Below are positions 1-64,000 of a stretch of 64,000 nt of DNA, piece by piece (the stretch's first letter is position 1; every line of letters starts with the position of its first letter). The notes under the pieces were generated by a model. That model saw nothing but the letters and a program-made list of their open reading frames with translations, made no database searches and was not told the origin of the DNA. A program made the position numbers and the translations under genes. The stretch is taken from the NCBI RefSeq assembly GCF_008386395.1, contig NZ_CP043761.1, positions 1,116,001 through 1,180,000 on the forward strand. The letters run 5' to 3'. Origin of the DNA: Paenibacillus sp. 37. Lineage in GTDB: Bacteria; Bacillota; Bacilli; Paenibacillales; Paenibacillaceae.

Positions 1-212
1 GCTCCGGTGGGATTGTTGGAAGGATTGCCGTCCAGGAAGCGGTCCGTAAAGATCTGATAGATGACGTCTGTACTAAAGTTCTGCTTGTTGGTAACTGCGG
101 TATCCGCATCGGCATAGATCGCGGAAGCAGGCAGATAGGGAAGTGCGCCTCCTGCAAGTAAACTGAGTGTCAGTGTTGTGCTGAGGAGTACACGTTTGGC
201 CATTTGAAACAT
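1..212 (-). CDS. cgt: Cyclodextrin glucanotransferase, N-terminal part (cut by window edge)
   Basis: Only the first ~70 codons are inside the window. They encode a Sec signal peptide ([19 protein letters not shown]..., Ala-rich cleavage region ASAIYADA) followed by the mature start [20 protein letters not shown] and then [14 protein letters not shown], the characteristic N-terminus of Paenibacillus/Bacillus GH13 cyclodextrin glucanotransferases. These secreted enzymes turn starch into cyclodextrins. The ATG at 212 is chosen because AGGGTGG lies 6 nt upstream; the in-frame ATG at 203 lacks such spacing. The GH13 cyclomaltodextrinase-type enzyme at 4988-6760 could degrade its products inside the cell. 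The catalytic residues lie outside the window, so activity cannot be checked. Confidence 0.9.
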
Positions 213-272
213 AGTAATCCACCCTTCTCGTGAATGTAGTAGTTTAAATAAACAACCAACCTGGCTCTTGAA

Positions 273-286
273 TAATAGCGCTTTCA
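273..286 (-). promoter_or_regulatory. cre-like catabolite control site in the CGTase leader
   Basis: On the minus strand the 14-mer TGAAAGCGCTATTA matches the CcpA consensus TGWAARCGYTWNCA at 13 of 14 positions. It lies about 140 nt downstream of the predicted transcription start and 60 nt before the CGTase ATG, where CcpA would act as a roadblock. Glucose repression of a starch enzyme fits; the assignment is inferred from sequence only. Confidence 0.6.
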
Positions 287-340
287 ATACAACGGAATGA
301 TACGCAGTGGATTGAAGACTTCCCTCCTTTTGACACGCCA

Positions 341-397
341 ACAACCCCGGCATCTCCTTCGGGAGTTACCGGGGTTGTCCTAAACCGCTCTGGTTTA
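341..397 (-). promoter_or_regulatory. Structured leader of the CGTase mRNA (two hairpins)
   Basis: The arms ACAACCCCGG (341-350) and CCGGGGTTGT (369-378) pair over 10 bp and enclose a second short stem CTCC-TTCG-GGAG. Next to it TAAACC (381-386) pairs with GGTTTA (392-397). Neither strand has a U-tract after the hairpin, so it is not an obvious intrinsic terminator. It lies inside the transcribed leader of the CGTase gene, 130-190 nt before the start codon. I do not recognise a known riboswitch class; mRNA stabilisation or protein binding are possible roles. Confidence 0.55.
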
Positions 398-430
398 AAA
401 GCATGGCCCTCGAGTTATGATCACAACGTT

Positions 431-459
431 ATCGTAAGAAATATTGGATCTTATGTCAA
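431..459 (-). promoter_or_regulatory. SigA promoter of the CGTase gene
   Basis: Reading leftwards, TTGACA (459-454) and TACGAT (436-431) are separated by 17 bp, a near-consensus SigA promoter. Transcription would start near 424, giving a leader of about 210 nt that carries the hairpins at 341-397 and the cre-like site at 273-286. Confidence 0.75.
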
Positions 460-467
460 TAACTTTT

Positions 468-497
468 TTGAGAGCATTTATTTTCTATTTTTATGTT
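468..497 (+). promoter_or_regulatory. Weak promoter candidate for the esterase operon
   Basis: TTGAGA (468-473) and TATGTT (492-497) are 18 bp apart in an AT-rich stretch. This is the best -35/-10 pair seen upstream of the gene at 659. The -10 box is poor, so the call is tentative. Confidence 0.3.
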
Positions 498-584
498 TAC
501 AAAAGTACGTTCGCGCATTAAACTATTCGCAGATTCACAATATAAGGGCTATGTATCCCGGGACACGCACGTGTGTTTTGGGAC

Positions 585-610
585 AACCCCGTCTCTTCTG
601 AGGCGGGGTT
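585..610 (+). terminator. GC-rich hairpin before the esterase gene, possible attenuator
   Basis: AACCCCGTCTC (585-595) pairs with GAGGCGGGGTT (600-610) around the loop TTCT, followed by ATTTGTATTA. The tail is only moderately U-rich. It lies 48 nt before the TTG start at 659, so it is either a weak terminator of upstream transcription or a leader attenuator. Confidence 0.45.
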
Positions 611-658
611 ATTTGTATTATGCAGTCGAATCGGGAGAAGAGAGGCGGTTGATGATCG

Positions 659-2038
659 TTGAGTACCCATTCTGTCATCGAATGTTTGGAAGGCATTCAG
701 GCGTCACGGCTGGGCAATATCCGCAACATTTATGTGTATCTCCCGCCCGGTTACCATGAGCAGACAGCTCGGCATTATCCGGTTCTGTACGTTCATGCAG
801 GGCAGCGGGCATTTGGTCCGTCCGGGCCAGGCAATGAAACATGGAACATGGATCAGGCAGCAGACGGTCTTATTTCTTCCGGGCAGATTGAATCACTGAT
901 TATTGTCGGCATTACGCATATCCGTCCAGTCACGCACAACGAATTCTATCACTTCATCGCTCCGGAGAGAGAGGCCGTGAGTGTGGGGTGCTCAGGCATC
1001 GCTTATGAGCATTTTATCATTCATGAACTCAAGCCGATCATTGATCATCGTTACCGGACGTTGCCGGACAAGGAGAATACCGGGCTGTTGGGTTCATCTG
1101 CTGCTGCACTTTGTACATTTCACATGGGAATGCGAAATCCCGATGTTTTCGGAAAACTGATCATGATATCGCCATTCTATGTGGATGTGCAGCTGGACGA
1201 AACATCGGAAAGCGGGCTGTTGGAAGAAAACATGTATCGCTTGCCAGAAGAGGTACCCGACGTTCGGATGTGGATGGATATTGGAGACACGGAAGGTCTG
1301 TTTCTGCCTTCCCAGGTCAGAAGGGTAGCTCATCAATTACTTGAACGCGGAGTCAGATCGGATGAGGACTTGGCATTTTTGGAACAGCCGGATGCCTGTC
1401 ATCAGGAAGGTGACTGGGGAGCACGCGTTCATCTCCCGTTACTATACATGTTCGGCCACGTTGGTAAACCCACCTCGCTCAAACTGCTTGGCAGGGATGT
1501 CATCGGACTACAGGGTGGAATGACCGTGTGTATCAATGCACAAATGCACTATGAGAGCGGGTGGGTTCAGAGTCTGCTGCATGGGAATTATTCTTCAAGT
1601 GACCCGGATGTAATCCAGGTTCGTTCGAGTGGAGAACTGGTGCCTGTCGGTATTGGAAGTGCATCCATCACGCTGAATATGGGGGGACTGTCTGCTACAC
1701 GCATCTACACTGTCGTTCCTAAATTGTCCACTCATGTGGAGGTCTGCATTCATGCAGAGGTAGCCTCAGAGGAAGGGCGGGAGGAAACGATATATGGTGG
1801 GATGGGCATGAAACTTGTCCGTTCCGGTATAGGTCGATATGAAGGTTGTTACCGAGTTCCGCGTGATAGTGGATTCTCCTTCCGGTTTACTCGCGGTTTC
1901 CGCCGCTTCGAGACCGATGTGGATGGCAAACCTGTTGTCAATCGGGTATTTCGAGCGACAGATGATATGTCTGTACATTATTTAATCCAATCCTGGGGCA
2001 GTACTTCAGCCAAAACGGGAACAGGAGGCCCAAAATGA
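659..2038 (+). CDS. Esterase of the Fes/esterase D family with Big2-like and starch-binding-like C-terminal domains
   Basis: 459 aa, no signal peptide. Residues ~1-260 form an alpha/beta-hydrolase domain of the enterochelin-esterase/esterase D type: IYVYLPPGYHEQTARHYPVLYV at the start and a nucleophile elbow LLGSSAAAL, where GSSAAA replaces the usual GxSxGG. Residues ~265-350 look like a bacterial Ig-like (Big2) domain. The C-terminus (KLVRSGIGRYEGCYRVP ... FRFTRGF ... NRVF) resembles a CBM20/48-type starch-binding fold. The TTG start is preferred because AGAGGCGG lies 10 nt upstream and no ATG fits. It overlaps the next gene by 4 nt (ATGA), so it is translationally coupled to the BtrH-ACP protein. 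The substrate is unknown; an ester made by the next two genes is one possibility. Confidence 0.7.
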   Translation: MSTHSVIECLEGIQASRLGNIRNIYVYLPPGYHEQTARHYPVLYVHAGQRAFGPSGPGNETWNMDQAADGLISSGQIESLIIVGITHIRPVTHNEFYHFIAPEREAVSVGCSGIAYEHFIIHELKPIIDHRYRTLPDKENTGLLGSSAAALCTFHMGMRNPDVFGKLIMISPFYVDVQLDETSESGLLEENMYRLPEEVPDVRMWMDIGDTEGLFLPSQVRRVAHQLLERGVRSDEDLAFLEQPDACHQEGDWGARVHLPLLYMFGHVGKPTSLKLLGRDVIGLQGGMTVCINAQMHYESGWVQSLLHGNYSSSDPDVIQVRSSGELVPVGIGSASITLNMGGLSATRIYTVVPKLSTHVEVCIHAEVASEEGREETIYGGMGMKLVRSGIGRYEGCYRVPRDSGFSFRFTRGFRRFETDVDGKPVVNRVFRATDDMSVHYLIQSWGSTSAKTGTGGPK

Positions 2039-3453
2039 TCATTCCTTCATTCGCTCCAGTGCTGGACATTCCCTATTATTATCCCTGCAATTTCCCTCTG
2101 ATTCATGAAGTGCTCCATCAGCAAGGATCCATCACAAGTCTTGCACTGCTGGCGGCAAGCCGGTTGTACAGCCTTCCATCGTGCGGGGATAACGGACTGG
2201 TGAAGCCTTATTTTCACAAACTGGATTATGTTGAGCCGATCTGGGAGATGTATGGTCAGCGAGAGCTGGACAGCTTCGAGGAAGGCAAGGCGCAGATTAG
2301 GCAGCATATCGGCGATGGTGGGCTTTTTTTGGCTACAGGAACCAGTTATCATCTGCCTTATTGTGAGGATTATCAGAATCCCGAATACATTCGCAAACAC
2401 GTGAAGCAAGGCTCCCGACTGCATCTGGTAGACCATTGGATTGCCGTGTATGGTCTGGAAGATGAGCATGTTCACGTCTATGATCCAGTGCCCTCCAAGT
2501 ACAAGGGGAAGGTTGCTCAAAGAGCCTTTCATGATTTCTGGAAAGGGAACCAATGCATACCCGAGCTTGCTCAGGCGAAGCGCAAAGAAAAACTCCGAAC
2601 GTTTGGCACCATGGACATTCGGGCAACTGTGCAGCTTGACTCTGCCGGGTACCGAGACATGTTGACCCAGGCGTTAACAACGCAGATTGAAGAATTTCTG
2701 ACAGGCCGGACGATTACACAAGGAGAGCGGAATTATTATTTTGGACATGCGGTGTCTCTGCAGCTCCTGGATACGTTGCATGGAACGAAAGAAGGGGATC
2801 AATCCAATGAAATGTTAATTTCGGGTCTGCTGTTCGATATGCGATGGAGCCGGTATTTTCTGCGAGATCTTCTTCAGGAGTCTGCCTTATGGCTAGGTTC
2901 ACCACTTGATCAATATGCAAGAAAATTCAACGACATCATTGTACGGTGGGAGAAGGCATACAATATGCTGCAGGTCAGCCGGATGAAGAATCACGAGCAC
3001 TGGAAAGTACAACTGACAGGTGCCATTAAAATGTTGGTCACGGATGAATGGCACTGGTATGAGTCGCTTCGACAGTCCATGCCTCAGGCAGATTGCTTTC
3101 AACGTCAGAACGTGCCAATGATTGAACAAGAACACAGGGAGGTTCTGCTTCGTATCGTGCTGGATAGTTGCCGGGAGTTAAATGCATACCATAATACATC
3201 GATTCCGCTTGGTGAGGGCGGTAACGCTCCGCTATACGGACGAAATGGGCAACTGGATTCGCTGGAACTCGTGTCATTGCTTGCTGTGGTGGAGCAGGGA
3301 ATCGAAGATCGATGGGGTACGGGAATGGGAGCTGCTCTGGCGGAGATAGCTGCTGCTTCCATGCCGGAAAGTCCCTATCAGACGGTAGGCTCACTTGTTG
3401 ATTATCTCGCACAACAATATTCGCCTGCCGGTGAGGAGGAAGCAAAATGTTAA
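2035..3453 (+). CDS. BtrH-like (butirosin biosynthesis H N-terminal) domain fused to a C-terminal acyl carrier protein
   Basis: 472 aa. The first ~150 residues resemble the BtrH N-terminal/C39-like thiol fold: a Cys in YYYPCNFPLIHEVLHQ, then GTSYHLPYC and HLVDHWIAVYGLEDEHVHVYDP, which supplies the His and Asp usual in this fold. In butirosin biosynthesis BtrH moves an acyl group from an acyl carrier protein to an amine. Residues ~170-370 are helical and unassigned. The last ~90 residues look like an acyl carrier protein, with the phosphopantetheine Ser in GQLDSLELVSLLAVVEQGIE. It overlaps its neighbours by 4 nt and 7 nt, and the downstream adenylating enzyme is the obvious candidate to load the carrier domain. 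Carrier and transferase in one chain is unusual and worth testing. Confidence 0.65.
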   Translation: MIIPSFAPVLDIPYYYPCNFPLIHEVLHQQGSITSLALLAASRLYSLPSCGDNGLVKPYFHKLDYVEPIWEMYGQRELDSFEEGKAQIRQHIGDGGLFLATGTSYHLPYCEDYQNPEYIRKHVKQGSRLHLVDHWIAVYGLEDEHVHVYDPVPSKYKGKVAQRAFHDFWKGNQCIPELAQAKRKEKLRTFGTMDIRATVQLDSAGYRDMLTQALTTQIEEFLTGRTITQGERNYYFGHAVSLQLLDTLHGTKEGDQSNEMLISGLLFDMRWSRYFLRDLLQESALWLGSPLDQYARKFNDIIVRWEKAYNMLQVSRMKNHEHWKVQLTGAIKMLVTDEWHWYESLRQSMPQADCFQRQNVPMIEQEHREVLLRIVLDSCRELNAYHNTSIPLGEGGNAPLYGRNGQLDSLELVSLLAVVEQGIEDRWGTGMGAALAEIAAASMPESPYQTVGSLVDYLAQQYSPAGEEEAKC

Positions 3454-4808
3454 ACCAATTCTTGCTTAAACGATTCGAGGAACAGGGACAGCATCCTGCA
3501 CTGATCTGGAAGGATCAGGAGTACAGCTATCAGTGGCTGCTGGAACGGGTTGGCATTATGGGTGAGTGGATTATAGCAGAAGGGCTGACGGGGCAACTTG
3601 TAACACTGGAGGATGACTATTCCCCATATGCAGCGGCGGCATTGGTTGCTTTGCTCGGACAAGGGTGTATCGTGCTCCCCATGGATCGGTACCTGGTTGA
3701 AGCCAAACGACAGGAATACATCGAACTGGCACAGGTGAAATGGCGGTTGGGCGTTGAAGAAGGCAAGCTATGCATTCGGCAAACGTGTGAAACTTCTGGA
3801 GAGGTTCCTGTGTTGTTAACTACGCTAGCACAGGAGGGTGTAGGAGGACTGGTACTCTTTTCATCCGGATCAACCGGAGTGAGTAAAGCGACTGTGCATC
3901 GTGCAGATCGGCTGTTACATCGTTTTCGGCGGCAGGTTCGGCCCTTGCGAACGATTCCATTCATGATGTTTGATCATATCGGCGGTGTGAATACAATGCT
4001 GCAATCCCTGTCCAGTGGGGGATGTCTGTGTATCATTGCGGATCGATCTCCCGAAGAAGTGTGCCGGACGATTGAGAAGTTTCGTGTACAGGCGCTGCCT
4101 GTCTCCCCAACATTCATGAATCTGTTGCTGCTGGGCAGAAATGATGAGGGGTATGACCTGTCCAGTCTCGAGGTTGTATCATACGGATCGGAAGTGATGC
4201 CTGAATCTGTACTGGCAGCCTGGAACCGGAGATTTCCACAGATCAGAACGATACAGGCCTATGGCATGTCTGAACTTGGTATTCTGCCAACCCGCTCCAA
4301 AGAACCAGGTTCTCTGCTGTTCTCCATTCAAGATGAAGAGGTCAAGTACCGGGTGGTGGAAGGAGAATTGCAGATTCGTACAGCAACAGCGATGATCGGA
4401 TATCTGAATGCACCATCACCCTTTACAGAGGATGGATGGCTGCGTACCGGAGATGAAGCCGTATTAGAGCAGGGGTACATTCGAATTTTGGGCCGCCGTT
4501 CGGAGATTATTAACATAGGGGGACGGAAGGTATATCCTGCCGAGGTTGAGGGTGTTCTGGAAGAGATGGAATGTATTGAAGCGGCGGTAGTTTCGGGAGA
4601 ACCGAGTGGTATCATGGGTCAGAGAGTGAAAGTGACTATCCGGCTGGCTACAGAATGTACTCTTACCGATCTGCGGCGGTCCATCTGGGAATATTGTCGG
4701 GACAAGCTGCCTTCATACAAGATTCCGCAGAAAATCGTAATTACACAGGGAGAACTCGTAAGTTCGAGAATGAAAAAAATCCGTAAACCGATGATGTCGA
4801 TATCCTGA
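3447..4808 (+). CDS. ANL-superfamily acyl-adenylating enzyme (AMP-dependent synthetase/ligase)
   Basis: 453 aa. ANL core motifs appear in order: A3 P-loop LVLFSSGSTGVSKATVH (~residue 130), FMMFDHIGG, A5 QAYGMSELG, A7 LRTGDEA, A8 GRRSEIINIGGRKVYPAEVE and a C-terminal SSRMKKIRKP that corresponds to the catalytic-lysine A10 segment. Such enzymes activate a carboxylic acid with ATP and pass it to CoA or a phosphopantetheine carrier. It begins inside the preceding gene (7-nt overlap ATGTTAA), so its partner is probably the acyl carrier domain fused there. The protein is somewhat shorter than typical acyl-CoA ligases (500-550 aa). The acid used cannot be read from the sequence. Confidence 0.8.
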   Translation: MLNQFLLKRFEEQGQHPALIWKDQEYSYQWLLERVGIMGEWIIAEGLTGQLVTLEDDYSPYAAAALVALLGQGCIVLPMDRYLVEAKRQEYIELAQVKWRLGVEEGKLCIRQTCETSGEVPVLLTTLAQEGVGGLVLFSSGSTGVSKATVHRADRLLHRFRRQVRPLRTIPFMMFDHIGGVNTMLQSLSSGGCLCIIADRSPEEVCRTIEKFRVQALPVSPTFMNLLLLGRNDEGYDLSSLEVVSYGSEVMPESVLAAWNRRFPQIRTIQAYGMSELGILPTRSKEPGSLLFSIQDEEVKYRVVEGELQIRTATAMIGYLNAPSPFTEDGWLRTGDEAVLEQGYIRILGRRSEIINIGGRKVYPAEVEGVLEEMECIEAAVVSGEPSGIMGQRVKVTIRLATECTLTDLRRSIWEYCRDKLPSYKIPQKIVITQGELVSSRMKKIRKPMMSIS

Positions 4809-4910
4809 ACGAAATAATATTTCTCTGATTCGTTAGCCATTGAGCCCGCTTATAAAATGAAGAAATTAATGTGTGGTGGGTTCGTTAGGATATGACGTAT
4901 AAGATGTAGG

Positions 4911-4967
4911 AGAGGCTGTCTCTGGTCGACAATATGACCTAGGAGACAGCCTCTTTGATGTTTTTTT
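4911..4967 (+). terminator. Intrinsic terminator after the esterase/BtrH-ACP/adenylase operon
   Basis: AGAGGCTGTCTC (4911-4922) pairs perfectly with GAGACAGCCTCT (4943-4954), followed by TTTGATG and seven Ts. It lies between convergent genes and closes the rightward operon. Confidence 0.85.
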
Positions 4968-4987
4968 CCTTGTTAGCTGTATTTATA

Positions 4988-6760
4988 TCAGGCCTCAGCT
5001 GGTTGTTTGACCTCCATTTGGAGTAGGGAGAAGCCGTATGCTTCCAGATCGAGGGTCAGTTTATTTTGCCTAGCTTCCACGGTGTTTGATGTGTACAGAT
5101 TCCGCCAAACGTTACGCTCTGCCAAAGGGAGTTCAAGAGTACATGGCTCATCTCCCGCATTCAGCACAAGAAGCATGCGCTCACCCGTATGCGAATCCGA
5201 TCGTTCGATGGCGAGACAAGGGTCTCCGGCTTTTGCATATACAATCTTCAGTTCCGTGCTGCGCAGCGCAGGGTGCTGTTTGCGAAGGGCAATCGAATGG
5301 GTGAAGAATTCCAGAAGTTCACGGTTCTGCTTGGTCTCATCCCATTCCATACACTTGCGGCAACCCGGATCATATCCCCCGTCAAGCCCCACTTCGTCTC
5401 CATAATAAATACATGGCACACCTGGATACGTAAGCAGCAACGTAACGGCAAGTTTCATCTTGCGCTCGTCTCCATCACACAAGGTCAGCAGTCTGGGTGT
5501 ATCATGACTTCCGAGCAGATTGAAGGCGGCTTCAGTAACCGTTTGTGAATAGGCTGCAAGCAGTTTGCCGATCTCATTGGCAAATCCGAGTCCGTCGAGT
5601 TTTCCGTTCACGGTGTAGTCCAATACCGAATTGGTAAACGGATAATTCATCACAGCATCGAATTGGTCTCCCTGAAGCCACATGAGTGAATCATGCCAGA
5701 TCTCACCGAGCAGATACGCATCAGGTTTGATGGCTTTTACCGTCTGACGGAATTCACGCCAGAACTGATGATCCACCTCATTGGCCACATCGAGCCTCCA
5801 TCCGTCAATGTCCATCTCCTCGATCCAGAAGCGTCCTACCTCCAGCAGGTATGCCTTCACTTCAGGGTGTTCCGTGTTGAGCTTTGGCATAAGCGGTTCA
5901 AAGGCAAAGGTATCATAAGTTGGAATGCCATCTTCCACACGAGGCGGCCAGTCTTTGATATAGAACCAGTCTGCGTAGGGGGAAGCGGCTCCATTCTTCA
6001 TGACATCAACAAAAGGAGGGAACTCTCTGCCGGAATGATTGAACACCGCATCCAGAACGACACGTATGCCACGCTGATGACAGGCCTCCACGAACGCCTT
6101 GAACTGTTCATTGGTTCCAAAGTGAGGATCAACCTTCATGTAATCGCCTGTATTATATTTGTGATTCGTAGTGGCCTCGAACAGCGGACAGAAGTAGATG
6201 GCATTGATGCCCAGTTGGCTGATGTGATCCAGATGATCAAGTACACCTTGCAGATCGCCACCGAAGAAGTTCACCGGTGTGGGTTCTCCTCCCCAGGGTT
6301 CTGCATTGCTGGGACTGATGGAGGGATCACCATTCGCATAACGTTCCGGGAAAATCTGATAAAACACGGCGTCCTTCACCCACGCAGGCGGTTCAAAAAT
6401 GTCGACCGGATTCATAAATGGAAAATCAAAAAACTCCAGTGGATGATCAGGCAGCGCCTGCTCGAATCCGCGCTCTGTCATCCAGACCGATTCCTCTCCC
6501 TGAATCAATTGGAAGCCATACCGTAATCTGCGATAGGGAGGTGAAGTCTCGGCTTCCCAATAATCGAACATTTCATCCCGGGCAAAGATGTGCATGGGAA
6601 TGTGTGTGATCGTTCGGTCCCAGGCATATTTATCCCCGGTAATGGCAATCACTGCATCCAGATCATCACGTTTGGAACGAAGTCGCAAATGCATGGTCGA
6701 GCGGTCATAAGCATAGGACCAATTGAGTTTGGGGCGATGGTAAATGGCTTCAAGAATCAT
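4988..6760 (-). CDS. GH13 cyclomaltodextrinase / neopullulanase / maltogenic amylase
   Basis: 590 aa. Residues ~1-125 form the N-terminal beta domain that distinguishes this GH13 group from ordinary alpha-amylases, then the (beta/alpha)8 barrel. GH13 conserved regions: DAVFNH (237-242), DGWRLDVANEVD with nucleophile Asp324, GEIWHD with acid/base Glu353, and LLGSHD with Asp420. No signal peptide, so it acts in the cytoplasm on imported cyclodextrins or maltodextrins. The ATG at 6760 is chosen because GAGGAG lies 8 nt upstream; the GTG at 6769 overlaps that site. A strong terminator-like hairpin stands in its leader at 6815-6861. Together with the CGTase at the window edge it suggests a cyclodextrin route. 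Confidence 0.92.
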   Translation of the reverse strand: MILEAIYHRPKLNWSYAYDRSTMHLRLRSKRDDLDAVIAITGDKYAWDRTITHIPMHIFARDEMFDYWEAETSPPYRRLRYGFQLIQGEESVWMTERGFEQALPDHPLEFFDFPFMNPVDIFEPPAWVKDAVFYQIFPERYANGDPSISPSNAEPWGGEPTPVNFFGGDLQGVLDHLDHISQLGINAIYFCPLFEATTNHKYNTGDYMKVDPHFGTNEQFKAFVEACHQRGIRVVLDAVFNHSGREFPPFVDVMKNGAASPYADWFYIKDWPPRVEDGIPTYDTFAFEPLMPKLNTEHPEVKAYLLEVGRFWIEEMDIDGWRLDVANEVDHQFWREFRQTVKAIKPDAYLLGEIWHDSLMWLQGDQFDAVMNYPFTNSVLDYTVNGKLDGLGFANEIGKLLAAYSQTVTEAAFNLLGSHDTPRLLTLCDGDERKMKLAVTLLLTYPGVPCIYYGDEVGLDGGYDPGCRKCMEWDETKQNRELLEFFTHSIALRKQHPALRSTELKIVYAKAGDPCLAIERSDSHTGERMLLVLNAGDEPCTLELPLAERNVWRNLYTSNTVEARQNKLTLDLEAYGFSLLQMEVKQPAEA

Positions 6761-6814
6761 GTAAAACACTCCTCGTTAAATGATGAGATTTCAGATCAAT
6801 GCGGCCATGAACGC

Positions 6815-6861
6815 AAAAAAAGGCACAACCTCAATTGTTCACGAGGTTGTACCTTTCGGCA
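6815..6861 (-). terminator. Strong intrinsic terminator just upstream of the GH13 gene
   Basis: Reading leftwards, AAAGGTACAACCTC pairs with GAGGTTGTGCCTTT (14 bp, one G-U) around a ~10-nt loop and runs straight into a U-tract. It lies 55 nt before the GH13 start and ~125 nt after the stop of the small secreted protein gene. It either ends that upstream transcript or attenuates the GH13 gene: TATAAT boxes (about 6880-6900) lie upstream of the hairpin. Confidence 0.75.
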
Positions 6862-6983
6862 GCATAGCCTTTTGATTATAGTGTTATTATACGAATTAAC
6901 TCAGCAAAAGAAAACACTTTTCTTCCTTAAATTTCAAATTGTTTTATTCGAAATGTAGGATGCATATCTGCAATTACTGTTTT

Positions 6984-7565
6984 TTATAAATCAAATCCAA
7001 GTTTATTGGCGTATGCAGAGAATTCTTTGTGAAACTTCTCGATATTTTTCTTGCCAGCAGCAATTTTGGCATTGGATTGTTTCAGGAGAGCACTGTTTAC
7101 CGTTGTTTTGGAGACCGCTTTTTTAGCAAGTTGGAATCCTTCCAGCTGTGTATAGCTACCTTTGATCAAGTTGGCATGGATTTTTTTCAATTCCGCATTT
7201 TGCGGTTTAATCAACTTCAGCTTGGATACATATTTGGTGTAGTTAGGAACCGCTGTGTTGGTCAGTTTCAGGTAAACGGACTTGCGATTGGATGATGTAA
7301 TGTAAAATCCACCTCCCAAAGCATTAAAGGCTTTCTCCTCATATACCGACGCGGTATCCAACTGATCCAGGTAGTTGAGGAAATCTTCTTCTTCGACTGT
7401 AGGGATCGGTTCTTGTTCGGACGTGTCAACTTCTTCATAGTATTCGTCTTCCGAATATGTAGTGGTTGAGTCATCCGCAGCTGAGGCGTAGGACCCCGCA
7501 GGTGCGAATACCCCGCCAAGCAAGACAAAACTCATAATGATTGATAGTACCCATGATTTCTTCAC
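6984..7565 (-). CDS. Small secreted protein of unknown function
   Basis: 193 aa. A clear Sec signal peptide (MKKSWVLSIIMSFVLLGG..., cleavage near SYASA/AD) is followed by an acidic low-complexity stretch (~30-60, many Asp/Glu/Thr/Tyr) and a Lys-rich, mostly helical C-terminal half. I do not recognise a catalytic motif. The GTG start is supported by AGGGGA 9 nt upstream. The gene lies alone, upstream of GH13 on the same strand but separated by a strong hairpin. A cell-surface or spent-medium structural role is possible but unproven. Confidence 0.7.
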   Translation of the reverse strand: MKKSWVLSIIMSFVLLGGVFAPAGSYASAADDSTTTYSEDEYYEEVDTSEQEPIPTVEEEDFLNYLDQLDTASVYEEKAFNALGGGFYITSSNRKSVYLKLTNTAVPNYTKYVSKLKLIKPQNAELKKIHANLIKGSYTQLEGFQLAKKAVSKTTVNSALLKQSNAKIAAGKKNIEKFHKEFSAYANKLGFDL

Positions 7566-7876
7566 GTGTTAATATCCCCTATCTATAGATGTGATTTTAT
7601 TCCAATGGATAATCTAACATAGTGCGACAAGAAATTACAGGAATTGTTTTACAGTAAAACCCTTGGTTGGATGCATATGAATGCATATGAATGAATAATG
7701 TTTCACCAGCAAAAAGGGCTTGCACTAGATGAAGCTAAAAGTAAGAAGAGAAATTGGTATGTTAAGTAAGAAAGAAAAAATTACATATACGGTTTATGTG
7801 GAATTGGATTATATCATTGATTTCAGAAGTGATATGGTTTGAAGTAGAATGAAAATTTTTTCCAAATAAATGCTTG

Positions 7877-7934
7877 TATAATGATTTCATCTCCATTACA
7901 ATTCAGTTGATAATGAGATTCAATATCATTTATC
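7877..7934 (+). promoter_or_regulatory. Orphan Fur-like box with -10 element, no intact gene downstream
   Basis: TATAAT (7877-7882) is followed by an imperfect palindrome at 7908-7934 beginning TGATAATGAGATT and ending ATCATTTATCA, close to the 7-1-7 Fur motif TGATAATNATTATCA. The sequence downstream (GGGAGACGGG then broken frames) suggests either a decayed iron-regulated gene or a short Fur-controlled RNA. Confidence 0.5.
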
Positions 7935-8126
7935 AGAAAAAGGGAGACGGGTTACATCACATTGTGGCTGTTTACAACAAGTCCATCTACGTAGAAAGGT
8001 AAACCGGAAGATCTCGTTACACAGGACATGGTCCAGAAGGTTTTCCAGATGGAGTGTGAGATTGCAGTCGGGTCCACTGTCCGGCACACCAACCATTATC
8101 CCGCATGGAAGGGGAAGGAAGCTGAA

Positions 8127-8240
8127 TGGAGAACAGCGTTACACTCAGCTGGCCTGAGGATCTGAAGATGCAGATTTTGGCTGCGGAATATCGACTGACG
8201 AAGATCCCAAGAATTACTGTCCGACCTGTCTCAATTTAAA
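8127..8240 (+). CDS. Candidate 37-codon open frame, uncertain
   Basis: An ATG preceded by AAGGGGAAGG at 7-nt spacing opens a short frame (MENSVTLSWPEDLKMQILAA..., ending ITVRPVSI). The 49-codon stretch before it, in another frame, also looks protein-like (ECEIAVGSTVRHTNHYPAWK). I do not recognise either. They may be pieces of one decayed gene under the orphan Fur box. Confidence 0.2.
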
Positions 8241-8493
8241 CCATTAAGTATTTCTCTACGTGTTCCATGATTACTTCAATAAAGATTCGATGAATGATTC
8301 AAGCTATATCTCTATTTTTAACCCTCCTCGTCAACGCTTCTACGTTCAATGCAGATAACAGGAACAGGCAAACTCTTGGTTTCATCTGATTCAGAGATTG
8401 CCGCGTATGTTGTACCTGTTATTCGATGTAACAAAACCACGCCGACATAAACTTACTTCAAAATCAATCTTATTTTTCCTTAAAAGTTTATTA

Positions 8494-8523
8494 TTGACAA
8501 CAAAGAACAAATTGCCATAAAAT
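8494..8523 (+). promoter_or_regulatory. SigA promoter of the siderophore operon
   Basis: TTGACA (8494-8499) and TAAAAT (8518-8523) are 18 bp apart. Transcription would start near 8530, inside or just before the Fur palindrome at 8534-8560, so bound Fur would block initiation. Confidence 0.75.
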
Positions 8524-8533
8524 AGATTTTATA

Positions 8534-8560
8534 TGATATTGATAATCATTATCAATATCA
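8534..8560 (+). promoter_or_regulatory. Fur box of the siderophore operon (perfect 27-bp palindrome)
   Basis: TGATATTGATAAT (8534-8546), a central C, and its exact reverse complement ATTATCAATATCA (8548-8560). The core differs from the classical 19-bp Fur consensus GATAATGATAATCATTATC at a single base. It immediately follows the -10 box of the only good promoter before the gene at 8629, implying iron repression of the whole operon. Confidence 0.9.
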
Positions 8561-8628
8561 ATATCAATCACAATAAATATTGATGAACGTATGAGCGAGT
8601 ACTTTCATTCGATCGAGGAGGATTTTCA

Positions 8629-9651
8629 GTGTTTCCGAAAGGGATTCATAATCTGCAAAACCGACTCATTATAAGCAAAGCGAGAGAAATGGGCATCACC
8701 TGTGAGCCACTTCTTGAGGGATGCGAAGATTTTCTGAAGCTGTCTGTAGGGGATAAAGAGATCATCATTAACAAGACCAGATCTCATCGTCTGCCGTTAA
8801 TCGCTGGACTGCTCGCGAAGAACAAGCAGGCATGTAATATGTTGCTGCATGAACAGGGGATGCCTGTACCATCATTTATCGTGATCCCGGAGATGGGGAG
8901 CGAAGCAGTAGCTTTTCTGAAAAAATACGGCTCCATTGTAGTGAAACCACTGGATGCGAGCAGCAGCATGGGCGTGACGTTGGATGTGCGTACCGCTGAT
9001 GAACTGGAGGCAGCCATTCGTCTTGCGAGTGTCCACGGCAGCAGCATTATGTTACAGCAATATGTGACCGGGATCGATTACAGAGTGCTGATTATCAACG
9101 GTGAAGTGGTGGCTGTGAACCAGTATCGACCTGTCTATGTCGAAGGAGACGGAACTTCAACCGTTCGGGCGTTAATTGAGCAGTTGAATCAGGATCGAAT
9201 CGCGATGACGAACATTGGCGAGTATGAAGCGTTTCCCCAGGTGGATGCAGAAACGGAACGACTGCTGGAGGTATTGCATGCACAAGGGACAACTCTGGAT
9301 GAAGTTCCTGCTGCTGGTGAAGAAATCGAGCTATATGATCTCCGTAACTCAGCCGCCGGAAAAATCAGTGAATTCTACAAGGATTGTACCGAAATCATTC
9401 ATCCCGAGAATGCGCGAATGATCGTTCAGGCGGCCCAAACTCTTCAGATTGATGTAGCAGGGGTCGATGTTCGTTGTCGTGATATCCGCACGCCGATCTC
9501 CAGAGAAGAAGGGGGCATTCTGGAAGTGAACGCCTTGCCGGATCTGACACACCACGTCTTTCCCCATGGGGGGACAACTCGTGATGTGGTTCGGTTATAT
9601 CTGGAATACTTGTGTCAGGAACAACTTGAATATAAGTCGTATAACTTATAA
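8629..9651 (+). CDS. ATP-grasp ligase, first gene of the siderophore operon
   Basis: 340 aa. The ATP-grasp fold is seen from GIHNLQNRLIISKA and NKTRSHRLPLIAGLLAKNKQ through the ATP-binding segment GSIVVKPLDASSSMGVTL (~102-119), YVTGIDYRVLIINGEVVAV, and a C-terminal metal site ILEVNALPDLTHH. It resembles the ATP-grasp part of cyanophycin synthetase and related carboxylate-amine ligases. The GTG start has GAGGAGGA 6 nt upstream. In the operon it would form an amide between a carboxylate and an amine, an extra step absent from the S. aureus sbn locus. The substrate is unknown. Confidence 0.75.
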   Translation: MFPKGIHNLQNRLIISKAREMGITCEPLLEGCEDFLKLSVGDKEIIINKTRSHRLPLIAGLLAKNKQACNMLLHEQGMPVPSFIVIPEMGSEAVAFLKKYGSIVVKPLDASSSMGVTLDVRTADELEAAIRLASVHGSSIMLQQYVTGIDYRVLIINGEVVAVNQYRPVYVEGDGTSTVRALIEQLNQDRIAMTNIGEYEAFPQVDAETERLLEVLHAQGTTLDEVPAAGEEIELYDLRNSAAGKISEFYKDCTEIIHPENARMIVQAAQTLQIDVAGVDVRCRDIRTPISREEGGILEVNALPDLTHHVFPHGGTTRDVVRLYLEYLCQEQLEYKSYNL

Positions 9652-9829
9652 CAACGTATAGATGACAATATATAACGAATATCAGATGATGGATGATAGA
9701 TACCATCATATATAAATCGGAACTTACCATGATTTTGAACCAAGACACCTTGCCATATATGAATAGTGCAGAACAAGAATCACAGGCAGCAGTTAAGCCT
9801 GAATCGATGATAAGGAGCGTTAAAGGGCT

Positions 9830-11185
9830 ATGTCAGTAGAAGTGCAGACGGAATATCTGAAGATGCAAAATGAGAAGGAGTCCAATGCAAGATCGTACCC
9901 CAGACATTTCCCGCTTGTCATTAGCAAGGCCCATGGGGTGAAGATTACGGATACGGAAGGCCGCGTATTCTACGATTGCCTGGCTGGTGCAGGAACATTG
10001 GCGCTAGGGCATAACCATGACACGGTGGTCAATGCCATTCGCGATGTCCTGGATCAGCAAATTCCGCTACATACACTGGATTTGGCAACGCCGCTGAAGC
10101 TCTCATATATGCAAGAACTGTTCTCCATTCTTCCAGCAGAGATGCAGAACAAGGCCAAAATCCAGTTCTGTGGTCCAACCGGAGCGGATGCCGTAGAAGC
10201 AGCCATTAAGCTGGTTAAACATGCAACAGGCGGCAAGTCCATTCTTGCCTTTCAGGGTGGTTATCACGGTTCGACCCAAGCAACGATGTCGATGAGTGGC
10301 AACCTGAGCAAGAAACAACATTTGCAAAGCCTGCTGCCGGATGTTCATTTCCTGCCTTTTCCTTATGAATACCGCTGCCCATTTGGTGTTGGTGAAGGCA
10401 TGACGGCCCGGTTAAGCGCACAGTATATCGAGAACTTGCTCGATGATAGCGAGAGCGGTATTGCCGCACCGTGCGGAGTCATTGTGGAGACGGTGCAGGG
10501 CGAGGGCGGGGCGATTCCGGCAGACATTGAATGGCTGAAGGAGCTGCGCCGAATCACAGCAGAGCGAAGCATTCCACTCATTATCGACGAAGTGCAGACA
10601 GGCATCGGACGCACAGGCCGAATGTTTTCATTTGAACATGCCGGAATTATACCCGATGTAATCATCTGCTCCAAAGCGGTCGGCGGAAGTCTGCCCATGT
10701 CTGTCGTCATCTATAAGGAAGAGCTGGACCAATGGCAGCCTGGTGCACACACAGGAACGTTCCGTGGCAATCAGCTGGCCATGGCTGCGGGACTTGCCAC
10801 ACTTCGTTATATCCGGGAACAGGATGTTCTACACAACGTGCATCTGCGCAGTGAGCAGTTCATGAATCAACTGAATGCATTGAAAGAGCGGTATGCAGAG
10901 ATTGGTGATGTGCGAGGCAGAGGATTGATGATTGGCGTTGAGGTGGTTGATCCAATGGGACGGAAGGATCGTCTGGGACATTATCTGCCTAATGGTGCGC
11001 TGGCTGAGTCTATTCAGCGTGAATGTTTCAAGAATGGACTAATTGTGGAACTGGGCGGGCGTCATTCAGCGGTTGTTCGTTTTCTGCCGCCACTGAATAT
11101 TACGGAACAAGAATCGGGCGCGATCCTGGCGATCTTTGAGAAATCGGTAGCTGAAGCGATTGCCTTAGCAACGGCTGCATGCTGA
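9830..11185 (+). CDS. dat: L-2,4-diaminobutyrate:2-oxoglutarate aminotransferase (RhbA/Dat type)
   Basis: 451 aa class III PLP aminotransferase. Signatures are the N-terminus YLKMQNEKESNARSYPRHFP and DCLAGAGTLALGHNH typical of RhbA/Dat, the phosphate-binding CGPTGADAVEAA, the PLP Asp in LIIDEVQTGIGRTG and the Schiff-base Lys in IICSKAVGG. The known reaction converts aspartate semialdehyde and glutamate to L-2,4-diaminobutyrate. In rhizobactin 1021 and Acinetobacter pathways this supplies a diamine; here it replaces the diaminopropionate enzymes SbnA/SbnB. AAGGAG lies 12 nt before the ATG. The stop overlaps the MFS gene start (ATGCTGA). Confidence 0.88.
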   Translation: MSVEVQTEYLKMQNEKESNARSYPRHFPLVISKAHGVKITDTEGRVFYDCLAGAGTLALGHNHDTVVNAIRDVLDQQIPLHTLDLATPLKLSYMQELFSILPAEMQNKAKIQFCGPTGADAVEAAIKLVKHATGGKSILAFQGGYHGSTQATMSMSGNLSKKQHLQSLLPDVHFLPFPYEYRCPFGVGEGMTARLSAQYIENLLDDSESGIAAPCGVIVETVQGEGGAIPADIEWLKELRRITAERSIPLIIDEVQTGIGRTGRMFSFEHAGIIPDVIICSKAVGGSLPMSVVIYKEELDQWQPGAHTGTFRGNQLAMAAGLATLRYIREQDVLHNVHLRSEQFMNQLNALKERYAEIGDVRGRGLMIGVEVVDPMGRKDRLGHYLPNGALAESIQRECFKNGLIVELGGRHSAVVRFLPPLNITEQESGAILAIFEKSVAEAIALATAAC

Positions 11186-12612
11186 AGCTGTCCCTGATGA
11201 AGAGGCATGCCGTATTACTCGCGATTCTGCTCGGTGCTTTTTCGCTGGTACTAACCAACAGTGCATTCAACCTGCTGCTGCCTTATTTTGTGCAATATTA
11301 TCAGATCTCTACGACAGCAGGAGGATGGATCATCGCCCTCTACATGCTCGCCATGACATTAACAATGCCACTGGCTTCCCTAATTGTGGACCGACTGGGG
11401 CGTAAGCAGACGTATATGTTGGGCATCAGTATCTATGGACTGTTCTCGGTGGCAGGTGCGTTGTTTTATCACTCCATCGAAGTACTCTTGCTGGTTCGTT
11501 TCATGCATGGGGTTGCCGCCGGGCTGATGATTCCGTTATCACTTGTGTTGCTGTTTGATGTATATGGACCGGAGGTAAGGGGACGAATTACAGGAGCGTG
11601 GGGGTTGCTGCTAATGCTGGCTCCTGCGGCTGGGCCAACGCTGGGCGGTTTCATCATTCAGTATGGACGGCTTGAAATGCTGTTCTGGCTTAATGTGCCG
11701 CTGGCTATATTCTCGTTCATCGGGTGCGGTCGAGTCATTCAGACCTATATCCCTGCACGTAGGAAAAAATGGCATCCATCCAGTGTCATAATGCTGATCT
11801 GCGCTGTAGGTGCCCTTAGTCTGGGGGTACAGTTGTACGCAAGTCCTGTCGTGGCAGTATGGGTACCTTGGATGCTGATTGCGCTTGGTGTGGTGTTGCT
11901 TATTCGTTTTGTCCAAACCGAGAATGGTCGCAAGGAACCACTGATCCGGTACCAGTTACTGCGGCGTAATGCCGTCTTTCCACTGACCGTGCTGATCTCG
12001 ACCATTCAGGATTGTGTCATGTTTGGCGTGATCTTTGCATTGCCGTTATTGTTCCAGGACGTCTTCCACCTGTCGCCGGCCCTGTCCGGTGCGTTGTTCA
12101 TTCCCTTGTCGATCTGTACAAGTCTGTTCATGTGGATTGGCGGCAGTTTGCTGGATCGCGGTCGGTCCATGCATTTTATCGCATGGGGTACGTTGCTGGT
12201 GTCCATATCGATCTTGTCGTTTGCGGTTCTGCCGATGGGAGCATCGATCTGGATCATCGGTATGCTCATGGCGTGCCGTGGAATTGGCGTTGGTCTGTCA
12301 GGCATGAGTATCTCTGCAATTGGCCTGCAAGCATTACCGGACGAAGACATGCACGAAGGGTCAGTGTTATCAACCACGATTGAGCGGCTGGCTTCTTCGT
12401 TTGCGGTGATGGGTATGACCCTGTATTACGATATGCGCTGGCAATGGCTAGCCGGGACAGGAACGTCCATGGAGATGGCAAAATGGGGAGCGCTCAAAGA
12501 GATCTGTATCGGACTTGGCTGTGCCATACTGCTTACACTTCCCCTGGTCTTACTTATAACCCGAAAGAAGGTTGGCATCATTGTTCGAGATGGAAAACAA
12601 GCTCCGGTCTGA
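11179..12612 (+). CDS. MFS transporter, probable siderophore exporter (DHA2/SbnD-like)
   Basis: 477 aa, hydrophobic throughout, with about 14 predicted membrane helices. MFS signatures are ALYMLAMTLTMPLASLIVDRLGRKQTYMLG (motif A region between helices 2 and 3, here quoted in two parts: ALYMLAMTLTMPL and DRLGRKQ) and the helix-5 motif C-like GPTLGGFI, typical of proton-driven exporters. It starts 7 nt inside the aminotransferase gene and is followed directly by an NIS synthetase, exactly as sbnD precedes sbnE in S. aureus. Export of the finished siderophore is the likely role. Confidence 0.82.
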   Translation: MLKLSLMKRHAVLLAILLGAFSLVLTNSAFNLLLPYFVQYYQISTTAGGWIIALYMLAMTLTMPLASLIVDRLGRKQTYMLGISIYGLFSVAGALFYHSIEVLLLVRFMHGVAAGLMIPLSLVLLFDVYGPEVRGRITGAWGLLLMLAPAAGPTLGGFIIQYGRLEMLFWLNVPLAIFSFIGCGRVIQTYIPARRKKWHPSSVIMLICAVGALSLGVQLYASPVVAVWVPWMLIALGVVLLIRFVQTENGRKEPLIRYQLLRRNAVFPLTVLISTIQDCVMFGVIFALPLLFQDVFHLSPALSGALFIPLSICTSLFMWIGGSLLDRGRSMHFIAWGTLLVSISILSFAVLPMGASIWIIGMLMACRGIGVGLSGMSISAIGLQALPDEDMHEGSVLSTTIERLASSFAVMGMTLYYDMRWQWLAGTGTSMEMAKWGALKEICIGLGCAILLTLPLVLLITRKKVGIIVRDGKQAPV

Positions 12613-14377
12613 GGCTGAGCAGCAGGCCCATGAACATTCGTGCAAGCTGTTGCTGAACTGTTACATACGTGAGCTTGCGCTAGAGAAAGAAAGCGATATT
12701 CGGATCAATCCGAATACGCTGACGTACGCGGTTGCTTTTCAAGCCAGCGGGGTGACGGTGACAGGTCGCTTGTCTTATTACTCTGCCATTGGGGAGCATG
12801 AATACCTCAGCATGGAATCTGGCGGGGAAACCGTGCATTATCGCGACCTGGTTCGTTGGATCACATCTGAATTAAGCGGGAATGGGGAACAGGGAGCGAG
12901 TTTGGATCAACGTGGAATGTTGAAGAGTGCGGTGGAAATGAAGAGTTCACTTGAGCTGGAGAATATACATCCATTGGGTGAAAATACGAACCGTGTCGAG
13001 GCGGCGTATGCCAGAGATTTTGCACAAAAGGTAGATAACAGTGTACGTAACCTTACCTTGTATATCGAACAAGCAGCGGGTCTCGACATCAACGACTATC
13101 GCACATCGGAACAGTCTTTGTTGGTTGGTCATCCGTTTCACCCGTTCCCGAAGAATTCCAAAGGCTTCAGCGAGCAGGATGTTCAGAAGTACAGTCCGGA
13201 GCTGCGCACATCGTTTCAACTCTGTTATATCGCGGTGAGGCAGGATGTCTACGTGCAGGAATGGGTCGATGACGAGGCGGCAATGGATTTGCATGATCTC
13301 CTGCGGAGTCATATGGAGCCTATTTTAAAAGGAAAGAGTGAGATGTATGGGCTGCTTCCCGTCCATCCATGGCAATACGCATATATATCTCGGTTGTCCG
13401 AGGTACAGCACTATATTCGAGATGAAAAATTAATTCTGCTTGGCAGTGCGGGGCCAATCGTCTATCCGACTTCTTCGGTCCGTACGGTATATGTTCCCGA
13501 ATGGAACTGCAATATCAAGCTGTCACTGAACATGCAGATCACCAACATGATTCGCACCAATAGTGCTGAGCAGATGCGCAGAACATTGGATGCCTCCAAA
13601 TACGTCAGCCAGCATGACTGTTTCGGTGCTGAACCGCACACCCATATTGCGTATGAGACAGGCGTAGCGACATGTAACTTTGATGATGAAGAGTTAACCA
13701 GTCTGTTTACGATAGCTTATCGGCCCGTTGAGTTTGACGTCGAGAATACGTATGTCTTATCCAGTCTGGTTGAAGCACCGATTCCCGGGATGCGGTCGCG
13801 ACTGATGACGATGCTGGGTGGTGGACGTGACATAGCTGAGCGCTGGATGGATCGTTATCTGGCATGTTCTCTGCTGCCGATTGTACGGGCGGCGGGAGAG
13901 AAAGGCATTCATTTTGAAGCCCATTTGCAGAATACGCTTGTGACATTAAAGGATGGCATGCCTGTGGATTTTATCGTCCGCGATCTGGAAGGGGTCAGTG
14001 TGGATGAGGAACTTATCCGTGAGCAGGATTGTGCTGCGTCCGATTTATTATTTTATTCGCGAGAGAACGCCTGGGCGCGGACATCGTACTACTTTATCGT
14101 CAATCATCTGGGGTCTCTGATTCATGCCATGGCGCGAGATGTGAACGTCCCGGAGGAGCATTTCTGGAAGCAAGTACGTGAGGTACTTGTGGAGGAACTG
14201 GAACGAACGGGCAATGCATATGTGCAACATCTGCTGATAACGGATGCATTTCTGGCCAAACAAAATCTGGTGAGTTGTCTAAGGGGTATCAGTCAGACTC
14301 CAGCCTACGTGCCAGTGAGCAATGTAATGAAACGAATAGGGAGTGAAGTGCGTGGGAGTCGTGGGATACAGGGCTGA
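12581..14377 (+). CDS. NIS siderophore synthetase, IucA/IucC family (synthetase 1, SbnE position)
   Basis: About 598 aa. The IucA/IucC N-terminal domain has the ATP-binding segment GHPFHPFPKNSKGFS (~185-198) and LPVHPWQYAYI; the C-terminal FhuF-like domain carries HFEAHLQNTLVTL and a conserved RDLEG. These enzymes adenylate a citrate carboxylate and couple it to an amine or alcohol. It lies right after the MFS exporter, the place of SbnE, which joins citrate to the first diamine in staphyloferrin B. Starts are ambiguous: TTG at 12581 has AAGAAGG at 9 nt, TTG at 12572 is too close to it, and ATG at 12590 is too far. It overlaps the MFS gene by ~30 nt. Confidence 0.85.
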   Translation: MFEMENKLRSEAEQQAHEHSCKLLLNCYIRELALEKESDIRINPNTLTYAVAFQASGVTVTGRLSYYSAIGEHEYLSMESGGETVHYRDLVRWITSELSGNGEQGASLDQRGMLKSAVEMKSSLELENIHPLGENTNRVEAAYARDFAQKVDNSVRNLTLYIEQAAGLDINDYRTSEQSLLVGHPFHPFPKNSKGFSEQDVQKYSPELRTSFQLCYIAVRQDVYVQEWVDDEAAMDLHDLLRSHMEPILKGKSEMYGLLPVHPWQYAYISRLSEVQHYIRDEKLILLGSAGPIVYPTSSVRTVYVPEWNCNIKLSLNMQITNMIRTNSAEQMRRTLDASKYVSQHDCFGAEPHTHIAYETGVATCNFDDEELTSLFTIAYRPVEFDVENTYVLSSLVEAPIPGMRSRLMTMLGGGRDIAERWMDRYLACSLLPIVRAAGEKGIHFEAHLQNTLVTLKDGMPVDFIVRDLEGVSVDEELIREQDCAASDLLFYSRENAWARTSYYFIVNHLGSLIHAMARDVNVPEEHFWKQVREVLVEELERTGNAYVQHLLITDAFLAKQNLVSCLRGISQTPAYVPVSNVMKRIGSEVRGSRGIQG

Positions 14378-16187
14378 AGCAGGCGGCAGGACAGAAGCGA
14401 TATACGTAAATGTACAGGAACGGATCATGCGGCAGACGCTGGAGGCGATGTGGTTCGAAGGCATTTTGGACAGTGATATGAGTGGAAGCGAATGGCGAAC
14501 CAGCGGCCTTACATCTTCCGGCGATTCTGTGGCGTACACGTGTGAAGCCGAACGAAAGTTTTCATTTGGCCGAGTGAAGGTGAAGAAGGGTTCGATTCAA
14601 AGGGAAGGCGTACCCTGCACCGATCTGGATCTGTTTTTGGAGGAAATCGTGCTGAACTCATTGAAGGGTGCCAATGTGACGGCTTTTATTCAGGAGCTGC
14701 TCGAAACGATGGCAAAGGACAGCCAGTGCCGGGCGATATTGCCGTTGAACATTCCGCTAGAAGATCGGCATTATGATGCGCTCGAAAGTCACATGACCGA
14801 CGGTCATCTGTATCACCCGAGTTACAAGTCGAGGTTAGGGTTTTCTCTGAAAGACAATCTGGCCTATGGTCCTGAGTTTAACTCTGAAGTTTCATTAGTC
14901 TGGGTGGCTGTGAAAAAAGAACTCGCTCAGACCGCTGTATCCGCGGGATATAGTTCTGAAGAATTGGTAAGGCAGCATCTGACTGCGGAGGACGTAGAGC
15001 GATTTCAAGAGGTTCTGGAGGGTGACGGTAAGACAGGTTCTGACGCGGATGATCGATATGTGTTCATTCCGGTTCATCCGTGGCAGTGGGAGCACCAGTT
15101 GGAGTCGGTATATGCCCGTCAACTGATGGATGGAGACATCGTGTATCTCGGTCCATCGTCTTCGCCCTATCGTGCACAGCAGTCAATCCGTTCGCTGTCG
15201 AACCGGGTGAACCCCGAAGCTCCTTACATTAAGCTGGCTCTCAGCATTACCAACACGTCGAGCACGCGGATTCTGGCACAGCATACGACCCAGAACGCAC
15301 CGTTGATCAGCGATTGGCTGGATAATCTCGTTCGTGAAGATGAGCTGTTGCAGCGGGCGCAGTTTGGCCTTTTAAAAGAAATCATGGGACTGTCGTTCCG
15401 TTATGAGCAGTTGCCTGCAACGCAGTATGGACGGGCCTACGGCACACTCGGAGGCATCTGGCGGGAGAATGTATCGGTTCACCTGAAGCAAGGTGAGACG
15501 GCGTGGCCGCTGAATGCGCTGATGTTGGTACAAGCGGATGGTGTTCCATTTATCCAGGATGCTGTAGAACGACATGGCGTGGAAAAGTGGAGCGAGGCCC
15601 TCGTTCGCACGGTTACACTGCCGATTATCCATCTGCTCTATGCACACGGGATTGCACTGGAATCTCATGCTCAGAATATCATTTTGGTACTGGAAGACGA
15701 TCTCCCGAAACGGATTATTATCAAGGATCTGCATGATGGTGTTCGCTATGTACCGGATCAACTGTTACATCCGGAAAGGGCACCGAAGCTGAACCCCGAG
15801 CCGGAAACTCATCGCAAGTTCAATCGGTATTCTTTCATCTATGCGGAAGATGTGTCGGAAGTCCGTGACTATACGTATGACGCATTCTTCTTTATCTGTA
15901 TGACGGATATTGCGTTGGCCTTTGAGAAGTTTGGATTGTCAGAGCAGTCATTCTGGCAGCTGTGCGCAGGTGTAATTGTGAATTATCAGAAGCAGCACCC
16001 GGAATACGCAGAGCGGTTTGTTGCATTTGACCTTTTTGCCGAAGATGCACTGATCGAAGAGATGACCAAGCGCCGTCTGTATGGGGATGGGGAGTTGTAT
16101 TTCCGTAAGGCGAGCAATCCGCTCAAGGTATCGAAGGATGCACTGGAATCACAGGGAACGCTTGAATTAAAGGGAATCGTCGAATGA
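14352..16187 (+). CDS. NIS siderophore synthetase, IucA/IucC family (synthetase 2, SbnF position)
   Basis: About 611 aa. Family motifs are DGHLYHPSYKSRLGFSLKD, VHPWQWEHQL, an ATP/nucleotide loop SLSNRVNPEAPYIKLALSIT, and ESHAQNIILVL followed by IIKDLHDGVR. The HPSYKSRxGF form is the one seen in type C synthetases such as IucC, AlcC and SbnF, which condense a mono-substituted citrate intermediate with a second amine. GTG at 14352 is chosen because AGGGAG lies 8 nt upstream; GTG at 14343 overlaps that site. It overlaps synthetase 1 by 26 nt and the next gene by 4 nt (ATGA). Confidence 0.85.
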   Translation: MGVVGYRAEAGGRTEAIYVNVQERIMRQTLEAMWFEGILDSDMSGSEWRTSGLTSSGDSVAYTCEAERKFSFGRVKVKKGSIQREGVPCTDLDLFLEEIVLNSLKGANVTAFIQELLETMAKDSQCRAILPLNIPLEDRHYDALESHMTDGHLYHPSYKSRLGFSLKDNLAYGPEFNSEVSLVWVAVKKELAQTAVSAGYSSEELVRQHLTAEDVERFQEVLEGDGKTGSDADDRYVFIPVHPWQWEHQLESVYARQLMDGDIVYLGPSSSPYRAQQSIRSLSNRVNPEAPYIKLALSITNTSSTRILAQHTTQNAPLISDWLDNLVREDELLQRAQFGLLKEIMGLSFRYEQLPATQYGRAYGTLGGIWRENVSVHLKQGETAWPLNALMLVQADGVPFIQDAVERHGVEKWSEALVRTVTLPIIHLLYAHGIALESHAQNIILVLEDDLPKRIIIKDLHDGVRYVPDQLLHPERAPKLNPEPETHRKFNRYSFIYAEDVSEVRDYTYDAFFFICMTDIALAFEKFGLSEQSFWQLCAGVIVNYQKQHPEYAERFVAFDLFAEDALIEEMTKRRLYGDGELYFRKASNPLKVSKDALESQGTLELKGIVE

Positions 16188-18370
16188 GAATGAACACGCT
16201 GAAGGAAAAAATCTCACGTAAACAGCCCGTGTATGGCCTTTTTGTATCCATACCGCACCCAGTCATCATTGAGATGATCGGACATGCGGAATATGACTTT
16301 GTCATTATTGATCTGGAACATGCCGCAACATCGATGGATTCGGTAGAGGAATTGATCCGGGCGGCGGAACTGGTAGACCTAACTCCGCTGGTACGTATCT
16401 CGAAGGTAGAGCGAGCGGAGATTCTTAAAGTGCTGGACTGTGGCGCACAGGGCATCGTTATTCCGCATGTCGAGCAGTTGGAGCAGGTGGAAGAAGCGGT
16501 TCGTCACGCTTACTATCATCCGGTTGGCATGCGGAGTCTGAATAGTGGTCGTCCTGGGGTATTTGGGAAATATCCTCTCACGGGATACATTGGGGAAGCG
16601 AACGAACAAGTGATGATTGTCCCCATGATTGAAAGTGCAGAGGGAGTTCGGCAAAGTGCACAGATTCTGTCTCACCCTCGGGTGAGTTTTGTATTGGAAG
16701 GTGCGGCGGATCTGTCGCAATCCCTCGGCGTGCCATGGCAGACCGAGCACCCGGATGTGAGACGTGCGCTGGATGAATTGCATGCTACCGCGCAGCAGCG
16801 CGAAGTACCTTATGCTACGGTCACGAGAGGCATGGAAGACATGGCGCTCTGGGCTGAGCGGGGAGTACATATATACGTGCTGGGGGATGACCGAAATACG
16901 GCATTTCGGGCGTATGCCCAAAAACGGAATGACTACAGGAAATGCGGGTGGGCAGATATGAAACCAAGTGTATGGCAGGCGATCGATGAACTTCAACGAG
17001 GGATGGAAGACCCGGTATGTGCGTATATCTATGATCTGGCTGGCATTCAGGAACAGGTACGTCAGATGCTGGGCAGCATGCCCGAAAATACACAGTTGTT
17101 CTATGCCATCAAGGCGAATCCTGATCCACGCATCATTGAGGCGTTGCTTCCATTGGTAAAGGGCTTTGAAGTGGCTTCCATTGGAGAGTTGCTCAAAGTT
17201 AGAGCTGTAAGTCGAGAGGTTCCAATTCTGTTTGGAGGTCCGGGTAAAAAGGAGAACGAGCTGCGGTTAGCAATCGAGAATGACGTGAGTTATATCCATG
17301 TGGAAAGTCTGCTGGAGCTGCGGCGCATCATTGCGATTGCGAAAGATAGAGAGAAGGAGCAGGCGCAGGTACAGAAGAACAGGCAGCAGCAAGAATGGGA
17401 GCAGAAACTGGGGCTGAGGTACACGCAGGAGTACAGAGAGGAACCTATTCAAGGACAGCAAAAGCAGGATCAAGAACATGCGCCCCAACAGAAACAACAA
17501 CAGAAGCAAACGCAGGAAGTACGCATTCTGCTCCGAATCAATCTGCGAAGCAGTACGTTACCCCGGACGAAGATTGTCATGGGCGGTGGGCCAAGTCCTT
17601 TTGGCATCGATGAAGAGTCGGTGGAAGAAGCGATCGAACTCATTCGTGTGGAAGGCGCGGGTATTGTTCGGTTGAGCGGGTTCCATTTTCACTCTTTGTC
17701 CAACAATATGGACGCCAGGCTGCATGCTGAGATGATTGAGCTGTATTTGCAAAAGGTAGAGCAATGGCAGCAACAATATGGTCTTCCTGTGGAAGTGGTG
17801 AATGCAGGAGGGGGATTCGGTGTCACTTATGATGGAAGTCCCGGATTCGATTGGTCGTTGTTTACTTCCCTGCTGGAACAAAGTGAAGCCAGACAACGCC
17901 TTGTTTCACGTGGAGGTGAGTTGTATTTCGAATCTGGTCGACTGCTTGTGGCAGACCACGGGTATTATGCCGCAGAGGTTACGGATATCAAAACTTCTCA
18001 TGATCAGCATTTTGTTGTGTTAAGAGGAGGTACGCACCATAATCGTCTGCCTGCTTCATGGGGGCATAACCATCCGTTTCAGATCATGACGACGGAGCGT
18101 TGGAAGCATTCATTTGCCCGCCCAGAGGTAAGGGATGGTCGAGTCCATATCGTAGGTGAGCTGTGTACACCCAAGGATCGCATGCATTCTGATGCGGAGG
18201 TAGCACTGCTGCGGGTGGGAGATATTGTTTTGTTTGAAAAGTCTGGAGCTTATTGCTGGACCATCTCGCATCATGATTTTCTGGGGCATCCGCACCCGGC
18301 ATTCCATTATCTAACGGAGGACAATAATCATGTCAACACTGATGAAGCATTCCAGTCTGCAAGCCGCTGA
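16184..18370 (+). CDS. Fusion of SbnG-like citrate synthase (HpcH/HpaI fold) and SbnH-like PLP decarboxylase
   Basis: 728 aa. Residues ~5-250 are an HpcH/HpaI aldolase-type domain with IIDLEH (His46), LVRIS (Arg71), the metal-ligand Glu150 in MIVPMIES and Asp176 in GAADLSQSLG; SbnG of S. aureus, same fold, makes citrate for staphyloferrin B. Residues ~262-728 are a fold-type III PLP decarboxylase like SbnH: Lys310 in LFYAIKANPD, GFHFHSLS, NAGGGFG, ESGRLLVADHG and the dimer-interface GELCTPKD. In sbn these are separate adjacent genes. Residues ~388-444 are a Gln/Lys/Glu-rich low-complexity insert within the barrel domain, ending just before VRILLRINL. It starts by ATGA overlap with synthetase 2 and overlaps synthetase 3 by 41 nt. 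Confidence 0.85.
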   Translation: MRMNTLKEKISRKQPVYGLFVSIPHPVIIEMIGHAEYDFVIIDLEHAATSMDSVEELIRAAELVDLTPLVRISKVERAEILKVLDCGAQGIVIPHVEQLEQVEEAVRHAYYHPVGMRSLNSGRPGVFGKYPLTGYIGEANEQVMIVPMIESAEGVRQSAQILSHPRVSFVLEGAADLSQSLGVPWQTEHPDVRRALDELHATAQQREVPYATVTRGMEDMALWAERGVHIYVLGDDRNTAFRAYAQKRNDYRKCGWADMKPSVWQAIDELQRGMEDPVCAYIYDLAGIQEQVRQMLGSMPENTQLFYAIKANPDPRIIEALLPLVKGFEVASIGELLKVRAVSREVPILFGGPGKKENELRLAIENDVSYIHVESLLELRRIIAIAKDREKEQAQVQKNRQQQEWEQKLGLRYTQEYREEPIQGQQKQDQEHAPQQKQQQKQTQEVRILLRINLRSSTLPRTKIVMGGGPSPFGIDEESVEEAIELIRVEGAGIVRLSGFHFHSLSNNMDARLHAEMIELYLQKVEQWQQQYGLPVEVVNAGGGFGVTYDGSPGFDWSLFTSLLEQSEARQRLVSRGGELYFESGRLLVADHGYYAAEVTDIKTSHDQHFVVLRGGTHHNRLPASWGHNHPFQIMTTERWKHSFARPEVRDGRVHIVGELCTPKDRMHSDAEVALLRVGDIVLFEKSGAYCWTISHHDFLGHPHPAFHYLTEDNNHVNTDEAFQSASR

Positions 18371-20177
18371 ACGCCAGATTATGGCGGATCTGATGAATTC
18401 ATTTTTGGCCGAGCAATTACTCCCACTGGAGGATCACCCATTCATTAATTTTGCCGCAGCACCTGCACCATTCAGACGATTGTATAAGGAATATGACGGC
18501 GAAGAGCAGATACAGAATGGTGCTTCTGACATTAGATTGCATACGCAAGGTGTACTGTGTCTGATTGAAACAGGAGTGAGACAAGCGATTCAGTGGGTTC
18601 AGGGTTCAGCAATATATGAGGAGAAACCAGATGGAAGCTGGGTTCTCCTTGATTCTGCGGCAGAAGTTGGACGTGCGGTGTTACAGAGGGCTTTGTCGGA
18701 TGGGGCTTATGCGCAGCCTGGAGTTGCGGAGTTCCTAGCTAGTCTGGATATTGCTGTGGAGCAGTACGCTCTGGGCTGGGAACAAGTTCAGTATCTGTCC
18801 GCCTGCGTTCCTGCCTCTGCTTATGAGTGGTTTATCAAAGGGGAGCGCGTTGCGGCATTACGGGATCGTCCATTCCACCCATCGTCCAAAGCCAAGGTGG
18901 GATTCAACGCAGAAGATGTTACACAGTATGCAGCGGAATTCGGGAAGGCGATTTCGTTACGCTGGGTGGCTATACGGCTGGATGCCGTGCAGCAAGGTTG
19001 CGAAGATGGGTTGTCCATTTTGGACGTCTTAGACGATGTTCAGCGAGGAATGGTGGAGGCCGAGTTTGCCCGAAAAGGGATCACGCTCTACGAATATCTG
19101 CCGATGCCTGTTCATCCGTGGCAATTGCAGCATGTGATCCTGCCTCGCTTCACTGGAGAGATTGAAGAGGGCAGCATTGTTGTATTGGATATTGAAGCGG
19201 GCGACGTACAGGCCACATCCTCTCTGCGCTCGATGGCCCCATCAACCGAATCTAATCTGATGCTCAAACTACCCGTTAGTGTGCTGTCGCTGGGGGCTGC
19301 TCGTTATCTGCCAGTAGTCAAACTGTTGAATGGTCTTGCTGGAGAACAGATGTTAAGACAGGCCGTTGCTTGTGACGAGACGTTGAAGGACAAGGTATAT
19401 ATGTGTGAAGAGCAGAACTGGTGGGGGTTCATGCCCGAATCCATGGGATTGTTCGACGATCATCCCCGGCATCTGGCTGCACAGATTCGTGTGTATCCTC
19501 CTGAATTGTTGGATGAATCCTACAAAGTCATCCCTATGGCTGCGCTGGGTGTGAATCTGGATGGACATCATCTATTAACGGAGATTCTGGGAGATGACCT
19601 TAGCAGTACGGACGTGGTGGAATTCTATAAGAGTATAGCTACGACGTTCTATGATATCGTGATGCGTCTGTTCAAGGTGGGTGTTGTACCTGAGATTCAT
19701 GGTCAGAACTGCTGTCTGGTGTTACGGGATAATCAGGTAAAAGGTCTATTGTTCCGCGATCATGATTCCGTGCGTCTGCATCAGCCTTATCTGGACAAAC
19801 ATGGCATTGCAGACCCTGCCTATCATATTCGACCTGGCTACTCGAACAGTCTGTATAACGAGACGATCCAGAAGCTGATCTTTTATGTTCAGTCGCTCGG
19901 GACGCAGGTGAATCTGGCTGCGATCATGGAGGCACTGAGCGAGGTGTATCACATCCCGGAAACGAAGTTATGGGAGATCACGGAGCAGGCTTGGAAGGAA
20001 GCGCTGACTCATGTGCAGCTTCCTGAAGGTGACCGGGCCGAGCTCGCTCATGCGGTGTTCGAGAGCGAGGCGTGGCCCGTGAAGTTGGTTGTCCGTCCGC
20101 TGCTTGAAGCAGACGGAGTGCCTGGCGCGATGCCATCGGGCAAAGGCATAGGGTGGAACCCTTTTCACAAGGAATAG
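18330..20177 (+). CDS. NIS siderophore synthetase, IucA/IucC family (synthetase 3, possibly SbnC-like)
   Basis: 615 aa. Motifs are GERVAALRDRPFHPSSKAKVG (quoted to Gly), VHPWQLQHVILP, an ATP-site loop ATSSLRSMAPSTESNLMLKL, and PEIHGQNCCLVL with LLFRDHDSVRLH in the C-terminal domain. Of the three synthetases it is the most divergent. With positions E and F occupied, it would by elimination take the SbnC role, attaching 2-oxoglutarate (type B chemistry); this is inference. GGAGG is 9 nt before the ATG. It is the last gene of the operon and is followed by a terminator at 20220-20258. Confidence 0.8.
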   Translation: MSTLMKHSSLQAAERQIMADLMNSFLAEQLLPLEDHPFINFAAAPAPFRRLYKEYDGEEQIQNGASDIRLHTQGVLCLIETGVRQAIQWVQGSAIYEEKPDGSWVLLDSAAEVGRAVLQRALSDGAYAQPGVAEFLASLDIAVEQYALGWEQVQYLSACVPASAYEWFIKGERVAALRDRPFHPSSKAKVGFNAEDVTQYAAEFGKAISLRWVAIRLDAVQQGCEDGLSILDVLDDVQRGMVEAEFARKGITLYEYLPMPVHPWQLQHVILPRFTGEIEEGSIVVLDIEAGDVQATSSLRSMAPSTESNLMLKLPVSVLSLGAARYLPVVKLLNGLAGEQMLRQAVACDETLKDKVYMCEEQNWWGFMPESMGLFDDHPRHLAAQIRVYPPELLDESYKVIPMAALGVNLDGHHLLTEILGDDLSSTDVVEFYKSIATTFYDIVMRLFKVGVVPEIHGQNCCLVLRDNQVKGLLFRDHDSVRLHQPYLDKHGIADPAYHIRPGYSNSLYNETIQKLIFYVQSLGTQVNLAAIMEALSEVYHIPETKLWEITEQAWKEALTHVQLPEGDRAELAHAVFESEAWPVKLVVRPLLEADGVPGAMPSGKGIGWNPFHKE

Positions 20178-20219
20178 AGGTTAAAGTGAGTTCAAAGCTG
20201 CATAAAGTATTACAAAATA

Positions 20220-20258
20220 AGAGGTGACTTGAGATAATTCAGGTCACTTTTTAGATTT
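20220..20258 (+). terminator. Intrinsic terminator of the siderophore operon
   Basis: GAGGTGACTTGA pairs with TTCAGGTCACTTT around a short AT loop (GTGAC/GTCAC core plus TGA/TTCA) and is followed by TTTTTAGATTT. It comes ~45 nt after the last synthetase gene. Confidence 0.75.
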
Positions 20259-20386
20259 GGTTAACGATCAACTTGCAGTTCAAAGTGTAATAATTACTGA
20301 ACTATATACAGTTTTCATGCAGGGAATGTCATTTCCATGACGAAACTTCTAATTAAGTTAGAAATAAGCAAGTTATGGAGGAATTT

Positions 20387-21394
20387 ATGAGTAAAAATAA
20401 TTGGTTTATTAGAGCCGGAGAGAATGCATATCTCTTCGAAGAGTTCAAAGAAACACAAATGATAGCCATTGGTTGGAATGAAGTAGGTTCATTGGCCCAA
20501 GTAAGACATATCGATGATGTGAAGAAGCGACTTCGTAACGAGTATCCTGACTATAAGGATGGCAAAGTAAATATAACAGCGGGCCAGTTAATCAGATTTG
20601 CTAATGAAATGAAAGTAGGAGATTTGGTTGTTACATATAATCCTCAAACACGCGAGTATCTGATTGGGGAAATTACGTCAGACTATGAATTTGGTGAAGG
20701 GGTTATTTCCGACAAAAATCACTATAGAAAGGTGTTGTGGAACGGGCTAGTTAATCGAGATGTTTTAACAGCGAACACACGGAATTCCCTAGGTTCGATA
20801 ATGACTCTTTTTGCATTGCAAAATGAAACAGTGAAGGAACTGATCCATTTTTTGAAATCCAAAAGTGCTGAGTCTTTTGAATCACAACCGGAAGAGACTG
20901 AGAAAGAACAGGCAGAACTAGATACAATCAAGGAAGATGTAATTGAAAGAGCACATGAATTTATAAAGGACAAATTCAATCATTTAGATTGGGAAGAAAT
21001 GCAGAGTCTGGTAGCTGGTGTCTTAAGAGGCATGGGATACAAAACAAGAATATCTGTAAAAGGGCCTGATCGCGGAAGAGATATTATTGCATCGCCAGAT
21101 GGTTTGGGGCTACAACAGCCTAGAATTATGGTGGAAGTCAAACATAGGAAAAACGCGATGGGTTCCAATGAAATTCGAAGTTTTATCGGAGGATTAAGAC
21201 CCGGTGATCAAGGGGTTTATGTTTCAACAGGTGGATTTACCAGAGAGGCTAAATATGAAGCAGAACGTTCTAACATTCCAGTATCTTTGGTAGATGCAGA
21301 TCTACTGGTAGAGCTGATTAATCAGCATTATGATGCATTTGATTCAGAGGCTAAATCATTAATGCCCCTAAAGAAGATATATTGGCCTCTATAA
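20387..21394 (+). CDS. Mrr-type restriction endonuclease with N-terminal EVE/PUA-like domain
   Basis: About 335 aa. The N-terminal ~150 residues (NNWFIRAGENAYLFEEF, MIAIGW, FANEMKVGDLVVTYNPQTREY) look like an EVE/PUA-like module, a fold that reads modified bases. A charged linker (EEVEKEQ-type) leads to an Mrr catalytic domain: LVAGVLRGMGYKT, GPDRGRDIIASPDG and the PD-(D/E)xK core IMVEVKHR, then YVSTGGFTREA. Such proteins are usually type IV restriction enzymes that cut DNA with foreign modification. The start is ATG 20387, since the upstream ATG (20375) is part of the GGAGG site. It has its own terminator and is transcribed alone. Confidence 0.78.
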   Translation: MSKNNWFIRAGENAYLFEEFKETQMIAIGWNEVGSLAQVRHIDDVKKRLRNEYPDYKDGKVNITAGQLIRFANEMKVGDLVVTYNPQTREYLIGEITSDYEFGEGVISDKNHYRKVLWNGLVNRDVLTANTRNSLGSIMTLFALQNETVKELIHFLKSKSAESFESQPEETEKEQAELDTIKEDVIERAHEFIKDKFNHLDWEEMQSLVAGVLRGMGYKTRISVKGPDRGRDIIASPDGLGLQQPRIMVEVKHRKNAMGSNEIRSFIGGLRPGDQGVYVSTGGFTREAKYEAERSNIPVSLVDADLLVELINQHYDAFDSEAKSLMPLKKIYWPL

Positions 21395-21401
21395 AACAGA
21401 G

Positions 21402-21434
21402 AAGGTAACCCGGTTGACGGGTTGCCTTTTTGGC
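21402..21434 (+). terminator. Intrinsic terminator after the Mrr-type gene
   Basis: AAGGTAACCCG pairs with CGGGTTGCCTT around GTTGA and is followed by TTTTGG. It begins 8 nt after the stop codon. Confidence 0.85.
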
Positions 21435-21512
21435 TTGTTGTCATTGGGAGTTGAAATACTTGGCGGGGAATAATACGTTCATCAATCTGGCTAAAAAATC
21501 TTGTGAAATGGA

Positions 21513-21540
21513 GTTACAGTAGAGAGACTGATGATATAAT
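21513..21540 (+). promoter_or_regulatory. Promoter candidate of the GH2 gene
   Basis: GTTACA (21513-21518) and a consensus TATAAT (21535-21540) are 16 bp apart, 113 nt before the ATG at 21653. No cre-like site was seen next to it. Confidence 0.5.
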
Positions 21541-21652
21541 CAGGTTATGTGTTATAGTCATACTTGTGTATTATCGAAAAGGTTTTCGTAAAAATCGATA
21601 TCAACTGTTGTAACCGCAATCATAATTTACTTCAAGAAAGTGAGAATCTACC

Positions 21653-24600
21653 ATGAATCAGAAGAGGCTTTTTAATGATGGATGGCAATTTGTGAAAAGT
21701 AAGCTGGACGTTACGGAACCTGCGGGTCTGGTGTATGAACCTGTGGAGCTTCCCCATGATTGGCTGATATATAATACGCTTGAACTGTATGAAGACAGCA
21801 TTGGATGGTACCGTAAGACGTTCCATTACACGAAGGATGAGCAGCAGCTTTTGCTCTGTTTTGATGGCGTATACATGGACTCTTCCGTGTATGTGAACGG
21901 ACAGCTTGTTGGGGAGTGGAAGTATGGCTATTCTGCTTTTGAACATGAGATCACAAATGCACTGGTGGAAGGCGAGAATGAAATTTTGGTCAAAGTGGTG
22001 CATCAGAGCCCGAACAGCAGATGGTATTCCGGGGCTGGAATCTATCGCAACGTGTGGCTGAAGACAAGAGATCGCAACCATATTGTTACGGATGGAACGT
22101 ATGTATCTATCAAGCAACAACCGGGTGGCTGGCAGGTGGAAGTGGATACGGAGCTGAACCTGGAACAGAATCAGCAGGCAGAGTTGGTGCATACGATCCG
22201 GTATGAAGGTCAGGTGGTGGCATCCAACCAAGCGAATGTTGCGGTTTCGGTGGGTGAGAACGCGGTTGTATCGACAGATAGCCAACAGATCATTGTGCAG
22301 AATCCAAACCTGTGGAGCCCAGATGCACCGCATCTGTATGAGCTGGTCACCGAACTGAAACTGATCTCGGAAGATCAGAGTGAAGAGATCATTGAGGCTG
22401 TATCCCAACGTATTGGATTCAAGGACGTTAAGCTGGATCCGAGCGAAGGTTTCTATCTGAACGGGGTCCACACGAAGATGAACGGTGTGTGTGAACACCA
22501 TGATCTCGGGGCGTTGGGAGCGGCATTTAACCTGACGGCATTGCGTAGAAGATTCGTTTTGCTCAAAGAAATGGGCGTTAACGCCATCCGCACCGCGCAT
22601 AATATGCCAGCCAAAGAGTTCATGGAACTTGCAGACGAGATGGGTATGCTCGTGGTATCTGAAGCCTTCGATATGTGGGAACGGGCCAAAACGCCATATG
22701 ACTATGCGAGGTTCTTCCCGGAGTGGGCGCATACGGACGTGAAGAGCTGGGTGAAACGTGACCGTAACCATGTCAGTCTAATCATGTGGAGTATCGGGAA
22801 TGAAATCTATGATACCCATGCGGATGAGCGCGGCCAGGAAGTGACTCGGATGCTGATGGATTATGTGCTGGAATTTGATCCAAAAGGCAATGCGGGCGTG
22901 ACGATTGGTTCCAACTATATGCCATGGGAAAATGCACAGAAATGTGCGGATATCGTGAAGCTGGCAGGTTACAACTACGCTGAAAAATACTATGATCAGC
23001 ATCATGCAGAACATCCGGACTGGATCATCTATGGCAGTGAGACCTCATCAGTGGTGCAAAGTCGTGGCATCTATCACTTCCCGTTCGAACAGCCGATTCT
23101 GGCTGATGATGATGAGCAGTGCTCGGCACTCGGGAACAGTACGACAAGCTGGGGCGCAAAGTCGGCTGAATATTGCATTCTGGCTGAGCGGGATCGTCCG
23201 TATTCATTGGGGCAGTTCCTGTGGACCGGATTCGACTATATTGGCGAACCGACACCGTATCATACGAAGAATTCGTATTTTGGACAGCTGGACACGGCAA
23301 CGTTCCCGAAAGACGCTTATTATATCTACCAGGCGGCATGGACGGACTATAAGAAAAATCCGATGGTTCACCTGTTCCCTTATTGGGATTTCAACCCGGG
23401 TCAGATCATTGATGTACGCGTGTGCAGCAACGCACCGAAGATTGAACTGCAACTCAACGGTGAGACGATTGGCACCTACGATATTGATCACGCCCATGGA
23501 ACACAGCTATCCGGCTGGTGGAAAGTCCCTTATGAAGAGGGTGAGCTGAAGGCGATCGCTTATGATGAGAACGGTGTTGTGATTGCAACCGATGTACAAC
23601 GCTCTTTTACGGATGCGAAGAAGATTCGTCTGCAGGCGGATCGGGAGCAGCTACAGGCGAGCGGTAAAGATCTCATTTTCGTGGAAATTACGGTGAAAGA
23701 CGAAGCGGGTAATCCGGTGCACAATGCCAACAACCGCGTCCAGGTTCAGGTGTCCGGTGCAGGGCGATTACTGGGTCTGGATAATGGAGACAGCACGGAC
23801 TACGATCCATACAAAGGGCTCAGCAGAAGGTTGTTTAGCGGTAAACTGATGGCCATTATCGGAGCAACGAATGAAGCAGGAACGGTACAGATTGAAGTAT
23901 CTTCGGAAGGATTGGAAGGTGCCACAGCTGAGTATAAAGTGCAGGTTGTGGATACAACGGATGTCGATGGTGATAAAAAAGAAATACATTCCGTCTTCAT
24001 GGTTAATGAAGAACGTCCGGTGCTGACGGGCAGCGCTCAGGAGATTCCTTTGCGGAAAATCGAGATCATCAGCGAATCAGGACAGCTTCTCGATCCGTCC
24101 AACCCGGAGCTGGTCGTAACCGTCAAGCTGTATCCGGAGAACACGTCCTACCGGGACATCGAGTGGGCTGCTGTGAATGATGGGGGCATCGAATCCAATA
24201 TTGCCAAGGTGGAAGTCCTTCCTGCGGGAACGGATGGCAATGGAGAGAATCAACATACGGTGAAAGTATCCGCGATTGGTGACGGGGCGTTCCGACTTCG
24301 CGCTACCAGTACAAATGGTACGGATAAAACAAAACTCATCTCCCAGCTGGAATTCAAGGCGGAGGGTCTCGGAACAGCATACAAAGATCCATACGGCTTC
24401 ATCACGGGCGGATTGTATGATTACACCAAAGGTGAGGTTGGTAACGGGAATGAACGCGGTGTAGCAACAAGTCGGGACGGGGAGACCCATGTGGGCTTCC
24501 GCAATATCGACTTTGGACCCTATGGTTCCGATACGATCACCATTCCGATCTTTGCATTGTCGAGTGAAGAGTACTTTATTCAGATCTGGGAAGGCATGCC

Positions 24601-25141
24601 GGATGAAGAAGGCAGCACAATGATCGCTGATGTGGTATATGACAAGGAATCCAAATGGAATGTGTACCAGGAAGAGACATATAAGCTGTCCAAACGCCTG
24701 AGTGGGATTACGTCGATCTGTTTTGTGTTGAAGCAGAAGATTCATATTAAAGGGTTCTCTTTTGAGCCCCAGAGTCGCGCTTTTGAACAAAATGCGGCTG
24801 CATCCTGTGACCATCTTTATGGAGATACGTTCAAAATTGAGGGTGACCGTGTTGAAGGTATCGGGAACAACGTGTCGTTGGAGTTCGAAAACATGGACTT
24901 TACAGCAGAAGGCACGTCGAAGCTCGTCATTCATGGCCATTCACCAATAGATAAGAATACAATTCATATCCGCTTCGCAGGTGAGGATGGACAGAGTAAC
25001 CAGCTGGTTGAGTTCACACAATCTGAAGGATATGAGGAGCGTGTATTTGAGCTTGGACGGGTGACAGGTGTGCAAAAGGTAATCTTTATCTTCTTGCCGG
25101 GAAGTCAGTTTGACTTTGACTGGTTCCGCTTCGAGAAATAA
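21653..25141 (+). CDS. Glycoside hydrolase family 2 enzyme, probable beta-galactosidase, with long C-terminal modules
   Basis: 1162 aa, no signal peptide, hence cytoplasmic. The N-terminal jelly-roll (LPHDWLI, WYRKTF, YVNGQLVGEWKYGYSAFEHE) and Ig-like domain are followed by a TIM barrel with acid/base Glu384 in MWSIGNEIYD and nucleophile Glu463 in IIYGSETSS. QFLWTGFDYIGEPTPY is typical of GH2 beta-galactosidases. After ~600 come a DUF4982-like domain, an invasin/Ig-type stretch (EITVKDEAGNPVHNANNRV) and two CBM6/CBM35-like modules of unknown target at ~910-1160. AAGAAAGTGAG gives a modest ribosome site. It stands alone between two terminators, and galactokinase lies 15 kb away. Beta-glucuronidase specificity cannot be excluded. 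Confidence 0.85.
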   Translation: MNQKRLFNDGWQFVKSKLDVTEPAGLVYEPVELPHDWLIYNTLELYEDSIGWYRKTFHYTKDEQQLLLCFDGVYMDSSVYVNGQLVGEWKYGYSAFEHEITNALVEGENEILVKVVHQSPNSRWYSGAGIYRNVWLKTRDRNHIVTDGTYVSIKQQPGGWQVEVDTELNLEQNQQAELVHTIRYEGQVVASNQANVAVSVGENAVVSTDSQQIIVQNPNLWSPDAPHLYELVTELKLISEDQSEEIIEAVSQRIGFKDVKLDPSEGFYLNGVHTKMNGVCEHHDLGALGAAFNLTALRRRFVLLKEMGVNAIRTAHNMPAKEFMELADEMGMLVVSEAFDMWERAKTPYDYARFFPEWAHTDVKSWVKRDRNHVSLIMWSIGNEIYDTHADERGQEVTRMLMDYVLEFDPKGNAGVTIGSNYMPWENAQKCADIVKLAGYNYAEKYYDQHHAEHPDWIIYGSETSSVVQSRGIYHFPFEQPILADDDEQCSALGNSTTSWGAKSAEYCILAERDRPYSLGQFLWTGFDYIGEPTPYHTKNSYFGQLDTATFPKDAYYIYQAAWTDYKKNPMVHLFPYWDFNPGQIIDVRVCSNAPKIELQLNGETIGTYDIDHAHGTQLSGWWKVPYEEGELKAIAYDENGVVIATDVQRSFTDAKKIRLQADREQLQASGKDLIFVEITVKDEAGNPVHNANNRVQVQVSGAGRLLGLDNGDSTDYDPYKGLSRRLFSGKLMAIIGATNEAGTVQIEVSSEGLEGATAEYKVQVVDTTDVDGDKKEIHSVFMVNEERPVLTGSAQEIPLRKIEIISESGQLLDPSNPELVVTVKLYPENTSYRDIEWAAVNDGGIESNIAKVEVLPAGTDGNGENQHTVKVSAIGDGAFRLRATSTNGTDKTKLISQLEFKAEGLGTAYKDPYGFITGGLYDYTKGEVGNGNERGVATSRDGETHVGFRNIDFGPYGSDTITIPIFALSSEEYFIQIWEGMPDEEGSTMIADVVYDKESKWNVYQEETYKLSKRLSGITSICFVLKQKIHIKGFSFEPQSRAFEQNAAASCDHLYGDTFKIEGDRVEGIGNNVSLEFENMDFTAEGTSKLVIHGHSPIDKNTIHIRFAGEDGQSNQLVEFTQSEGYEERVFELGRVTGVQKVIFIFLPGSQFDFDWFRFEK

Positions 25142-25156
25142 GTGTGATGTAAATAT

Positions 25157-25226
25157 AAAACCCCTTCAAGCAGGCATCAGTCCATGGGAACGTGGATCTG
25201 AATCGCTTGCGTGAAGGGGTTTTTCT
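25157..25226. terminator. Bidirectional terminator between the GH2 gene and the next leftward gene
   Basis: AAAACCCCTTCA and TGAAGGGGTTTTT are perfectly complementary arms with further pairing (AGCA/TGCG region) around a ~40-nt loop. T-tracts follow on both strands, serving the GH2 gene and the convergent gene at 25251-25700. Confidence 0.8.
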
Positions 25227-25250
25227 TGTATGTAGATGTGGAAGAAAACA

Positions 25251-25700
25251 TCAATGAACCTGCTCTGCTTCAACTGAGAGATCTAAGTGATGACCTATCC
25301 TGCTATAAATGTACAATTTAATATCCGTATCTTGTAATGCAAGCAAACTGATCGTTTTATCCCTATTTCTGCTGATAGATGTCTCCATAGGTTCACTTAC
25401 TTCATCGACATACATCTTCACATATACCGTGTGGTTGCTGTTGTTTCCAATTGATATGTTGGCATGTGTCCCGTTCGAAGCAACCATTGTGAAGCTGCCG
25501 TTGTATGCGGAACGACCTTCATGTTGAGTTGGGGCAATGAGCAGAACAGATGTAGATGTTGGGAAGGAGCGCTCCATTTCATGGGCTAATCCGGTTGACT
25601 GCCGTTCGTTCGTTGAAGCTAGAGTCGCTGTATTGGCTGAATGGGTGGATATGAGTACAGATAGAGCCAGTGCTACACCGATCATTGTTTTTAACGTCAT
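25251..25700 (-). CDS. Small secreted protein of unknown function
   Basis: 149 aa. Signal peptide MTLKTMIGVALALSVLISTHSA with a cleavage site near TATLA, then a beta-rich exported domain (YNGSFTMVASNGTHANISIG, HTVYVKMYVDE, DTDIKLYIYS) with alternating hydrophobic residues, as in small beta-sandwich proteins. No catalytic motif was recognised. AGGGGG lies 9 nt before the ATG. It converges on the GH2 gene across a shared terminator. Confidence 0.65.
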   Translation of the reverse strand: MTLKTMIGVALALSVLISTHSANTATLASTNERQSTGLAHEMERSFPTSTSVLLIAPTQHEGRSAYNGSFTMVASNGTHANISIGNNSNHTVYVKMYVDEVSEPMETSISRNRDKTISLLALQDTDIKLYIYSRIGHHLDLSVEAEQVH

Positions 25701-25870
25701 TAAATTAGACCCCCTGCTGAATGATAAATCACTAAAATTTTCGTTCCTGTTTATACATTTCTATGATTCTAAACGTTCGGGACAGCAGGAGGGTTACGGA
25801 TAAATGACAAAATAAGCATAATCATGCAACAAAGGATAAGATTGAGGCGTTTCATACATGAGGTGATGGA

Positions 25871-26344
25871 ATGAGAAAAAGTATGCTTATCCTATCGTTA
25901 GCTTTAATGCTGTTAACTGCTTGTGAAGCAAATGATCCAACAACGGATGCTTCCGGAATTACGCAAGCTTTTCCAGAAATTATCGAGCCCCATAATCCAG
26001 AGCAAGCGGAGCAAAGCGGGGATGTGGTTGTGCTTCATGGAGACATACGGAACGAAGATAAGTGGGACACATTTATGAAAAATGTGGAGAAAAAACAGCA
26101 GGATCAGGTTCGTGTAACGATGTATACCATTGAAGGTGGGGCTATTATCCAGGAATTGATATACGATGGCTCAGCTATTCAATCGACTTACGATAACTCA
26201 AGGGATGCTTATGGCTCCAAACACGGAGTGAAGACCGACACCTGCAAAGGGATCAGGACGATGAAGAGTGAGCAGGGACGTATTTTTTACGTCTTAACTG
26301 GTTGTGAGAAGGAAGAGAACCCCTTTTGGATGCCTAAGCTTTAA
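25871..26344 (+). CDS. DUF4362-type lipoprotein
   Basis: 157 aa. Lipobox LLTAC (Cys18) after a short hydrophobic signal predicts a membrane-anchored lipoprotein. The mature part (GDVVVLHGDIRNEDKWDTF, QVRVTMYTIEGG, LIYDG, YGSKHGVKTDTCKGI, FYVLTGC) matches the pattern of the Bacillales DUF4362 family. Two Cys in the C-terminal half (TDTCKG, LTGCEK) could form a disulfide. GAGGTGATGGA precedes the ATG. Function is unknown. Confidence 0.75.
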   Translation: MRKSMLILSLALMLLTACEANDPTTDASGITQAFPEIIEPHNPEQAEQSGDVVVLHGDIRNEDKWDTFMKNVEKKQQDQVRVTMYTIEGGAIIQELIYDGSAIQSTYDNSRDAYGSKHGVKTDTCKGIRTMKSEQGRIFYVLTGCEKEENPFWMPKL

Positions 26345-26442
26345 ATGAGATGTATCCACATGCAATTTCTTAATAAAAACTGTGAAGCCGAGGCTGGCTG
26401 TGCAGGTTTTTGTAGTTATATGAAAGGTGGAAAATCGGGATT

Positions 26443-26688
26443 TTATCTGTACAAAGCAATTGACTGCCCACCGCCCTGAATCTCATAACCCAACTTCACT
26501 TCATGATCTGTATAGGTTTCATTAAGCAGGGTGATGGTAAGCCCTTCTACAGTTTTGGTTTGAGTTGGGATGTTTGAATCGGGAAGTGCGGATTCTACCT
26601 TATTAGTAACAAAAAAATAAAGTACAAGCGGAAGTAGCAATATGACAAGACCAATAATGAGAGCAATGATAATATTCTTTTTGTTCAA
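26443..26688 (-). CDS. Small single-pass membrane protein, unknown
   Basis: 81 aa. One N-terminal transmembrane helix (~5-28, IIIALIIGLVILLLPLVLYF) and a short extracytoplasmic domain (VEGLTITLLNETYTDHEVKL, YEIQGGGQSIALYR). AAAGGAGCACTCACATTG context gives a ribosome site. The mature region looks like the first strands of a DUF4179/DUF5643-like immunoglobulin fold, so the gene may be a shortened member of a larger family. Confidence in function is low. Confidence 0.5.
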   Translation of the reverse strand: MNKKNIIIALIIGLVILLLPLVLYFFVTNKVESALPDSNIPTQTKTVEGLTITLLNETYTDHEVKLGYEIQGGGQSIALYR

Positions 26689-26775
26689 TGTGAGTGCTCC
26701 TTTCAGAGAAAAAATGTATTGAAGTGCAGTTGATCATTAATAACCAATTATATCATATTCTGGAGGAGGGATTTG

Positions 26776-27156
26776 ATGAAGAGGTTCTGGATGTTATGTA
26801 TATTAATACTCCTATTAACAGGATGTGGTCAGGACAATAGAGAGAAAGCCATTGATTATCTAACGCAAAATCAAAGAAATGATGCATCACTCATTGTATT
26901 TACCGACCGACCTTCGGAGCGGCCATTTATTGTTGAGTTACAGACGCAATTAAATGAAGTAAATAACGAGAATTTGAGGGCAGAAGGCCCAATAACTAAC
27001 GTAACCTTTTATAATGTCCGTGATGAAAATAAGTTTAATTATGAGAAGATTTTTGGTCTGAAATCATATCCGTACATGATCCTGTTTGAGAAAGGCGAGA
27101 TCACACTGGAGACGCAGGAACCCGAAGAGATCGTTCAGCATTTTAAGAAGAGGTAA
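26776..27156 (+). CDS. Thioredoxin-like small lipoprotein, unknown
   Basis: 126 aa. Lipobox LLTGC near residue 17. The rest (SLIVFTDRPSERPFIVELQ, NVTFYNVRDENKFNYEKIFG, KSYPYMILFEKGEIT, EIVQHFKKR) follows the strand-helix-strand pattern of a thioredoxin fold including a cis-Pro-like YPYMILF, but the CxxC motif is missing. ATG 26776 is preferred over TTG 26773 for its GGAGGAGGG spacing. A redox role is unlikely without the cysteines. Confidence 0.6.
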   Translation: MKRFWMLCILILLLTGCGQDNREKAIDYLTQNQRNDASLIVFTDRPSERPFIVELQTQLNEVNNENLRAEGPITNVTFYNVRDENKFNYEKIFGLKSYPYMILFEKGEITLETQEPEEIVQHFKKR

Positions 27157-27254
27157 GAGTCTACTAAAAAGAAGTTTGCTCCCATTGATCGTCTGAGTTA
27201 AACATAAAATATGATCTGCGAGGCCCTGCTGGGGAGACAATGAAGCCATGCTGG

Positions 27255-27295
27255 CAAGACAAAGGACAACTATAGCAGGACTCTTGTCTTTTTTA
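27255..27295 (+). terminator. Intrinsic terminator after the thioredoxin-like lipoprotein gene
   Basis: AAGACAA pairs with TTGTCTT around a ~22-nt loop and is followed by TTTTATTGGG. It separates the lipoprotein gene from the collagen-like gene. Confidence 0.6.
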
Positions 27296-27320
27296 TTGGG
27301 CTTCCCTCATAGTTATTCGC

Positions 27321-27352
27321 ACACTCTCCGAATGTGTTAAGGACATAGTATA
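27321..27352 (+). promoter_or_regulatory. SigK-like promoter of the collagen-like gene
   Basis: CATAGTATA (27344-27352) matches the SigK -10 consensus CATANNNTA, with an ACAC at 27321-27324 as a poorly spaced -35 candidate (19 bp). A second CATATATA follows at 27356. Mother-cell expression late in sporulation fits an exosporium protein. Confidence 0.5.
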
Positions 27353-27394
27353 GGGCATATATACTGTGTGCCTTGGCCTAAGGAGATGACCATT

Positions 27395-28447
27395 TTGAAG
27401 TATCTGAACAAAAGGACAGCCACCCTCAACAAATTGAGGCCCAGTCGTTCTACGTCGAAATGCAGAAACAAACACTTGGGAAAACGAAAGAAATGCCATA
27501 TTATCCGTAGGTCATATCGGAGAAAACGCTGCTCAATGAAGCGTCCATTAAGATCACAGAAGATGGCCCGTGACAAAAAAGTCATTGCATTACCGAGAGG
27601 GGGAGGCAGCAATCCTGTATGTTGTGAGCCTGGCCCACCGCTCACTCCATTGAGACAACATGAATTGAAGACTGTGATTCTCCCTGGAACGCAAGGTGTT
27701 GCAGGTGCTCAAGGCACAGCGGGATCTCACGGCGAGCCGGGTCAACCGGGTATTCCCGGAGCGCAGGGTCCAGCAGGCCCTCAAGGTGGACTGGGTCAAC
27801 CGGGAGTTCCCGGAGCACAGGGTCCAGCAGGCCCTCAAGGCGAGCCGGGTCAACCGGGGCTCCCCGGAGGACAGGGTCCCGCAGGCCCTCAAGGCGAGCC
27901 GGGTCAACCGGGAGTTCCCGGAGTGCAGGGTCCCGCAGGCCCTCAAGGCGAGCCGGGTCAACCGGGAGTTCCCGGAGTGCAGGGTCCCGCAGGCCCTCAA
28001 GGTGAGCCGGGTCAACCGGGAGTTCCCGGAGTGCAGGGTCCCGCAGGCCCTCAAGGTGAGCCGGGTCAACCTGGTATTCCCGGAGTGCAAGGGCCAACGG
28101 GTCCCCCAGGTGAGCAAGGTCCGCCGGGCACCATACCCGGAATTGAAATCATTCCTACGGCAAACCGCTACTTCTATTTTCCGGATACCGATCTGGATTT
28201 GTCGGTCTCAGTTATAATTCCTGCCACAGCATTTACTAATGACGATGGTGACAGCATAACCCAATTTGGCGGGATTGGACTTAACAGCTTTAACAATCTT
28301 TATATCAACGGAATCGTTCAACCAGGAAACTCATACAGTGTAAGTGCGAATAGGTTGTCTTTTTCGTCCCAAAACGGTGTGATCTTTGCAGGGACACCTA
28401 TTACTATCGAGATAATTATAATAACAACCAATATCATAAATGGTTAA
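27395..28447 (+). CDS. Collagen-like (Gly-X-Y) exosporium-type protein with DUF4183 C-terminus
   Basis: About 350 aa. The first ~75 residues are strongly basic (many Arg/Lys, e.g. [17 protein letters not shown]). A collagen-like region of about 45 Gly-X-Y triplets follows, built largely of 18-residue units [18 protein letters not shown], and then a ~105-residue DUF4183-like domain ([39 protein letters not shown]). Such proteins form filaments or nap on the spore surface in Bacillales. The TTG at 27395 has AAGGAG at 9 nt; a GTG at 27368 is in frame but lacks a site. The basic N-terminus differs from the BclA-type localisation leader. Confidence 0.8.
27767..28090 (+). repeat. Six tandem 54-bp repeats encoding 18-residue collagen units
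   Basis: Six direct copies each encode GPAGPQG(E/G)(P/L)GQPG(V/L/I)PG(A/G/V)Q. Copies 3 to 6 differ by very few bases, suggesting recent expansion by slippage or unequal crossing-over. Copy number is likely to vary among strains. Confidence 0.9.
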
Positions 28448-28479
28448 AATTGGTTTAATTTACCGGTTCCTTTGCCTTC

Positions 28480-28507
28480 ACTACTCCCAAACCTACCACA
28501 TATACTA
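28480..28507 (+). promoter_or_regulatory. SigK-like promoter of the second DUF4183 gene
   Basis: AC at 28480-28481 and CATATACTA at 28499-28507 (matching CATANNNTA) are separated by 17 bp, 23 nt before the ATG at 28530. The -10 lies within an inverted repeat CCTACC...GGTAGG (28492-28518). Confidence 0.5.
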
Positions 28508-28529
28508 TGTTAGGTAGGAGGTGAGAAAC

Positions 28530-28814
28530 ATGCCACTTGTGACACCCTTTCAGAACAGTTTGAGATTTGCTGCAACCATTGGTGATGGAACCGGGACTGG
28601 AGCAACGTTTGCGATTGCTGCGACAGCTTTTACAAATGACGCGGGTGTAGCTGCAACGGCATTTCCAGGCACGTTCAACTATTACAATCTTTATATTAAT
28701 GGCCTTATGCAAACAGCAGATACATCCTCGGCTACCACGACTACAATTACAATTCCCGGTGGAGATGCATTAAATGCAGGGACTCCAATTGTCGTACAAT
28801 TTGTAGTGTCTTAA
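28530..28814 (+). CDS. Small DUF4183 protein, probable spore-surface component
   Basis: 94 aa. Nearly the whole protein is one DUF4183-like domain (AIAATAFTNDAGVAATAFP, YYNLYINGLMQTADTSS, ITIPGGDALNAGTPIVVQFV). It shares the ATAFTND and NLYING(I/L)(V/M)Q signatures with the C-terminus of the collagen-like protein just upstream, so the two may co-assemble. ATG at 28530 follows GGAGGTGAGAAAC; the GTG at 28521 is inside that site. No signal peptide, consistent with deposition on the spore by the mother cell. Confidence 0.78.
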   Translation: MPLVTPFQNSLRFAATIGDGTGTGATFAIAATAFTNDAGVAATAFPGTFNYYNLYINGLMQTADTSSATTTTITIPGGDALNAGTPIVVQFVVS

Positions 28815-28848
28815 TGACGATGTAATCATGCTGTAACGTTATCTTGTG

Positions 28849-28882
28849 CGACTTCTATCTGAGATAGAAGTCGTTCTTTTTG
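28849..28882. terminator. Intrinsic terminator after the DUF4183 gene
   Basis: CGACTTCTATCT and AGATAGAAGTCG form a perfect 12-bp stem around a single G/short loop, followed by TTCTTTTTG. It ends the spore-surface unit. Confidence 0.85.
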
Positions 28883-29068
28883 TACAAGACTCTCGTCGAC
28901 ATAACAGTATTCATTCATGCATTAATGTGCAAAAATGGTTACCCAAGGATGTTGCCCAACTACCGGATAACCTCTGAGGAAATGATCCTTCCGTTTGATT
29001 CCAATCCTCACTCTCACTTGTTAAAATTTAGGTACATAAACTATGGTCAGGTTGGCGGTGAAGATAGA

Positions 29069-30322
29069 ATGCAACGTATTCAGGTACATCCCGATGTGTT
29101 GGACGAGAAGGCTCGATTGGTCCAGCAGAAGAAACAGGAACTGGAGCGAATGGTCTGGGAACTGGAGAAATCCATCTATATGTTGCAATCCGATTGGTCG
29201 GGTGTGACCGGAGAGCGTTTCTTCTGGGATTTTATGCAGGCAAAAGAAGTGTTCCCAACTACACTCGGACTGTTGGACAAGATCCAGAATGAGTTTACGT
29301 TTATCGCAAAGAACTTCAGAACAACGGACGGCTCGGGCGAGGTGGCGTTGTACATCCCAGAAGAGCTGAAGCGCAATTTCGCTGTAGGGCTACTTGATAA
29401 ATCCATAGGAGAAACAATAACGGGAATGGGGCAGACAGCAGAAGCTTTCTTCTCTAACCCGTTTAGTACAATAGGCAGTGTGGCATATGCCATGACCGTC
29501 GGTAAAGCTGTAGACGTTGGGCGTGGTATTCAATTTGCATGGGATGCTGCCTGGGGCACGGGAACGGCGAGGTCGGATATAGAGCAATTCGTAGAAGACC
29601 AGAAGAAGCAAATTGATGAGAATGGAGCAGGATATTACGGTGGAGCGATGACAGGTCAGGCTCTGGCGTATGTATTGTTTGGGAAAGCTTTTCGTTCGAT
29701 GGATGACAAGCATACCGATCTGGGTGGGTCGGGGGGAGGTAAGAAGGAGCACGGGGAGAATGGCTCACATAATAAAGAATTTACGTTTATTACAGACCCC
29801 GGAGAAATGAAGAAATATATTACGCCTCCTAAAGATGGATTTCAGGCGTATCTTGAAAGAAATTATATTGAAATTAGAACAAAAGGAATTGAAGATGTAC
29901 CTATTGTTGCTAAAAATACAGGACTGACAGAAGAACAAGTTACTAACATGAAAAGACATCTATTCTTGAGCACTTATAATTTGTCCATAGAAGGTAAACC
30001 GTATAAAGAAAACTACTTTCAAGCCGACGGGGATATAGCATATGCTTGGAAGAAAGCTCAAAACGGTGATCTTAATGAAGCTGAGAAGGATTGGTTTAAA
30101 ACATTAGCGAATCATGAATTAAGAGAAAAAGAGTTAATGAGTGAAGGAATGCCCCTGAGGGATCGGTCGACTTGGAGCGCGGAATTAGAGACATTTAAAA
30201 TAGATACAGAGAAAAATGCTCATGATAAAGCTGCTGTAACAGCTCCCAATCCCCCGCCTTTTCCAGGTTACGATCCTAGTAAGGATTTTGGTAAGTACTA
30301 CGATGATAAGATTGATTACTAA
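29069..30322 (+). CDS. WXG100-headed polymorphic toxin with unassigned C-terminal domain
   Basis: 417 aa. The first ~90 residues are a WXG100-type helical hairpin (MQRIQVHPDVLDEKARLVQQ, then SDWSGVTGERFFWDFM with the WxG turn), a type VII secretion targeting module. Residues ~110-210 are a hydrophobic, Gly/Ala-rich middle. After a Gly/Lys/His-rich linker (GGSGGGKKEHGENGSHNK) comes a ~150-residue C-terminal domain with TGLTEEQVTNMKRHLFLSTY and NHELREKELMSEGM, which I cannot assign. The start is placed at ATG 29069 because the WXG module begins there; an upstream frame from 28880 has no homology-like content. The next gene, 18 nt downstream, is the likely immunity gene. Confidence 0.75.
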   Translation: MQRIQVHPDVLDEKARLVQQKKQELERMVWELEKSIYMLQSDWSGVTGERFFWDFMQAKEVFPTTLGLLDKIQNEFTFIAKNFRTTDGSGEVALYIPEELKRNFAVGLLDKSIGETITGMGQTAEAFFSNPFSTIGSVAYAMTVGKAVDVGRGIQFAWDAAWGTGTARSDIEQFVEDQKKQIDENGAGYYGGAMTGQALAYVLFGKAFRSMDDKHTDLGGSGGGKKEHGENGSHNKEFTFITDPGEMKKYITPPKDGFQAYLERNYIEIRTKGIEDVPIVAKNTGLTEEQVTNMKRHLFLSTYNLSIEGKPYKENYFQADGDIAYAWKKAQNGDLNEAEKDWFKTLANHELREKELMSEGMPLRDRSTWSAELETFKIDTEKNAHDKAAVTAPNPPPFPGYDPSKDFGKYYDDKIDY

Positions 30323-30340
30323 ATGTTGAGGTGAAACAGA

Positions 30341-30820
30341 ATGTCATTGAAAAATGCAGTATCCAAACTAAATAATATAAATTGGGCCTTAGTAGGTACT
30401 GTTATCTCTGAGGAGGATACTAAACTCGGATATGAATTTCTCAGAAGAATGGCTCAATTTTATAAAGCGGAGCAGCTGAAGCCTATGCCACCTGCATTTA
30501 CAAATGTGGCGAAACTGCTAGGAGATCAAGAAGAGGAATTAGATATTTCAGCTTATTGTAGTTCGGAGGCTGTTGCGTATTTGAATCAAAACTCATATGT
30601 GAAAAGAATATTTGAATATTATCTACAGTTGGCGAAGTACGCAGAGAATACTCCGAGCATCAGCCAGTATCTAGACATATATGAACCGTTAATTATACTT
30701 TTTGAACGGGGGGGCTCTTTTACCATCAAACCACTCTCTCTAGAAATTACACAAGTCTCACATTTTCCATTAAACAATTGGTATGAAAAATTTGTTGAGA
30801 AAGATCCGATTGATATTTAA
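30341..30820 (+). CDS. Probable immunity protein of the first toxin
   Basis: 159 aa, acidic, helical, no signal peptide or membrane helix. It starts 18 nt after the toxin stop (GAGGTGAAACAG before the ATG), in the usual toxin-immunity order. I do not recognise the family. Low GC relative to the surrounding metabolic genes fits acquired DNA. The role is inferred from position only. Confidence 0.6.
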   Translation: MSLKNAVSKLNNINWALVGTVISEEDTKLGYEFLRRMAQFYKAEQLKPMPPAFTNVAKLLGDQEEELDISAYCSSEAVAYLNQNSYVKRIFEYYLQLAKYAENTPSISQYLDIYEPLIILFERGGSFTIKPLSLEITQVSHFPLNNWYEKFVEKDPIDI

Positions 30821-30867
30821 TAATCTGTAGATCATTAGGTTAATATTTCGCATAATCGTATTCATAG

Positions 30868-30908
30868 AAAAGCACTTCTACCAAACCAAAAGTAGAGGTG
30901 CTTTTTCC
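30868..30908. terminator. Intrinsic terminator of the first toxin-immunity pair
   Basis: AAAAGCACTTCTAC pairs with GTAGAGGTGCTTTT around a ~10-nt A-rich loop; T-runs follow on both strands. Confidence 0.85.
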
Positions 30909-31033
30909 TATGAAATCAAACAACTAATGAAATCTTCCACAGATTGGTCGATAATATAGAAGAAACAATTTTTAGCTCATCATATACATAGAGAACGATC
31001 CACAACCATCCTACACCCACACGAGGTACATTC

Positions 31034-33475
31034 ATGAAACAAGGCATATATGAACAGCTTATTAACACCATCACCAGGCAGGAGATTTCGGCGCTGGACC
31101 CGGATGTGTATAACATTGGGACTGAGAAGTTGGATGCAGAGGAAGCGCGCAAGCTGCTGTCCACGTATTTGGCAGCGGTGACGCGGCGAGCGCTCAAGAT
31201 TGTGCGGGAACAGACGGAAGATAAGATGGCAGTGTTGGCACAAATTCGAGCGTGTAATGAGATTATTGCTACACTGAAAGGCACACTAGGGGAAGAAGAG
31301 TACAACGAATTGCAACTGGATGAGCAGGGGGAAGTATTGACCCATGTGTATTCCAAGTTGAACAGCATTCGTGCGGTCCGAGATACCAGAATCGTTCGTC
31401 CAGATACGCCTATCAGCCAAAGCTCTTTATTCACAGGTGCAAAGTCCGAACCGAGTATGTTATTGGAGTTGCAAAAGGAGATCGTGACCGCCGATCGGAT
31501 CGATTGGCTAGTTTCATTTATCAAATTCAGCGGGCTTCGCCTGCTGCTGGAACAGCTTCAACAATTCACAGCGGGCGGTGGGAAATTACGGATCATCACG
31601 ACCACCTATATGGAAGCAACCGACCTCAAGGCTATAACTGAACTTAGCAAATTACCTAACACCGAAATCCAGATTTCGTATGATACCAAAGTGACACGGC
31701 TGCACGCCAAAACGTACATTTTCCACCGTGATACTGGATTCACCACCGCTTATGTCGGCTCTTCTAACCTGTCCAACCCGGCGCTGACCAGTGGTATGGA
31801 GTGGAACCTCAAGGTGACGGAGAAGGATTCACTCGACGTGCTGCGCAAGATTGAAGCGACCTTCGAGAGTTATTGGAATGACCGAGAATTTACGCGGTAT
31901 GTGGCTGAGGATGAAGGCCATGAGGCACAGTTGAAGGCGGCTCTGAATCGTAAAAAAGATCAATCCAACCACTTCCACCTCGACATCCAGCCTTACGATT
32001 ATCAGAAAGAAGTGCTGGAGCAGCTGCACGCCGAGCGTACGCTGTACGGACGAAACCGCAACCTGATCGTCGCCGCCACAGGCGTAGGCAAAACGGTCAT
32101 CTCTGCCTTTGACTACAAGCGATTCCGGGCAAGCCATGCTGGAGCCAAGCTACTTTTTGTCGCCCATCGGGAAGAAATCTTGAAGCAAAGCCGGGACACG
32201 TTCCGGTATATCCTGAAGGATATGAACTTTGGCGAGCTGCATGTCGGGAATCATCGAGCAGAGGCGTTGGACCACTTGTTTGTTAGCATTCAGAGTCTTA
32301 ACGCCATGAAGCTGACGGAGATCATCAGCCCTGATTATTACGATTACATCATTGTGGATGAATTTCACCATGCCGCTGCACCTTCATACCAGAAGCTATT
32401 GTCCCATTACGAACCGCAGATTCTACTCGGACTCACTGCTACGCCTGAACGGATGGATGGCAGAGACATTACCGCCTACTTCGATCATACGATTGCCGCC
32501 GAGATCCGTCTAACCGATGCCATTGACCGGAAGCTACTGAGTCCTTTTCAATATTTTGGCGTCACCGATACTATCGATCTATCTCAGGTGAAGTGGTCGC
32601 GTAAAGGCTACGATCTGAACGAACTGGAGAAGCTCTATACCCATAACAAAATCCGTGCCAACCAGATCATCCAAAGTCTGAACAAATACGTAACCGATCT
32701 GGACGATGTGAAGGGGCTTGGGTTCTGCGTAGGGGTGGATCATGCGATGTATATGGCAAAAATATTTAACGAAGCCGGCATTCCATCCATAGCCCTGCAT
32801 GGCGGGTCGAGCGAACAGGAGCGTCATTCTGCGAAAGGGCAGCTGGTGAACGGGGAACTGCGCATGATCTTCGTCGTGGACTTGTACAATGAGGGCGTGG
32901 ATATTCCGGAAGTGAACACCATTCTGTTCCTGCGTCCTACCGAGAGTCTGACCGTATTCCTGCAACAGTTGGGACGTGGACTACGGATGGCCGATGGCAA
33001 AGAGTGCCTGACCGTGCTCGACTTCATCGGACAAGCGCATCAGGAGTACAGGTTCCAGGATAAATTCCGCGCCCTGATCGGCGCTACTAAACATTCCATC
33101 TCGCACTACATCGAGAACGGCTTTTCAAATCTACCTCGCGGCACGTTCATTCAATTGGAAAAACAAGCGAAGGAATACGTCATGCGCAACCTCAAGCAGA
33201 TGAGTCGTAATCGCAGAGCGTTGATCCAGAAGCTGCAAACGTTCCAGCAAGACACCGGACTGCCGCTGACCTTGGCTCATTTTGTAGAGCATCACGGGAT
33301 GACACTAGTTGAATTGTATGGTGGACGTACGGGGAAAAGGTATTTCCGAGGGATGTTGGCCGAAGCCGGACTGACAGAGCCAATCGAGAGTGAGAAGGAT
33401 GAGTACATCCGCAGACTGCCGTCTGTGCTGACGATCAACTCCCGAAGCTGGCTGACGTTCCTGACGTTCCTCTAA
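31034..33475 (+). CDS. PLD-nuclease/DEAD-type helicase, C-terminally truncated
   Basis: 813 aa. Residues ~130-300 are a phospholipase D-like nuclease domain (LHAKTYIF near 222 and VGSSNLSNPAL). An SF2 helicase follows: Walker A VAATGVGKTV (~350), motif II VDEFHHA (~441), motif III LGLTATPERMDG, motif V DLYNEGVDIP and motif VI QQLGRGLR. This PLD-helicase architecture normally continues into a DUF3427 domain and reaches about 1000 aa. Here the frame stops soon after (NSRSWLTFLTFL), at a sharp fall in GC. The missing tail and the methyltransferase fragment 17 nt downstream suggest a deletion junction. Defence against foreign DNA is likely for the family; activity of this copy is doubtful. Confidence 0.78.
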   Translation: MKQGIYEQLINTITRQEISALDPDVYNIGTEKLDAEEARKLLSTYLAAVTRRALKIVREQTEDKMAVLAQIRACNEIIATLKGTLGEEEYNELQLDEQGEVLTHVYSKLNSIRAVRDTRIVRPDTPISQSSLFTGAKSEPSMLLELQKEIVTADRIDWLVSFIKFSGLRLLLEQLQQFTAGGGKLRIITTTYMEATDLKAITELSKLPNTEIQISYDTKVTRLHAKTYIFHRDTGFTTAYVGSSNLSNPALTSGMEWNLKVTEKDSLDVLRKIEATFESYWNDREFTRYVAEDEGHEAQLKAALNRKKDQSNHFHLDIQPYDYQKEVLEQLHAERTLYGRNRNLIVAATGVGKTVISAFDYKRFRASHAGAKLLFVAHREEILKQSRDTFRYILKDMNFGELHVGNHRAEALDHLFVSIQSLNAMKLTEIISPDYYDYIIVDEFHHAAAPSYQKLLSHYEPQILLGLTATPERMDGRDITAYFDHTIAAEIRLTDAIDRKLLSPFQYFGVTDTIDLSQVKWSRKGYDLNELEKLYTHNKIRANQIIQSLNKYVTDLDDVKGLGFCVGVDHAMYMAKIFNEAGIPSIALHGGSSEQERHSAKGQLVNGELRMIFVVDLYNEGVDIPEVNTILFLRPTESLTVFLQQLGRGLRMADGKECLTVLDFIGQAHQEYRFQDKFRALIGATKHSISHYIENGFSNLPRGTFIQLEKQAKEYVMRNLKQMSRNRRALIQKLQTFQQDTGLPLTLAHFVEHHGMTLVELYGGRTGKRYFRGMLAEAGLTEPIESEKDEYIRRLPSVLTINSRSWLTFLTFL

Positions 33476-33492
33476 TTAAGTCTGGTGATTTA

Positions 33493-33909
33493 ATGTTTTT
33501 TAAGAGATTCAATTTATTGCCTAAATTAGTTATTAATGAAGCAAGAGTTAATACCACTGATATTTCATATAATATAAGACTTTTCAAAGCATTTAACGCT
33601 CAATCGGTAGCTTTTTGTTTTTACAATTCTCTTACAATTACTTTATGTGAATATAATGGTCGTTTTTATGGGGGAGGGGTAGGAGAACTTGTACCAAGTG
33701 AATTTAAATCTCTATCTCTTCCATATATGAAAATAGATAAACGAAAAGTTAAGAAATTAGATAGAATGATAAGAAACAATAGTTCTATAAGAGAGATTAT
33801 ATCTTACGTTGATAGCGTTGTTCTTAAAGAACTATCCTTAAATGAAATTGAAATGTTAGAGAGAATAAGAAGTAAATTTTTGATGAGACGTCTAAAACAG
33901 TACTCCTAG
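33493..33909 (+). pseudogene. C-terminal remnant of an adenine-type DNA methyltransferase
   Basis: 138 aa open frame, very AT-rich. The sequence resembles only the tail of class I N6-adenine methyltransferases of restriction-modification systems: SLTITLCEYNGRFYGGGVGE, LVPSEFKSLSLPYMKI, then a helical end (REIISYVDSVVL, MLERIRSKFLMRRLK). The SAM-binding and catalytic NPPY motifs are absent. It starts 17 nt after the truncated helicase, so both look like survivors of one deletion. I would not expect it to be functional. Confidence 0.55.
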
Positions 33910-34236
33910 CAGAGATTACTATAAAAATAAATGATCACTTTTGATGTGAAATTAAGAGGACTGATCCAACAATTCTTAACGTTTATATCCAACCTTATAA
34001 GAACTTTGCTTTAAGAAGGTCAGAAAATAAAGTTTTAATACGCGAAACGAGCCTAGGAAAATCGAAGGCTCGTTTCGCGTATTAAAAGAAAGCGAATTCC
34101 TGCCCTCAAAATTTTTCGAGAAATTAAATGCTTCTCCGTGCCGAATAAAGCAGTGAGTAACTATACTATCTCAAAACCTTCAAAGTATTAGGACATTAAG
34201 ATTATCAAATTGACGAAATACTATAAGTGTTGAAAG
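33910..34236. other. AT-rich intergenic region with one long perfect inverted repeat
   Basis: No gene is seen. The only structure is the 22-bp perfect inverted repeat at 34034-34087; the remainder shows no promoter or coding signal that I can support. Confidence 0.6.
34034..34087. terminator. Perfect 22-bp inverted repeat, probable bidirectional terminator
   Basis: TTTTAATACGCGAAACGAGCCT and its exact complement flank a ~10-nt loop (AGGAAAATCG). (Key part of arm: ATACGCGAAACGAGCCT.) It lies between the methyltransferase remnant and the convergent XRE gene. The flanking T/A runs allow termination in both directions, but an arm this long and perfect is unusual. Confidence 0.65.
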
Positions 34237-34590
34237 CTACAAATTTTTAGAGTTAGTAATTTCAGTTATGATACTTTTAATCATTTTTAACTCTCTTTTA
34301 TTCGATGCTCTAAGGAGACATATGATTTCTTGTATTTGTTGTTCTGCTCCTGAAATAGTAATTTCATCGTCAACATAAGCAAATAATTGAATCAAATTAA
34401 CATCCAGTGACTCAGCGATCTTTGACAGATTCACCAAAGAAACGTTCTTTTCACCACGTTCAATCTGTCCTATGTATGAAAAATGAAATCCACCTTTTTC
34501 TCCGAGGGATTCCTGTGAATACCCTCTTTCTTTGCGTAGTGCGCGAATTCTGGCTCCGACCAGCTTCAAAACTTCTCTGTCCTCGTTCAT
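34237..34590 (-). CDS. XRE-family transcriptional regulator
   Basis: 117 aa. Helix-turn-helix of the Cro/CI type at ~10-65: VGARIRALRKERGYSQESLG, FHFSYIGQIERGEKNVSLVN, IAESLDVNLIQLF. The C-terminal ~45 residues are helical and may mediate dimerisation. ATG 34590 has GAGAGGTG at suitable spacing; the longer frame to 34647 has no site. It is divergent from the HEPN-like gene, which it may regulate through the AT-rich 140-bp gap. Such regulators often sit in restriction-modification or defence loci. Confidence 0.85.
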   Translation of the reverse strand: MNEDREVLKLVGARIRALRKERGYSQESLGEKGGFHFSYIGQIERGEKNVSLVNLSKIAESLDVNLIQLFAYVDDEITISGAEQQIQEIICLLRASNKRELKMIKSIITEITNSKNL

Positions 34591-34731
34591 GGTATTCACC
34601 TCTCTATGTTCAAAAGTGTAGACAAGTTTCCTCAAGGTAAACACCAAACGAAGAATACAAATAATTTATTTGATTACTATATGTATCATTTTATTGTATA
34701 ATACTGGTATTAACTCTTTGGAGGGATGACA

Positions 34732-35247
34732 ATGGCAAGAAATTGGTCCATAACCGAAGTACATTGTAATCACCAAGTAGATTTTACCCCACGTTTGCAA
34801 GACCATGATATCTCGACACAACCTAGGTCCAAACATACTCCTGCTTACCATATGCTACGTACCACAATAATGGCCTATCACCAACATGCTAAATATCATC
34901 TCAAAATTGCCGCCATCATGCGTAATCACAATCAGTTTAAAGCCTGCCTGATTCTATGTGATTGGGCTCTAGCCTCCATGATTAAGGCGCTTTATATCCA
35001 TAAGTATCATTCAGTACATCCACCCAAGGAACTCACCATGAACGAAATCTTGCCTTTAGTGCATACGGACACTGAACCCGGATTGGATATCGCTTTGTTC
35101 AGCGGCACGATACAACATATTTCTTCCCTAGCAGATTACCCGAACGACCAGCCAATAGAACTGGACAACATCGAAAAGCTTCTTCAACGAACAGAAGAGA
35201 TATTGGATGAGTTAGCCACTCGAATGAAGGATGATTCATCAGAGTAA
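34732..35247 (+). CDS. HEPN-like helical protein
   Basis: 171 aa. A helical core (AYHQHAKYHLKIAAIMRNHN, FKACLILCDWALASMIKALY, KELTMNEILPLVH, IEKLLQRTEEILDELATRMK) follows the pattern of HEPN-domain proteins, where a long helix ending in 'ALASMIKALYIHK' is followed by a loop and shorter helices. The RNase R-x4-6-H motif is not clear, so it may be a nonnucleolytic member. TTTGGAGGG precedes ATG 34732. A TATAAT lies 35 nt upstream. The nearby XRE regulator suggests a two-component toxin or defence unit. Confidence 0.5.
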   Translation: MARNWSITEVHCNHQVDFTPRLQDHDISTQPRSKHTPAYHMLRTTIMAYHQHAKYHLKIAAIMRNHNQFKACLILCDWALASMIKALYIHKYHSVHPPKELTMNEILPLVHTDTEPGLDIALFSGTIQHISSLADYPNDQPIELDNIEKLLQRTEEILDELATRMKDDSSE

Positions 35248-35309
35248 GATGTTTTTTATTGATCATTTAGGTTAAATGTTTGATTTATCTGTGTTAGTAG
35301 GTGTACATT

Positions 35310-35582
35310 TTGAAAAGAGTAATTGCTATCGCGTTTTTCATATTATCTATATTGGAATTGGTTACTCTAATCCTAATTGGTAAAAGCATGATGATTGGGT
35401 ATATGGAACCGAGTACGTTTAGCGGAATAATTTCATTCCCACTAGGCGCTACGTACCTCTCGATCTGGATGCTCTTTTCACGGCAAGAGTTTACCGGAGG
35501 ACGAGTCGCGGCACAGATCAGTTTTACAGCGGCATTGTTGACGGGGTGCCCGTTGGTGTGTTTATGGATTGTTTTCTATTAA
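35310..35582 (+). CDS. Small membrane protein, unknown
   Basis: About 90 aa with three predicted membrane helices (IAIAFFILSILELVTLILIG; GIISFPLGATYLSIWMLF; ISFTAALLTGCPLVCLWIVF). TTG at 35310 follows AGGTG at 6 nt; a GTG at 35301 overlaps that site. It lies between the HEPN-like gene and the EndoU toxin. No family was recognised. Confidence 0.5.
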   Translation: MKRVIAIAFFILSILELVTLILIGKSMMIGYMEPSTFSGIISFPLGATYLSIWMLFSRQEFTGGRVAAQISFTAALLTGCPLVCLWIVFY

Positions 35583-35743
35583 ATCAAGAGATTAAGAAGA
35601 TTTCCTTTGAGTTAGGACATATGAAGTACGTTGTTGGAAATATTGTTATGGTGAGAAAGGAAAAATCAGGATGTTAGAAGGATGTATATACACCAAGCTT
35701 CTGCTAACATGGTAAAATCCTAATTTTAACGGCGGAGAATGAT

Positions 35744-36859
35744 ATGAGTACAATTAAAGTAACACCAGAGCGGCTGCTGCATGTATCCAGACAGATCGAG
35801 CAGGGTAGGCAGCAGTTGGAGGGTATACGTAATGACCTGACCGCACGGATCGGATTCATCCAGTCTCAGTGGGCGGGAGCAACGCAAGAACGATTTTTCT
35901 ATGATTTTCAGCAGTCACGTTCAGTACTTGATCGAGCACTGGAAAGTATGGTTAAGTCATCCCAAGATCTGTTCGCGATTGCCGAGAGATTCGAACAAGC
36001 AGATCAGGAACAGGTGAGCTTGGGAGCCGTTGCTGGGCAGATTGCTGCCCACACAATGATGAATCATAATATAGGTAACACAGAAGAACAAAGACGAATG
36101 GTATATAATCCTTTGTTTGGAGTTAACATGCCCGCAAGTGAAGCGGAGGATGGTATGCCAGGGCAAAAGGAGTTTGTTAAGTACTGGGAACAGGGTGGCA
36201 CCTATGAAGAAATGAGAGCTGGACCGAAGCAAACGGAGTCTAGTGGTGGGGATATATATGATGAACAGATCAGCGCATTTAAGGAAGGTCATCATCCCGT
36301 AACTGGAGAATCCATACCGGCTTGGCAAGCAGCAGTTTCTATAGGAAGTTTACAGACTGCTAAGCTCGTATTGGCTTTTACTGGAATGTATAATAGAGGG
36401 TATAAGGTTCCGAAAGAAGGATTAGGATTCCCAAAAGGTATGATTGGTGGAAGAATTACAGTAAGTAATGAAAGAATTCACCATGCTTCACTTGGAGATT
36501 TTAATTCTAAAAATAGATTAATCAATGGTGGTCACGGTCAAGATAATATTAATTACCTACTTAAAAATAAGATCCCATTTAACATTACTAAAGAATATGA
36601 GAATGGTGTACGGGTTGGTAATATACCTAATCACAAAAATAAAGCAAAGCGAAGTGGAGAGGGCCAAGCATGGTTCCCTAAGGAGTGGACATCGGAAGAT
36701 ATCAAAAAGTCAGGTGAGCATGTAGCAAATCTGCCTGAGAATAGAGTTAAGGGTGACGGTGAATGGATGTTTGGAAACTATAATAACGTTAGAGTAGGCG
36801 TAATCAAGAACGATGGACAGATCGGAACGATTACTCCAGATAACTCAAGACAACCGTGA
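35744..36859 (+). CDS. WXG100-headed EndoU nuclease toxin
   Basis: 371 aa. Residues ~1-90 are a WXG100-like hairpin (TIKVTPERLLHVSRQIEQGR, FIQSQWAGATQERFFYDFQ) for type VII export, followed by a linker. The last ~135 residues are a bacterial EndoU RNase domain: IHHASLGDF, INGGHGQDNI with catalytic His, GVRVGNIPNHKNKAK, GQAWFPKEWT, then MFGNYNNVRVGVIKNDGQIG and the typical end TITPDNSRQP. EndoU toxins cleave RNA, tRNA in known cases. It starts after CGGCGGAGAATGAT and is followed 12 nt later by a small acidic protein likely to be its immunity protein. Confidence 0.88.
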   Translation: MSTIKVTPERLLHVSRQIEQGRQQLEGIRNDLTARIGFIQSQWAGATQERFFYDFQQSRSVLDRALESMVKSSQDLFAIAERFEQADQEQVSLGAVAGQIAAHTMMNHNIGNTEEQRRMVYNPLFGVNMPASEAEDGMPGQKEFVKYWEQGGTYEEMRAGPKQTESSGGDIYDEQISAFKEGHHPVTGESIPAWQAAVSIGSLQTAKLVLAFTGMYNRGYKVPKEGLGFPKGMIGGRITVSNERIHHASLGDFNSKNRLINGGHGQDNINYLLKNKIPFNITKEYENGVRVGNIPNHKNKAKRSGEGQAWFPKEWTSEDIKKSGEHVANLPENRVKGDGEWMFGNYNNVRVGVIKNDGQIGTITPDNSRQP

Positions 36860-36871
36860 GGAGAGCAAACC

Positions 36872-37183
36872 ATGGTAGACTACAGTGAAAAAGTTATCTC
36901 ATTAGTAAAGAAGAGAAAAGATCTACACCCCGACGATCCTGCTATTCAAACGATATGGAATGAGATGGTAGACATTCTAAAAGAGAATGAACAGAGTGCC
37001 ATATCATTTCTAAATCAATGTGGAGAAAAAGATTTATATTGGCTGAGTGAGATATTTGAAGATCTATCTTCTGAATTTCAAAGTCGAGCATTTATAGATT
37101 GTCTTCTTCAATTACAAAAGAAGTATCCTGATCTGGATATGGAGCAGGATATAGAATATGCGATTCAATCCATTGAGGATTAA
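36872..37183 (+). CDS. Probable immunity protein of the EndoU toxin
   Basis: 103 aa, acidic, helical (IWNEMVDILKENEQSAISFL, KDLYWLSEIFEDLSSEFQSR, YPDLDMEQDIEYAIQSIED). It begins 12 nt after the toxin with GAGGAGAGC before the ATG. Small acidic helical proteins of this size follow many EndoU toxins. Immunity is inferred from position and charge. Confidence 0.68.
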   Translation: MVDYSEKVISLVKKRKDLHPDDPAIQTIWNEMVDILKENEQSAISFLNQCGEKDLYWLSEIFEDLSSEFQSRAFIDCLLQLQKKYPDLDMEQDIEYAIQSIED

Positions 37184-37423
37184 TAAAAAAATAAGCCTAT
37201 TTCAACTCCTATACGGAGTAGTCATGGGCTATTTTTATCTCCTCAATCCATCCCAACTACTTTACAAAATCCACCCATTCCTTCTCATAGCAAATGGTAT
37301 ACTGGCAAAAAGAGAGATTCTGGCGCATAGCCTGAAGGCCCTCACTGCGGAAAGGATGTTATACCACATGTCTACATACAACAAATTGTGGCGAAGTATG
37401 GGCACTTCTTTTCACCCGAAAGC

Positions 37424-38194
37424 TTATCTGTTCGATGCCGATTGTATAAGAACCATAATCGCTTGATGCAAAAACCTCAAAAAATCCTCATCGCCAAACT
37501 GATCAAAATAACCCGCATAGCGGCGATCCGTCATATAGGCTTCTGCAATACATCTCAGAATCTCAGCATCACAGACCATAAATTGCTCCAGACAATTCTT
37601 CCATTCTCCCACTAACTTTTGTACCTCACCAGAATCAGGGGACAGATCCTGATGCTTCGCCAACTCCCGAAATACCTGCTCCATATTAACCGAAAACTGC
37701 TGGTAGGCTTTTTCTTGCTCTTCCGCAGACAGCTCGCTCACATTTGCTTCGAATTCCTGATATTTCTCGGTATCTCCGTAGATGAACTTTGCCTCAGATT
37801 CATATTGCTCTTGAATGGACAGGATGGAAGAGCCGTCAAACAGATGAAGGTGAGAGATATCCTTCCCATCCACATACTCGTCCAACTGGTCGATGATGGT
37901 TTCGAGTTTTTGTTTGCGTTGAACGAGTGTACTGCGGTGCTCTCTTAAGATCTCTTTTTGTTCACCTTTCGAAAGCTGCATCATGGCTGCAATTTCTGTT
38001 AAGGAGAAATTCATTTCTTTGAACAACAGAATCATTTGCAGATTCCCGAGTGCCTCTTGATCGTAATACCGATAGCCATTGTCCTCGACTTTGCTCGGTT
38101 TTAGGAGATCCGTTTTATCGTAATAATGTAATGCTCGTTTGGTGATGCCTGTGATCTGAATAATATCTTTAACGGTGAAATAGGGTGTCTTCAT
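37424..38194 (-). CDS. MerR-family regulator with TipAS drug-binding domain
   Basis: 256 aa. An N-terminal MerR winged helix (YFTVKDIIQITGITKRALHY, YYDQEALGNLQMILLFKEMN) and coiled coil are followed by a C-terminal TipAS-type domain (~125-250: SEAKFIYGDTEKYQEFEANV, RYAGYFDQFGDEDFLRFLHQ). TipAL-class proteins sense lipophilic compounds and activate efflux genes. ATG 38194 has AAAGGA at 8 nt. It overlaps the end of the metallopeptidase gene by 26 nt, and an MFS exporter heads the same leftward run, so regulation of that run is likely. Confidence 0.88.
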   Translation of the reverse strand: MKTPYFTVKDIIQITGITKRALHYYDKTDLLKPSKVEDNGYRYYDQEALGNLQMILLFKEMNFSLTEIAAMMQLSKGEQKEILREHRSTLVQRKQKLETIIDQLDEYVDGKDISHLHLFDGSSILSIQEQYESEAKFIYGDTEKYQEFEANVSELSAEEQEKAYQQFSVNMEQVFRELAKHQDLSPDSGEVQKLVGEWKNCLEQFMVCDAEILRCIAEAYMTDRRYAGYFDQFGDEDFLRFLHQAIMVLIQSASNR

Positions 38195-39095
38195 TCCAAA
38201 AGTCCTTTGTTTCAGCAAGGATGACACTTGCCGGAGTGATGGTTGCTTCGGTAATCGGTGTACCTGTTTTGTTCAGATAATATTGGATTAAGTGATAACC
38301 GCAGGCATAACCAGCCGCATAGGGCATACCTACGGGCGTGAAATTTTGCAGTGTGGCAAGTTCATCGCCGTATAGATACGGATTAATTTGATCAAAACCT
38401 GTGACATGCAGCTGGTCTTTCATCTTCGGTTTGATTACGTTGTTCAAAGTCTCCATATCCGTTTTGGCTACCCAGGGGCCTAGCAACTCTTCTCCATACA
38501 GGGATGTCGCAAAGCTCTCAGCCAGCCCCTCGCTAACAACCATCTCGCCAAGCGTAATCTGTGGATTCCACTGGATATATTGGTACCTCACATTATGATT
38601 GCATTCATGGGCTAACACGGATTGCATACGAGGTAGAGTATATCTATTTGGAATCAGGTTCGCAATAATGTAACCGGGGATTCCACCGTCTCCGCTGATA
38701 CCTTCGTTCATGGTCAGTGAAGGGCTATTCTTATCACCCAATAAAATGGTATATAGATATTCGGAGACCGATAGCTCAATCCCGTGCTCTATAAAGGTGG
38801 ATAGACTCGTATGAACAGCTTCATGACACTGTTGCCAAAATGCTTCAGACGAGATCGCTGCTAACGATTCGTTAATCTCAGGTGTGATATCTGCGGGAGC
38901 GATATTCATAAAGTTATTCATCATGATCACATCGAAGCCATTAGGCTCATGAGAACGAAACGGGATCTGTTGAATGTTCCATTTGTTCATAAAAGGACCC
39001 ATCATACGCTCGCGGTATAACTCCAATTTCTCATCGGGTGCAGCCTGGATGATCTCTTCATAGATTAGATCTGAACGTAACGCGGTAATCTTCAT
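38169..39095 (-). CDS. DUF2268-type zinc metallopeptidase
   Basis: 308 aa. A zincin motif HECNH (in SVLAHECNHNVRY) with a downstream Glu in VVSEGLAESFATSLYG gives the HExxH...E arrangement of the DUF2268 family of predicted Zn-dependent proteases. No signal peptide. AAAAAGGAGAGATCAGGT precedes the ATG. It sits between the MFS exporter and the TipAS-type regulator on the same strand. Some DUF2268 proteins degrade or process peptides; here it may modify a compound handled by this operon. Confidence 0.8.
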   Translation of the reverse strand: MKITALRSDLIYEEIIQAAPDEKLELYRERMMGPFMNKWNIQQIPFRSHEPNGFDVIMMNNFMNIAPADITPEINESLAAISSEAFWQQCHEAVHTSLSTFIEHGIELSVSEYLYTILLGDKNSPSLTMNEGISGDGGIPGYIIANLIPNRYTLPRMQSVLAHECNHNVRYQYIQWNPQITLGEMVVSEGLAESFATSLYGEELLGPWVAKTDMETLNNVIKPKMKDQLHVTGFDQINPYLYGDELATLQNFTPVGMPYAAGYACGYHLIQYYLNKTGTPITEATITPASVILAETKDFWNEDTLFHR

Positions 39096-39154
39096 ACCTG
39101 ATCTCTCCTTTTTATTCGCTTGAGATCATTATCAAGTATGACCTAACGTAACAG

Positions 39155-40411
39155 TCAAGCGTTGATGTTGCGCTGCTGGCTCTCTGCATGATTCTTCATC
39201 TTCATCGTGAATACTAGCGCAGACAGGATATAGATTAGGCTTAACAAGAGATAAGGGAGTTGCAACGAGAATACGCGATCGAACGTCGTTTCACTAACCC
39301 GCACCAATAATCCGCCGAGAAGCGTACCGATGGCACTAATGCCAAAGGACAGAAAGCGAAACACACTTCCGACCCGGCCTAGCATCTCATTAGGAACGGA
39401 ACGTTGCAGGATGGAGGAGCGGGTAACATTGTAGACAATAATGAAAAATGCAGCACAGAAGTACAGACCACCTACCATATATGCATTTGTGGTTAGACCC
39501 ACGACACCGTAGATGATTCCCATGCACAGAATGGAGGAGATAATTAATTGTTTTGTACTCCATTTCTTGCGCATATATGCAACAGCCTGGCTTCCCACAA
39601 TGCTGCCGATGGTTGCGATGGAGATGAGCATACCGAATGCAAAAGCATCCAACTGAAGCACATCTCGTACAAAGAAGATCTGAGTAGCCAGGATGATCGA
39701 ATACATCAGCGTAATGGTGACGGACAGAATGGCTAGACCACGCAGAAAACGATCATGATAGACATATTGAATACCGGACCACATCTCGCGTTTCCAATTC
39801 TTCATTGGGCGAACTTCCTTCTTGGTTGTTTCGGTATCCCCCGGGAAGAAGTTTCCCTTCAAACTGATCAAAAAGAGCAGAGCAATAACAGCTGTTACAG
39901 CGTCTATGGCAAAAGGAAACACAATATGCAGGGTGATGATGAACCCTCCCAGAGCAACGCCCAGAATATCACTTGTAATTAACTGTCCTGCGGTGAACTG
40001 CCCATTCGCTTTCTCCAACTTACTTTCATCTACAAGTTGTGGGATGACCGTATGCACCGTACTGTCGAATACGACCCGGCTAAGGCCGATCCCGAACATG
40101 AACAGAGCCAGAATCGGAATGCTCACCCATCCTCCCCAGATACATAACGTCAGAGCAAGCAGAAGAATCATTCGTGTAAAACCAGCCCCAATCAGCATAT
40201 GTTTGCGTGAGTAACGGTCGATGAGAACACCCACGGGCAGACTGAAGAGAAGCCATGGTAAACGAAGTGCCGTCATGGTGACAGAGGCATACAGCGTATC
40301 GCTTGTAAGTGTGGATATGAGCCAAGGAACCGCAGCAAGCGTGAGTCCATCACCCAAAAATGTCAGCGAAAATGCACCGAATAACTTGGTATAGTTCGAC
40401 TTGATTTTCAT
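39155..40411 (-). CDS. MFS transporter, macrolide-efflux type
   Basis: 418 aa with about 12 predicted membrane helices (e.g. AFSLTFLGDGLTLAAVPWLI, LPVGVLIDRYSRKHMLIGAG, GVALGGFIITLHIVFPFAID). The DRYSRK loop is MFS motif A. It resembles the MefA/MdrT group of drug efflux proteins. ATG 40411 has GGAGGGA at 4-5 nt; the frame extends to 40486 without a site. It is first in the leftward run with the metallopeptidase and the TipAS regulator. A palindrome at 40479-40497 in its promoter region could be the regulator's site. Confidence 0.82.
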   Translation of the reverse strand: MKIKSNYTKLFGAFSLTFLGDGLTLAAVPWLISTLTSDTLYASVTMTALRLPWLLFSLPVGVLIDRYSRKHMLIGAGFTRMILLLALTLCIWGGWVSIPILALFMFGIGLSRVVFDSTVHTVIPQLVDESKLEKANGQFTAGQLITSDILGVALGGFIITLHIVFPFAIDAVTAVIALLFLISLKGNFFPGDTETTKKEVRPMKNWKREMWSGIQYVYHDRFLRGLAILSVTITLMYSIILATQIFFVRDVLQLDAFAFGMLISIATIGSIVGSQAVAYMRKKWSTKQLIISSILCMGIIYGVVGLTTNAYMVGGLYFCAAFFIIVYNVTRSSILQRSVPNEMLGRVGSVFRFLSFGISAIGTLLGGLLVRVSETTFDRVFSLQLPYLLLSLIYILSALVFTMKMKNHAESQQRNINA

Positions 40412-40478
40412 CGTTCCCTCCACGAATAAGATGAATAGCATAGCTACAATAAGAATGGGAAATAATGTGTTTTCACTT

Positions 40479-40497
40479 AATAACAATGTAAGTTATT
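40479..40497. promoter_or_regulatory. Palindrome between divergent MFS and galactokinase genes
   Basis: AATAAC and GTTATT (40479-40484 and 40492-40497) flank AATGTAA. The site is 70 nt upstream of the MFS start. It could be the MerR/TipAS operator. On the minus strand it is preceded by TTGCAA. Binding is inferred, not shown. Confidence 0.35.
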
Positions 40498-40538
40498 GCA
40501 AAATGGATTTCAATCCTATTTTTACAATAAATAACTTC

Positions 40539-40552
40539 ACAAAACGCTTACA
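40539..40552. promoter_or_regulatory. cre-like site upstream of galactokinase
   Basis: The minus-strand 14-mer TGTAAGCGTTTTGT matches the cre consensus TGWAARCGYTWNCA except at the last two positions. It lies 136 nt upstream of the galactokinase ATG and suggests glucose control of galactose use. Confidence 0.35.
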
Positions 40553-40687
40553 AACTTTCAATTCTACCCTACCTTTTCCGCTGTGAAGCTGAGATAATGG
40601 GAGAGGAATAAGGCATGAAACAGATGCGACAACGATGTTCACCAACAGCCCAAAAATAAAAGCTGCACATCCATAGGAGGATTATTA

Positions 40688-41977
40688 ATGACGACACAAC
40701 CATTGAATCTGATCCAATCCACGGAGGGCCAATCGTTACTAGCCCAGATGTATGGAGAATCACAAGTAGCGGAACAGACTGCACGTTACACGAAGTTGAA
40801 CGCCACGTTCGAAGAGTACTTTGGCGCACAAGAAGGAAGCAAGTTGTTCAGCGCATCAGGACGCAGCGAGATTGGCGGCAATCACACAGATCATAACCAT
40901 GGTAAAGTGCTGGCGGGCAGCATTACGCTGGATACGATTGCACTGGCAGCACCAACTGCGGAGTCGGTTATTACCTTTTACTCAGAAGGCTATGACAAGA
41001 AGTATGTAATCGATCTCACGGACCTCACGCCAAATACGGAAGACGATGGCACAACAGCATTGATTCGCGGTATGGCTGCGGGATTTGGGGAATTCGGATA
41101 TAAGGTAGGCGGCTTCCAGGCGTACCTGTCAAGTAACGTGTTCTCGGCATCTGGGGTGAGTTCTTCGGCGTCATTCGAGATGTTGATCTGTACGATTTTG
41201 AATCACTTCTATAATGATGGAACACTGGATGTTGTGACCTTGGCCAAAATCGGTCAGTATGCGGAGAACCATTATTGGAATAAACCTTCCGGTCTGCTGG
41301 ATCAGATGGCTTGTGCGTACGGCGGACTGATTGCCATTGATTTTGAAAATCCTGCACAGCCGGTTATCGAGCCAGTTCAGTGGGATTTCCAACAGAATGG
41401 TTACTCATTGGTCATTGTGAATACAGGTGGCAACCACGCCGATCTGACGGAAGATTACGCGGCTGTGCCCAATGAGATGAGAGCGGTTGCTCAGGCGCTG
41501 GGCAGTGAGTATGTTCGGGAAATTACGGCAGACGCAATCTACGCCAATCTCAAGAAGGTTCGTGAAGCGGCTGGGGATCGTGCCGTGCTGCGCGCGCTTC
41601 ATTTCCTGGAGGAAAATAATCGTGTCGATGGTGAGGTTCAGGCGTTGCGAGATGGACGTTTTGCTGATTTCCTGAAACTGATTACCGCATCCGGTAACTC
41701 GTCATGGAAGTGGCTGCAGAATGTATATCAGAGTGGTGCTGTGAAGGAGCAAGAGATTGGCATCGCGCTGGCACTGACCGAGAATTATCTGCAAAACCTG
41801 GGTGACGGCGCTTGTCGTATTCATGGTGGTGGATTCGCAGGGGTTATCCTAACGATCCTTCCGAATGAAAAAGTGGAAGAGTATATGTCCTGGATGCATG
41901 ACATGTTGGACACGCCAATTATTGTTGTTAATGTGCGTGCACAGGGTGCGGTGTGCCTGAATACGTTGATTGCCTGA
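40688..41977 (+). CDS. galK: Galactokinase
   Basis: 429 aa GHMP kinase. The galactokinase signature GRSEIGGNHTDHNHG (58-72), the ATP-loop SSNVFSASGVSSSASFE (motif 2) and GACRIHGGGFAGVI (motif 3) are all present. It phosphorylates galactose at C1, the first step of the Leloir pathway. ATAGGAGGATTATTA precedes the ATG. It is transcribed alone with its own terminator; galE and galT are not in the window. The GH2 enzyme at 21653-25141 could supply galactose. The sequence belongs to the Firmicute galactokinase subgroup with a longer N-terminus. Confidence 0.92.
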   Translation: MTTQPLNLIQSTEGQSLLAQMYGESQVAEQTARYTKLNATFEEYFGAQEGSKLFSASGRSEIGGNHTDHNHGKVLAGSITLDTIALAAPTAESVITFYSEGYDKKYVIDLTDLTPNTEDDGTTALIRGMAAGFGEFGYKVGGFQAYLSSNVFSASGVSSSASFEMLICTILNHFYNDGTLDVVTLAKIGQYAENHYWNKPSGLLDQMACAYGGLIAIDFENPAQPVIEPVQWDFQQNGYSLVIVNTGGNHADLTEDYAAVPNEMRAVAQALGSEYVREITADAIYANLKKVREAAGDRAVLRALHFLEENNRVDGEVQALRDGRFADFLKLITASGNSSWKWLQNVYQSGAVKEQEIGIALALTENYLQNLGDGACRIHGGGFAGVILTILPNEKVEEYMSWMHDMLDTPIIVVNVRAQGAVCLNTLIA

Positions 41978-42024
41978 TGCTGGCTAAACAGTACTCAGAT
42001 AAATAGTTATAGTTAAATTCAAGG

Positions 42025-42050
42025 AAGTCCGGGCCATGCCCGGGCTTTTT
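42025..42050 (+). terminator. Intrinsic terminator of galactokinase
   Basis: AGTCCGGGC and GCCCGGGCT pair around CAT (one mismatch) and run into TTTTTGGG. Confidence 0.85.
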
Positions 42051-42216
42051 GGGTTATTCCATTTTTGAAAAGACTTCAAACTTTTAAGGTCAGTAATGTG
42101 TTATTTAAGTAGTGGTTTAGTTAGGTTGGTAGTGACTAGAATACAGGCGTATTGATGATGGTTCGATTAGGTGAGAGGTTGTATCTCAATAATGTTCTCA
42201 TGGGAGGAAGGATCAG

Positions 42217-42498
42217 ATGATTACACCTACAGTGGCTGGGCAGGAAGAGGCTCAATTATACGAGGAGTTACGGCGTGCGATCGAAGAATTCGAAGAGGGA
42301 GAGCAGCGGCAAATCATTCTCAATCGGATGATCAAACAGCTCAGGTTCGCCAATTGGCGCAAAGATCGAATGCGTAAGATCGATGCATACTGTCAAAGAA
42401 TAAAGCCCGCGACACTTTGGATCATATTAGCTACAGGAGCACTTGCGCCGGTTTTGTTATTTAGTATGTTCATCTGGGTATCGTTGTGGGTGGAATGA
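42217..42498 (+). CDS. Small protein with helical N-terminus and C-terminal membrane helix
   Basis: 93 aa. A charged helical segment (EEAQLYEELRRAIEEFEEGE, QRQIILNRMIKQLRFANWRK) is followed by one membrane helix (TLWIILATGALAPVLLFSMF). CATGGGAGGAAGGATCAG precedes the ATG. Small coiled-coil/TM proteins of this kind are often found near type VII effectors, and two more tiny frames follow at once. Function unknown. Confidence 0.6.
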   Translation: MITPTVAGQEEAQLYEELRRAIEEFEEGEQRQIILNRMIKQLRFANWRKDRMRKIDAYCQRIKPATLWIILATGALAPVLLFSMFIWVSLWVE

Positions 42499-42521
42499 AG
42501 CTGTAGAGAAGAGGGAAAAGT

Positions 42522-42650
42522 GTGAAGGAAAGATCGCTGACTGCGGTGGTGTACAGTGAATTACTGTGTCTGCTACTCGTAATCCAATCGATGAAACAGG
42601 AGGGCTTCGTATTTCACGTATCTGGTTCGAGTGAGGAGCTAGCATTATGA
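42522..42650 (+). CDS. Candidate 42-codon open frame, possibly decayed
   Basis: GTG start with AGAGGGAAA just upstream, 24 nt after the preceding gene. The product begins MKERSLTAVVYSELLCLLLV and ends HVSGSSEELAL. It overlaps the next tiny frame by ATGA, a layout typical of translational coupling. No family was recognised; it may be a degenerate gene. Confidence 0.3.
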   Translation: MKERSLTAVVYSELLCLLLVIQSMKQEGFVFHVSGSSEELAL

Positions 42651-42712
42651 GTGTAGAGGGGGTGACGAGTGGAAAGATGTATATGGAGCGTCGCTGCCTG
42701 ACAAAGTTATAA
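42647..42712 (+). CDS. Candidate 21-codon open frame, probably truncated
   Basis: ATG overlapping the previous stop (ATGA). The product is MSVEGVTSGKMYMERRCLTK plus one residue. It looks like the first residues of a longer protein that has been cut, rather than a finished small protein. Confidence 0.2.
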   Translation: MSVEGVTSGKMYMERRCLTKL

Positions 42713-42989
42713 ACCATTACTTTCACATATTTATGCAAATTGCTGAAATTATTCTGGTAACAACGTCCTATAACTAAAAATGTGTATGATTTAATGCCTG
42801 AAATTTATAAAGACTTTGTGCTCATTTCTTATATGTCGTATACACGATTAACAGAAGATGGACTATAATGATTCTACTTCTTTGGAAAAAAGAGGATGAG
42901 ATTAGGCTATGAAATCCCTATTATTACATATGAAAGAGCCATGTATCTGTACAAGGCCCTATAGTTTTAAAAGTTAATATTTCTTATAA

Positions 42990-43316
42990 CTACTTAAGAG
43001 GTTTGATGTCTTCGGGCACTGAGCCTGTTTTGACTTCATAAGTATCATAATCCACCATTGAGAATATTTCTTGGGTCTTATTTCCTTTTACATACCCTGT
43101 CAGTGACACCGTATGAGACAAGTCAGACGGAATGAACTTGTGGCCTGTAAACTCAACATCAATTCCATAGGTTTCTTTAAAATAAGTTAGGCTTGCGATC
43201 TCGGCTTTTTGTACAATTTCTTTTTGCTGGTTGAACATGCAACCGCAAAATACAGTGATACTTATACTAATCAATATTAATAGGGTTAGAGGTGTACGAT
43301 ATTTAATAATAAGCAT
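42990..43316 (-). CDS. Small lipoprotein, paralogue 1 of 3
   Basis: 108 aa. A hydrophobic signal ends in the lipobox VFCGC. The mature part (IVQKAEIASLTYFKETYGID, VEFTGHKFIPSDLSHTVSLT, MVDYDTYEVKTG) is clearly related to the products at 43339-43671 and 46233-46565. The conserved core is a strand-rich domain with FTxHKFxPxDLSH and a YDTxEV motif. ATG 43316 follows GGAGTAGTAGAT. It begins 23 nt after the stop of paralogue 2, so the two form an operon. No function is known to me. Confidence 0.7.
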   Translation of the reverse strand: MLIIKYRTPLTLLILISISITVFCGCMFNQQKEIVQKAEIASLTYFKETYGIDVEFTGHKFIPSDLSHTVSLTGYVKGNKTQEIFSMVDYDTYEVKTGSVPEDIKPLK

Positions 43317-43338
43317 ATCTACTACTCCTTGTTGGAAC

Positions 43339-43671
43339 TTACTTGATTTTTTGGTCAAGTAACTCTTTCGGTACAACGGCTGTTTGAACTTCAAACGTGT
43401 CATAATCAATGAGGATGGTGATTTCGGTTTCTTTATTATTTTTAACATGACCACTCAAACTGATATTGTGACTAAGATCTTTTGGCATAAATTTATGATC
43501 AGTGAATTCCACTTCAGTATTATAGTGATCAATAAAGTATTGATGACCCACTTGAGTTGCTTCTTCAATAATTTTGTCTTGATTCGGCATAGAATTACAT
43601 CCTCCCAATATAAGGGCTAAGATTATAAGTAGAATAGATACAAATTGAATATTTTTAAAAATATTCTTCAA
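43339..43671 (-). CDS. Small lipoprotein, paralogue 2 of 3
   Basis: 110 aa. Signal MKNIFKNIQFVSILLIILAL with lipobox LGGC, then IIEEATQVGHQYFIDHYNTE, VEFTDHKFMPKDLSHNISLS and LIDYDTFEVQTAVVP. It is collinear with paralogue 1 from the lipobox to the end. TAGGAGGTTGAAGAATATT context supplies the ribosome site. The two lie head to tail, indicating a local duplication. Confidence 0.7.
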   Translation of the reverse strand: MKNIFKNIQFVSILLIILALILGGCNSMPNQDKIIEEATQVGHQYFIDHYNTEVEFTDHKFMPKDLSHNISLSGHVKNNKETEITILIDYDTFEVQTAVVPKELLDQKIK

Positions 43672-43746
43672 CCTCCTATATATGTGAACTTAACACTTTA
43701 TAAATATACTTTAACTTTTTAGTTCAGTAAACAGAGAGGAGTTTTT

Positions 43747-45098
43747 ATGGATACCTATATAACTGATAAAACATATAAGGAAATTTCGGAACTGGCCTAT
43801 CTTAATTTGAATGAAGGAGATTACCCTGATACATTGGATTCGGCTAATTGGAAGTGATTGAGCCAGATGGAGCAAGATTGCATAGAAGGTCTGGGTTCGA
43901 CGCAGTTGTTTTAAAGAATGATCTTACAGATCAGATTGTCATCGGTTATCGAGGAACTGAACCAGAAGGGAAGTTGACAGATATATTCGCGGATTGGGAG
44001 ACAGATGCTTTTGATGTCGTAGGAGGAAGAACGAGAAAGCTTGAAGATTCCATAACCGACCCAGAGCGTCATAATATCTTCAAAAATAGTCCATTCAAAC
44101 TCATGATGGATAATTCAAGTTGGGAAAACAATCAGTTTCATCAAGCTGAAGAATTGTATGAGGCTGTACAGAAGGCTTATCCTGATTCAGATATTTCGCT
44201 AACAGGCCATTCTCTTGGCGGTGGTTTAGCTCAATATGTAGCTGCTCGTCATGATGTATCTGGTATGACGTATAGTGCTCCAAGTGTAATGAATCTGCTG
44301 GATGATATAAGTTTGGCTAAGGTGAATGAAGGTCACTTTGACAACAAAATGGTTAATGTGGTTCATCCGAGTGATTCTGTAGGAGCTGGCGGAGTAAGTG
44401 AATATGACAGGCACGTTGGACTTACGGTGTACAAGGGACAGGATTTTGATACCGCTAATGCAATGTATCAGAACTGGAAGTTTCAATTACAGTTAAAGGT
44501 CCCTTTTCAACCTCTCGGTGCAGGCTCCCCGATGTTGGTTCATGACGTTGGAATAGATGTAGATCTAGATAAGCTGTACATTGGAAATATCGTTAGATTA
44601 TTGGATTCCTTCTCCAAGGACGAAGGCAAGGGGTACCACTCCATGAAGCAATATGAGTTTGATAAGGAGGGCAACTTAATTGGCCCGTTAATCGATCGGA
44701 GTACGGGAGAGACGCTTGATATTTCTCCAAGATGGACTGCACATCAGAAAGCAATGGCTGTGTTCTCTAATGTGATGTCTGGTGCAGTAGCTTCGTTTAT
44801 ATCTGGAGTAGGTAGTTCTGGTGGCGGTAAGATTCAATTAACACCGGAAGAATTAGCGCAGTCTGCTCGAGAAATGAGACTGAGTTTGAGCGGATTTTCC
44901 AACGATGCACAAGCTTCTATTCAGATGTTCCAGACCCATATAGCAACGAGCGAAAGTCAGTCTTTTACACCTATTGCTTATAATGCAACAGCTACTTTGC
45001 AACAAATTAACCGTTGGTACCAAGAATCCATAAGTGAGATTGCAGATTATATTGAACGAAAGAGAGAAGATTTCGTAATCGCCGATCAGCAAAAATAA
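43747..45098 (+). pseudogene. Frameshifted class 3 lipase-like protein with C-terminal WXG100-like domain
   Basis: An ATG at 43747 with AGAGAGGAG upstream opens 36 codons (MDTYITDKTYKEISELAYLN ... LDSANWK) that stop at 43855. The reading continues in another frame from ~43848 (VIEPDGARLHRRSGFDAVVL). Restoring one G in the GG run before TGATTGAG would join them into ~450 aa. The body is an alpha/beta hydrolase of the DUF2974/lipase 3 type with nucleophile elbow LTGHSLGGGLAQYVAA. The last ~90 residues (IQLTPEELAQSAREMRLSLS ... IADYIERKREDF) form a WXG100/LXG-like helical module. It is probably a type VII-linked effector that is broken here, or a one-base sequencing error. Confidence 0.7.
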
Positions 45099-45140
45099 TA
45101 ATGGAATTTATATAGATAGATTAACAGGAGGAAAGTGGAC

Positions 45141-45437
45141 ATGGGCAGAATATCCGTATCCCTGTCGGATTTACGAAGAGCCGTTCAACAATGCGAACAA
45201 TTGCAGCAACGACTTGTACAACAGGAACAGAAGATGCGTTCGATTCATGGGAGGTTGCAGCAGGACTGGGTAGGAAGATCGGCAGAGGAGTTAACTTATA
45301 AGATGCAGTCTTTTGTAGAGGGAGCATCTGTGAAACTGACTGAACTTGAAGCTCATAAGGAGGAATTGAAGCAATACATTCGCAAGATGGAGGAAGCGGA
45401 CAGAGAGGATCAAAGAAATCGCAGCAGGATACAGTGA
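45141..45437 (+). CDS. WXG100-family-like small protein
   Basis: 98 aa, two helices around a W-x-G turn (LQQDWVGRSAEELTYKMQSF). ATG 45141 follows AGGAGG at 9 nt. It starts 42 nt after the lipase-like gene, whose C-terminus carries a similar module, so the two products may pair as export partners. No type VII ATPase gene is in the window. Confidence 0.7.
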   Translation: MGRISVSLSDLRRAVQQCEQLQQRLVQQEQKMRSIHGRLQQDWVGRSAEELTYKMQSFVEGASVKLTELEAHKEELKQYIRKMEEADREDQRNRSRIQ

Positions 45438-45557
45438 TTGACTATATCTGCTCACACGTAAATAGTCAGATAGGAAGTAATCTTCCCACCTAACTATTGT
45501 TGCTTCGTTCATACAATTGTATCGATTGAAGTCACTTGCGCAAGCAGCTATTACTAA

Positions 45558-46091
45558 TTAGTGTAAATCAGTATTATTCTTGTTCAAAGTTTGAATTTTC
45601 TCTTGGATATACTGGTGGTAATCGCGGAAGCTGCTGATGTGATGCAAAGAATCGGAGTTCTCAGACTGGATCTTAATTTTACCGTCCTGAGGCAAATTTT
45701 TCATCTCAGCAATGACGGATTTGGAACCTTGGATATCTCCGGACATGTCCTGAATTCGCTGTAATAATGCTGGATGTCCTTCATGCTGGAGCATTTCGGC
45801 GAGCGGTCTCATTTCCTCCAACTTTTGACTCGACCGTTCAAGTGTGGTCATCACCTTGTCTCCATCTGTACTTGCGCTAAGCGAAACCATTCGGTGGATG
45901 TGATCTTTCTCCATACGCTCAAGCGCCTCCAAATGGGAAGCTTCCAGTCGTTTGGGATCGCTCCAACTCTCCGATCGAACGGTGTCATTCTGTTGCTGGG
46001 AAGTATTATTCGCAGTGCCATTGCCACAGCCCCATAACAGAGATGAGCAGGTTAACACGGCTCCAACGGCGATGATACTTTTTAACCTCAT
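45558..46091 (-). CDS. Lipoprotein of unknown function
   Basis: 177 aa. Signal with lipobox LLWGC; a polar linker (NGTANNTSQQQND) and a long helical mature part (ASHLEALERMEKDHIHRMVS, RSSQKLEEMRPLAEMLQHEG, FRDYHQYIQEKIQTLNKNN) likely to form a coiled coil. GAAGGAGTGACAGC precedes the ATG. Function unknown. Confidence 0.7.
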   Translation of the reverse strand: MRLKSIIAVGAVLTCSSLLWGCGNGTANNTSQQQNDTVRSESWSDPKRLEASHLEALERMEKDHIHRMVSLSASTDGDKVMTTLERSSQKLEEMRPLAEMLQHEGHPALLQRIQDMSGDIQGSKSVIAEMKNLPQDGKIKIQSENSDSLHHISSFRDYHQYIQEKIQTLNKNNTDLH

Positions 46092-46232
46092 GCTGTCACT
46101 CCTTCAATAATTTCCTGAAGGTAGTATGAGCAATAATATCCAAAATCATGCTTCTTCTCTTCATTTCTTTCCCATAATGAACAAAGGAAAATAACGAGCT
46201 AACTGTATGTATCATTGCAGTGTAGCCGGATC

Positions 46233-46565
46233 TTATTTTTTGGGATTGCGGCTATCGATGAACCAACCCGGTCCTGTCACACTGATGACTTCACGTGTGT
46301 CATAGTTATATGAAACGGTAATATGCTCATACTCGTGACCAGTTACATGACCATATAGGTACAAGCGGGAATGGACTGAAGGGTCGTCGATATCATGACT
46401 CGTGATGACAAAGTCTGCGTCATAATACTCCTTAATGTATTGGATGCTGACGGGTGTAGCTTTTTCAAGAATGTTTTGCTTATCTGATGTGGACAGGCTA
46501 GAACATCCTCCGATTGCAAGTGTAAAAACAAGTAAGTATAGAGCCATAAGTTTTGTTTTGATCAA
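46233..46565 (-). CDS. Small lipoprotein, paralogue 3 of 3
   Basis: 110 aa. Signal MIKTKLMALYLLVFTLAIGG with lipobox IGGC. The mature part (NILEKATPVSIQYIKEYYDA, DFVITSHDIDDPSVHSRLYL, VSYNYDTREVISVTG) is related to the pair at 42990-43671. TTG 46565 is preferred, with AAGGAG 9 nt upstream; the frame extends to 46604 without a site. It lies 2.6 kb from its paralogues, on the other side of the lipase/WXG100 genes. Confidence 0.65.
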   Translation of the reverse strand: MIKTKLMALYLLVFTLAIGGCSSLSTSDKQNILEKATPVSIQYIKEYYDADFVITSHDIDDPSVHSRLYLYGHVTGHEYEHITVSYNYDTREVISVTGPGWFIDSRNPKK

Positions 46566-46663
46566 GCTTTCATTCTCCTTTTTGGTGATAAACTCTAACG
46601 ACACTTTTATTCTAATTTTTCTGCTAGTACAATTGCAACGGAATGTAACGAGGTGAGAAGTTA

Positions 46664-47026
46664 ATGAATCTTTACACTAATAACATATGGCGCTGGACCA
46701 TTAATCTTCTGTATCCTGCCATTATCTTTGTCTTCCAGAGCTGGGGACCGATATTGGATTCTTGGACAGGTCCTATTTTGTTCGTCGCTGTGTTCTGCTT
46801 TCTATGGAGCGATGTAAAAGACATGTTCGTTTCGACAGGACTAACATGGTTTATTGCCATCCCGTGTTGGTGGTATTGGATTGAACGTCCGAAACCATCG
46901 TTCGGCGCAGAACATTTTGCCGCACATCTATGGTTAATTGTACTTATATATATTGTCTTTGTACTCATTCCTCAGACCTTAATCCTGACTACGCGGTTGC
47001 GGGTAATGGATTATTATAAAAAGTGA
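46664..47026 (+). CDS. Small integral membrane protein
   Basis: 120 aa with three to four predicted helices (NLLYPAIIFVFQSWGP, GPILFVAVFCFLWSDV, GLTWFIAIPCWWYW, AAHLWLIVLIYIVFVLIPQT). GAGGTGAGAAGTTA precedes the ATG. It resembles uncharacterised YxjI/DUF-type membrane proteins only in composition. The next membrane protein follows 46 nt later. Confidence 0.6.
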   Translation: MNLYTNNIWRWTINLLYPAIIFVFQSWGPILDSWTGPILFVAVFCFLWSDVKDMFVSTGLTWFIAIPCWWYWIERPKPSFGAEHFAAHLWLIVLIYIVFVLIPQTLILTTRLRVMDYYKK

Positions 47027-47072
47027 AAATCAATTTAGAATAGGCGGACGTACAAGGATTAGGAGGTAGTAT

Positions 47073-47576
47073 ATGAGTCGCTTAAAAAGAATCAACAAGC
47101 CATACTTCATCTTCCTCATCTGGAACGTACTCATGATTGGCGTCGTAAGGGGGTTAACCTTCCAGCATGAGCCGGGTAGAGGGGTGTCAGGTAACGGTAA
47201 CCTGGGACTTCTGGTGTTAGCTCCATCTCTTCTGACCTTTCTCATTCTCTGTATCTGGACGATGTTTCTATCCAAATGGTGGTTGTACGATCAGCGTCAA
47301 CGCTGGGGAGGGAAGATACATGCCTGTGTACCCTTCGCGGCTCTCTTGCTGTGTGTGTTGTCTGTCGCTTGGGAGCTACACACCATCAATAACCTACGCC
47401 TCCAGCTCAATGGATTTACGAATGATCCGGATTCGGCCGTGTACCGTTTTGGTTGGCTGAACCAGTACACGAACACCTTGTTTTATAACGTGCCGATCCT
47501 GTTGTTCGGCCTGTCTTTCTCCATATTTATAGGCTGGCTGATGGAATGGAAACTTCGCAGTCCTAGGTCCGCTTAA
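47073..47576 (+). CDS. Integral membrane protein
   Basis: 167 aa with four predicted membrane helices (YFIFLIWNVLMIGVVRGL, LGLLVLAPSLLTFLILCIWT, ACVPFAALLLCVLSVAW, VPILLFGLSFSIFIGWLMEW). AGGAGGTAGTAT precedes the ATG. Probably cotranscribed with the membrane protein upstream. Function unknown. Confidence 0.6.
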   Translation: MSRLKRINKPYFIFLIWNVLMIGVVRGLTFQHEPGRGVSGNGNLGLLVLAPSLLTFLILCIWTMFLSKWWLYDQRQRWGGKIHACVPFAALLLCVLSVAWELHTINNLRLQLNGFTNDPDSAVYRFGWLNQYTNTLFYNVPILLFGLSFSIFIGWLMEWKLRSPRSA

Positions 47577-47610
47577 TCCGAACTGCAAACGAAATATATC
47601 CTTCATCAAT

Positions 47611-47655
47611 ACAACCCCCCCTTATCCGTCATACCAGACGGGCAAGGGGGGGTTC
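47611..47655. terminator. GC-rich inverted repeat between convergent genes
   Basis: AACCCCCCCTT pairs with AAGGGGGGGTT, with an inner CCGTC/GACGG stem. It lies between the membrane protein gene and the convergent germination operon and is probably a bidirectional terminator, although T-tracts are short. Confidence 0.65.
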
Positions 47656-47664
47656 TCATGTTTA

Positions 47665-48828
47665 CTACACTTTCCTTTTATATTTCCCTGTATACGGGAT
47701 GGTAAGATGGATTTTCAGATCCTGGATCGAGTCTTCGGTAAGCATCATCTTGCTGCCATTGTTTGATAACTTACGCCAGAGCTTCGGATTTTTGCGATAC
47801 AGTTTCTCCTGAAGGCCGTAAATATCCACACCACGCTCAAGGCCGTGACGATAGGTCTGCATAATCTGCTCTCGCAACTTCACTTCACTAATCTGGATCA
47901 TCTCCTCATAAGAGGTGGGCACCAGATATTCATACAGGGCAGTTAGGTATTGAGCGTCAATATTAAACTTGACCTCTTCACCCTGAATGACAGGCTTGAT
48001 TTTGATCTTTGGTAAACCTACACTGAGTGCCCCATAGATCGTTCCATCCTTCTGCACAAGCAAGGGAGCACGTCGCATGTCCTTGATCAGCCAGTGATAC
48101 CCGGGAAGCTGACTGCGTGGAAGGTATTCAAAGTCAACGCCTGTCTTTTCGAAAAAGGCCCCCTCGATTAGAAATAAATCCTTTTTCTTCTCGTTCTCGG
48201 CCCATTGGGAGTTGTTTAATGCAATACTGGGCAGATACGTCGTAGTAGCCGGATCATTATGCGTTGCAATGAGCTTGAAGCTAAGCACGGGCGGATACAA
48301 CGATTCTTCCATATAAGTCGGGAGCGGATTATGAAGAATGCTATCCAAGGGCGACATATTATAGATGGACGTTGCACTTAGAATTTTCTCCAGTGGTTCG
48401 CGGGTTCCGTAGACCCAGGTCGTATAACGGGATTCTGGGAACCGTCCCAGCATATCGAACACTTCTTTGATGTGTTTGCTGGTGAGCACACCTTCCGCCA
48501 TTACGATGGCTGTCACATGCCCCCAAGCCATGTGTAATTGAGCTGTACGGAACAGTTCGTTCAGCGCCAGACTCATGGTTTTCCCTTCGGCATGTCCGAC
48601 CCATACAGGTGGCGTATCTGCACTTTTGGTTGAACTTTCACTTTTGGCGACACTGGCAAAATCCAGCGTTTGTACATACAGGTGATACATCCCGTCTTTG
48701 TAATCAATGCCAAAGGCTTTGGCGTAGTCCACCTGTTGGATCTCAAAGGCACTCCAGCATCCACTTGTCATCACACACATTGATAGGCTTAACAGACCCA
48801 ACGTACATCTCCGCAACAAACGCTTCAT
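47665..48828 (-). CDS. Germination receptor C subunit (Ger(x)C family lipoprotein)
   Basis: 387 aa. Lipobox MTSGC, then the family start CWSAFEIQQVDYAKAFGIDY. Ger(x)C proteins are lipoprotein subunits of nutrient germinant receptors in the spore inner membrane. Further family patterns are LNELFRTAQLHMAWGHVTAI and SMALNNSQWAENEKK-like text. The length is typical (~370-400 aa). Its start overlaps the A subunit stop by 4 nt, so translation is coupled. It is the last gene of the B-A-C operon. Confidence 0.92.
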   Translation of the reverse strand: MKRLLRRCTLGLLSLSMCVMTSGCWSAFEIQQVDYAKAFGIDYKDGMYHLYVQTLDFASVAKSESSTKSADTPPVWVGHAEGKTMSLALNELFRTAQLHMAWGHVTAIVMAEGVLTSKHIKEVFDMLGRFPESRYTTWVYGTREPLEKILSATSIYNMSPLDSILHNPLPTYMEESLYPPVLSFKLIATHNDPATTTYLPSIALNNSQWAENEKKKDLFLIEGAFFEKTGVDFEYLPRSQLPGYHWLIKDMRRAPLLVQKDGTIYGALSVGLPKIKIKPVIQGEEVKFNIDAQYLTALYEYLVPTSYEEMIQISEVKLREQIMQTYRHGLERGVDIYGLQEKLYRKNPKLWRKLSNNGSKMMLTEDSIQDLKIHLTIPYTGKYKRKV

Positions 48829-50327
48829 CTTCCGTTTCCTTTCTTACGCGGTTCTTGAGTCTCAAGATAGACGGGTCTGCGTTTACCCAACCCTTTTGGC
48901 AGTTTGAATAATGAAGCTATCGCTTGTTTAAAATGAAGCGGTGTTAACGGCGTGAGATACGGAATGCCAAATGATTTGAGATCGGTCAGGTAGATGAGGA
49001 ACAGAATCAACGACAGGATGAACCCAAAGATGCCGAGGGAAGCTCCCAGGACAAAACAAAGGAAGCGCAGGATCAGCACAGAACTGGTCATAACCTGATT
49101 CACAATGGTTGCTCCAGCTACGACGGTAACTGCGATGATGACAATCATGAGGGGAGAGACCATGCCGGCTCGAATGGCGGAATCCCCTATGATCAGACCT
49201 CCAACCACAGTTAATGTCTGGCCGATGGCACTTGGTAGACGTACCCCCGCCTCTCGGAACAGCTCCATGAGCAGCATAATGAGAAACATCTCCACTCCCG
49301 ATTCCATTGGCAGTCCCATACGTCCTACCGATATCGTGGCAACCAGTGGGAAAGGAATCTGATCCATATGAAATGAGGTCAGCGCAATATAGAAGCCAGG
49401 CAGGAACACGGTGATCATCAGGCCAAGAAAGCGCAGCATCCGCCCTACGTTGACAGCTAAGAAGGGAAAGCTGGCATCTTCCGGTGATTTGAGCAAAAGA
49501 AACAGATTGACTGGCCCAATAATCGCGCTGGGATTGCCGTCGACAATGAGGATAAAACGTCCGTTCAGGAGACATTCTGCAGCAAAGTCAGGCCTGCCCG
49601 TATAATGGGTGACGGGAAACAAAGTAATCTTCGAAGGGGACAGCAATTCTTCCAGTTCATTGGCGGTCAAGATTCGTTCGATCTCAATCTTACGCAACCG
49701 ATCCTGGACGTCTTCGATCAGTTCCGGATTGGCGATATTTTTGATATACATCAATGCCACCTTGGTTGCAGAACGTGAACCAATCAGTTCGATATTGCAG
49801 GCAAGTTGGTTCGTACGCAGACGGGTGCGTATCAAGGCAACATTGACGGCAAGGGGTTCAATGAACCCATCTCTTGCCCCGCGGATCGAAACTTCGGTGG
49901 TCGATTCCTCCGGTGTTCTTGTCGGGATGTTGGAGATATCGATACTCCACATGGCTTGAAGGGATGGTATACAGATCAACATATGGCCTTCAAAAACACG
50001 GAGAGACATCAGTTCAGTTCCAAATGCCGGATCTTGCAGATCCATTCGGGTCCAATCCAGGCTGATGCATTTTTCAATGTCGGATGTACGGATAAAGTGT
50101 GTATCTTCATATGTTCGTTTGAGTTCCGGGAGAATAATATCGTAGATCGCTTCACTATCCACCATACCGCTGCAATAGGTCATAAGGAGTTGCATCGGAG
50201 GTTCTCCGAACATGTGACTATTGATGATGACATCATCAGATCCCGCAAAAAAGGTGTTCAGGTTATGCTCGTTCATTCGGAAAGGTTCAACTTCACGATT
50301 ATTCTTGGGCTGGGTTGAGATCGGCAC
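48825..50327 (-). CDS. Germination receptor A subunit (GerA/SpoVAF family)
   Basis: 500 aa. A soluble N-terminal half (DDVIINSHMFGEPPMQLLMT, DILPELKRTYEDTHFI-like region) and a C-terminal half with about five to six membrane helices (LGLMITVFLPGFYIALTSFH, MFLIMLLMELFREAGVRLPS, IGQTLTVVGGLIIGDSAIRA, the GerA hallmark). The GTG start has AGGAGG at 9 nt. It overlaps the B subunit by 29 nt and the C subunit by 4 nt. Receptors of this class sense amino acids or sugars and trigger germination. Confidence 0.93.
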   Translation of the reverse strand: MPISTQPKNNREVEPFRMNEHNLNTFFAGSDDVIINSHMFGEPPMQLLMTYCSGMVDSEAIYDIILPELKRTYEDTHFIRTSDIEKCISLDWTRMDLQDPAFGTELMSLRVFEGHMLICIPSLQAMWSIDISNIPTRTPEESTTEVSIRGARDGFIEPLAVNVALIRTRLRTNQLACNIELIGSRSATKVALMYIKNIANPELIEDVQDRLRKIEIERILTANELEELLSPSKITLFPVTHYTGRPDFAAECLLNGRFILIVDGNPSAIIGPVNLFLLLKSPEDASFPFLAVNVGRMLRFLGLMITVFLPGFYIALTSFHMDQIPFPLVATISVGRMGLPMESGVEMFLIMLLMELFREAGVRLPSAIGQTLTVVGGLIIGDSAIRAGMVSPLMIVIIAVTVVAGATIVNQVMTSSVLILRFLCFVLGASLGIFGFILSLILFLIYLTDLKSFGIPYLTPLTPLHFKQAIASLFKLPKGLGKRRPVYLETQEPRKKGNGR

Positions 50328-51420
50328 GTTTGGGAGCCTCCTTGTCCTTTTTGTGGATTAATGCGGCAATGGTTAATATCACGGTAACGATTGAGACATA
50401 GGCCAGCATGACCGGGAACTGAATATGATCTACGTAATAGTCGACGTAATCAATGCGCCACCATTGCATCGCCATAAAGCTCATGATGACGGTGATGGTG
50501 AGAATCGCTATATATCGTTTCTTCGGTCTGCGGAAATTCAGCAGATCCACGATGAGATACATAGATATAGCGACCCTTGCAAAGGAACCACTAAGCCATT
50601 GATAGATGGACAAAAAATCAACGTGTTGCAGCAGCTTGCCGATATTCACAAGTTTCCATTGTTCATAGGGACTGTTTCGTTGTTTTGCTGCTTCTTCTGG
50701 ACCAAACTCGACGATGGCTCCGATCGTGGGACCGATCGCCATACTGAGCATAAACACGCCGAGGATCAAAACATGCCACCAACGAATTTTGCCTTTGACT
50801 TCATGTTGGAACAACATAAGAATCCAAATTTCCATAAGCCCGGCAAGAGAGTAGATCATGCCCCGCCATACGGGACCCATGCCGTTCTCCATAATCGGGA
50901 ACAATAGACTGTAGTCTTTGTATTTCATATTGGCGGACATTACAAAATAACCAAGTAAAATTACAAATGGCAGCAGCAGACTGGAAGTCATCGCAATGGA
51001 GCGTATGCCTTTAGCCGCTGCCCACGCGGCAACCAGTGCTCCGCCACCAGCCAGAACGTAAGGTGGCGTGAATTGAAGATATGTGGAGACGGTCCAGTTA
51101 GTTGTCTCATACAGCGTATGTGTGCCAAGCGTGAACAGTAGAATGGAAGCGGAGATCCGGAAGATCCAGGAAGGAATCGGTCCGAATTCTCGCGTAATCC
51201 AATCTGTTAATCGCTGTCCGCGTACTCGCCGAATGATGATATACATCATACATAGAAACAACATGAAAAAAGGTCCTGCCGCCACGACAGACAACCATCC
51301 GTCTCTGCCGCCTGCTTCGAGAATTGCTGGGATGGACAAGACATGGCAGACCAGTCCGGCACTTAATAAAATGATGGAAAAGGACAACCAGATGGTAATT
51401 TGACCTTTCTCACGACTCAT
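50299..51420 (-). CDS. Germination receptor B subunit (endospore germination permease)
   Basis: 373 aa, about ten predicted membrane helices of the APC-type GerB/GerKB family (ISIPAILEAGGRDGWLSVVA-like start, YIIIRRVRGQRLTDW, MENGMGPVWRGMIYSLAGLM, SAYQWLSGSFARVA region). GerB-type subunits bind the germinant. ATG 51420 has AAAGGAGG at 6 nt. The gene order B-A-C differs from the classical A-B-C. No second receptor set or spoVAF partner is in the window. Confidence 0.9.
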   Translation of the reverse strand: MSREKGQITIWLSFSIILLSAGLVCHVLSIPAILEAGGRDGWLSVVAAGPFFMLFLCMMYIIIRRVRGQRLTDWITREFGPIPSWIFRISASILLFTLGTHTLYETTNWTVSTYLQFTPPYVLAGGGALVAAWAAAKGIRSIAMTSSLLLPFVILLGYFVMSANMKYKDYSLLFPIMENGMGPVWRGMIYSLAGLMEIWILMLFQHEVKGKIRWWHVLILGVFMLSMAIGPTIGAIVEFGPEEAAKQRNSPYEQWKLVNIGKLLQHVDFLSIYQWLSGSFARVAISMYLIVDLLNFRRPKKRYIAILTITVIMSFMAMQWWRIDYVDYYVDHIQFPVMLAYVSIVTVILTIAALIHKKDKEAPKRADLNPAQE

Positions 51421-51615
51421 GCGAATCCTCCTTTCCAATGAAGGAAGTTTCCGTTAGGTTGTACAGCATACAGGAAGTTGATTCCTTTTTCAGATTTTTT
51501 CACAGAAAGTTGCAACCGATATGGACGGACTAAGCAGAAAGCTTTAACATACAGATATAGCAATGTCGAAGACAAGCACTGAGCGAAGCATAGAGAAATA
51601 GGGAGGAAACCTGCG

Positions 51616-52509
51616 ATGACAAATACAACGAAGGCACCTGGAGAGACGAAAGTTGGCTTTATTGGTACAGGCGTGATGGGTAAAAGCATGGCTGGGCACA
51701 TCCAGCAAGCGGGATATCTGCTGCATGTGTACACGCGAACTGCTGCCAAAGCGGAAGCATTGGTGAAGGAAGGTGCCGTATGGCATGACACACCAGGCAA
51801 ACTGGCTGCCACGTGTGATGTCATCATCACAATGGTGGGGTATCCGAAGGATGTCGAGGAGATTTATCTCGGTGAGGATGGTCTCGTAGCCAATGCCAAA
51901 CCAGGGTCATATCTGATTGATATGACAACATCCAGTCCGTTACTGGCTGCACGAATCTTTGAAGCTGCGGAAGCCAAAGGACTGCATGCACTGGACGCGC
52001 CTGTATCGGGCGGTGATATCGGAGCGCAGAACGCGAAGCTGTCCATTATGGTTGGAGGTAGTTCGGAGGCCTTTGAAGCCGTGCGTCCGCTGTTTGAGCA
52101 GATGGGCACCAACATTGTGCTGCAAGGCAAGGCGGGAGCCGGGCAGCATACCAAAATGTGCAACCAGATTGCCATTGCCTCTGGCATGATGGGCGTGTGT
52201 GAAGCACTCGCCTATGCCAAGACGTCTGGTCTGGACGCGGAGACCGTGCTGAAGAGCATTGCTACCGGTGCAGCCGGAAGCTGGTCGCTCAGCAATCTCG
52301 GTCCGCGCATGATCGCAGGCGATTATGAGCCTGGATTCTATGTGAAACATTTTATCAAAGACATGGGAATTGCACTGGAGTCTGCAAAAGCGATGGGCAT
52401 GAAAACGCCTGGTTTGGCTCTGGCTGAATCCCTGTATCAGGAAATAGCGAATAATGGTCTGGAAGAGAAGGGTACTCAGGTGCTCTACACCTATTATCTT
52501 CAGGCTTAA
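51616..52509 (+). CDS. Beta-hydroxyacid dehydrogenase (3-hydroxyisobutyrate dehydrogenase / tartronate semialdehyde reductase family)
   Basis: 297 aa. N-terminal Rossmann fold VGFIGTGVMGKSMAGHIQQA, substrate-binding signature DAPVSGGDIGAQNAKLSIMV, and the catalytic Lys in GAGQHTKMCNQI. These NAD(P)-dependent enzymes oxidise 3-hydroxyacids or reduce the semialdehydes. GGGAGGAAACCTGCG precedes the ATG. It is monocistronic and divergent from the germination operon. Substrate cannot be told from the sequence. Confidence 0.9.
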   Translation: MTNTTKAPGETKVGFIGTGVMGKSMAGHIQQAGYLLHVYTRTAAKAEALVKEGAVWHDTPGKLAATCDVIITMVGYPKDVEEIYLGEDGLVANAKPGSYLIDMTTSSPLLAARIFEAAEAKGLHALDAPVSGGDIGAQNAKLSIMVGGSSEAFEAVRPLFEQMGTNIVLQGKAGAGQHTKMCNQIAIASGMMGVCEALAYAKTSGLDAETVLKSIATGAAGSWSLSNLGPRMIAGDYEPGFYVKHFIKDMGIALESAKAMGMKTPGLALAESLYQEIANNGLEEKGTQVLYTYYLQA

Positions 52510-52517
52510 CATCCAAG

Positions 52518-52569
52518 AGAACAGCAGCGTATTCTTTTTCTATTCAGGAAAGGGTTGCGCTGTTTTTTT
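52518..52569 (+). terminator. Probable terminator after the dehydrogenase gene
   Basis: AACAGC pairs with GCTGTT across a ~33-nt loop and is followed by seven Ts. The loop is long, so the call is moderate. Confidence 0.5.
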
Positions 52570-52786
52570 CAATTTTGCGGTTTGTTTATGCGTCTAAAGT
52601 CACGGAATTGGTTAAATGTTCATATGTACTTTGCGTATTGGAGAGAATTTGATCGTTTTCCCTTTATTTTTACCCCGCTTTATCCGACATAAGTAATAGA
52701 AGTTTACATAATGAATGTGTCAAAGGATGTTATTCCTCCTGTAATGGTCACCCGTAACCCACACTATAATAGAACGGAGCTTGCCC

Positions 52787-53518
52787 ATGTTCAAGAAAAT
52801 CCTGTCTCTGTTCAAGACACAACCAGAGCTTGCGAACCAGATTACAGCCTCCGCTTCAGCGTTACCATCGACGACAACCATTCCCCCGCGTATGGTCCGT
52901 AGTAAGCGCAAGAAAAAGGCGGAAGGGGATTGGACACGCCAGCCGGAGGAACCTAGTACAGCAGATCAGCTGATCGGTCTTCCAAGTCAATATAAAGTGC
53001 TGAACGACCTGCTCGTTACCAATCCGAAGTCACGCTCCGGTTATTCGCAGATTGATCATGTCGTGATCGGTCCGCGGGCAATCTTTGTGATCGAAACCCG
53101 AAATCTGACGACAGGTGAGATTCGCGGCGGAAGAAGAGAGGCCAATTGGTCGGTCAGCAGCAGCCGGGTCAAAATGTACAATCCACTCATGCAGCATCGT
53201 GCGCACGTGGAAGCCATCCATGCACACCTCGGAGACTACAAAAGAGTGCGTCTCGTCTCCATGGTGACTTTCACCAACCGTTGCCGTATCAGTGTTGATC
53301 CTGCTGTGAGATACGTGAATTCAGATGAACTGATCATCTACGATCATGAATTGGTGGAAACGATTCAGCGGAAGACGGAACGACTTGAGAGTGAGGTTCC
53401 CGAAACCGTATTTCAAGAGAAGGATATTCAGGCGATCTACGCTCTGTTATCATCGGTCAATTCCACCGATCCTCAGATTCGGTCAGAGCATATGGAGAAG
53501 GCTAAAGGGATCAAATAA
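52787..53518 (+). CDS. NERD-domain protein
   Basis: 243 aa. The nuclease-related domain at ~60-190 shows YKVLNDLLVTNPKSRSGYSQ, IDHVVIGPRAIFVIETRN and GGRREANW. NERD proteins are thought to process or bind DNA. The usual catalytic E-x-K at the end of the second core strand reads E-T-R here, so the nuclease may be inactive. A basic linker (RSKRKKKAEGDW) precedes the domain. ATG 52787 has GGAG at 7 nt. A TATAAT lies at 52766-52771. Confidence 0.78.
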   Translation: MFKKILSLFKTQPELANQITASASALPSTTTIPPRMVRSKRKKKAEGDWTRQPEEPSTADQLIGLPSQYKVLNDLLVTNPKSRSGYSQIDHVVIGPRAIFVIETRNLTTGEIRGGRREANWSVSSSRVKMYNPLMQHRAHVEAIHAHLGDYKRVRLVSMVTFTNRCRISVDPAVRYVNSDELIIYDHELVETIQRKTERLESEVPETVFQEKDIQAIYALLSSVNSTDPQIRSEHMEKAKGIK

Positions 53519-53529
53519 TTACCCTTCAC

Positions 53530-53563
53530 GAACACTGTTGTCCATACGGGCGGCAGTGTTTTT
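53530..53563 (+). terminator. Intrinsic terminator after the NERD gene
   Basis: AACACTG pairs with CAGTGTT across a GC-containing loop and is followed by TTTGTG, 12 nt after the stop codon. Confidence 0.75.
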
Positions 53564-53781
53564 GTGTTGCGGTGGTAGTTAATGTGCGAGTAGTAAAAGG
53601 CTTTAGACACAGGTATATCGTCGTATACAACCGATTTTTAACTTATGATAGAATGTAGAGCATGTCCATTGTGTGAATCAAGCATGTTATATGAAAGGAT
53701 ATTTTTGTAAGCGGGTGTTCAAGTCTTGAAGCAGAGGTTAATGGTTCTCAGGAATATACATAGGATAGGGGAAGATTATAC

Positions 53782-54672
53782 ATGAAATGGAATTATACGA
53801 TAAAGACGTTCACAGTTATGCTTGGTTTGGCAGCGATTCTGACAGCTTGTGGTGGCGGAGCGAAAGAGACGTCATCGCCGGAGTCTGCTTCCGGTACAGA
53901 AGTTGCTTCATCAGAAACAAGCAGCTCGAATGCTGCTGTAACAGAAACCGCAGCAACCGGTTCGAATGGGAGTGAGCAGACAGGTTCAGCTACAGAAGAA
54001 TCTTCTTCAGCTGATGACGGCAAGATTGGAAAGGATTCGACACTGGAAGAGTTGAAGCAGCAGTATGCGGATAAACTTGGTTATATCCGTATCCCTCTGA
54101 ATGATTATCCGGTGCGTCGGGTTAGTGAGGAAGGTTCCAAAAATATTAATGTAGCCAACTACAGCGATGCCGTTGTGGACATGAATGCAGGGGTGCCAAT
54201 TCACTCTGATTCGCAGCGGTTGATTGATGATGCCTTTCCTTTTTTTACAACCGTACAAGCACCTGACGAATCTTATATAACTTGGGGAGAAGCAACCAAT
54301 CTGGAGCGTGCCATGGTGAAAACGCTGTTTATCGCGCGTGAAGGGCTGCTAATTACCGAAGATGCGATGAAAAATAAGGATTACAGCAGTACATCGTTCC
54401 AGGATTCCAAGGATTTCTTCAGGGTCACAGCGAAATTTGAATCGATGGCACCTGTTGCACAGCATCCGCGTGACATTACGTTGAGTACGTTATACGACAA
54501 AGCCCGCACGTCATGGGGCAAGCTTGCTGCGATGGACCCGGAGCAGGATGAAGCGGCGTTTGCCGAGATGTACAAGACGACGAGAACCGATGCCAATAAT
54601 GCCATGGGGTTGCTTAATGTTCTGCTGTCTACCAATGAGGATGAACGGATCAAAGAGATTTACGGGGAATAA
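53782..54672 (+). CDS. Lipoprotein with Ser/Thr-rich linker, unknown
   Basis: 296 aa. Lipobox LTAC (~residue 23) is followed by about 55 residues rich in Ser, Thr, Glu and Ala (a wall-spanning linker) and a folded domain with LKQQYADKLGYIRIPLNDYP and ITWGEATNLERAMVKTLFIA. No family was recognised. It is followed 176 nt later by the sensor kinase, but a palindrome at 54682-54704 and its own promoter region make cotranscription doubtful. Confidence 0.65.
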   Translation: MKWNYTIKTFTVMLGLAAILTACGGGAKETSSPESASGTEVASSETSSSNAAVTETAATGSNGSEQTGSATEESSSADDGKIGKDSTLEELKQQYADKLGYIRIPLNDYPVRRVSEEGSKNINVANYSDAVVDMNAGVPIHSDSQRLIDDAFPFFTTVQAPDESYITWGEATNLERAMVKTLFIAREGLLITEDAMKNKDYSSTSFQDSKDFFRVTAKFESMAPVAQHPRDITLSTLYDKARTSWGKLAAMDPEQDEAAFAEMYKTTRTDANNAMGLLNVLLSTNEDERIKEIYGE

Positions 54673-54681
54673 AAATGCCGT

Positions 54682-54704
54682 GATCCAGAGTTAATCTGGA
54701 TCAT
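54682..54704 (+). terminator. Palindrome after the lipoprotein gene, weak terminator
   Basis: TGATCCAGA and TCTGGATCA pair perfectly around GTTAA, 10 nt after the stop. No T-tract follows, so termination would be weak or factor-aided. Confidence 0.4.
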
Positions 54705-54848
54705 CCTGGTAACATGTCTGGATCACATGCCTTCAAACTCTGACTACCGATTGAAGCGGGGTCAGGGTTTTTCTGGTTTTTTCCAATAGGTGTATGATAT
54801 GTTTTTAGGAGAAAGACATGTACGGAATATAGGTGAGGTGTGTGAAAG

Positions 54849-56675
54849 ATGTGGTGGATGAACTTTTGTAAACGCTTTAAATTTAAAACGAAGCTAATCT
54901 TGTTTTTATCTACCGCAACGGTCTTAATCTCCGGAATCACAGGGTTGATCACCTATCGCATCCATATCGATCTGTTCAATGAAGAGGTCAGTCGCCAGTA
55001 TAGTCTTACCGCAGAGCAGATTCTTGCACGTCTGGATTCCAGGGTACACGACATGTATAAAGTCACCGATTATATCACACTGAATCCCTCCGTAAAAAAT
55101 GCCATCAAAGCACAGACCTCTGGCATCTCGTCCTATGATCAGATGAAGCTGGAAGATGAACTGGATGATCAGTTGTATCAGGTAAGGCTGGATGCACCGG
55201 AGATCATGGGGCTCCGCATATATGACCTGAAGGAAAACATATTTAATCTCGGTGCCTTTGCCGGCTCATTTCAACAGATGGATCCTTCCTATCTGGCAGA
55301 GATGGTTCATAGACTGGAAGGAACGGGCGGCGAATATGGTTGGAATCGTTTGGGGCCGGATGCTTTCTTGCAGGAGGAACAATCCAATTGGATTCTGGCG
55401 GGACGATTAATGCGGTCTGTTGATCTGGAGACCTATGGCGTCATGTTAATTCTGTTTAACACCTCATTGTTCGAATCGTATCTCAAAGATCTGCGACTGA
55501 ATGAGGAAGTTGCTGTCTACTTGTTTGACGCAGATGGTGAGCTTCTTTATGCCTTTCATAATCAGGATGCGGATCCACCACCACTTACCGAGCTAAGCCT
55601 AGGGGCGACGGAGATCAGGGACGAGCAGGGAACAACCCAATTGTATACGAAGCAAACGTCTGACAAAGCGGGCTTCACCTTGGTTAGCAAAGTCTCACTC
55701 GCTCAGATTCAGAACAAGGGAAAGATCATTGTCAAAGTTGCTGTGTTCTCTGCGGTAGCCAGCATATTATGCTCCTGGTTCATCATTACCATAATTAGCG
55801 GCAGACTGTTGCGTCCACTTGCGAGTCTGGTCAACGCGATGAAAAGAGTGCGTGATGGACAGTTCGATACACGGGTTCGGATCGAGACACGGGATGAGCT
55901 CGGTTTTATCGGTGAACGATTCAATGCAATGGCTTCCCGGATTGATACGCTTATACATGAAGTGTACGAGCGCGAACTCAGTGAAAAAGAAGCTGAACTC
56001 AAAGCTATTCAGGCCCAGCTTAATCCCCATTTTCTGTATAACACGCTGAGCATGTTTTTCTGGAAGTTCTATATGCTTGGCGATGAGAAATCGGCTCGCC
56101 TGGTCACTGCCTTGTCCGAGATGCTGCAGTATACGCTGGAACCCGTGCAGCAACTGACGACCGTGCAGGATGAGATGAAGCAAATAGATCACTACCTGCA
56201 GATTCAGCAGGCCCGGTATCAGGAAGCCTTGTCGATTGAAATTGCCGTTCCTGCTGAATTGCTTCGCTGTCAGGTGATCCGACTGTTGCTTCAGCCCATC
56301 GTGGAGAATGTTTTTGTTCATGCCTTCTCGGACAAAAGGAACAACCGTCATCTGGAGATTCGTGGCTCGCGGCAAAACGGGCATGAAGGAGAGCTAGATC
56401 TGCTCATCATTGAAATTTCAGATAACGGCTGCGGCATGCACGCATCGGTCATTGAACACATTATGACGCCAGTGGCACATGCGGATGAGGAACGTCAGCA
56501 CATTGGCATGCGGAGTGTACTTCGAAGAATTGAGTTGATTCACGGTGAACCCTACGGTGTACAGATCGAGTCGACTATGGGAAAGGGTACGCTAGTACGT
56601 CTTCGTTTGCCTTATCAGATCGGTGAGGACTTATGCCGGGAAATTCAGGTGACTGAGAGGAGTAGGTTCTGTTGA
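54849..56675 (+). CDS. YesM-type sensor histidine kinase
   Basis: 608 aa. Membrane helix ~15-37, an extracellular sensing domain ~40-290 (dCache-like), a second helix ~291-318, HAMP segment (RPLASLVNAMKRVRDGQFD), then a His_kinase domain with AQLNPHFLYNTL (phospho-acceptor His394), the N-box LLLQPIVENVFVHAF and ATP-lid glycines DNGCGM and GMGKGTLVRLRLP-like end. YesM-class kinases sense extracellular oligosaccharides, often through a partner binding protein. The TGA overlaps the TTG start of the response regulator. Next to it lie two permeases and a binding lipoprotein that it probably controls. Confidence 0.93.
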   Translation: MWWMNFCKRFKFKTKLILFLSTATVLISGITGLITYRIHIDLFNEEVSRQYSLTAEQILARLDSRVHDMYKVTDYITLNPSVKNAIKAQTSGISSYDQMKLEDELDDQLYQVRLDAPEIMGLRIYDLKENIFNLGAFAGSFQQMDPSYLAEMVHRLEGTGGEYGWNRLGPDAFLQEEQSNWILAGRLMRSVDLETYGVMLILFNTSLFESYLKDLRLNEEVAVYLFDADGELLYAFHNQDADPPPLTELSLGATEIRDEQGTTQLYTKQTSDKAGFTLVSKVSLAQIQNKGKIIVKVAVFSAVASILCSWFIITIISGRLLRPLASLVNAMKRVRDGQFDTRVRIETRDELGFIGERFNAMASRIDTLIHEVYERELSEKEAELKAIQAQLNPHFLYNTLSMFFWKFYMLGDEKSARLVTALSEMLQYTLEPVQQLTTVQDEMKQIDHYLQIQQARYQEALSIEIAVPAELLRCQVIRLLLQPIVENVFVHAFSDKRNNRHLEIRGSRQNGHEGELDLLIIEISDNGCGMHASVIEHIMTPVAHADEERQHIGMRSVLRRIELIHGEPYGVQIESTMGKGTLVRLRLPYQIGEDLCREIQVTERSRFC

Positions 56676-57736
56676 ATGGACGTATGCTCGTAGTGGATGA
56701 TGAAGCATTATTTCGTCAGGGTCTGATTCATCTGGTTCGCAATAACCCCCTCGGTTGGGAGGTTGTCGGGGAAGCGGCCGATGGAGAAGAAGCGATACAG
56801 GCTGTACACAGCTGCACACCCGATCTGATCATTACGGATATCAACATGCCTGTGATGGATGGTCTAGATTTGGCCGAACGCATACACGAGAGTGGACTGG
56901 ACATTATGATTATCATTTTGACAGGTTATCGTGAGTTCGAATATGCACAGCGTGCTATCCGGTATGGAGCAATTGAATTTTTGTTAAAGCCGTTCTCGCT
57001 GGATGATGCATGTCAGGTGTTACAAAAGGCACATGAACGATATCGCCGAAAACAGTCCGACATTCGGATCAGGGAACAATACAGCCAGGTGGACCGTACC
57101 GAGCGACTGCGAGAGGAACTGACTTTGTTGCTGCTCCATCATCAATTCGGATCGATAATGAATCGGATCGAGGTGTTGCTGGAAGAAGCGTCCGGGATGA
57201 GCTTGTCACAAGGCAAAGCGGAGATTCATATGCTTATGAAGGTCATGACGGACTTACTGGTACAACAGCTTCAGCCTCAGGAATCCGGTGGGATGGACTC
57301 AACTGCCCCAGATCCACTGCTCTGGATTCATACCATACCTGAAGTCATCGCTTGGGCCAGATGCAAGAGTGAAGAGTGGGTGGATATGCTGATGCGGCTA
57401 ACTCAGGAACAGCAGGATCATGTCGTTACACGAGTTATACAGTATATTGAAATGAACTATTCCAGCACATGCACGTTGCAGGCCGTGGCTACCCATGTTC
57501 ATGTGACACCCAACTACTTGAGCCATTTGTTCAAAAAAGAGACAGGACAAGGCTTCAGCCAATATGTCAGCAAGCGCCGAATTGATAAGGCGAAGCTGCT
57601 GCTGCACAGCACTCGGCAGAGCATGGCAGATATCGCGGAACTGACCGGGTTCGATAACTCCAGTTATTTTACAACCGTATTCAAACAGATGACGGGGGTA
57701 TCGCCCCGCGAATATCGCAAGCAAGTAGCCAAGTAA
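56672..57736 (+). CDS. YesN-type AraC-family response regulator
   Basis: 354 aa. N-terminal receiver domain with acidic pocket LVVDDE and phospho-acceptor Asp56 in IITDINMPVMDG, Lys in LLKPF; C-terminal AraC DNA-binding domain (~255-354: LQAVATHVHVTPNYLSHLFK, FSQYVSKRRIDKAKLLLHST, TGFDNSSYFTTVFKQMTGVS). The TTG start has GAGAGGAG at 9 nt and overlaps the kinase stop. It is likely to activate the transporter genes downstream through sites in the 57737-57950 gap. Confidence 0.93.
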   Translation: MNGRMLVVDDEALFRQGLIHLVRNNPLGWEVVGEAADGEEAIQAVHSCTPDLIITDINMPVMDGLDLAERIHESGLDIMIIILTGYREFEYAQRAIRYGAIEFLLKPFSLDDACQVLQKAHERYRRKQSDIRIREQYSQVDRTERLREELTLLLLHHQFGSIMNRIEVLLEEASGMSLSQGKAEIHMLMKVMTDLLVQQLQPQESGGMDSTAPDPLLWIHTIPEVIAWARCKSEEWVDMLMRLTQEQQDHVVTRVIQYIEMNYSSTCTLQAVATHVHVTPNYLSHLFKKETGQGFSQYVSKRRIDKAKLLLHSTRQSMADIAELTGFDNSSYFTTVFKQMTGVSPREYRKQVAK

Positions 57737-57821
57737 AGTGCCCGGTAGCAATCCTCCTTGAACTGCTGCAGGGTCACAATTAAAGAGAAGTCTCCTCCTA
57801 ATTTCTGTTCGTTTCCAAGTT

Positions 57822-57850
57822 CAACCCCACCATGTGGGGTTATTTTTGCG
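57822..57850 (+). terminator. Intrinsic terminator after the response regulator
   Basis: AACCCCAC and GTGGGGTT pair around CAT and are followed by ATTTTTG. It separates the two-component genes from the transporter genes. Confidence 0.75.
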
Positions 57851-57883
57851 TAGAAAATTATAAAAGGATCGTTAAATAACAAA

Positions 57884-57897
57884 TGTTTACGCTTACA
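57884..57897. promoter_or_regulatory. cre-like palindrome upstream of the transporter operon
   Basis: TGTTTACGCTTACA reads on the minus strand as TGTAAGCGTAAACA, matching cre at 13 of 14 positions. It sits 54 nt before the first permease ATG, overlapping the likely promoter, and predicts glucose repression of sugar uptake. Binding by YesN cannot be excluded. Confidence 0.5.
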
Positions 57898-57950
57898 TTT
57901 TTATCTAAAATACAACTATAGTACATCAACAGTAGAGAGGAGTGATGGAT

Positions 57951-58925
57951 ATGAAGGGGGAACTGACCGCAGGTCCGCCGTCTGGATTACAACCACCGGA
58001 TAGTGAAATGAAGCATCGGATTCGGCAGCAGCGGCTTCGACGATTCAAGATGAATATACCGTTAATCTTGATGTTTGTTCCGGTGATTATGTTCTACCTT
58101 ACCTTTCGTTATGCACCCATCGGAGGGCTGGTCATGGCCTTTAAGGATTACAACTTCTATGATGGGCTGTGGAACAGTCCATGGGTGGGCTTTCAGCATT
58201 TTCAGACGCTGTTCAGTGATCCGCGCACGGTGGAGATTATTCGCAACACCTTGTTCCTCAGTTTGTTAAGCATCATTATCGGGTTTCCCATTCCGATCAT
58301 TCTGGCCATTATGCTGAATGAAGTGCGAAACATGGCCTTTAAGCGAACGGTGCAGACGGTGGTCTATATGCCACACTTCTTTTCCTGGGTCATCATTGCG
58401 ATGATGATCATGACGGTTTTCTCTTTGGAAAATGGGATCGTAAATCGCTGGGTCGAGGCCTGGACGGGAGCACCTTATCCGTTCATGTACAACAAGGGTT
58501 CGTGGGTTGCGGTGTTTGTTGGCTCAGGGATCTGGAAGGACATGGGCTTTAATGCCATCATTTTTCTCGCGGCACTAACGACCATTGATCCGAGTCAATA
58601 CGAGGCTGCACAGATGGATGGGGCCAGCAAAATGCGCCAGATCTGGCATGTCACCCTTCCGGGTATACGCTCCACCATTATTCTCCTGCTGATTCTATCG
58701 ATGGGGCGGGTGATGGAGGTCGGATTCGACCAGGTGTACATGCTTCAGAATTCCAATGTCAATGAGATAGCGGATGTCATCAGTACCTATATCTACCGCA
58801 CCGGTCTTCAGGGAGCACAGTTCAGCCTGACAACAGCGATGGGATTGTTCGAATCACTGGTTGCATTTATCCTCATTTTTAGTGCAAATTATATCGCGCG
58901 GCGATTTAACGAAGGTTTGTGGTAG
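57951..58925 (+). CDS. Carbohydrate ABC transporter permease (LplB/YtePtype)
   Basis: 324 aa, six membrane helices of the LplB/MalF group. The permease EAA loop is present as YEAAQMDGASKMRQIWHVTLPG (quoted to Gly, key EAAxxDGA). ATG 57951 is preferred over upstream ATGs, because GAGAGGAG then has 9-nt spacing. Permeases of this group import oligosaccharides in Paenibacillus and other Bacillales and use a shared ATPase encoded elsewhere (MsmX type); none is in the window. Confidence 0.9.
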   Translation: MKGELTAGPPSGLQPPDSEMKHRIRQQRLRRFKMNIPLILMFVPVIMFYLTFRYAPIGGLVMAFKDYNFYDGLWNSPWVGFQHFQTLFSDPRTVEIIRNTLFLSLLSIIIGFPIPIILAIMLNEVRNMAFKRTVQTVVYMPHFFSWVIIAMMIMTVFSLENGIVNRWVEAWTGAPYPFMYNKGSWVAVFVGSGIWKDMGFNAIIFLAALTTIDPSQYEAAQMDGASKMRQIWHVTLPGIRSTIILLLILSMGRVMEVGFDQVYMLQNSNVNEIADVISTYIYRTGLQGAQFSLTTAMGLFESLVAFILIFSANYIARRFNEGLW

Positions 58926-58939
58926 GGAGGGAGAACGGC

Positions 58940-59809
58940 ATGAGAAAAACCAAAGGAGAAAAAGTCTTTTATCTAATCAATTATGTATTGTTGTCATTGG
59001 TTGCCGTCAGCTGTATCCTGCCCTTACTGAACATTGTTGCCTTGTCATTTAGTGATGCGAGAGCGGTTGTTTCAGGTCAAGTGGGATTATGGCCCGTCGA
59101 TTTCACCTGGTTCTCCTATCACAGCCTAATTACCGGAACGCCGATTCTGAATGCATTCTGGAATAGTGTGGAGATCACATTGATCGGTACAGGGCTCAGC
59201 ATGGCGGTGACGATTATGGCGGCATATCCGCTGTCACGTAGACATTTTTATCATCGGCGCTTCTTTACGATGGCGATGGTGTTCACGATGATTTTTAACG
59301 GTGGACTCATCCCGACTTATTTGGTCGTGCAAAATCTCGGTCTTGTGAACAGTTACGGTGCGCTTTGGCTACCGGGCCTGGTGAGCACGTACAACATGCT
59401 GATTATGCGATCTTATTTTGAAAATCTGCCAGGGGAAGTGGACGAGGCTGCGCGCATCGATGGTTGTGGTGAACTGGGGCTTTTGTTCCGCATCGTGTTG
59501 CCATTGTCCAAACCTTTGCTGGCGACTATTGCTCTCTTTTACGGCGTGGGTTACTGGAATTCGTTCATGAGTGTGATGATTTATATCAATGATACGTCCA
59601 AATACAACATGACCGTGCTTGTCCAAAATATGATTATGTCCAATCTGAATGTACAGGATTTTACCGATCCAACGATGATATCGAATCTGACCCCGGAAGG
59701 CATTCGGGCAGCAGCTGTCATTGTGATGGTCATACCCATTTTGGCAGTGTATCCGTTCTTGCAGAAGTACTTCGTTAAAGGGGTCATGCTTGGATCAATT
59801 AAAGGTTAA
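58940..59809 (+). CDS. Carbohydrate ABC transporter permease (YtcP/LplC type)
   Basis: About 289 aa, six membrane helices. EAA loop DEAARIDGCGELGLLFRIVL (key EAAxxDG). GGGAGGGAGAACGGC precedes ATG 58940, 15 nt after the first permease. It pairs with the LplB-type subunit to form the membrane channel. Confidence 0.92.
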   Translation: MRKTKGEKVFYLINYVLLSLVAVSCILPLLNIVALSFSDARAVVSGQVGLWPVDFTWFSYHSLITGTPILNAFWNSVEITLIGTGLSMAVTIMAAYPLSRRHFYHRRFFTMAMVFTMIFNGGLIPTYLVVQNLGLVNSYGALWLPGLVSTYNMLIMRSYFENLPGEVDEAARIDGCGELGLLFRIVLPLSKPLLATIALFYGVGYWNSFMSVMIYINDTSKYNMTVLVQNMIMSNLNVQDFTDPTMISNLTPEGIRAAAVIVMVIPILAVYPFLQKYFVKGVMLGSIKG

Positions 59810-59869
59810 AGCAGGCTGTGGGTTAACCCGCATGGGTTCATATTACAGGAGAGAAAGAGGGTCTTATCT

Positions 59870-61525
59870 ATGGCGTTAACGATGAAGGCATGGATGAAGT
59901 CGGGTCTCGTTCTGGGCTTGATCGGTGGTTTGCTGGCGGGATGTACAGGAGGTAACGGTAGCGAACAGGCGGAAGGCGAAGGCAACAGGGGGAACATCAC
60001 GTCAACAATCTATGATCGGGGCGCGGTCCCAAGCGGCATGGGTACAATCGAAGATAACATGTGGTCCAAGTGGATCAACGAGAATGGCCCGGCTAATGTA
60101 AAATATACAGCAGTTCCCCGATGGGAGTCCCAGTCCAAACTTAACGTATTATTCGCTTCTGGCAGTGCACCGGATATTATTTTTGAATTCGGTACGCCCA
60201 TCCGTAACACACTGTTTAATCAGAAACAGCTGATGCCGCTGGATGAGTTGATCGAGAACTCGAGTGTGGAATACAAAGCCTTGATGGAGAAATATCCCCA
60301 GCTCAAGAAGGCCGGCATCAAAAGCGATGGTAAGCTCTATGAAGTGGGGCGTATGAACGAGGTGTTTCCACTAACGAGCTTTTTCATACGGGAAGACTGG
60401 CTGGAAAAGTTGAATCTAGAGGTACCGACCAATGAGGAAGAGATGCTGGCGGTAGCCAAGGCCTTCACGGAGAATGATCCCGATGGAAACGGAGCTAAGG
60501 ATACATACGGCATCGGTGGATTTCAGTTCGGCGATACAGCGGGTCTGTTCCGCTATATGTACAACGCCAACTGGGTGAATGTGGAGGACGGGGAGATGGT
60601 GGTTGGTCCCAACAACATGAAAGAAGCAACGGCATTCAAACGTGCATTATATGAAGCAGGAGTGGTGGATAAGGACTTACTGACCGACAAGGACGGGGCC
60701 AAGGCGAAGCAGGATTTCCTGAATGGCAAAATCGGTATGTACGCGGCCATGACTTCGGATTATACCGGGTTTGCGGCGAAGGAACTGGATACGCTGATGC
60801 AGAATGTTCCTGAGGCCAAATTAAAGGTCATCGCTCTGCCAACCACGTCCGTAGGACAGCACACGATGGTGTGGAATAACCCGGTTCAGATGACTGCAGC
60901 TGTGAATGCACGAGCCAAAAATCCGGAAGCAGTTATGCAATATATCGATTTTCTGACCAAAATAGAGTCAGGCCGGACCTTCAAAAATGGATTTGAAAAC
61001 ACGCATTATACGCTGAACGATCAAGGCTGTCCGCGTATCTCGGATCAGGAGAAATACAAGCAGGAGATCAGCTGGGCAGGCGATTACGCCATGTTGTACA
61101 GCCGTCTGGAGGAAGGCAAATGCGGGTACACAGAAATGCTGTTCAGCGAAGAGATCCCATCGCAGAAAGAAGGACTTCGACTATTCAAGGAAGCGCGTGA
61201 GGTATATATGACGGATCTTCCGGTAGGAGAGGGTGTTACCCATTCAGAACATATGCCGCAGCTACCGAAGGAACTTCAGGTGAAGTTGACCAATGTGACA
61301 ACAGCGATCAACGATATTTTTACCCGTTCCATCATTGGCGGAAGCAAATATACAGTCGAACAGGCTGCAACGGAAGCACAGCAGAAGTGGGAGCAAGGCG
61401 GTGGCCCGGAGATTGAAGCATGGTACAAAGACTGGTGGAGCAAGGAAAAGAATAATGTACTCGTCTGGGACGATTTCTATGAGATCTATGAACAACAACA
61501 GGCTGATTTTGAAAAAGCAGAGTGA
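59870..61525 (+). CDS. Extracellular solute-binding lipoprotein (LipO-type)
   Basis: 551 aa. Lipobox LLAGC (~residue 25) and a Gly/Glu-rich linker, then a two-lobed periplasmic-type binding domain (WSKWINENGPANVKYTAVPR, LNVLFASGSAPDIIFEFGTP, NGKIGMYAAMTSDYTGFAAK). Size and sequence fit the LipO/YtcQ family of oligosaccharide receptors. It is 60 nt after the permease. It likely delivers the sugar sensed by the YesM-type kinase. Its ligand is unknown; no glycoside hydrolase gene lies in this unit. Confidence 0.92.
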   Translation: MALTMKAWMKSGLVLGLIGGLLAGCTGGNGSEQAEGEGNRGNITSTIYDRGAVPSGMGTIEDNMWSKWINENGPANVKYTAVPRWESQSKLNVLFASGSAPDIIFEFGTPIRNTLFNQKQLMPLDELIENSSVEYKALMEKYPQLKKAGIKSDGKLYEVGRMNEVFPLTSFFIREDWLEKLNLEVPTNEEEMLAVAKAFTENDPDGNGAKDTYGIGGFQFGDTAGLFRYMYNANWVNVEDGEMVVGPNNMKEATAFKRALYEAGVVDKDLLTDKDGAKAKQDFLNGKIGMYAAMTSDYTGFAAKELDTLMQNVPEAKLKVIALPTTSVGQHTMVWNNPVQMTAAVNARAKNPEAVMQYIDFLTKIESGRTFKNGFENTHYTLNDQGCPRISDQEKYKQEISWAGDYAMLYSRLEEGKCGYTEMLFSEEIPSQKEGLRLFKEAREVYMTDLPVGEGVTHSEHMPQLPKELQVKLTNVTTAINDIFTRSIIGGSKYTVEQAATEAQQKWEQGGGPEIEAWYKDWWSKEKNNVLVWDDFYEIYEQQQADFEKAE

Positions 61526-61868
61526 ATTCAAGGATTCAAATCATTCATAAAATTTATAATTTTGGTGTTGGTAGAAATAAGCGCTCTGATCCCCTGATCA
61601 GAGCCTTTTTATGTTTGGGCTTCAAATAGGGGAATATTTGACTGAAAAATGAAGTGAATAGAAAGTTCTCGCCTCTCGCTTGAAACCATATCCAGAACGA
61701 TGCGTATCATAAGGTATTAATTGTTTTTTAATGTAGAATATTGCCGTATTTCAGAGTATAGTTAAGGAATAATTTAACTTATATTCAATCATGATGTAAG
61801 GATGAAAATTACTGAAAACCATGAAAAAAAGTGAAGAACACCATGTATGAAACTATTGGAGGTTGAGT
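61526..61868. other. Intergenic region before the terB-terD group
   Basis: Holds the terminator at 61583-61610 and an AT-rich upstream region. A small inverted repeat AGTTAA...TTAACT (61760-61779) may be an operator. I do not see a clear SigA, SigB or ECF promoter, although ter genes in Bacillales are often under ECF or SigB control. Confidence 0.5.
61583..61610 (+). terminator. Intrinsic terminator after the transporter operon
   Basis: GCTCTGATC pairs with GATCAGAGC around CCCT/loop and is followed by CTTTTTATG. Confidence 0.85.
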
Positions 61869-62315
61869 ATGAGTTCATTTAAAAGTTGGTTAAATTCAAC
61901 AAAACAAGGACTTGAAGAGCAAGTCAAAAAGTTTAAAAATAAAGATTTTATGGATGCCGTGGTTGCAGGTTGTGCACTGGTTGCTTTTGCAGATGGTTCC
62001 ATTGACGAAGCGGAAAAGAACAAGATGGCCGGTTATATCAACCTCAGTCAGGAATTGAAAGTATTCGATATGGCTGAAGTGATTACACGCTTCAATCATT
62101 ATGTCGCGAACTTTGAGTTCTCTCCAGAGATCGGGAAGCAGGAAGCGCTGAAAGCCATTGGGAAATTTAAAGGTAAGCCAGATGTAGGACGCGTTATTGT
62201 GGGCGTATGCAGTGCAATTGGTTCAGCGGACGGCAACTTTGATGATCAGGAGAAAAGAGTTGTTGCCGAGATCTGCAATGTACTTGGACTGAACCCGGGT
62301 GAATTCAATCTCTAA
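61869..62315 (+). CDS. TerB-family protein
   Basis: 148 aa, all helical. TerB core with acidic metal-binding repeats CALVAFADGSIDEAEKNKM and SAIGSADGNFDDQEKRVVAE (D-G-x-x-D-x-x-E pattern twice). TerB binds metal and works with TerD-family proteins at the membrane in tellurite, phage and envelope stress. ATG 61869 has GGAGG at 6 nt. The three genes after it are TerD-family, as in ter operons. Confidence 0.88.
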   Translation: MSSFKSWLNSTKQGLEEQVKKFKNKDFMDAVVAGCALVAFADGSIDEAEKNKMAGYINLSQELKVFDMAEVITRFNHYVANFEFSPEIGKQEALKAIGKFKGKPDVGRVIVGVCSAIGSADGNFDDQEKRVVAEICNVLGLNPGEFNL

Positions 62316-62355
62316 GTAGAGTAGATATTTTACATGTGAAGGGAGGTGAAAATCA

Positions 62356-62949
62356 GTGGCAAGCATTAACTTGGTCAAAGGACAGAAGATTGATTTAACC
62401 AAAGGCAATGCAGGACTTACGCAGGTGATTGCTGGTCTCGGTTGGGACCCGGTAACTGCCAAAGGGTTCTTCGGAAGAAAGAAACAAGCGGATATCGATT
62501 GTGATGCATCGGCGATCATGTTGAATGAAGAAGGCAAGTTGGTGAAGGACTCCAACCTGGTTTGCTTCCACAACAAGCAAAGTGCATGTGGTTCGGTTAT
62601 CCACTCAGGTGACAATTTAACAGGACAGGGAGACGGTGACGATGAACAGATCAAAATGGATCTGTCCCGTATTCCTGCTGATGTTCATAAAGTATTAATC
62701 GTTGTTAATATCTACGATTGTGTCAATCGCAAGCAAGATTTTGGCATGATAGAGAAGGCTTATATCCGTATTCTGGATGGTAAAAACTCCAGTGAGCTCG
62801 TGAAGTTCAATCTATCCGATAACTACACAGGTTCAACAGCGTTGATCTGTGGGGAATTGTATCGTCATGGAGGCGAATGGAAATTCTCAGCAATTGGAGA
62901 GGGTTCCCATGCGGTACATATCAATGAACTCGCTCGCAGGTACTCCTAA
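62356..62949 (+). CDS. TerD-family protein, divergent member
   Basis: 197 aa. TerD fold with the calcium site [15 protein letters not shown] and the N-terminal signature [20 protein letters not shown]. Compared with its neighbours it carries an insert (TAKGFFGRKKQADIDCDASA) and several extra Cys. GGGAGGTGAAAATCA precedes the GTG. It lies 40 nt after terB and ~90 nt before the next TerD gene. Calcium-dependent stress function is inferred from the family. Confidence 0.88.
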   Translation: MASINLVKGQKIDLTKGNAGLTQVIAGLGWDPVTAKGFFGRKKQADIDCDASAIMLNEEGKLVKDSNLVCFHNKQSACGSVIHSGDNLTGQGDGDDEQIKMDLSRIPADVHKVLIVVNIYDCVNRKQDFGMIEKAYIRILDGKNSSELVKFNLSDNYTGSTALICGELYRHGGEWKFSAIGEGSHAVHINELARRYS

Positions 62950-63039
62950 GTACAAGATTTAACCTAAATCGACAATAATCCTGATATTCATATGTCACGA
63001 TAACTACAATACACTTAAATAAGCGAGGATGATCATACG

Positions 63040-63615
63040 ATGGCAATTAATCTCTCTAAAGGTCAAAAAATCGATCTGACTAAAACGAACCCAGGTTTGA
63101 CAAAAATCACAGTAGGCTTGGGCTGGGATACCAATAAGTATGATGGTGGAAAAGACTTTGACCTGGATGTATCGGTATTCTGTACCAATGCAAACGGTAA
63201 AGTAGAAGGCGAGAAAAACTTCATCTTCTTCAACAATCCACAAAATGAAAATGGTTCTGTTGTTCACACTGGTGACAACCGTACAGGAGATGGCGATGGT
63301 GATGATGAGCAGATCAATATCGACCTGCCTAACGTACCCGCCAATGTAGAGAAAATTGCATTCTCCATTACGATCTACGAAGCTACAGAACGTAGCCAGA
63401 ACTTCGGACAAGTCTCCCGTGCTTATGTGCGAATCGTTAACGAAGCAAACAACGAAGAACTGATTCGTTTCGACCTGGGAGAAGACTTCTCCATCGAAAC
63501 GGGTGTAGTTGTTGGTGAATTGTATCGTCATAACGGCGAGTGGAAGTTCAGTGCCATCGGTAGTGGTTACCAGGATGGATTGGTTGGATTGACACGCGAT
63601 TACGGTTTGCAATAG
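63040..63615 (+). CDS. TerD-family protein
   Basis: 191 aa. Canonical Ter[30 protein letters not shown], two Ca-binding segments around [15 protein letters not shown], and the end [20 protein letters not shown]. It is closely related to the next gene. AGCGAGGATGATCATACG gives a modest ribosome site. Probably part of one stress operon with terB. Confidence 0.92.
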
Positions 63616-63648
63616 GACGTACAGAACGACTTACAGGATGGGAAGAAC

Positions 63649-63678
63649 CGTCTCCTGGGCGGTTCTCCTTTTCATTTA
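63649..63678 (+). terminator. Hairpin between the second and third TerD genes
   Basis: AGAACCG and CGGTTCT pair around TCTCCTGGG and are followed by CCTTTTCATTT. It may partly end transcription after the second TerD gene. Confidence 0.6.
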
Positions 63679-63708
63679 ATCACATATCTTGGAAAGGTGG
63701 AAAAACAA

Positions 63709-64000
63709 ATGACGATCAGTCTTGCCAAAGGACAACGTATTGACCTGACTAAGACGAATCCGGGCCTTACCCGTGTGGTGGTTGGTTTGGGTTGGGATAC
63801 AAACAAATATAGTGGTGGAGTCGACTTTGACCTGGACGCTTCGGCTTTTTTGTTGTACGAAGATGGAAAAGCCAAAGGTACGGATGACTTTGTTTTTTAC
63901 AACAATCCAAGCGGCGGTGCGGGTTCAGTGACACATACCGGTGACAATCGTACGGGTGAGGGTGACGGCGATGATGAGCAAGTTGTTGTTGACTTCAGCA
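63709..64000 (+). CDS. TerD-family protein (cut by window edge)
   Basis: The first 97 codons are present: [52 protein letters not shown] and GEGDGDDEQV. This is a canonical TerD N-terminal half, with both Asp-rich calcium motifs. GGAAAGGTGG is 8 nt before the ATG. It is the third TerD gene in tandem; the operon continues beyond the window. Confidence 0.9.
   Translation, partial: MTISLAKGQRIDLTKTNPGLTRVVVGLGWDTNKYSGGVDFDLDASAFLLYEDGKAKGTDDFVFYNNPSGGAGSVTHTGDNRTGEGDGDDEQVVVDFS

Follow-up and report, generated by a model that had tools for sequence, protein, structure and literature searches.

Which product is assembled by the operon at positions 8629-20177 of the window, the whole 64,000-nucleotide stretch of Paenibacillus sp. 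37 DNA analysed here? Staphyloferrin B is built from citrate, L-diaminopropionate (Dap), ethylenediamine and 2-oxoglutarate, with SbnA and SbnB making the Dap and SbnG making the citrate. The gene order, Fur box, gene families and trees reported below are sequence-level facts, and their best explanation is a Fur-controlled siderophore operon with a citrate-based product. This product is probably an iron carrier not yet described; a literature search by title and abstract opening, with most subscription journals outside its coverage, returned no description of such a cluster. We hold, with evenly poised confidence, that the operon was rebuilt around 2,4-diaminobutyrate (Dab), with an Sbn-like front and an extra ATP-grasp ligation.

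The genes overlap or lie close to each other in one tightly packed operon. The three IucA/IucC (NIS) synthetases, the MFS protein and the SbnG-like and SbnH-like parts named in the initial annotation were all confirmed at the positions listed here, and its gene set was right, but the ATP-grasp ORF at 8629-9651 had been neither named nor considered.

8540..8554, + strand: Fur box, a perfect 7-1-7 palindrome with 0 mismatches to the consensus
8629..9651, + strand: leading gene of the operon, an ATP-grasp ligase resembling cyanophycin synthetase and GshF (Pfam RimK/GSH-S_ATP/Dala_Dala_lig_C)
9830..11185, + strand: Dab aminotransferase, AcsF-type (NCBIfam NF005393, 727 bits, cut-off 671)
11179..12612, + strand: MFS exporter, DHA2-type (PF07690, 143.5 bits; best NCBIfam TIGR00711, below cut-off)
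12572..14377, + strand: NIS synthetase 1, type A, SbnE-like (trees; E442 and R501 of AcsD have aligned counterparts)
14343..16187, + strand: NIS synthetase 2, type C, SbnF/AcsC-like (tree; NF033586 SbnF, 500 bits, below the cut-off of 900)
16184..16948, + strand: SbnG/AcsB-like HpcH/HpaI aldolase domain (4tv5, 204 bits, residues 3-244)
16938..16962, + strand: SbnG-SbnH fusion junction (all 16 relatives inspected have the two genes in different frames)
16949..18370, + strand: SbnH-like PLP decarboxylase domain, PF02784/PF00278 (6knh, 338-341 bits)
17348..17515 (approximate limits), + strand: Q/E/K/R-rich insert in the decarboxylase barrel (70 residues where 17 are usual)
18330..20177, + strand: NIS synthetase 3, type B, SbnC/AcsA-like (7cbb, 274 bits; NF033583 SbnC, 380 bits, cut-off 700; trees)
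20218..20253, + strand: terminator-like hairpin past the operon end (by consensus scan alone, 1 found against a mean of 0.2 in shuffles)

The operon was compared with 129 loci labelled by BLAST to a chosen reference set (E ≤ 1e-15), of which 123 have distinct synthetase sequences, while six, all of the sbnA/B group, repeat another locus. Type I denotes the ATP-grasp-type Dab clusters, and for type III "no decarboxylase" refers to the fetched stretch only. The Fur box lies about 75 bp ahead of the first start of the operon, whose genes would be co-transcribed. Boxes with at most two mismatches occur close to where the ATP-grasp ORF begins in 22/22 type I loci, versus 0.7% of shuffled stretches that preserve base composition only.

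The supply of the diamino acid separates these loci. sbnA and/or sbnB occur in 80 of the 129 (74 distinct), a Dab aminotransferase is the sole diamino-acid gene in 38, and both routes were found together by BLAST in L162 only, whose aminotransferase is a far outlier at 28% identity. The Dab aminotransferase lies inside the operon in all 22 type I loci; that of Paenibacillus sp. 37 is 57% identical to its Thalassospira and 50% to its Sodalis counterpart in acs-type clusters, and its above-cut-off score bears out the RhbA/Dat-type enzyme reported initially. The reported lack of SbnA and SbnB also holds, the whole genome giving 0 matches to SbnB (TIGR03944) and no match to SbnA (TIGR03945) over the cut-off, with six below it (best 251.7 of 349.95 bits); TIGR03945 likewise gives matches below, and none above, the cut-off in 14/14 control genomes. 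With no SbnB, and no SbnA over the cut-off, Dab is the most likely substrate of synthetase 1. Against the Dab-centred reading, neither the aminotransferase nor sbnA/B was found in two Halomonadaceae loci belonging to the Dab clade.

The three synthetases, each carrying PF04183 and PF06276, are the only PF04183 matches in the genome. Synthetase 1 nests in an SbnE-type clade (support 97, starred; 107 rows) that contains L165 of Staphylococcus pseudintermedius (the tree has no S. aureus SbnE), and the synthetases 1 of Dab-type clusters form one clade within it (99, starred; 100, starred, in a smaller set). Dab clusters group with AcsA in the NIS-B tree (95, starred), with AcsC in the NIS-C tree (91, not starred) and with AcsB in the aldolase tree (90, not starred), the aldolase domain being 50% identical to that of the Sodalis acs-type cluster. 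IucA sits on a long branch that is not part of the Sbn clade, so that the aerobactin part of the phylogenetic check proposed at the outset sets the synthetases apart from aerobactin. The trees are quick reconstructions with SH-aLRT support only, built without RhbC/RhbF and AsbA/AsbB; the 107-row tree excludes ORFs <500 aa, 13 loci that nearly duplicate others, and the aerobactin locus apart from its IucA, and in later gene trees redundant groups were thinned by 16 and 26 more loci. Aerobactin IucB and IucD were found neither in type I loci (BLAST to E. coli proteins, E ≤ 1e-15) nor among the eight window ORFs in profile scans. Petrobactin biosynthesis pairs AsbA/AsbB-type synthetases with the catechol genes asbC-F; AsbB is the solved structure closest in sequence to synthetase 2.

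As read from these trees, the cluster is a mosaic to which the SbnE/SbnH side contributes synthetase 1 and the decarboxylase, while synthetases 2 and 3 and the aldolase belong to a Dab lineage that also holds AcsC, AcsA and AcsB. Exchanging sbnA/B for a Dab aminotransferase once, within the SbnE lineage, would explain the Dab clade, and achromobactin resembles a vibrioferrin-like front joined to a Dab-lineage back half. The staphyloferrin B operon (sbnA-I) shares the SbnE-, SbnF- and SbnC-type synthetases, SbnG-like aldolase, SbnH-type decarboxylase and MFS protein, but the present operon lacks sbnA/sbnB, has a Dab aminotransferase and an ATP-grasp gene, and shows the type I substitutions next to the SbnH citryl pocket. 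The prediction of a siderophore homologous to, and distinct from, staphyloferrin B is supported in part, on the side of synthetase 1 and the decarboxylase; it had overlooked achromobactin, which PMC3179956 presents as the known Dab counterpart of staphyloferrin B.

The counterparts of the SbnH contacts R304, S308, W309, K347 and H379 are kept in the decarboxylase by comparison with 6knh, and the pocket signature is SbnH-type and not AcsE-type, in agreement with the SbnH-like assignment made earlier: "SW" plus "SNN" in all 22 readable rows among the 23 of type I and in 5/5 type II rows, "AQ" plus "SHQ" in 5/5 acs/pvs-type rows. Support for the Dab decarboxylases as a single clade is only 85. 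Schizokinen and rhizobactin 1021 biosynthesis has a free-Dab decarboxylase (RhbB type) together with RhbC/RhbF synthetases; the decarboxylase of this operon is of the PF02784/PF00278 type. Beside the pocket, the Phe before SbnH R304 is kept in 75/75 readable sbnA/B-type rows versus 0/22 readable type I rows, where N, H or L replaces it; type I enzymes also have C or A at SbnH G374 and altered residues following K347-D348. In synthetase 1, all 23 type I rows have Gln where Arg is found in 94/97 others and 5/5 acs/pvs rows, and Q, R or K where Ala is found in 97/97 others, next to the counterpart of K563, a Lys assigned by motif and kept in 23/23 type I, 97/97 other and 5/5 acs/pvs rows. The signature and alignment counts for both proteins include the six repeated sbnA/B loci.

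The closest solved relatives of the ATP-grasp ligase, by sequence and by fold (TMq 0.81; predicted structure with pLDDT 93.3), are cyanophycin synthetases. It has the fold and sequence of the ATP-grasp domain of cyanophycin synthetase and GshF, but stands alone with ~340 aa within a siderophore operon. An alignment of 26 rows, drawing on 25 hits from the best 120 of 150, has 19 invariant columns including K66, K106, R152, D280, E299 and N301. Since the gene is present upstream of the aminotransferase in 20/20 wider loci and preceded by a Fur box in 22/22, we count it as a member of the system, to which on this genomic evidence it belongs; the same counts rule out a chance neighbour. The vibrioferrin operon (pvsABCDE) also combines an ATP-grasp enzyme, NIS synthetases and a related PLP decarboxylase (L055, L057, L059), but homology to PvsA was rejected, the proteins of these three pvs-type loci giving no BLAST hit to the operon ligase at 1e-5, and the PvsE-type pocket signature differs. 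The operon ligase is related to enzymes that lengthen N-acylated amino acids or peptides at their carboxyl end.

In the Dab-centred pathway, the aminotransferase would make L-2,4-diaminobutyrate and the SbnG-like half citrate, which synthetase 1 would join to a diamino acid, most likely Dab. The SbnH-like half would then decarboxylate N-citryl-Dab to N-citryl-1,3-diaminopropane, synthetase 2 would attach Dab to the other citrate carboxyl, and 2-oxoglutarate would be placed on free amines by synthetase 3, as happens in the staphyloferrin B and achromobactin pathways. One further amide bond, for example on the free Dab carboxylate, would probably come from the ATP-grasp enzyme, and the MFS protein, 32% identical to that of the Sodalis acs-type cluster, would export the finished siderophore. 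The calculated [M+H]+ of a product with Dab and 1,3-diaminopropane is 477.183 when it bears one 2-oxoglutarate and 605.194 when it bears two; the values for achromobactin and staphyloferrin B are 592.162 and 449.151. The conversion of citryl-Dab to citryl-1,3-diaminopropane, already put forward in the initial annotation, is plausible but unproven. In two enzymological studies, AcsD turns over L-Dab barely above background (PMC3323832) and FigA/FigC did not react with Dab (PMC7857480); both results count against the Dab-centred reading, Dab at step one thus having no tested precedent that we found. Only tentatively, and short of even confidence, do we extend the reading to a Paenibacillaceae class of NIS clusters with an arm formed from N-citryl-Dab to 1,3-diaminopropane and a residue added by the cyanophycin-synthetase-like ligase, achromobactin being a chimera of a vibrioferrin-like front and the Dab lineage. 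If the chemistry is true, it would bridge the gap between the citryl-diaminopropionate (SbnH) and citryl-ornithine (FigC) decarboxylases with a new decarboxylase specificity, and would bring an ATP-grasp ligase, and a new kind of ATP-grasp step, into the sbn/acs type of pathway in bacteria common on plants and in soil. The comparison links two textbook siderophores, staphyloferrin B and achromobactin, by a testable route.

Gene content first suggested plain achromobactin, and indeed matches acsF, yhcA, acsD, acsC, acsB, acsE and acsA as given in Table 3 of PMC3329529. In such a product or a close analogue, synthetase 1 would use L-serine, for which no dedicated gene is needed, the decarboxylase would yield citryl-ethanolamine, and Dab would enter only at the second citrate carboxyl. 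The operon shares with the achromobactin operon the Dab aminotransferase, the DHA2-type MFS protein and the clade of synthetases 2 and 3 and the aldolase, but differs in its SbnE/SbnH-side front and added ATP-grasp gene. AU tests on the window and a selection of 43 loci (giving 44, 37 and 35 rows, depending on the gene), with groups named after the first trees were seen, rejected joining synthetase 1 of Dab clusters to AcsD (p 0.00032) and their decarboxylase to AcsE (p 0.0001), as well as an NIS-B clade of Dab clusters without AcsA (p 0.038). The front half of plain achromobactin is ruled out by these trees and tests, and the SbnH-type pocket signature also speaks against this product, which we consider unlikely; the acs references are only two plasmid loci, named by gene content.

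Serine or another substrate may take the place of Dab at the citryl step, because the ATP-grasp-type clusters are substituted beside the citryl pocket; serine, or a substrate made by the ATP-grasp enzyme, would also agree with the genes present. An unlikely form of this idea has the ATP-grasp enzyme supply a new substrate, such as an extended citryl-Dab or a dipeptide containing Dab; the decarboxylase would then act on a larger intermediate, and the scaffold would differ from those of both staphyloferrin B and achromobactin. The type I clusters are one clade with long stems in six trees (0.59-1.26), and these stems, together with the changes described above around R304, K347-D348 and G374 of the decarboxylase and at the Arg and Ala positions of synthetase 1, may point to some substrate that is not N-citryl-Dab; long stems can also arise from old age or relaxed constraint, however, and the five citryl contacts are kept. 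True staphyloferrin B, with Dap from an unrelated enzyme, would fit the SbnE/SbnH/SbnG/SbnC/SbnF-like parts, but is very improbable given a genome without SbnB or an above-cut-off SbnA and a dedicated Dab aminotransferase in the operons of all 22 type I loci.

Aldolase and decarboxylase form a single 728-aa ORF (16184-18370) in this genome. Among the matches listed (120 of 352), none spans over 65% of the fused protein used as query, and at the gene overlap the window is one base longer than 4/4 relatives in a DNA alignment. An SbnG-SbnH fusion as an innovation was rejected, as it is seen in this genome alone; it may be a sequence error. The Q/E/K/R-rich insert is modelled as a long helix followed by a low-confidence stretch.

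Candidates for siderophore uptake comprise 31 binding-protein matches in the genome, none of them inside the 64-kb window. A FecCD-type permease or a binding protein adjoins the cluster in 9 of the 22 type I loci.

The window lies in a 7.62-Mb genome of two contigs, whose close relatives bear the name Paenibacillus, including P. amylolyticus and P. xylanexedens. Seven + strand ORFs form the siderophore operon described in the initial annotation, which we confirmed, and every gene named there was borne out by family and structure searches. All of them overlap save for a 178-bp gap behind the first, and the whole genome has no PF04183 match beyond the three NIS (IucA/IucC) synthetases.

8540-8554: perfect 7-1-7 Fur box, 74 bp 5' of the ATP-grasp start codon (GTG)
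8629-20177, + strand: operon, in order ATP-grasp ligase, diaminobutyrate (Dab) aminotransferase, DHA2-type MFS, synthetase 1 (SbnE-like), synthetase 2 (SbnF/AcsC-like), fused SbnG-SbnH ORF (aldolase and PLP decarboxylase), synthetase 3 (SbnC/AcsA-like)
17348-17515: Q/E/K/R-rich insert in the SbnH-like barrel, fast-varying, of one Paenibacillus subgroup
20218-20253: terminator-like hairpin 3' of the operon
20375-21394: protein with an Mrr-type restriction endonuclease domain (PF04471), directly 3' of the operon

Profile searches of the genome itself returned no match to SbnB and only below-cut-off matches to SbnA, as the SbnA model also did in 14 control genomes. The operon's aminotransferase scores above the cut-off of NF005393, the NCBIfam model for the Dab enzyme. 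In a set of 129 labelled loci, of which 123 are distinct, sbnA/sbnB and a Dab aminotransferase were mutually exclusive except in locus L162, whose aminotransferase is a far outlier in the tree (28% identity to references). Three labelled loci are pvs (vibrioferrin)-type, and eight, including the aerobactin locus, were labelled "other", with neither pathway seen.

A search across 295 genomes of the family found 107 with a synthetase 1 match; the loci examined comprised 20 of the better matches (fetched wider) and 20 more, plus a scan of named genomes covering the best 80 of 534 confirmed. Three layouts of Dab clusters were observed among them.

Layouts of the Dab clusters
Type I (22 loci; the window's layout): ATP-grasp, aminotransferase, MFS, synthetase 1, synthetase 2, aldolase, decarboxylase, synthetase 3; MFS not found in five (L045, L047, L048, L051, L088)
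Type II (5 loci): as type I, without ATP-grasp
Type III (9 loci; L070, L071, L075, L100, L107, L110, L115, L116, L121; Paenibacillus and Brevibacillus among those named): aminotransferase, synthetase 1, MFS, synthetase 2, synthetase 3; decarboxylase and aldolase not found within the fetched stretch

The ATP-grasp gene lies 5' of the aminotransferase in 20/20 wider-fetched loci. A Fur box (≤2 mismatches) accompanies the ATP-grasp start in 22/22 type I loci and the aminotransferase start in 14/14 type II and III loci and 0/22 of type I, equally good matches occurring in 0.7% and 0.4% of shuffled stretches, respectively; none was found 5' of synthetase 2 (0/22 type I loci). Because the boxes sit there in every type I locus, the ATP-grasp gene is, judging from sequence, the first of the iron-regulated unit.

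In quick trees (SH-aLRT support in parentheses), the Dab clusters' synthetase 1 sequences fall into a single clade (99), with four "other"-labelled loci among its members, nested within the SbnE-type clade (97) and separate from the acs/pvs-type clade (94). In AU tests on groups named after the first trees, grouping with acs (achromobactin)-type rows was rejected for synthetase 1 (p 0.00032) and for the decarboxylase (p 0.0001), whose Dab clade has a support of only 85. For synthetase 3, acs-type AcsA falls within the Dab clade (95) and its exclusion was rejected (p 0.038); the trees of synthetase 2 (91) and the aldolase (90) agree with this, though less strongly supported. The acs references, assigned by gene content after Table 3 of PMC3329529, are plasmid loci, one from Sodalis and one from Thalassospira. 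The simplest reading would be a single switch from diaminopropionate to Dab within the sbn (staphyloferrin B) lineage, in which case achromobactin would pair the back half of this Dab lineage with a serine-using front resembling that of vibrioferrin, whereas the window retains a diamino-acid front. The initial proposal of an sbn-like operon rebuilt around Dab holds for the sbn-type front half and the Dab supply; it lacked the achromobactin comparator and the part of the ATP-grasp enzyme.

According to the available text of PMC7857480, R304, S308, W309 and K347 of SbnH hold the citryl group, with H379 nearby, and the window decarboxylase has counterparts of all five. Acs/pvs-type decarboxylases differ, with "AQ" for S308-W309 and "SHQ" for "SNN" (5/5), while in 75/75 readable sbnA/B-type sequences (of 77) the W is preceded by S (67) or A (8), and type II enzymes have "SW" in 5/5. 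Since the signatures differ from the acs/pvs type, the pocket favours an N-citryl-diamino acid over O-citryl-serine as the predicted substrate. Several observations weigh against a Dab-based reading. AcsD accepts L-Dab barely above background in the available text of PMC3323832, and FigA/FigC showed no reaction with Dab in that of PMC7857480. Two Halomonadaceae loci (L131, L135) encode proteins inside the Dab clade, yet neither a Dab aminotransferase nor sbnA/B was seen in their fetched stretch. In type III clusters neither a decarboxylase nor an aldolase lies in the fetched stretch, a layout that suggests a siderophore with both Dab arms undecarboxylated.

Type I decarboxylases have substitutions of their own adjoining the citryl contacts: the Phe before R304 is replaced by N (19), H (2) or L (1) in 22/22 readable sequences (of 23), K347-D348 is followed by "RMH" (14), "RLH" (6) or "QLY" (2) where most others have "V/I-L-A", and the G374 position holds C (20) or A (2). 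The insert stretch measures 70 residues in the window and 17-106 among 114 readable of the 120 listed matches to the fused ORF; it is 17 residues long in 64/64 readable sbnA/B-type, 5/5 type II and 12/22 readable type I sequences (window counted). The relatives' decarboxylase starts, in 16/16 examined, in a different frame at an ATGA where the aldolase frame stops, one codon earlier in L044. Aligned with four relatives, the window has one extra base, so that both enzymes share one frame. No fused protein occurs among the 120 matches listed (of 352), and the model gives low confidence to the linker (residues 236-257); this may be a real private fusion or a sequencing error.

Synthetase 1 keeps counterparts of AcsD E442 and R501, and a Lys taken as K563 (roles in the available text of PMC3323832). 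The position of AcsD R299 is Gln in 23/23 type I sequences versus Arg in 94/97 others and 5/5 acs/pvs rows, and the residue beside the Lys assigned to K563 is Q, R or K in 23/23 versus Ala in 97/97 others. Taken with the long stems of type I in six trees, the substitutions in both enzymes suggest that gain of the ATP-grasp enzyme was accompanied by an altered intermediate.

The ligase family is compact (~340 aa). Among the 120 of 150 matches listed, named relatives of at least 42% identity all come from Paenibacillus, Cohnella or Paenibacillaceae apart from one labelled Bacillus, after which identity falls to 35%. The predicted fold is confident, and among solved structures the closest are cyanophycin synthetase and GshF, families whose members attach an amino acid to an N-acylated amino acid or peptide through the activated carboxyl of the latter. 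By analogy with such carboxyl extension, the preferred acceptor would be the free alpha-carboxylate of the citryl-Dab arm.

Elsewhere in the window, three successive + strand ORFs at 659-4808, namely an esterase (PF00756), a weak BtrH_N match (24.4 bits, below the cut-off of 29.7) and an AMP-binding enzyme (PF00501), are perhaps a small biosynthetic cluster. Positions 27368-28447 encode a collagen-like protein (PF01391, PF13799), inside whose gene lies a 54-bp tandem repeat of 6.7 copies (27726-28089).
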